From: Methyloglobulus sp.
Lineage (GTDB): Bacteria; Pseudomonadota; Gammaproteobacteria; Methylococcales; Methylomonadaceae
Assembly (NCBI GenBank): GCA_013140405.1
Contig: JABFSV010000253.1
Location: forward strand, 1-17,224
Reading direction: 5' to 3'
Length of the DNA: 17,224 nucleotides
The position numbers and the translations under genes are program-made. The notes beneath the pieces were generated by a model, which ran no database searches, was not told the DNA's origin, and saw nothing but the letters and a program-made list of their open reading frames with translations. Positions 1 through 17,224 of this stretch are shown piece after piece (the first letter of the stretch is position 1; each line of letters begins with the position of its first letter).

Positions 1-1472
1 GCCATCGGTTTCATCAAGAATTCAATGTCTTCTTGGGTGTAACCAAAGGCTTGCTGCCTATCCAGCAAGGTATGGGCATCAGGTGCCATTGCGGAAACTT
101 CAGGAGGAAGTTTTGCAACGTGTATCTGGGTTTTACTGAGCCAATCCGCATAAGGATGCGCTTGTGCCAATTGGGCTTTAAGCTCGGCATCGTCGATAAT
201 CCGGCCTTGCTCGGTATCAATCAACAGCATTTTGCCGGGTTGCAAACGCCATTTTTTGATGATTTTGTGTTGCGGAACTTCAATAACACCCATTTCTGAT
301 GCCATGATGACGAAATCATCGTCAGTCACCAGATAACGGGCAGGCCTCAGGCCGTTACGGTCTAGGGTTGCACCAATTTGCCGACCATCGGTAAACGCAA
401 CGGCGGCTGGGCCGTCCCAAGGTTCCATCAAAGCTGCGTTATATTCGTAGAAAGCCCGCTGTTTTTCATCCATCAAATCGTTGCCGACCCAGGCTTCGGG
501 AATCAGCAACATCATGGCATGAGCCATTGAATAACCACCAGCGACCAATAGTTCCAACGCATTGTCGAAACATGCCGAATCCGATTGGCCTTCTGCGATC
601 AATGGCCAGAGCTTGTGGATGTCGTCCCCTAATACCTTGGAGGAAATGGAGTGACGGCGTGCAGCCATACCATTGACATTGCCTGTCAACGTATTGATTT
701 CGCCATTGTGTGCAATCATCCGAAACGGGTGCGCCAAATCCCAAGTTGGGAAGGTGTTAGTCGAAAAACGTTGATGCACTAATGCTAAAGCACTGGTAAT
801 GCGTTGATCGCTCAAATCAGGATAAAAAGCGCCTACCTGATTGGCGAGCAGCATTCCCTTATAAACTATAGTGCGCGAAGATAATGATGGGACATAAAAG
901 GAGTGGCCGCCATCCAGCTTAAGGTCACGAACGGCATTTTCGGCTTGTTTGCGAATGATGAATAACGTGCGCTCGAAGGCATCTTGATCGGCGCAATCTG
1001 AGCCTCGACCAATAAAGACTTGCCGGATAAACGGTTCGACGGGTTTTACCGAGTAGCCAAGTTCCCTATTATCAACGGGCACATCACGCCAGCCGAGCAG
1101 GGTAGCCTTCTCTTGGGCAATAAATTGGGTCAGTAAGGTTTCGCAAATAGCACGATCTGCTTCGTTGCGCGGCAAAAATACCATGCCAACCGCATATTCG
1201 CCGACTGCTGGTAGGGAGATTCTGAGTTTGCTGCACTCTTCTTGAAAAAAAGCATCGGGAATTTGTAATAGGATTCCAGCGCCATCACCTGCACAGGGAT
1301 CGGCACCGACAGCGCCGCGATGGGTTAAATTCTCAAGTAAATCCAATCCTTGACGCACAATCGCATGGCTTTTGTGGCCTTTAATATGAACGATAAAGCC
1401 CACGCCACACGCATCGTGTTCGTTGCGCGGATCATATAAACCTTGTCTGGGGGGTAGATTGCTTTGGCTCAT
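1..1472 (-). CDS. gltB: Glutamate synthase (NADPH/GOGAT) large subunit, 5' part
   Basis: Large (alpha) subunit of glutamate synthase, which makes two glutamates from glutamine and 2-oxoglutarate in the cytoplasm. About 490 residues are present; the family is about 1,500, so the FMN/synthase part lies beyond the left edge. The N-terminus has the class II glutamine amidotransferase domain: DACGVGF with the nucleophilic Cys at residue 22 (the first 21 residues would be a removable propeptide), then NLTHRGAVGADP, HQRFSTNTFPTWDLAHPFR, HNGEINT and DRNGLRPARY, all hallmarks of GltB. The start at 1472 is supported by an AGAGGTG ribosome binding site just upstream. A promoter is predicted about 100 bases upstream. 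It works with nitrogen assimilation downstream of nitrogenase but is not in the nif operon. Identification is near certain. Confidence 0.97.
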   Translation of the reverse strand, partial: MSQSNLPPRQGLYDPRNEHDACGVGFIVHIKGHKSHAIVRQGLDLLENLTHRGAVGADPCAGDGAGILLQIPDAFFQEECSKLRISLPAVGEYAVGMVFLPRNEADRAICETLLTQFIAQEKATLLGWRDVPVDNRELGYSVKPVEPFIRQVFIGRGSDCADQDAFERTLFIIRKQAENAVRDLKLDGGHSFYVPSLSSRTIVYKGMLLANQVGAFYPDLSDQRITSALALVHQRFSTNTFPTWDLAHPFRMIAHNGEINTLTGNVNGMAARRHSISSKVLGDDIHKLWPLIAEGQSDSACFDNALELLVAGGYSMAHAMMLLIPEAWVGNDLMDEKQRAFYEYNAALMEPWDGPAAVAFTDGRQIGATLDRNGLRPARYLVTDDDFVIMASEMGVIEVPQHKIIKKWRLQPGKMLLIDTEQGRIIDDAELKAQLAQAHPYADWLSKTQIHVAKLPPEVSAMAPDAHTLLDRQQAFGYTQEDIEFLMKPM

Positions 1473-1580
1473 GGACACCTCTGAAGTATGTTGATCTAAG
1501 GGTTAAACTTTCCCTAAAAACCCTCTACCGCACCTGAGTCGAACTTTTCTCCAAAGGCCGCTGTGCGGCAAAACCATTAA

Positions 1581-1609
1581 ATTATACGGAAATACAACAT
1601 TTTTGTCAC
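1581..1609 (-). promoter_or_regulatory. Predicted sigma70 promoter of gltB
   Basis: On the minus strand GTGACA (1604-1609) is followed after exactly 17 bases by a perfect TATAAT (1581-1586). This matches 11 of 12 consensus positions. It would start a transcript near 1574 with a leader of about 100 bases before gltB. Seen in sequence; activity is inferred. Confidence 0.55.
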
Positions 1610-1716
1610 GCAGTCTTTTGTTGTTTGTGTCCAAAGACTGTCAGGATGGTTTGCTTTTCTCACATTAATAGTATCTGGCTTGCGGAATCCATAGATGGAT
1701 GGTTGCTGCACTATTC

Positions 1717-1746
1717 TTGACACATAGGTATAACCGTAGTTATGCC
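1717..1746 (+). promoter_or_regulatory. Possible promoter/operator of the RHH-MazF pair
   Basis: A perfect TTGACA (1717-1722) precedes an imperfect inverted repeat, GGTATAAC (1727-1734) and GTTATGCC (1739-1746), 7 of 8 positions paired. The repeat lies directly before the antitoxin start, where RHH antitoxins usually bind to repress their own operon. No good -10 box sits at the right distance, so the promoter call is weaker than the operator call. Confidence 0.3.
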
Positions 1747-1753
1747 AAAAACC

Positions 1754-1990
1754 ATGAAAACAGCCATCTCTATACCAGACCCCATTTTTCAAGCAGCGGA
1801 TTCCCTCGCTAATCGGCTTGGTGTGGGCCGCAGCGAATTCTATTCAAAGGCTATTGAAGCCTTTATTGAACAAAATAAAAATCGGGATGCTACCGCCAGG
1901 CTCAACCAAGTATTTGCTAGCGAAAGTAATTCTTTTGGAGATGATTATTACAATCTCCAAAGGCAATCCTTAAACAGGGAAGAATGGTAA
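1754..1990 (+). CDS. RHH (MazE/ChpS-like) antitoxin
   Basis: Small DNA-binding antitoxin of a type II toxin-antitoxin pair. It would neutralise the MazF-like protein encoded just downstream and repress their shared operon. The 78-residue product begins MKTAISIPDPIFQAADSLA and then has a two-helix segment with GVGRSEFYSKAIEAFIE. This beta-strand plus two-helix pattern is the ribbon-helix-helix fold; the acidic, Trp-ending C-terminus would bind the toxin. An ATG 12 bases upstream (1742) is in frame, but the 1754 start gives the usual family N-terminus. It ends inside the start of the toxin gene (7-base overlap), a typical translational coupling. The family call is firm, the exact subfamily less so. 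Confidence 0.82.
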   Translation: MKTAISIPDPIFQAADSLANRLGVGRSEFYSKAIEAFIEQNKNRDATARLNQVFASESNSFGDDYYNLQRQSLNREEW

Positions 1991-2259
1991 TAAAGAGAGG
2001 TGAAATCTGGCGGGCATCACTGGCCGAACCTAGAGGTTTAGAACCAGGATTGCGAACACCTGTGGTCATTGTCTTCTCAAATCACTTTAATGAAAGCAAT
2101 ATAAATGCCGTTCTTGCCGCTGTCATGACATCCAATCTCCGGCTAATAGATGCGCCCGGTAATAATTTGTTGCCGAAAAAGCTGTCCAAACTAAGCAAAG
2201 ACTCGGTGATTAATGCCAGTCAAATTATTACGCTTGATAAAAAAGCGCCGTTGTCATAA
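1984..2259 (+). CDS. MazF/PemK-type endoribonuclease toxin, C-terminus replaced
   Basis: mRNA-cleaving toxin of the MazF/PemK family, partner of the preceding antitoxin. Family marks are MVIKRGEIWRASL, EPRGLEPGLRTPVVIV, NINAVLAAVMTSNLRL, APGNNLLP and KDSVINASQIITLDK. Family members are usually about 105-120 residues and end with a helix after the TLDK segment. Here the product is 91 residues and stops with KAPLS immediately after TLDK. The codons for KAPL and the following ~80 bases match the 3' end and downstream flank of the cytochrome P460 gene at 2958-3048. The native tail therefore seems to have been lost when that repeat copy arrived. The N-terminal core with the conserved Arg and Thr regions remains, so residual activity cannot be excluded, but the toxin is probably impaired. 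Confidence 0.8.
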   Translation: MVIKRGEIWRASLAEPRGLEPGLRTPVVIVFSNHFNESNINAVLAAVMTSNLRLIDAPGNNLLPKKLSKLSKDSVINASQIITLDKKAPLS

Positions 2260-2330
2260 TTTAGGTATCGCCAAAAATTAATCGGAGATGATGCGTTGGG
2301 GCTCATGAATTCACCCCAACCTACGAGCTA
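2242..2330. repeat. Direct repeat copy A (P460 3' end plus flank)
   Basis: About 89 bases aligning with 2958-3048 at roughly four-fifths identity by hand, with one small gap. Shared blocks are AAAGCGCCGTTG, TTTAGG, ATTAATCGGAGATGATG and CACCCCAACCT followed by CGAGCT. The first block is coding in both copies: KAPL of the truncated toxin and KAPL of cytochrome P460. The distal half contains GTTGGGG and CCCCAAC, a hairpin that could act as a terminator-like element. Confidence 0.75.
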
Positions 2331-2389
2331 TTTTACCAGCCTAGGAGCCGGTTTTCGTGCAAAGGTCTCAAACGAAGTGTCCCGAAAAA

Positions 2390-2419
2390 TTAACCCTCAT
2401 ATTTTTAACTCAGTATAAT
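2390..2419 (+). promoter_or_regulatory. Predicted promoter of cytochrome P460 gene
   Basis: TTAACC (2390-2395, four of six to TTGACA), an 18-base spacer, then a perfect TATAAT (2414-2419), 38 bases before the P460 start codon. The P460 gene can thus be transcribed separately from the toxin-antitoxin pair. Confidence 0.4.
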
Positions 2420-2456
2420 CAAAGCACATTTAAAACGTTAATCTTGCGAGGTTACT

Positions 2457-2975
2457 ATGCGCGATAACCTGATTTTCAAAGCAGCATTCATTGCCGCCTT
2501 ATTCATGACATTGTCAACAACAGTTTTATCCCAAGGGGTCACTGTCGCCCCAGCACCGAACGGGATTGCTATCCCGAAAGATTACAAAACCTGGCAAGCT
2601 CTCGGCGTATCGCACCGGACAGATAAGGATTCGTTACGGATCATTCTAGCTAACCCGATTGCCTACAAAGCAGCGATGGACGGCCTTACCAACCCCTGGC
2701 CGGACGGCAGCATGATCGCCAAATTAGCATGGAAAGACAGCACCCATCCGCACTTTGCCACCGCAACCGTACCGGGCGAACTAACGCATGTCGAGTTTAT
2801 GATAAGGGACAGCAAGAAATTCACGGACACCAACGGCTGGGGCTATGCCCGATGGTTAGGCATGGAACAAAAACCTTACGGCAAAGATGCCGATTTTGCC
2901 CAGGAATGTTCGACGTGTCATTTACAAGCGAAAGACACGGGTTATGTGTTTACCCGGAAAGCGCCGTTGCCTTAG
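2457..2975 (+). CDS. Cytochrome P460 family protein, exported c-type haem
   Basis: Periplasmic haem protein of the cytochrome P460 family. Members oxidise hydroxylamine (with or without NO) to N2O or nitrite, or bind NO, and occur in ammonia oxidisers and methanotrophs. The 172-residue product starts with a Sec signal peptide (hydrophobic stretch about residues 6-24, cleavage likely near 25-26). The haem c motif CSTCH is at 151-155 near the C-terminus, as in the family. The core has PDGSMIAKLAWK at 82-93. One of its two Lys residues (89 or 93) could be the equivalent of the Lys that cross-links to haem in true P460, distinguishing it from cytochrome c'-beta; which one needs an alignment. A GAGG ribosome binding site lies 6 bases upstream of the ATG. 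It sits alone between direct repeats, not with an hao-type operon. Confidence 0.88.
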   Translation: MRDNLIFKAAFIAALFMTLSTTVLSQGVTVAPAPNGIAIPKDYKTWQALGVSHRTDKDSLRIILANPIAYKAAMDGLTNPWPDGSMIAKLAWKDSTHPHFATATVPGELTHVEFMIRDSKKFTDTNGWGYARWLGMEQKPYGKDADFAQECSTCHLQAKDTGYVFTRKAPLP

Positions 2976-3048
2976 TTTAGGCATAACCAAAAAAATTAAT
3001 CGGAGATGATGTGTTGAGGTTCGCAAGCACACCCCAACCTGCGAGCTG
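2958..3048. repeat. Direct repeat copy B (P460 3' end plus flank)
   Basis: Covers the last codons of the P460 gene and about 70 bases downstream. It matches 2242-2330 including the coding bases for KAPL. It includes a possible hairpin around GTGTTGAGGT and ACCCCAACCT. Because the coding portion is native to P460 (family proteins commonly end in a similar Pro-rich tail), this copy is probably the source and copy A the derivative. Confidence 0.75.
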
Positions 3049-3137
3049 ACCCTATTATTATGCTATTTTTCTTATTTAACGTTATGGCAATAATAAAAAC
3101 GATGTTTTTATAAAGTTCGTTCCTTAAAAATAAGACG

Positions 3138-3728
3138 ATGAAAAAACAAGAAATTATTAATTATATCCAAACTAACTGTGAGCTTGACATCTATTATAGG
3201 TATCTTATTGGGCAAACCGTTTGGTATTTTCAAAATTATGGCGAAGACTTTAGTACTGATTATGACGAGTTTAAAAAATTTATATCTATAAAACTTAACG
3301 TTCCTTTCAATAATATTGCAATAGTCGGTAGCGCGAAAACTAAGTATAGTTTTTCACCATCGAAGGAATTTAAAGAATTTGATGATAAATCAGATTTTGA
3401 TTTGGTTATTGTATCGAGAGATACATTCAAGAATATTTGGTCTGCATATAAAGCTATATCATTAGAAAGACATCTTGCTGGATACGGAAATAAATGCTCC
3501 AATGTTTTTAATGGTTTTGTAAGTATTAAAGATTCCGACCCGACATACGGCAATGGTGTTTTAGAGGAATGGCAACGAAAAGTAAGAACGTTCAAAGCTG
3601 AGCTCCAGCTAAAATTTAATATTCAACATGATATTAATTACCGAATTTATTCGGATTGGGAGTCTGTGCAATATTACCACGTTAAAGGAATTGCTAAACT
3701 AAAAGGTAAAATTAATGAAGCTAATTGA
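3138..3728 (+). CDS. Nucleotidyltransferase-fold protein, partner of DUF262 gene
   Basis: A 196-residue soluble protein of a family I know only as hypothetical. It has a pol-beta-type nucleotidyltransferase signature: AIVGSAKTKYSF with the Gly-Ser at 64-65, then, after a charged loop, SDFDLVIVS with paired acidic residues Asp86 and Asp88. A third acidic residue may lie in NYRIYSDWES near the C-terminus, giving a plausible metal site. No membrane segment or signal peptide is visible. Its last 14 bases overlap the start of the DUF262 gene, so the two are almost certainly one unit. Its composition is strikingly AT-rich compared with the repair and nif genes, suggesting horizontal transfer. It could be a toxin-like nucleotidylating enzyme, a nucleotide second-messenger synthase or a regulator; substrate unknown. 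Family fold call moderate, function open. Confidence 0.7.
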   Translation: MKKQEIINYIQTNCELDIYYRYLIGQTVWYFQNYGEDFSTDYDEFKKFISIKLNVPFNNIAIVGSAKTKYSFSPSKEFKEFDDKSDFDLVIVSRDTFKNIWSAYKAISLERHLAGYGNKCSNVFNGFVSIKDSDPTYGNGVLEEWQRKVRTFKAELQLKFNIQHDINYRIYSDWESVQYYHVKGIAKLKGKINEAN

Positions 3729-4791
3729 TTCGATAGATATACAACCACAAACCGTAAAGTGGCTTTACGACTTGAATGAAAAAGGCCTTTTGGTTGTTGA
3801 TAATTCCTTTCAGCGTAATTACGTATGGACGAAGAAAAATCAAGTACAGTTAATAGAGTCCATTTTAATGGGTTTTCCAATACCTGAAATTTATATCTGG
3901 AATACTGGAACAGATGAAAATTCAGGTGATACTTGTTATTCAATAGTTGATGGACAACAACGAACAGGGGCTATCTTTCAATATATTGCAAACAATTTCA
4001 AGTTAGAGGAGTCATCACTTTCGGAAAACAATAGTTGCTATTCAAGAATTAAAAATCGCTTTTTTAAAGATTTAGAAACTGATGATAAAAAAGCACTTTG
4101 GTCTTATATTTTCTCAGTAAGGTTAATACGAATTACCGTAAGCAGAGTAAACATAGTCAATATGTTTCTTAGGTTAAACAGTAATAACATGACGCTCAAT
4201 CCTCAAGAACTTAGAAATGCAGAGTTTCAAGGAGAGTTTATGCAGGTAGCAGCCAAGCTATCAGAACTACCTTTCTGGAGCGATAACGCGCTTTTTGGGA
4301 TAGCAGATATAAGAAGAATGCGTGATATTTCTTTTGTTAGCACGTTATTGGTATTTATGAAGCAAGGAATACAAGAGGATATTAGAAATACAAATTTAAA
4401 TACGATCTATGATCTTTACAATGATTGCTATCCATCAAAGGATGAAGATATTTCAAAATTTGAAGAAATTATCGGCATTATTAATAGTCTCATCGATGGA
4501 AACTCTGAGAGATCAAAAATTCTCAGAAGACAAGTACATTTATATAGTCTATTTACAGCAATTTTTGATTTAACAATGGATGGTAATAAAATTACGAAAG
4601 ATCAAGTTGAGAATTATAGAAATTTAATTGACAACTATGATAATGAAGAACTTCTAAAAAAATATTTCCCGGATATTATTGATGATATACATCTTTATAA
4701 ATCTTTTGCGAAAGAAGGTACACGAGATAAAGGAAACCGCCTTGGTAGACACAAAGCAATTAAGAATGTATTCACACATAAAAAGCCATAA
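3715..4791 (+). CDS. DUF262 (GmrSD N-terminal/ParB-like) domain protein
   Basis: A 358-residue DUF262 protein. DUF262 is a ParB/Srx-like NTP-binding fold found in GmrS, BrxU and many phage-defence proteins. Visible motifs are FQRNYVW (32-38), IPEIYIW (56-62) and the hallmark VDGQQRT (78-84), then FLRLNSNNMTLNPQELRNAEF around 151-171. The rest is helical. The C-terminal end has basic GNRLGRHKAIKNVF. There is no HNH nuclease domain of the DUF1524 type that GmrSD restriction enzymes carry, so if this is defence the effector is either this fold itself or the nucleotidyltransferase-like partner. The AAGG ribosome binding site lies inside the upstream gene and the frames overlap by 14 bases. It is as AT-rich as its partner. 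Domain identification is strong; role in defence is inferred. Confidence 0.88.
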   Translation: MKLIDSIDIQPQTVKWLYDLNEKGLLVVDNSFQRNYVWTKKNQVQLIESILMGFPIPEIYIWNTGTDENSGDTCYSIVDGQQRTGAIFQYIANNFKLEESSLSENNSCYSRIKNRFFKDLETDDKKALWSYIFSVRLIRITVSRVNIVNMFLRLNSNNMTLNPQELRNAEFQGEFMQVAAKLSELPFWSDNALFGIADIRRMRDISFVSTLLVFMKQGIQEDIRNTNLNTIYDLYNDCYPSKDEDISKFEEIIGIINSLIDGNSERSKILRRQVHLYSLFTAIFDLTMDGNKITKDQVENYRNLIDNYDNEELLKKYFPDIIDDIHLYKSFAKEGTRDKGNRLGRHKAIKNVFTHKKP

Positions 4792-4841
4792 CAATTAATT
4801 ACAACATCGCGTAGGCTCTTTTTGCCTGTGTAATATCCCAT

Positions 4842-4884
4842 GTTGGGCATATTGTAGGTTGGCGCTGACGTTAGGAAGCCCAAC
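4842..4884. repeat. Inverted-repeat element, GTTGGGC/GCCCAAC ends
   Basis: GTTGGGC at 4842-4848 pairs with GCCCAAC at 4878-4884 between the convergent DUF262 and PIN-toxin genes, where it may act as a two-way terminator. Its right part, from GTTGGCGCTGACG (4858) to GGAAGCCCAAC, recurs with few changes at 5633-5659 and, inverted and looser, in the nifD-nifK gap. It belongs to a short dispersed family. Confidence 0.5.
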
Positions 4885-4891
4885 AAACCCG

Positions 4892-5272
4892 TTAAACCAA
4901 AATCACCAATTCACTGTAATTGCTGAGCTGTTTGTCATGGGTCAGCAAGTGCATTGGCTCATGGATGGCCTGGGCAATGAGCATCCTGTCGAACGGGTCT
5001 TGGTGGTGCGGCGGTAACATTCCCAGCGCCAACAGATGGTTGGCATGGATGGGTAGTTGCTGGAAATTGTTTTCCGGCAACTGTTGGATAATGTCTTGTA
5101 GATTGGCGGTTAACTTTCCAGCCATCGCTTTAATTTGAATTTCCCAAAGGGACGCATGGCTTACGAAAATAGCATTATCCGGCGTTGATATTAACTGACG
5201 CGCGTTCTCAGGTAATTTGGTATCGTCACTTAGCCACCAAAGCATGATGTGGGTGTCAATCAGCAGTTTCAT
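4892..5272 (-). CDS. PIN-domain ribonuclease toxin (VapC family)
   Basis: A 126-residue PIN-domain protein, the toxin of a type II pair; PIN toxins cleave RNA using a cluster of acidic residues and Mg2+. Candidate active-site residues are Asp6 in LLIDTH, Glu44 in ASLWEI, Asp95 in DPFDRMLIAQA and Asp113 in THDKQL. LWWLSDD and the DPFDR block are typical of the subgroup paired with Phd-type antitoxins. The start at 5272 is chosen because its ATG overlaps the antitoxin stop as ATGA and the product begins MKLLIDTH, the usual N-terminus; a start 36 bases upstream would add an unrelated basic leader. Length is normal and no key residue is missing, so it is probably functional. Confidence 0.9.
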   Translation of the reverse strand: MKLLIDTHIMLWWLSDDTKLPENARQLISTPDNAIFVSHASLWEIQIKAMAGKLTANLQDIIQQLPENNFQQLPIHANHLLALGMLPPHHQDPFDRMLIAQAIHEPMHLLTHDKQLSNYSELVILV

Positions 5273-5532
5273 TGGCCTTCTTTTGGGAAGATGGGCGAGT
5301 CGTGCCATAACGCCAGTTCTGCATCGTCCATCGGCGCATCAAAATCATCTGCTAGCCAAATTTGGCCTTTCATGCCGCCTGGTGTGCGCGTCTTGCATTC
5401 ATTGGTCGCAAGCGGCACTAATCTAGCAACAGGTCTGCCCGCTTTGGCAATGATAATTTCTTCACCTTGTGCGGCTTCGTCCACCAATTTTGACAACTGG
5501 GTTTTTGCCTGATGTATGTTGATTTGGTACAT
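5269..5532 (-). CDS. Phd/YefM-family antitoxin
   Basis: An 87-residue antitoxin that would bind and inhibit the PIN toxin encoded next to it and bind operator DNA. The N-terminal half MYQINIHQAKTQLSKLVDEA, followed by GEEIIIAKAGRPVARLVPL, is the classic Phd/YefM fold. The C-terminal part contains PMDDAELALWHDSPIF, the acidic toxin-wrapping tail. A strong AAGGAGG ribosome binding site precedes the ATG. The stop TGA overlaps the toxin ATG (ATGA), so antitoxin and toxin are translationally coupled in the standard antitoxin-first order. Two tandem GACTAAGTT boxes lie directly upstream. Confidence 0.92.
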   Translation of the reverse strand: MYQINIHQAKTQLSKLVDEAAQGEEIIIAKAGRPVARLVPLATNECKTRTPGGMKGQIWLADDFDAPMDDAELALWHDSPIFPKEGQ

Positions 5533-5544
5533 GCCAACCTCCTT

Positions 5545-5563
5545 GACTAAGTTGGACTAAGTT
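5545..5563. promoter_or_regulatory. Tandem GACTAAGTT boxes, possible Phd operator
   Basis: GACTAAGTT occurs at 5545-5553 and again at 5555-5563, a 10-base step or one helical turn, just upstream of the antitoxin's ribosome binding site. Spaced same-face boxes are what a dimeric autorepressor could use. Function is inferred from position only. Confidence 0.35.
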
Positions 5564-5632
5564 TATCATGACGCATTACTCAATCAAGTCTATCTGTAAA
5601 ATTTTTATTCTGTCTGTTGGATTTTTTGAGTT

Positions 5633-5659
5633 GGCGCTGATGTAAGGAAGCCCAGCTTC
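5633..5659. repeat. Second copy of the 4858-4884 repeat
   Basis: GTTGGCGCTGATGTAAGGA leading into AGCCCAGC repeats 4858-4884 with about four differences. The left half of the inverted repeat is missing, so this looks like a decayed or partial copy. It lies between the two PIN toxin modules. Confidence 0.5.
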
Positions 5660-5672
5660 CCACTATAAGGAG

Positions 5673-6038
5673 CTAAAGTTGATAAGGCACTCTTACCCCA
5701 GGCTCATCCTGGGAAAAATCCTTCGTATTTCGGGTAACCAGTATGTGTTTATTGACTTGGGCGGTCGCCCATACGATGGCATCGGGCAATTTGATGCTGT
5801 GCTTTTTCCTTAGTTTTACCGCTGCTTCGCTAACTTGTGTTTCTATCGGCAAGGTATCGAATGTGTGTAAAAACGCCCTGATGATCGCTTCTGTTTCCGG
5901 CGTTGCGCCGACCATGACTTCCATCCAGGTAATGACGCTAATGGCCTTGTCGCGGTAACGCTCCAGTTCGTTTTTAGCTTGTTCCACGCCATTGAGGTAG
6001 TCGATGAGTATATTGGTATCGAACAGGGCGCTTACCAT
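5673..6038 (-). CDS. PIN-domain ribonuclease toxin (VapC family)
   Basis: A second, distinct PIN-domain toxin of 121 residues. Candidate catalytic acids are Asp7 in LFDTNILIDYL, Glu40 in TWMEVMVG, Asp86 in KLPDAIVWATA and Asp107 in TRNTKDF; the order and spacing fit the family. Its start overlaps the antitoxin stop by 7 bases (ATGGTAA), so the frame and start are well supported. It is closer to PIN toxins paired with CopG/RHH antitoxins than to the Phd-linked PIN toxin next door, so the two modules were probably acquired separately and not duplicated in place. Confidence 0.92.
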   Translation of the reverse strand: MVSALFDTNILIDYLNGVEQAKNELERYRDKAISVITWMEVMVGATPETEAIIRAFLHTFDTLPIETQVSEAAVKLRKKHSIKLPDAIVWATAQVNKHILVTRNTKDFSQDEPGVRVPYQL

Positions 6039-6244
6039 TCAGCCCGCACCTGTTCTTGATAAGACAAGCCATCGACCTTATGGTCTTTCCAAAGCCCGAA
6101 CGCATCATCTGATTGCGGTATTTTCTTGTCAAGATAATAGGCAATCGCTTCTCTAATAACTTCGGCACGGGACACTTTTTCAGCTTGGCTGATGGCTGTG
6201 AGTGCTTTAAGCTGTTTTTCTGGAATGTCGACTAAGGTACGCAT
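6032..6244 (-). CDS. RHH (CopG-type) antitoxin
   Basis: A 70-residue ribbon-helix-helix antitoxin for the PIN toxin downstream. MRTLVDIPEKQLKALTAIS and then SRAEVIREAIAYYLDKK give the beta-strand, helix, turn, helix of the DNA-binding dimer. The tail FGLWKDHKVDGLSYQEQVR is the usual toxin-binding end. The start at 6244 is chosen over longer in-frame options because it gives the family N-terminus and has AGGAAAAG upstream; the extra upstream reading frame has no family resemblance. A perfect palindrome lies 21 bases before the start and is the likely operator. Confidence 0.92.
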   Translation of the reverse strand: MRTLVDIPEKQLKALTAISQAEKVSRAEVIREAIAYYLDKKIPQSDDAFGLWKDHKVDGLSYQEQVRAEW

Positions 6245-6265
6245 GACTTTTCCTAATTTGCATAT

Positions 6266-6288
6266 ATGATATATATAGTATATATCAT
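6266..6288. promoter_or_regulatory. Perfect palindromic operator of the RHH/PIN module
   Basis: ATGATATATA (6266-6275), a 3-base centre TAG, then TATATATCAT (6279-6288): ten base pairs of perfect dyad symmetry directly upstream of the RHH antitoxin. RHH antitoxins bind such AT-rich palindromes to autoregulate. The site may also overlap the promoter. Confidence 0.6.
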
Positions 6289-6414
6289 TTCTAAATCGGA
6301 TCAATTTAGTGAATCGATGTAACTGTGCAAAAAATTTACCCTTTTCCATAATTACCTTATTTATTAGGCTTTGTGAAGCATTAAGTTTCCGTTCGCCTTT
6401 ATGCCCTTGGGTAT

Positions 6415-6453
6415 TGAGCCTGTCGAAAGGCGGTGTGTGCTTCGACAAGCTCA
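6415..6453. repeat. REP-like hairpin element
   Basis: TGAGCCTGTCGAA (6415-6427) pairs with TTCGACAAGCTCA (6441-6453), one mismatch in 13. The continuation GCACGAACGG is typical of the widespread GTTCGTGCTGAGC / TTGTCGAAG repeat found between genes in many proteobacteria. It lies at the left border of the radical SAM remnant. Confidence 0.6.
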
Positions 6454-6484
6454 GCACGAACGGTTCAAAGATTAAAAGGCCGAA

Positions 6485-6865
6485 TCAATAATTCCGATAC
6501 TGAACGATTGCGAACTGGAAAAAATCTTGCAGTTAAGTCGAGACGCAGGAGCAGTGGATGCCGGTTATGTGTTGTTACGTTTGCCGCATGAGGTGAAAGA
6601 TTTATTTGCCGAATAGCTACAAACCCATGAGCCGTTAAAAGCAGATCATGTGATGAATCGGATTTACGACTCTCGCGGCGGCAAAGCATACGATTCCACT
6701 TTCGATATTCGTATGCGCGGAACTGGACAATATGCCGAGCTACTTGCCCAACGTTTCCATTTGGCGATGAAAAAGCTGGCATTCCCTGGCTCACCTATCC
6801 TTAATGCCAGCCTATTCAGGCCGAAACCAATGTCTGGGCAAATGGATCTATTTGATTGCGATTAA
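6485..6865 (+). pseudogene. 3' remnant of a PA0069-family radical SAM gene
   Basis: One reading frame from about 6485 to the stop at 6863-6865 gives SIIPILNDCELEKILQLSRD, then AGYVLLRLPHEVKDLFAE, an amber stop at 6614-6616, then MNRIYDSRGGKAYDS and RMRGTGQYAELLAQRF. I recognise this as the C-terminal third of the PA0069-type radical SAM family; a Trp follows the FxE segment there, so TGG to TAG explains the stop. The N-terminal part with the CxxxCxxC iron-sulfur motif is absent; upstream is repeat and toxin-antitoxin sequence. The gene is therefore doubly dead, by 5' loss and a nonsense mutation. The remaining frame from 6650 is open but lacks a known domain on its own. Confidence 0.75.
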
Positions 6866-6994
6866 AAGACGCAAACGTTGGCAGATATTTGTTAAGCGTC
6901 AATAATGCTTGAAGATTGGGCAAGTTAATTGACTTGTTAAAGGTTAAAATACCAAATCACTGATAACCAGTAAGCTATTTAACGGAAAAATCGC

Positions 6995-7759
6995 ATGAAA
7001 ATCATTTCCTGGAATGTCAACGGCATCCGCGCGGTACAAAACAAAGGTTTTACCGAAACGCTGGCGCACCTTGATGCCGACTGTATTTTGTTGCAAGAAA
7101 CCAAAGCGCAGGCCGAGCAGATCAACAAAGCGCTGGAAGGCATCGACCATTACCACATTTATAACAACTGCGCCGAGCGTAAGGGCTACTCCGGCGTGAC
7201 AATCATGTCGCGGCACGAACCGCTGCAAATTATCCACGATATTGGCATTGCCGAACACGACCAAGAAGGCCGCGTGATTGTCGCCGAATTCGAGCAATTT
7301 TATCTGCTCGACGTGTATGTGCCGAATTCCGGCGAGGCATTGGCGCGACTGGATTACCGTAAGACTTGGGATACAGAGTTTCTAGCCTATTGCCAGCAAC
7401 TGCAAAGCAAAAAGCCGCTGATAGCCTGTGGCGATTTTAATGTCGCACACCAAGAAATCGACATTGCCCGCCCTAAACCAAACTACAATAAATCGTCCGG
7501 CTATACCCAGGTTGAAATCGACGGCTTCAGCCAGTTTTTGGATGCTGGTTTTGTCGATACCTTTAGGCATTTGCATCCCGACACCATTGCTTATAGCTGG
7601 TGGAGCTACCGTGCTGGTGCAAGAGTAAAAAACATCGGGTGGAGGATTGATTATGTACTAACGAGCCAACCATTAGTCGGCAAGGTTAAACAAGCTTTTA
7701 TCCTGCCGGAGATTGCAGGATCAGATCATTGTCCGGTAGGAATTGAAATTGATCTTTGA
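6995..7759 (+). CDS. xthA: Exodeoxyribonuclease III / AP endonuclease
   Basis: Cytoplasmic Mg2+-dependent enzyme that cuts DNA 5' of abasic sites and degrades 3' ends; part of base excision repair. The 254-residue protein shows the complete family fold. Visible are WNVNG with Asn7, LLQETK with the metal-binding Glu35, DVYVPN with Tyr108, the GDFNVA block with Asp147 and Asn149, and C-terminal GSDHCPVG with Asp244 and His245. KGYSGV and WSYRAGARVKNIGWRIDY are also conserved. Length is normal. The ribosome binding site is weak. It is followed in the same direction by a uracil-DNA-glycosylase-like gene, so the pair could act in succession: base removal, then strand cutting. Confidence 0.96.
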   Translation: MKIISWNVNGIRAVQNKGFTETLAHLDADCILLQETKAQAEQINKALEGIDHYHIYNNCAERKGYSGVTIMSRHEPLQIIHDIGIAEHDQEGRVIVAEFEQFYLLDVYVPNSGEALARLDYRKTWDTEFLAYCQQLQSKKPLIACGDFNVAHQEIDIARPKPNYNKSSGYTQVEIDGFSQFLDAGFVDTFRHLHPDTIAYSWWSYRAGARVKNIGWRIDYVLTSQPLVGKVKQAFILPEIAGSDHCPVGIEIDL

Positions 7760-7852
7760 AACGCCTGAATCCAAGTTTTCGATATTCCCTCACCACCTCT
7801 CTCCCACAAAGGAAGAGGGCTTTCTCTCGTATCCTGAAACTCATTCGTCTTT

Positions 7853-8473
7853 ATGACTAACCGTGATCAAATCATGCGCGACCATCGGATCGCATTAGCG
7901 AGTTGCACAAAATGCCCTGAGATGATCGGCCCAGTGGTGAGTGGCAGCCCAGTGTTGTCACCGATTTTATTGATCGGTCAAGCGCCCGGCGACAAGGAAG
8001 GCGGTTTCGGCAAACCCTTTGCCTGGACGGCCGGTAAAACGATGTTCAAATGGTTCGAGCGCATAGGGCTTGATGAAGAGACGTTTCGCCAGCGTGTGTA
8101 TATGGCTGCGGTGTGTCGCTGCTTTCCTGGGAAAAATCCAAAGGGTGGCGACCGCGTGCCCAATAAGGATGAAATTTCTAATTGCTCCAATTGGCTGCAA
8201 GCCGAAATCGATTTGCTTAAACCTGACTTGATCTTACCAGTCGGGAAATTGGCGATCAGCCAATTAATGGCGGTCAATAAGTTGAATGAGGTGATCGGAA
8301 AAATGCATTCGGTCAACTTTCATGGACATCTTAGCGAGGCCATCCCCCTGCCCCATCCGTCCGGTGCATCAACCTGGCATCGAATGGAACCCGGCATTAG
8401 TTTATTGGAATCTGCATTGTCGTTATTGCAAGAACACAAAGCTTGGCAGCAGGTATGCCAAGCAAGCATTTAG
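7853..8473 (+). CDS. Uracil-DNA glycosylase family Fe-S protein
   Basis: A 206-residue uracil-DNA-glycosylase superfamily protein, which would remove uracil or a related damaged base from DNA. Motif 1 is IGQAPGDKEGGFGKPF (41-56) and motif 2 is LPHPSGAST near residue 170; both resemble the family 4/5 enzymes. Cysteines at 18, 21, 88 or 90 and 111 can supply the four ligands of the [4Fe-4S] cluster of those families. The HPSG form of motif 2 differs from HPAA of well-studied family 4 members, so the substrate range is uncertain. No clear ribosome binding site precedes the ATG. The gene is 93 bases downstream of xthA and converges on the Fe-S protein gene at 8493. Confidence 0.87.
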   Translation: MTNRDQIMRDHRIALASCTKCPEMIGPVVSGSPVLSPILLIGQAPGDKEGGFGKPFAWTAGKTMFKWFERIGLDEETFRQRVYMAAVCRCFPGKNPKGGDRVPNKDEISNCSNWLQAEIDLLKPDLILPVGKLAISQLMAVNKLNEVIGKMHSVNFHGHLSEAIPLPHPSGASTWHRMEPGISLLESALSLLQEHKAWQQVCQASI

Positions 8474-8492
8474 GTTAACTGCCTGGATTACT

Positions 8493-9731
8493 TTACTTCT
8501 TAAGCTGTCTTGAAAGCAGCAATAAAGGATGCTCAACCTTAATGCCTTCGTCAGCTAGAAAGAGCACACAACCGAAATTGCTGCTAACAACCACATCAAC
8601 GTGTGCTGCGGTAATGGTTTGCTGTTTCAACGTCTTTAACTGTGCAGCATTTTCAGGATGGGTCAACATATAGCTGCCGCCCGAACCACAACAGATATGA
8701 TTATCTTCCAATGGAACTAAGCTAATACCAGGGAATTTTTGCAACAGCACATAAACACCTTGCTGATTTTTTAGCACGTTGCGCTGGCTACAGGGCTCAT
8801 GTATGGCTACTTTCAAATTGGATGGCTTTAATTGCAAATCATCCGGCCAATGTTTTAGCAAAAAGTCGTTAATGTCAGACAAACGCCCACTGAACAACCT
8901 CCCTGCTTCGTTGTTGTTTCGGTTAGATTCGCTCAACATTGCCCCGCAACCGCTGGCGGTATAAAGCACCGCGTCAACATCCAACGCATTGAAGATTTTG
9001 ATGTTGTTATTGATAAGATCTTCGGCGGACTTGCCACTGTGTTGGTGAATCGCGCCGCAACAGCCTTGCTGAGGCGGCACAAGTACCTCGAAGCCTATGA
9101 CATTTAACAGCTTAATCGCCGCCAGTAAGGTCTCTCTGTCAAAGTGTTCGACAATACAACCAGTGAACAATGCAACCCGTCCACGTTTGGTGATAGAGCT
9201 TGGGTAGAAACCGGCCAATGGGGTTAAAGCCGGTGTTCTGACAAGCGATTCAGCGTCAGCCAAGCGCAATTTATTCAGTAACCCGCTACGCCGAAGTGGT
9301 TGTTGTAAACCCGATTTCAAATAAGCAGCAAGCAATGGCATTAGCCTACTTCGCCACTGCTTATTTTCTATTAGCCAAAATGCCAGTTTTGCCAACCAAA
9401 TCGGCTTATTGCTTATCTGGGCTTGAGCATCATCGAACAATTGCCCGTAAGCCATCTTGCTTGGGCAAACCGTCTCACAGGCACGGCATTGCAGGCAGTT
9501 ATCCAGATGTAAGCGTTCTTCGTCACTTACGGGTAACTTCTCTACCAGGATTTTGCTGATGGTACGGATACGTCTGCGCGGGGTTTCTTCACCAGTCTGG
9601 AACAAACGGAACGTCGGGCAACTGCTGATGCACATGCCGCAGCGCATACACTCGCCGGCATCAGGAATATATGGCTCGGAGTCAGTTTGCCCTTCGGGTT
9701 CAGTGACATCCATGTCCATAGTTTCAAACAC
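8493..9731 (-). CDS. glcF: Glycolate oxidase iron-sulfur subunit-like (GlcF) protein
   Basis: A 412-residue electron-transfer protein. Two ferredoxin-type clusters are visible: CMRCGMCISSCP (Cys 28, 31, 34, 38) and CLQCRACETVCP (Cys 79, 82, 85, 89). Two CCG domains follow, with GCCGAIHQHSGK near 223 and CCGSGGSYM near 348. This order and length are those of GlcF, the Fe-S subunit of glycolate dehydrogenase, though the same architecture occurs in LutA/HdrD-like proteins. The flavin subunits GlcD and GlcE are not in the window. I chose the GTG start at 9731 because GGAG lies 7 bases upstream; in-frame ATGs four and six codons later have no such site. It starts one base after the 147-aa gene ends, so the two are co-translated. 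Confidence 0.85.
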   Translation of the reverse strand: MFETMDMDVTEPEGQTDSEPYIPDAGECMRCGMCISSCPTFRLFQTGEETPRRRIRTISKILVEKLPVSDEERLHLDNCLQCRACETVCPSKMAYGQLFDDAQAQISNKPIWLAKLAFWLIENKQWRSRLMPLLAAYLKSGLQQPLRRSGLLNKLRLADAESLVRTPALTPLAGFYPSSITKRGRVALFTGCIVEHFDRETLLAAIKLLNVIGFEVLVPPQQGCCGAIHQHSGKSAEDLINNNIKIFNALDVDAVLYTASGCGAMLSESNRNNNEAGRLFSGRLSDINDFLLKHWPDDLQLKPSNLKVAIHEPCSQRNVLKNQQGVYVLLQKFPGISLVPLEDNHICCGSGGSYMLTHPENAAQLKTLKQQTITAAHVDVVVSSNFGCVLFLADEGIKVEHPLLLLSRQLKK

Positions 9732-9732
9732 G

Positions 9733-10176
9733 TCAGGACTCCATCACCTTGACATAAGCATGCCGTAGCAATTCCATTTCGGCTGGCGGTCTATTACGCA
9801 ATTCCGGCAATGTCCTCATTCGGCAATCCCTGCTTTGCATCAGCTTATGTGGCGGATCCAGTAACATGAAGCGCACCATGTAAACCGTAATGATTCCATC
9901 CGGGGTGTCCATTTGTTCGCTAAAGCCCGCTTCAGCTTTTAGTAAATCATTATCTAGGCTTAATAGCTGATTGATATTATTAACCAGCATGGCTGGATGC
10001 AAACTCACTTTAGTCTCTTCAAATTCTTCCTGTTCCAAGGCACTGGATAACCCCGGTAATGGCTCAGGAAAACAAATGCTCCCGTTACTGTGTTGGGCAA
10101 ATAAGGTCAACGCGCTGATGTCGCCCTTGTAGTAGAGCAGCAGACGGTGTTTGGCAAAAGCGCTTTGTGGACTCAT
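9733..10176 (-). CDS. Conserved-looking protein of unknown function upstream of glcF
   Basis: I do not recognise this 147-residue protein. It has no signal peptide, membrane segment or Cys cluster. The middle reads as mixed alpha/beta with a long acidic stretch (about 45-95). The C-terminal third, with FMLLDPPHKL and then RTLPELRNRPPAEMELLRHA, is regular and probably helical. The start at 10176 is the first ATG after an in-frame stop; there is no strong ribosome binding site. Its stop is one base before the GTG of the GlcF-like gene, so a shared operon and possibly a shared complex is likely. About 120 bases with two hairpins separate it from nif11 upstream. Confidence 0.7.
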   Translation of the reverse strand: MSPQSAFAKHRLLLYYKGDISALTLFAQHSNGSICFPEPLPGLSSALEQEEFEETKVSLHPAMLVNNINQLLSLDNDLLKAEAGFSEQMDTPDGIITVYMVRFMLLDPPHKLMQSRDCRMRTLPELRNRPPAEMELLRHAYVKVMES

Positions 10177-10205
10177 CAGCTTTTAATGTATTTGTGGTTT
10201 TTATA

Positions 10206-10236
10206 ATGGCGGAGATAATGTTACAAAATCCGCCAT
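10206..10236. terminator. Hairpin between nif11 and the glcF operon
   Basis: ATGGCGGA (10206-10213) and TCCGCCAT (10229-10236) form a perfect 8-bp stem with a 15-base loop, downstream of nif11 in the transcribed direction. There is no uridine tract right after it, so it is at best a weak or factor-dependent terminator, or an mRNA 3'-end stabiliser. Confidence 0.4.
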
Positions 10237-10257
10237 CAAGAAGCCGATTAAGACCTA

Positions 10258-10281
10258 CTGCTTATTATGACTTCTAAGCAG
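10258..10281. terminator. Second hairpin just after nif11
   Basis: CTGCTTA (10258-10264) and TAAGCAG (10275-10281), a perfect 7-bp stem with a 10-base loop, begins about a dozen bases after the nif11 stop. Together with the stem at 10206-10236 it suggests this gap marks the end of the nif transcript or a processing point. Confidence 0.35.
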
Positions 10282-10293
10282 AACCTTATACAT

Positions 10294-10512
10294 TTAAACC
10301 CTCAGCAACGCCTTGGCCATTTTTTCTGACAGCTGCGCTTCGACAAATTGCGGTTCGTTGGGTGGATAAAGTTCTACCTCATCCAGTTCAAAGTTATATT
10401 CTTTGCCCAAAGCAATTAACTCCCTGATTTTTTGAACGCCCAACAGTTTCTCTTTTAATTCAGGGTCTGCTTTGGCTTGCTCAGAAAATGCTTTTATTTG
10501 TGCAATTGACAT
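10294..10512 (-). CDS. Nif11 domain protein
   Basis: A 72-residue Nif11-family protein. MSIAQIKAFSEQAKADPELKEKL and the following helix IRELIALGKEYNFELD match the helical Nif11 domain. That domain is found in small proteins of nitrogen-fixing bacteria and as leader regions of some RiPP precursors; its biochemical role is not established. No double-Gly leader cleavage site or Cys-rich core follows the domain and no maturation enzyme is nearby, so the nif-associated form, not a peptide precursor, is the better reading. The start at 10512 is supported by AGGAG upstream; a frame extending to 10548 would add a short basic leader without a ribosome binding site. It is the last of the nif-type genes in the block. 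Confidence 0.85.
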   Translation of the reverse strand: MSIAQIKAFSEQAKADPELKEKLLGVQKIRELIALGKEYNFELDEVELYPPNEPQFVEAQLSEKMAKALLRV

Positions 10513-10574
10513 AGTACTTACTCCTATTTTGTGTGCTTTGACTTTCAAAGCGGTTGATAAAATCTTTGTTAAAT

Positions 10575-11537
10575 CTATACGCTGTAAGGGGTATTAACCC
10601 AATCTTTTAATACCGCAACATCCCGTTCCGGCAGGTAAGAAAAATCCCCGCTGACATCCTTATAAACTGCGACTCCGATTTGCGGTAAAACCAGCTTGCC
10701 TTTTGCCATGTAAAAAAACCAGGCAAAGGGATAGCCCGCCTGACGGTCAAAACGGCTCAGCAGGTTAGACAATGCTGTGCCTTTTTTGCCGCTGACATCC
10801 TCCATTTGCAGGACATTTTTTTGCTGGGTATTGACGATTTCAACATTGATTATTTGCTCGCCAAATCGTCCGGTGTTACGGAAAGGCCGGACAATCCAAT
10901 CATCAGAAAGGACGGCTTTTTGCCCAGCGCTGCTCCTGTTCCAATCATCCATAAAACTCTGTACAGGATGTTCTTCGATATGGTATTTATTGATTTCATC
11001 CATAAAAACCGCGACATCGGTCTTACGCTTATAGGAATAACGTGCTGCACCAATACTGAATGCTTCTAAGCAATCAGGATTCAGCGGATCAATAAATTCT
11101 TCTAAATCTTCCGGTGGATTATGCTCACTAACCAATAGCCGATCCGAAATTTCATGGGTTTTATCGATGTCGATCTGGATAAAATCTTCGGCTTTAGTTC
11201 CGGTTTGAACAACAAAATGCAGGGTATTTCCGGTTTGCCGTGTGGCAATCAACTTTTCTTCTTGAGCGTGTTCGATTAAAGTCTGTAAGTTTTTGCCACA
11301 ATTGATAAAAGTCCTTTCCGTCCACTCCACCAAATCCTGGGCAATACGGTTACCTTGCATATCAACAATACCCCCAAGCCGATACCATTCATCGCCAACT
11401 CTAGCTAACCTTACTTTATGGCTGGGGATAAGTTCTTGAAGTTTAGCAAGCAGCAATTCGTCATCCGCGCTGGGTAGAATCTGCTTGCAGAGTTTTGCGA
11501 GCTGTTGTCCATCAAGTTGAAAATCAAGGTCATCCAT
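10575..11537 (-). CDS. Uncharacterised nif-linked protein
   Basis: A 320-residue protein I cannot name. It starts two bases after the LRV gene's stop codon, at MDDLDFQLDGQQLAKLCKQI; the reading frame is open farther upstream, but that extension lies inside the LRV gene and is a shadow. The sequence is rich in acidic and aromatic residues, with a helical N-terminus, a middle stretch with DPLNPDCLEAFSIGAARYSY, and a C-terminal region with SRFDRQAGYPFAWFFYMAKG. No signal peptide, membrane helix, Cys cluster, Walker motif or other catalytic signature is visible, so it is probably a cytoplasmic structural or accessory protein. Tight coupling to LRV suggests that the two products act together in nitrogenase function or protection. 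Confidence 0.75.
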   Translation of the reverse strand: MDDLDFQLDGQQLAKLCKQILPSADDELLLAKLQELIPSHKVRLARVGDEWYRLGGIVDMQGNRIAQDLVEWTERTFINCGKNLQTLIEHAQEEKLIATRQTGNTLHFVVQTGTKAEDFIQIDIDKTHEISDRLLVSEHNPPEDLEEFIDPLNPDCLEAFSIGAARYSYKRKTDVAVFMDEINKYHIEEHPVQSFMDDWNRSSAGQKAVLSDDWIVRPFRNTGRFGEQIINVEIVNTQQKNVLQMEDVSGKKGTALSNLLSRFDRQAGYPFAWFFYMAKGKLVLPQIGVAVYKDVSGDFSYLPERDVAVLKDWVNTPYSV

Positions 11538-11539
11538 TA

Positions 11540-12316
11540 TTATGCTTCCGGCTGTTCGGTTCGATGAGCGTCTTGTGCAGTACTGTTCAACCGTTCCTGT
11601 ACCGCCGCCCTGACATCGGGTTCGGGATCGTCTATCAGGCAGACTAATGCCTCTGGGGCAACTCGCTGGACTGCCGTGTAACGCACCACCCAATCGGCAT
11701 CGTTCAATAAGATGACGGCATCAGAAGGATTCATACGTTCAGCAACAATGCGCCTGACTTCAGGGGCATCGTCATCTGCCATTAAGCCTAAACTGACTTC
11801 GGGCAAGCGTTCCGCCACCACTTTCCTGACCTGCATATCTTTGTCGCGAATCAGCCGGAATAAACGACCTATTGGCAATCTTCTGGCGACAGTTAATCTG
11901 ACAATATAATCGGGATCATTAGCGAGCTTTTCCAGTTCTTCCGGCGCAATGCGGTCGGCGACAGTCATACGCACTTCACGGTCAGGGTCGTCAATCAGAT
12001 GGATAAGTTGCGCTTGAGGAATGCGATAAGCAACCGCTCGCCTTACCACCTCATCTACATCATTTATTAGTTCAAACAAAGCTTTTTGCGGCGCGTAACG
12101 GACGGCAATTGCGCGCCGTTCCCAGAAATTATCATGTAGGTACTGTTCGGCATAGGCTGGGTTAAGGCGAAAAAATCGGTCGATTTGCCGTCCACTTTCA
12201 ATAAACACGCAGGTATCGCCGGGCATACAACGCCCCATCAATAGCGTTTTGCCACGAAAAGGGCACAAGCTGCAATTCGCAACGGGTACGCTAACAGGTT
12301 TTCCCCCACTAGACAT
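11540..12316 (-). CDS. Leucine-rich repeat variant (LRV) 4Fe-4S protein
   Basis: A 258-residue homologue of the LRV protein encoded next to nif genes in Azotobacter vinelandii, whose structure has an N-terminal [4Fe-4S] cluster followed by an alpha/3-10 helical solenoid. Here the cluster motif is NCSLCPF then MGRCMPGDTCVF: Cys 15, 18, 30 and 36. From about residue 60 there are some eight repeats of about 24 residues built on the pattern DPDxxVRxxVAxRxxxxxLxxL, for example DPDREVRMTVADRI, DPDYIVRLTVARRL and DDAPEVRRIVAERM. The function in nitrogen fixation is unknown; a redox or protein-docking role is usually suggested. Length is close to the 244 residues of the Azotobacter protein. It starts 14 bases after the 88-aa gene and ends 2 bases before the 320-aa gene. 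Confidence 0.9.
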   Translation of the reverse strand: MSSGGKPVSVPVANCSLCPFRGKTLLMGRCMPGDTCVFIESGRQIDRFFRLNPAYAEQYLHDNFWERRAIAVRYAPQKALFELINDVDEVVRRAVAYRIPQAQLIHLIDDPDREVRMTVADRIAPEELEKLANDPDYIVRLTVARRLPIGRLFRLIRDKDMQVRKVVAERLPEVSLGLMADDDAPEVRRIVAERMNPSDAVILLNDADWVVRYTAVQRVAPEALVCLIDDPEPDVRAAVQERLNSTAQDAHRTEQPEA

Positions 12317-12330
12317 GCAATCTATTCCGT

Positions 12331-12597
12331 TTAGTCTGGGATAACTTCTGCCACGACAACTCCCGTTGCAGCCTCATAATCATTGGTTAAACACATACAG
12401 TGTTCTCGTCCGTCAACCAGATAAAGATTGAAGGCTGACTTTTCGATGATTGGCTCATTATTGGGCAAATCGTCATCCATACAGTAAGTAAAATGGATAG
12501 ATTGATATTGCTGCCTTAGCGTTGAAACGGTGGACTCATCAACACCTAGAGTCTCAATACTTACAGCAATTTCGCTGAGTTTTTCTGCACTTATCAT
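12331..12597 (-). CDS. Small conserved nif-cluster protein of unknown function
   Basis: An 88-residue acidic protein whose ATG overlaps the nifY-type stop codon (ATGA), so expression is coupled. MISAEKLSEIAVSIETLGV is a likely helix; the rest, with IHFTYCMDDDLP, SAFNLYLVDGREHCMCL and a final VVVAEVIPD, looks like a compact alpha/beta fold. Three Cys are present (one in TYCMD, two in HCMCL) but not in a standard cluster motif. A small protein sits at the same place between nifY and LRV in Azotobacter-type nif clusters, and I think this is that family (possibly the one filed as DUF6129, from memory and unchecked). Role unknown. Confidence 0.75.
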   Translation of the reverse strand: MISAEKLSEIAVSIETLGVDESTVSTLRQQYQSIHFTYCMDDDLPNNEPIIEKSAFNLYLVDGREHCMCLTNDYEAATGVVVAEVIPD

Positions 12598-13307
12598 CCT
12601 ATTGCTTCCCTTTCAAACCTGAATCGATCAGCAGACTCAATACCCATAGCCTTAGCAAGCCATGGTGGTGGTGTGCCAGCTATCACCCCCTGTAATTGGC
12701 CTACAACTTCTATTATCGATTCAACAGAAGGCAGTTTAATTGGGTGGATACCCAACCTGACAATCTTGGCTGCTGCGGGTCCACCCACGGATGTCAAATA
12801 AAGCACTTGGCAATCCTGGATGAGCTCTGCTCGAAATACATTTTTATCATCCACTTCCAAACCTGCCGGAATAGCTGTTCCGCGAATGTCGATTAACCGA
12901 ATCTCATCGGCGGAGACTTGATAAATCATGAATTGAGCACACGAACCAAAATGACCGTTGACATTAATATTATCGTCACTGGCGACTGCAATACGGACCG
13001 ACCCAGGCATATCACCTTCATTAAAATCAATAATTTTTGGCTTTAGTGTTCCAGCTGCTTCAACTTGATGCTTAAGAATGTGCAACGCAGATTTAAGGGT
13101 GACGTCGTCCAGGTCAGAAAATTCGCCATCTTGCGCTGATTTAAACGTTTTCAGGTTGAGGCCAGTTAGCTTATCTTCGGTGATAGGCAAGCCAACGCAA
13201 TCAGTCAGGACGGTAAACAGGCGTTTGGCATCGGTATCGGGCAAAGCACGAGCAGCAAGCCCGATCCTTAAGGCCAGTTCTCTTGAGAGCGTGTTCTGGC
13301 TGCTCAT
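12594..13307 (-). CDS. nifY: NifY/NafY-family FeMo-cofactor-binding protein
   Basis: A 237-residue two-domain protein. Residues 1 to about 90 are all-helical, like the N-terminal domain of NafY/NifY that contacts apo-dinitrogenase. Residues about 103-215 form the NifX/NifB-C type cofactor-binding domain: VRIAVASDD, then NGHFGSCAQFMIY with His119 and Cys123, and later SVGGPAAAKIVRLGIHPI. A His in the same GHFG segment binds FeMo-co in Azotobacter NafY. The family keeps apo-NifDK competent and delivers or holds FeMo-co. Its position shortly after nifT fits nifY. NafY and NifX belong to the same superfamily, and NifX lacks the helical N-domain, so nifY or nafY is the better name. It begins 4 bases after the ferredoxin gene ends. 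Confidence 0.88.
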   Translation of the reverse strand: MSSQNTLSRELALRIGLAARALPDTDAKRLFTVLTDCVGLPITEDKLTGLNLKTFKSAQDGEFSDLDDVTLKSALHILKHQVEAAGTLKPKIIDFNEGDMPGSVRIAVASDDNINVNGHFGSCAQFMIYQVSADEIRLIDIRGTAIPAGLEVDDKNVFRAELIQDCQVLYLTSVGGPAAAKIVRLGIHPIKLPSVESIIEVVGQLQGVIAGTPPPWLAKAMGIESADRFRFEREAIG

Positions 13308-13311
13308 GGCA

Positions 13312-13512
13312 TTATGCCTCTAATGGCAGAATGCAATTATCAATTGGGCAGACCTTGACACACTGGGGTACATCGAAATCGCCCTCGCATTCTGTGCAGG
13401 TTTTTTTATCTATTTTGAAAACAATGGAACCTTCTGTGATGGAATTGGTTGGGCAGACTGGTTCGCAGTCGCCACATGAAATACAATCCGCTTCAACAAT
13501 ATATAAAGCCAT
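13312..13512 (-). CDS. 2[4Fe-4S] ferredoxin, nif-linked
   Basis: A 66-residue ferredoxin with two cluster motifs: CISCGDCEPVCP (Cys 10, 13, 16, 20) and CTECEGDFDVPQCVKVCP (Cys 39, 42, 51, 55). The eight-residue insertion between the second and third Cys of the second motif marks the Allochromatium-type (FdxN-like) low-potential ferredoxins. These are candidate electron donors to nitrogenase reductase or to cofactor synthesis. It is soluble, and an extra Cys60 is present. AGGAGA before the ATG lies in the end of nifT, whose stop is two bases away, so it is firmly in the nif operon. Confidence 0.93.
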   Translation of the reverse strand: MALYIVEADCISCGDCEPVCPTNSITEGSIVFKIDKKTCTECEGDFDVPQCVKVCPIDNCILPLEA

Positions 13513-13514
13513 GA

Positions 13515-13736
13515 TTATTCTCCTGAATCTAAACGTTTTGCGCGTAAGGTTACGGGGAAATCCGGTTGTGCTTGTGGTTCAAAATAATAAGTCGAACCGT
13601 CACTGAGCAACACTTCGCCACCCCATTTGTCAGGGCTATCGAATTCAACAGATTCCGCCACTTCTTCCAAATCCTTTTTGGGTACGTAGAAGACTAATTT
13701 GCCTTCGGCATTCTTTTTCAACATGACACTAGGCAT
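13515..13736 (-). CDS. nifT: NifT/FixU protein
   Basis: A 73-residue NifT/FixU homologue: MPSVMLKKNAEGKLVFYVPK, then KWGGEVLLSDGSTYYFEP and the short basic end. This is the normal size and place, directly after nifK, for this small beta-rich protein of unknown biochemical function; deletion has little effect in studied diazotrophs. GGAG lies upstream of the ATG. A strong stem-loop separates it from nifK. Confidence 0.95.
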   Translation of the reverse strand: MPSVMLKKNAEGKLVFYVPKKDLEEVAESVEFDSPDKWGGEVLLSDGSTYYFEPQAQPDFPVTLRAKRLDSGE

Positions 13737-13762
13737 TGGATTCTCCGTTTACACGCGATTAA

Positions 13763-13791
13763 ATGCAGGGGCGTATTGAGCGCCCCTGCAT
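13763..13791. repeat. Stem-loop between nifK and nifT
   Basis: ATGCAGGGGCG (13763-13773) and CGCCCCTGCAT (13781-13791) form a perfect, GC-rich 11-bp stem with a 7-base loop. On the nif (minus) strand it follows the nifK stop by about a dozen bases, with no uridine tract after it. It is more likely a 3' stabiliser of the nifHDK mRNA or a partial terminator limiting the downstream genes than a full stop. Confidence 0.65.
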
Positions 13792-13803
13792 ACTATGGTT
13801 GAC

Positions 13804-15375
13804 TTAACGAATCAAATCGTAGTTATAGTCCGTAGTGCCCATGCCTTTGGTTTCCTTATCCAATTGCTCAAGCACTGCATTAACCAAGGTAGTCAGCATA
13901 TAAATAGCGCCTTCATAACCCAAGGTTGTCATTCTGTGCAGGTGATGCCTGTCAAAGATTGGGAAGCCAATGCGGATTAACGGCACTTCAAACTCTTCAC
14001 CTTTATAGAAGGTATCCCGTTGGATAAACTTGCCATAAGAGTTACCGATCATGAAGTCTGGTTTATTGGTGAATACCAATGACCGGAAATGCCATAGATC
14101 CCGTCCAATATGGACTTCTGTTTTTTGGCCATAAGGTGAATCTTTGCACATCTTATCCATTGCTTTCAACCAGCGTTTGTTCGCGTGGTTGCACAATACA
14201 TCGGTCGGTTCAGCGCCCATTTCCAGCAGGAATTTAGTCATGCCCATGACAAAATCCGCATCGCCATACAAGGAAAACTTTTTGCCGTGCATCCAGGTGT
14301 GTGAGTCGGTCATCATGTCAACCAAGCGACCACGCTCCAGTTCTAATGAAGCTGGAATCGGTTTTCCGGTGAGTTCAGAGATTTTCATCAGGAACTCATC
14401 AGTCCACTCCAGACCCATTGGGATGTTGATGGCTGTAGCTGGTTGATGCCAGATGTTTTGCACAAACTTTTTGGTTTTTTCCAACTGCCAAGGTTGTAAC
14501 AAAAGGGTATCAATCGCGTTTGGCGAATCTTTCACTTCAGCTTGCGTGGTACCACCGGCATACATGCGAAATGTGCCATCTGCTGGCGTATCCAACACTT
14601 CGGACGGATCACTCATTAAGGTGTAATCAACACCCATTTCCTTCATCATGCGGTGCATGACCCGGTAGTTACCCAGATAGGTTTCAAAACCTGGCACGAG
14701 ATTAATCTTACCGTTGGAACCGACTTTTTTGTCATCCATGAAGTTAAGGGTGAAAAAACGCAGCATACCTTCAAACATGTTATCCCAGCCAGTGGTATGG
14801 CTGCCGACAAAACTAGGCGTATGGGCATAAGGTGTAGGAAATTCCTGCTCGATATGTCCTGCTTTTTTGGCGTTATTGATAAAAGCATTCAAGTCGTCAC
14901 CAATAACTTCCGCCATACAAGTCGTCGATACGGCTATTATTTCTGGCTTGTATAAAGCTTTGGCATTTTCAAGGCCAGCAAACATGTTCTTCTGACCACC
15001 GAATACCGCTGCATCTTCAGTCATTGAGTCGGATACGCAGGCAACCGGCTCTTTAAAATGACGGTTAAAGTAGGTACGGAAATAGGCCACGCAACCTTGT
15101 GAACCGTGGACATAAGGCATGGTTTTTTCAAACCCTAATGCACAAAGTACAGCGCCCAATGGTTGGCAGGCTTTTGCCGGATTAACCGTTAATGCTTCAC
15201 GGTTAAAATTAAGCTCTTGGTATTCTTTGGTCGTCGTCCATTGGAAGACTTCATCAATGGTTTCCTGGGGGTGACGCTCTTCGTAAGCTTCACGTTTGTT
15301 TGCCAGACTTTCCTTATATTCATCATTACGGAATAAAGGGTAGCTGGGTTGAATGTTATCGACTTCTTGACTCAT
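13804..15375 (-). CDS. nifK: Nitrogenase MoFe protein beta subunit
   Basis: Beta subunit of dinitrogenase; with NifD it forms the alpha2-beta2 MoFe protein that reduces N2. The 523 residues equal the usual length of the Azotobacter-type long-N-terminus subunit. P-cluster ligands fall at exactly the Azotobacter positions: Cys70 in PAKACQPLG, Cys95 in GSQGCVAYF and Cys153 in STTCMAEVIGDD. YFRTYFNRHFKEP and the C-terminal DYNYDLIR are typical. AGGAG precedes the ATG. The gap to nifD, 169 bases, is filled mostly by an inverted-repeat element. Molybdenum (not VnfK/AnfK) type is supported by length and the matching NifD partner. Confidence 0.98.
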   Translation of the reverse strand: MSQEVDNIQPSYPLFRNDEYKESLANKREAYEERHPQETIDEVFQWTTTKEYQELNFNREALTVNPAKACQPLGAVLCALGFEKTMPYVHGSQGCVAYFRTYFNRHFKEPVACVSDSMTEDAAVFGGQKNMFAGLENAKALYKPEIIAVSTTCMAEVIGDDLNAFINNAKKAGHIEQEFPTPYAHTPSFVGSHTTGWDNMFEGMLRFFTLNFMDDKKVGSNGKINLVPGFETYLGNYRVMHRMMKEMGVDYTLMSDPSEVLDTPADGTFRMYAGGTTQAEVKDSPNAIDTLLLQPWQLEKTKKFVQNIWHQPATAINIPMGLEWTDEFLMKISELTGKPIPASLELERGRLVDMMTDSHTWMHGKKFSLYGDADFVMGMTKFLLEMGAEPTDVLCNHANKRWLKAMDKMCKDSPYGQKTEVHIGRDLWHFRSLVFTNKPDFMIGNSYGKFIQRDTFYKGEEFEVPLIRIGFPIFDRHHLHRMTTLGYEGAIYMLTTLVNAVLEQLDKETKGMGTTDYNYDLIR

Positions 15376-15427
15376 GATAATCTCCTACGCGCCACTAATC
15401 TGTGGACGACGTTTTGAAGGAAAAAAG

Positions 15428-15511
15428 TGTAGGTTGGGATGATGCATCCAAGGCAACACAGGTGCATCAAGAAACTCCGCTTTTGGGCTTCTTACCTTAG
15501 CCCAACCTACA
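15428..15511. mobile_element. MITE-like inverted-repeat element between nifD and nifK
   Basis: Perfect 11-base terminal inverted repeats, TGTAGGTTGGG (15428-15438) and CCCAACCTACA (15501-15511), bound an 84-base element with no coding capacity. The inner part also carries a GATGCATC-centred dyad and CTTCTTACCTTAGCCCAAC. The latter, inverted, loosely matches the repeats at 4858-4884 and 5633-5659. Size and structure fit a non-autonomous short repeat that inserted into the nifDK gap; a folded RNA hairpin would form in the mRNA. No target-site duplication is obvious. Confidence 0.55.
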
Positions 15512-15544
15512 ACTTCGTTTATACTTCGCGGTTAAAATCCAGGC

Positions 15545-17026
15545 TTATGCGCTGGCTGCAACAGCTACCTTTGAAGTGTCATCTGTTTTCCAGGGCACTT
15601 TCACTTGCTTCCAGCACGGGTTATTCAAGGTCATGTCCATATCACGGGCGAAGATGGCAAAGCCGTCATAACCGTGATACGGGCCTGAATAATCCCAGGA
15701 GTGCATTTGCCGGAATGGGATACCCATTTTTTGGAAAATGTACTTTTCCTTGATACCGGAACCGATCAAGTCAGGTTGCACCTTCTTGACGAATTCTTCA
15801 AACTCATAGCCAGTGACATCATCATAAATCAATGTCGCATTGCCCATTTCTTTGATAGTGCGGTCATAATCGTCGTTATGCCCGAATTCATAACCCGTAC
15901 CGACCACTTCCATACCTAAGTCTTCATAAGCACCGATCACGTGACGTGGACGTAAGCCACCGACGTACAACATCACGCGTTTGCCTTGCAGACGTGGTTT
16001 GTATTTGGCAATAACCGCGTCGTATTCCGATTGATATTTGGCGATAACTTTTTCAGCGCCTGCCATAATCGTTTCATCAAAGTGTGAAGCGATTTTGCGT
16101 AACGATTCGGCGATTTTGGTTGGGCCAAAGAAGTTGTACTCAATCCAGGGGATTTTGTACTTTTCTTCCATGTGCCGGGCAATGTAGTTCATTGAACGGT
16201 AGCAATGGATCAAATTCAGTTTGACCTTAGGGGTCTTTTCCATCTCAGCAATGGTACCGTCACCAGACCACTGGGCAACCACACGCAAGCCCATTTCTTC
16301 CAGTAAAGTACGTGAAGCCCAAGCATCGCCACCAATGTTGTAGTCACCAATAACGGCGACATCGTAAGGTGTGGTCGGGAAACTTTCATCACCATCACGG
16401 TTTTCCAATACCCAGTCCCGGATCGCATCATTCGCAATATGATGGCCTAACGATTGTGATACGCCGCGAAAGCCTTCACAACGCACTGGAACGACTGGCT
16501 TGCCGATTTCCTTATTGGCTTTTTTAGCAACCGCTTCAATATCATCACCAATCAAACCGATTGGGCATTCTGATTGGATACTGATCCCTTTGTTAAGCGG
16601 GAATAATTCTTCGATTTCGTTCATTATTTTGGCTAGCTTTTTATCACCGCCAAAAACAATGTCTTTTTCCTGGAAATCGGACGTAAAATTCATGGTGCCG
16701 AACGTATTGACACCTGTCGTGCCAACATAATAGTTACGGCGACCCGCGCGGGAATACTGCCCGCAACCTACTGGGCCGTGCGAGATATGTATCATATCTT
16801 TAATCGGCCCCCAAACCACACCCTTTGATCCTGCATAAGCACAACCACGGATGGTCATTACGCCAGGTTGGGATTTACGGTTTGAAGTAATACATTTGTT
16901 TGATTTTTCCAAAGATTGATCGTTGACGGCTAAATGTTTAGCGCGATCTTTCCTTGCTTGTTCTGGATAGACTTCTAGCACTTCTTGGATAAGCGCTTCG
17001 GTCTCTTCTCTTGTTAGAGCTGCCAT
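15545..17026 (-). CDS. nifD: Nitrogenase MoFe protein alpha subunit
   Basis: Alpha subunit of dinitrogenase carrying FeMo-cofactor. It is 493 residues, one more than Azotobacter vinelandii. P-cluster ligands Cys62 (RGCAYAG), Cys88 (GPVGCGQYS) and Cys154 (SECPIGLIG), and cofactor ligands Cys275 (LIHCYRS) and His442 ([13 protein letters not shown]), are all present at the standard numbers. So are Arg96, Gln191, His195 and Arg359 around the active site. No deviation suggests an alternative nitrogenase. AGGAG lies upstream of the ATG. The first gene of the operon, nifH, is 100 bases upstream with a hairpin in between. Confidence 0.99.
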
Positions 17027-17085
17027 GATTGTCTCCTACTTATGCCGTGGGTAATCCCCCAACAGACAGGTTTTAGGACAGGGAT

Positions 17086-17115
17086 CTGTAGAGACGAAAA
17101 ATTTCGTCTCTACAG
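17086..17115. repeat. Perfect palindromic hairpin between nifH and nifD
   Basis: CTGTAGAGACGAAA (17086-17099) and TTTCGTCTCTACAG (17102-17115) form a perfect 14-bp stem with a two-base centre, about a dozen bases after the nifH stop. In the mRNA this could protect the 3' end of nifH transcripts or cause partial termination, raising NifH over NifDK. It may also be a copy of a dispersed repeat. Confidence 0.7.
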
Positions 17116-17126
17116 GTTTTCATTTT

Positions 17127-17224
17127 TTAAGCGACTGCTTCAGCAGCTGCAGTTTTACCAATAATTGACTCGTCTTCTTGGTCGATAATACCGAATTCCA
17201 TCATCAACTCTTCCAGTTCATCCA
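17127..17224 (-). CDS. nifH: Nitrogenase Fe protein, C-terminal end
   Basis: Only the last 31 codons are present; the rest lies beyond the right edge. The translation DELEELMMEFGIIDQEDESI ending IIGKTAAAEAVA is the characteristic C-terminus of NifH (dinitrogenase reductase), the ATP-dependent electron donor to NifDK. The stop is at 17127-17129. Position upstream of nifD in the same direction confirms the standard nifHDK order. The nif promoter and its sigma54/NifA sites are outside the window. Confidence 0.93.
   Translation of the reverse strand, partial: DELEELMMEFGIIDQEDESIIGKTAAAEAVA

Follow-up and report, generated by a model that had tools for sequence, protein, structure and literature searches.

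A stretch of DNA from Methyloglobulus sp. carries two overlapping genes that form a real, tightly linked unit, in which a nucleotidyltransferase-like protein (gene 1) is followed by a short DUF262 protein without an HNH nuclease (gene 2). We propose, at close to an even chance, that the pair is a mobile two-gene antiphage module in which the DUF262 protein would sense DNA modification and license a nucleotidyltransferase effector. What we observed of the pair is its gene structure, the conservation of its motifs, the strict linkage of its genes, its horizontal mobility, its association with a methyltransferase and the partners of its sister lineages.

The Gene Pair and Its Setting

The whole stretch analyzed, here called the window, is 17,224 nt long (GCA_013140405.1, contig JABFSV010000253.1, positions 1 to 17,224, forward strand) and belongs to a 3.39-Mb draft genome (G000:C107). 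The features discussed below are as follows.

3138 to 3728, forward strand: gene 1, putative nucleotidyltransferase-superfamily protein and predicted effector (ORF of 196 aa, 125 homologues, invariant GS...SDxD, PF01909 profile match, AF2 pLDDT 93)
3327 to 3332, forward strand: Gly64-Ser65 of the GS motif of gene 1 (alignment, sequence check)
3393 to 3401, forward strand: Asp86-x-Asp88 of the DxD motif of gene 1 (alignment, sequence check)
3715 to 4791, forward strand: gene 2, short HNH-less DUF262 (GmrSD_N) protein of 358 aa, predicted modification sensor/NTPase (PF03235, PADLOC, alignment, AF2)
3946 to 3966, forward strand: VDGQQRT motif of DUF262, gene 2 residues 78-84 (alignment, sequence check)
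3715 to 3728, forward strand: overlap of gene 1 and gene 2, 14 nt (sequence; also exactly 14 nt in other pairs)
3048 to 4834, no strand: inserted cassette, inferred extent (two same-genus genomes keep both flanks, with another gene inside)
2958 to 3047, no strand: left flanking repeat, 80% identical to 2242-2329 (homology to G018 and G121 stops at 3047)
4835 to 4889, no strand: right flanking dispersed repeat (more copies in relatives)

The initial annotation had described two AT-rich genes overlapping by 14 bases among three toxin-antitoxin modules and repeats, and this description was borne out. GC content is 0.308 in gene 1 and 0.317 in gene 2, against 0.446 in the window, and both genes start with ATG. 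Because 300 single-base shuffles of the region gave a longest stop-free frame of only 174 codons (mean 78), the two ORFs are not due to chance. Compared with four relatives, both genes hold most of their nucleotide differences at third codon positions, implying that they are conserved as proteins; dN was 0.13-0.25, and in 6 of 8 comparisons involving the window dS was saturated and not computable. Pfam identified all three toxin-antitoxin modules flanking the pair (PemK/MazF-like, Phd+PIN and RHH+PIN), the RHH partner of the MazF-like gene being weak (E 0.03). The direct neighbors are a P460 cytochrome gene and a reverse-strand PIN/Phd toxin-antitoxin pair. Genes that look nitrogenase-like on inspection lie at the far end of the window.

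Gene 1 and Gene 2 Are Tightly Linked

In every locus recovered with gene-1 profiles, gene 1 is followed immediately by a DUF262 gene: 33 of 33 from genomes (sampled one per species) and 11 of 11 from viral contigs. The co-occurrence of the two families across genomes, proposed beforehand as a check, is therefore strict. The downstream gene was recognized by HMM in 43 of these 44 loci; in the other, L029, the contig ends inside the DUF262 gene, whose start was seen by tblastn. Contig ends cut two pairs (L029 and L009), and L033 and L034 are divergent or irregular. Plasmid copies in Pseudoalteromonas (L041) and Cronobacter dublinensis (L199) likewise have DUF262 after gene 1, as do, by annotation, all three of the 5426 E. 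coli genomes with L036-type DNA. Where the overlap could be measured, it was exactly 14 nt in 14 of 34 pairs, the window included. Pairwise identities of gene 1 and gene 2 also correlate across 34 loci (Spearman 0.92; 0.75 without L019-L034).

The linkage was also examined from the side of DUF262. Of 45 viral DUF262 loci found in the reverse search, gene 1 stands upstream in the best 10 and in none of the remaining 35; seven of these ten contigs were already known from the gene-1 search and three were new, and the DUF262 scan missed the gene-1 contigs L075-L078. Among 274 genomes, 19 had a total of 20 DUF262 matches, two of them with gene 1 (the window's and that of G308). No fusion of the two genes occurred among the 120 listed of 2644 DUF262 matches, whose lengths were 346-372 aa. 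Phage records searched with gene 1 and two relatives gave no match, and a viral scan with the gene 1 sequence alone gave no relative, whereas the profile scans did find viral loci. The exceptions are divergent gene-1 relatives in G082 and on an Aliarcobacter plasmid, whose partner is a peptidoglycan transglycosylase, with no DUF262 in the vicinity.

Gene 1 Is a Putative Nucleotidyltransferase-Superfamily Protein

A large protein set held 125 homologues of gene 1 at E<=1e-3 among 157 candidates (120 listed). The signature named in the initial annotation, Gly64-Ser65, Asp86 and Asp88, lies at those positions and is invariant, together with 34 other positions, in an alignment of 30 members including the window's. 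In 26 more diverse members, the invariant residues are G64, S65, K67, S71, P74, F81, S85, D86, D88, S93, W101, F124, W145, R169, Y171 and Y180, and GS...[ST]DxD is present in each of the 51 distinct gene-1-like frames from the searched loci. Neither these 26 members nor a further alignment had an invariant Asp or Glu after D88 that might serve as a third catalytic carboxylate; gene 1 could therefore be inactive, or an MntA-like regulator.

Gene 1 matched no family above cut-off in Pfam, NCBIfam or PADLOC. At E<=1, Pfam gave one sub-threshold match (DUF6881, E 0.089) and no direct match to PF01909, and NCBIfam and PADLOC gave nothing. In PHROGs it matched phrog_32008, a family of unknown function (E 4e-10), along with one chance-level match. 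A PDB sequence search found no relative, and the word nucleotidyltransferase appears in the names of 3 of the 120 relatives listed in each of two homologue searches.

In a profile-profile comparison by hhalign with 17 PF01909 proteins, the gene 1 profile matched over GS...SDxD (P 3.4e-5, probability 72%), and a wider gene-1 alignment gave P 6.5e-5 and probability 64%; the 17 proteins had been taken from 30 loci by the pattern GS...D.[DE] and are therefore favored in this comparison. Thirteen controls (one reversed, ten column-shuffled, DUF262 and the HEPN-like partners described below) all gave P>=0.17. The AF2 model of gene 1 is confident (pLDDT 93.2) and has strand 60-63 followed by G64-S65, with D86 immediately before, and D88 within, strand 87-92. 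The nucleotidyltransferase core has GS and then DxD in that secondary-structure order, and the order of elements in the predicted model is that of the core. Together, the profile match and the modeled element order place gene 1 in the nucleotidyltransferase superfamily as a putative member, supporting the original assignment. Gene 1 had no HEPN or PADLOC match, and its hhalign comparison with the HEPN-like partners gave P 0.17.

Gene 2 Is a Short DUF262 Protein

The only Pfam match of gene 2 above cut-off is PF03235 (GmrSD_N, E 7.6e-26). As first annotated, it carries VDGQQRT and lacks a nuclease: Pfam found no HNH/DUF1524 domain, and there is no [DE]HxxP motif. Twenty-five aligned members keep Q33-R34, W38, DGQQR, R153-L-N, QE.RN and a C-terminal G335...R342..R345. 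The AF2 model of gene 2 is less confident than that of gene 1 (mean pLDDT 84.6, pTM 0.55), and a PDB sequence search returned nothing relevant. Mean column identity is 57% for gene 1 and 49% for gene 2, calculated on different member sets.

The Pair Lies in a Sporadic, Mobile Cassette

The family is scattered: among 151 genomes of the taxonomic family it occurs in two, that of the window and one with the transglycosylase type, and among 369 of the class again in two, that of the window and G308. Two of the eight same-genus genomes searched, G018 and G121, keep both flanks on one contig: on the left, the P460 gene and the repeat up to window position 3047; on the right, the PIN/RHH toxin-antitoxin pair from 5630-5674 onward. 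Between the flanks, up to the right-hand repeat copy, G018 has a PEP-CTERM-like ORF and G121 a 304-aa ORF (named by inspection), and the window's Phd/PIN pair is also replaced or missing. Because the flanks are kept around another gene, the cassette should span about 3048-4834. The pair thus forms an AT-rich cassette of sporadic occurrence, placed between dispersed repeats at a site whose content varies.

Other copies also lie on mobile elements. In E. coli ETEC1738 the pair is inside a prophage, about 5 kb before the antiterminator Q gene, and one copy is on a 6.2-kb plasmid. In L039, part of a P2-like element, it has a replication gene, gpA (PF05840), on one side and the portal gene (PF04860) on the other; L040 has the same portal and terminase genes downstream. 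The cos-proximal gpA-gpQ region of P2 is reported, in the text available of PMC9122126, to be a hotspot for anti-phage systems. Locus L011 adjoins OloA/OloB (Olokun) and L015 a DRT RT_UG19 reverse transcriptase. The defence-island setting considered at the outset was therefore found in part: the surroundings are mobile and partly of defence type (prophage, P2 hotspot, Olokun, DRT), but the enrichment part remains anecdotal, named systems standing directly beside 2 of 22 loci (L011 and L015) with no control neighborhoods, and we claim no enrichment. That scan covered 103 neighbor ORFs of the 22 loci (L019-L034, L001, L007 and L036 were left out); ten proteins were also scanned singly, nine of them neighbors or near neighbors in the 22 loci and one farther out in L016. 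Each of the 25 PADLOC families listed, of 86, was matched by 1 of the 103 proteins, and GajB-like, PDC-S06 and PDC-S20 matches occurred among these ORFs.

A Methyltransferase-Linked Form of the Pair

In the METHYLTRANSFERASE-linked form, a C5-cytosine methyltransferase gene directly precedes gene 1. This arrangement was present in 13 of 13 loci of one subclade (L019-L031) and on the viral contig L074. By record title, the subclade is mostly from gut Bacillota (eleven Bacillota, one Synergistes, one unclassified). The gene was assigned by a PF00145 scan in L030 (E 1.1e-50) and L019, and by homology elsewhere, at 49-87% identity to the L030 protein. At E<=1e-8, no other locus among the 141 searched (window included) had an L030-type methyltransferase except L085, which is the L074 contig again; L018, an unclassified record, had none. 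An EcoO109I-type gene lies just upstream of the methyltransferase in 6 of the 13 loci, intact in four and truncated at the end of the contig in two; its family, PF14511, was scanned in L030 alone.

Neighboring DUF262 Lineages Have Other Partners

Seven DUF262s without gene 1 reach 149 bits or more against the DUF262 profile used here, and downstream of every one lies a different partner. In six of them (L089-L092, L094, L057/L125) this is a HEPN-like protein, roughly 210 aa long, whose invariant RNxxAH fits the HEPN motif Rx4-6H as given in the part of PMC3710099 available. Pfam support for these partners was weak (best E 0.022), and PADLOC gave no match at E<=0.01. The seventh (L055/L124) has a RelA_SpoT partner (PF04607, E 5.8e-10). 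Below 149 bits, L126 and L127 were viewed and an HMM check was made for the HEPN-like protein.

Six plasmid records carry a RelA-like relative; of the three opened, two have DUF262 beside it and one does not. On the Rhizobium sp. 007 plasmid, the RelA-like homologue overlaps the DUF262 gene and a convergent N-6 DNA methylase gene comes next. On a tumor-inducing Rhizobium plasmid, a BsuBI/PstI restriction endonuclease gene and DUF262 precede the RelA-like gene, with a transposase gene between. Distant RelA-like relatives had no DUF262 beside them in the Limnohabitans plasmid stretch L198 or in the 3.5-kb locus L195 of G194.

In phylogenetic trees, the HEPN-linked DUF262s form one group (97-98% SH-aLRT) and the RelA-linked ones another (100%), and the nucleotidyltransferase-, HEPN- and RelA-linked DUF262s stand together apart from other DUF262s (SH-aLRT 82-92%). 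The nucleotidyltransferase-linked DUF262s need two label changes in both trees, and single and repeated origins of the pairing are both compatible with this. Both trees are the product of quick searches; they were rooted at the midpoint, and branch support is SH-aLRT alone. The first used DUF262s of at least 74 bits and at least 140 residues. The second dropped nine "other" loci by id and seven near-duplicate nucleotidyltransferase rows, added three plasmid rows, and kept second copies of five dropped loci (L132, L133, L134, L137 and L139).

Comparable arrangements have been reported elsewhere. The accessible text of PMC11980606 describes PtuXYZ as a DUF262 protein with an ATPase and a PIN/BECR RNase, and that of PMC3710099 places HEPN MAE_28990 genes in an operon with ParB and DNA methylase genes.

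Comparison with Known Systems

The best PADLOC match of gene 2 is NsnA (E 1.3e-40), followed by PD-T4-2_A (E 2.5e-19). The Nsn names (NsnABC) are presumably those of Menshen, whose operon we take to be the same as ptuXYZ. The pair thus resembles Menshen in its DUF262 subunit, NsnA, but differs in having no NsnB ATPase or NsnC beside it. Matches to the NsnB profile in this genome were on other contigs only; the NsnC profile had no match in the genome, a weak search since it was silent in every control genome too. With a P460 cytochrome gene and a PIN/Phd toxin-antitoxin pair as neighbors in place of NsnB and NsnC, membership of Menshen was rejected.

PD-T4-2 (DUF262 and HEPN, as outlined in the partial text of PMC10952713) is also a two-gene system with a short DUF262 lacking DUF1524, and HEPN-linked DUF262s are close to gene 2's group in the trees; the partner in the window, however, is not a HEPN protein, and membership was rejected for lack of a HEPN gene beside gene 2. 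The HEPN-like sister loci had no PADLOC match to the second PD-T4-2 component.

GmrSD, BrxU and SspE share the DUF262 domain (PF03235) with DGQQR, but they join it to DUF1524, whereas the pair has no DUF1524/HNH nuclease and has a nucleotidyltransferase-like partner. For the same reason, gene 2 was rejected as a type IV restriction enzyme of the GmrSD family. According to the sections of PMC10952713 available, the DUF262 NTPase of SspE is triggered on recognition of modified DNA, and a related cycle is proposed for BrxU.

The MenT/AbiEii toxins resemble gene 1 in superfamily and in their toxin-like setting, but gene 1 had no match to their Pfam family at E<=1, and the Lys and second Asp required in MenT1 have no assignable counterpart in it. 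The portions of the open-access literature retrieved that name DUF262 with nucleotidyltransferase do not describe the pair; a paper on domain polymorphism in Menshen (cited in PMC12839542), which lay outside that search, may report swaps of a related kind. The pair is best regarded as a variant of the DUF262-based defence systems (GmrSD, PD-T4-2, Menshen) that we have not found described.

Proposed Mechanism and Alternatives

In neighboring lineages DUF262 is constant, its partners alternate between RNase-like, RelA/SpoT-like and nucleotidyltransferase-like proteins, and DNA methylases are often nearby; the economical reading is therefore that DUF262 would be the sensor and the partner the effector. 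Gene 2 might bind NTPs in its DGQQR pocket and read how the DNA is modified; in the methyltransferase-linked forms this would be whether cytosine is methylated or not. On meeting foreign DNA it would license gene 1, which, through GS...DxD, would transfer one or more nucleotides to a target in the host, tRNA or some other part of the translation machinery being the likeliest, so that growth would stop before the phage matures.

Several observations weigh against this module. Gene 1 lies 5' of DUF262, while the HEPN-like and RelA-like partners lie 3', so the partner slots are not in the same position; and in MNT-HEPN pairs a 5' nucleotidyltransferase is the antitoxin, as far as the text of PMC3710099 goes. 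The L030-type methyltransferase is confined to L019-L031 and L074, and few neighborhoods have a named defence gene. Finally, two RelA-like relatives lack DUF262 in the stretches examined, and two gene-1 relatives have a transglycosylase partner instead.

The main rival reverses the roles of sensor and effector. Here gene 1 would be an MntA-like adenylyltransferase antitoxin silencing gene 2, and DUF262, an NTPase or DNA-nicking toxin, would be the effector. We consider this toxin-antitoxin reading unlikely, though several features fit it. The locus is among toxin-antitoxin modules, and gene 1 comes first in the pair, the place that MNT nearly always takes in MNT-HEPN dyads (PMC3710099, from the text available). 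MntA adenylylates and silences its toxin through a GS/DxD motif, GSX10DXD in the portion of PMC7641770 retrieved; gene 1 has GS and DxD as well, with no third acid conserved. It thus resembles HEPN-MNT (HepT/MntA), being distantly related to MNT and 5' in a two-gene unit. However, the spacing from GS to DxD is 20 residues in gene 1 rather than 10, its 196 aa exceed the roughly 80-150 aa given for MNTs in that same portion of PMC7641770, and its partner is DUF262. The HEPN-like, RelA-like and BECR partners of sister DUF262s also suggest an effector slot rather than an antidote slot, and the literature passages at hand contained no report of a short DUF262 protein toxic on its own. A HEPN-MNT toxin-antitoxin pair in the strict sense was rejected on the spacing and on the lack of both a PF01909 match at E<=1 and a HEPN gene.

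Improbable, in our view, is nuclease-type restriction, in which a ParB/Srx-like DUF262 would nick modified or unmodified DNA and gene 1 would be a regulating or priming accessory. ParB/Srx proteins are reported to nick single-stranded DNA, and a nuclease function has been suggested for PtuX (PMC12839542, PMC11980606, in the excerpts available); methyltransferases, and in six loci the EcoO109I-type gene, adjoin the pair. Yet gene 2 lacks an HNH domain and a [DE]HxxP motif, and by the column identities above, taken on different sets, gene 1 is conserved no less than gene 2. We give equally little weight to the idea that the pair is not a defence system but a selfish cassette or host-regulation device on mobile elements. 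Close copies are indeed rare, as the E. coli count illustrates, and in the window the pair sits among toxin-antitoxin cassettes and repeats; the P2-hotspot position, the methyltransferase association and the two neighborhoods with known defence genes speak for defence. Least probable is signaling, in which gene 1 would make a nucleotide second messenger sensed by gene 2 or another protein: it fits the superfamily of gene 1, but not the absence of any CBASS-type family match in Pfam, NCBIfam or PADLOC or of a conserved third acid.

Returning to the sensor-effector module, we put forward tentatively, as possible rather than probable, a more general idea: that short HNH-less DUF262s are general sensors of DNA modification that license interchangeable effectors, most of them acting on RNA or nucleotides (a nucleotidyltransferase in the window; RelA/SpoT-like, HEPN-like and BECR proteins in sister lineages), and that they often come with a DNA methyltransferase of their own. 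In the pair, the known sensor domain DUF262 is combined with an as yet unclassified nucleotidyltransferase-like partner, while neighboring lineages carry RelA/SpoT-like and HEPN-like ones. A candidate function would thereby fall to a small family that is present in several phyla and has no match above cut-off in Pfam, NCBIfam or PADLOC. The methyltransferase-linked operons pose a testable question: does methylation of self DNA keep DUF262 from activating a toxin that does not touch DNA? If the general idea is true, this would be a modification-guided immunity that kills or stalls the cell rather than cutting DNA, and the pair in the window would be its nucleotidyltransferase branch.

Genomic context of the pair

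The counterparts of window 3048-5630 in two same-genus genomes, loci L189 and L190, differ in content from the window. This variable site is bounded by a P460 gene and the PIN/RHH toxin-antitoxin module, and in both loci it holds different cargo, set between dispersed repeats. A further dispersed repeat, at window 6357-6460, recurs many times both in G099, a genome of the same genus, and in the window's own genome.

Where a C5-cytosine methyltransferase gene directly precedes the pair, EcoO109I-type restriction genes were found upstream at L024 and L026-L030 (two of them incomplete, ended by contig ends), lying just 5' of the methyltransferase-nucleotidyltransferase-DUF262 operon. L030 has, by inspection, a further cytosine methyltransferase-like ORF upstream of the restriction endonuclease gene. 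On the viral contig L035, the pair is followed downstream, at a distance of about 0.5 kb, by a KAP-family P-loop NTPase gene (8624-10363).

Other partners of the two families

The nucleotidyltransferase-like gene-1 family has a second two-gene pairing, in which a short peptidoglycan transglycosylase gene (PF00912) takes the place of DUF262 and overlaps a divergent gene-1 relative by 14 nt at both loci:

L050:1408-2734, gene-1 relative and transglycosylase gene, genome G082
L049:5247-6501, gene-1 relative and transglycosylase gene, Aliarcobacter plasmid pM830MA

DUF262, for its part, is also paired with a RelA/SpoT-like protein:

L124:2115-4141, DUF262 and RelA/SpoT-like protein
L196:2911-4972, DUF262 and RelA/SpoT-like protein

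An N-6 DNA methylase gene adjoins such a pair in Rhizobium sp. 007. DUF262 and the RelA/SpoT-like protein may constitute a separate two-gene system.
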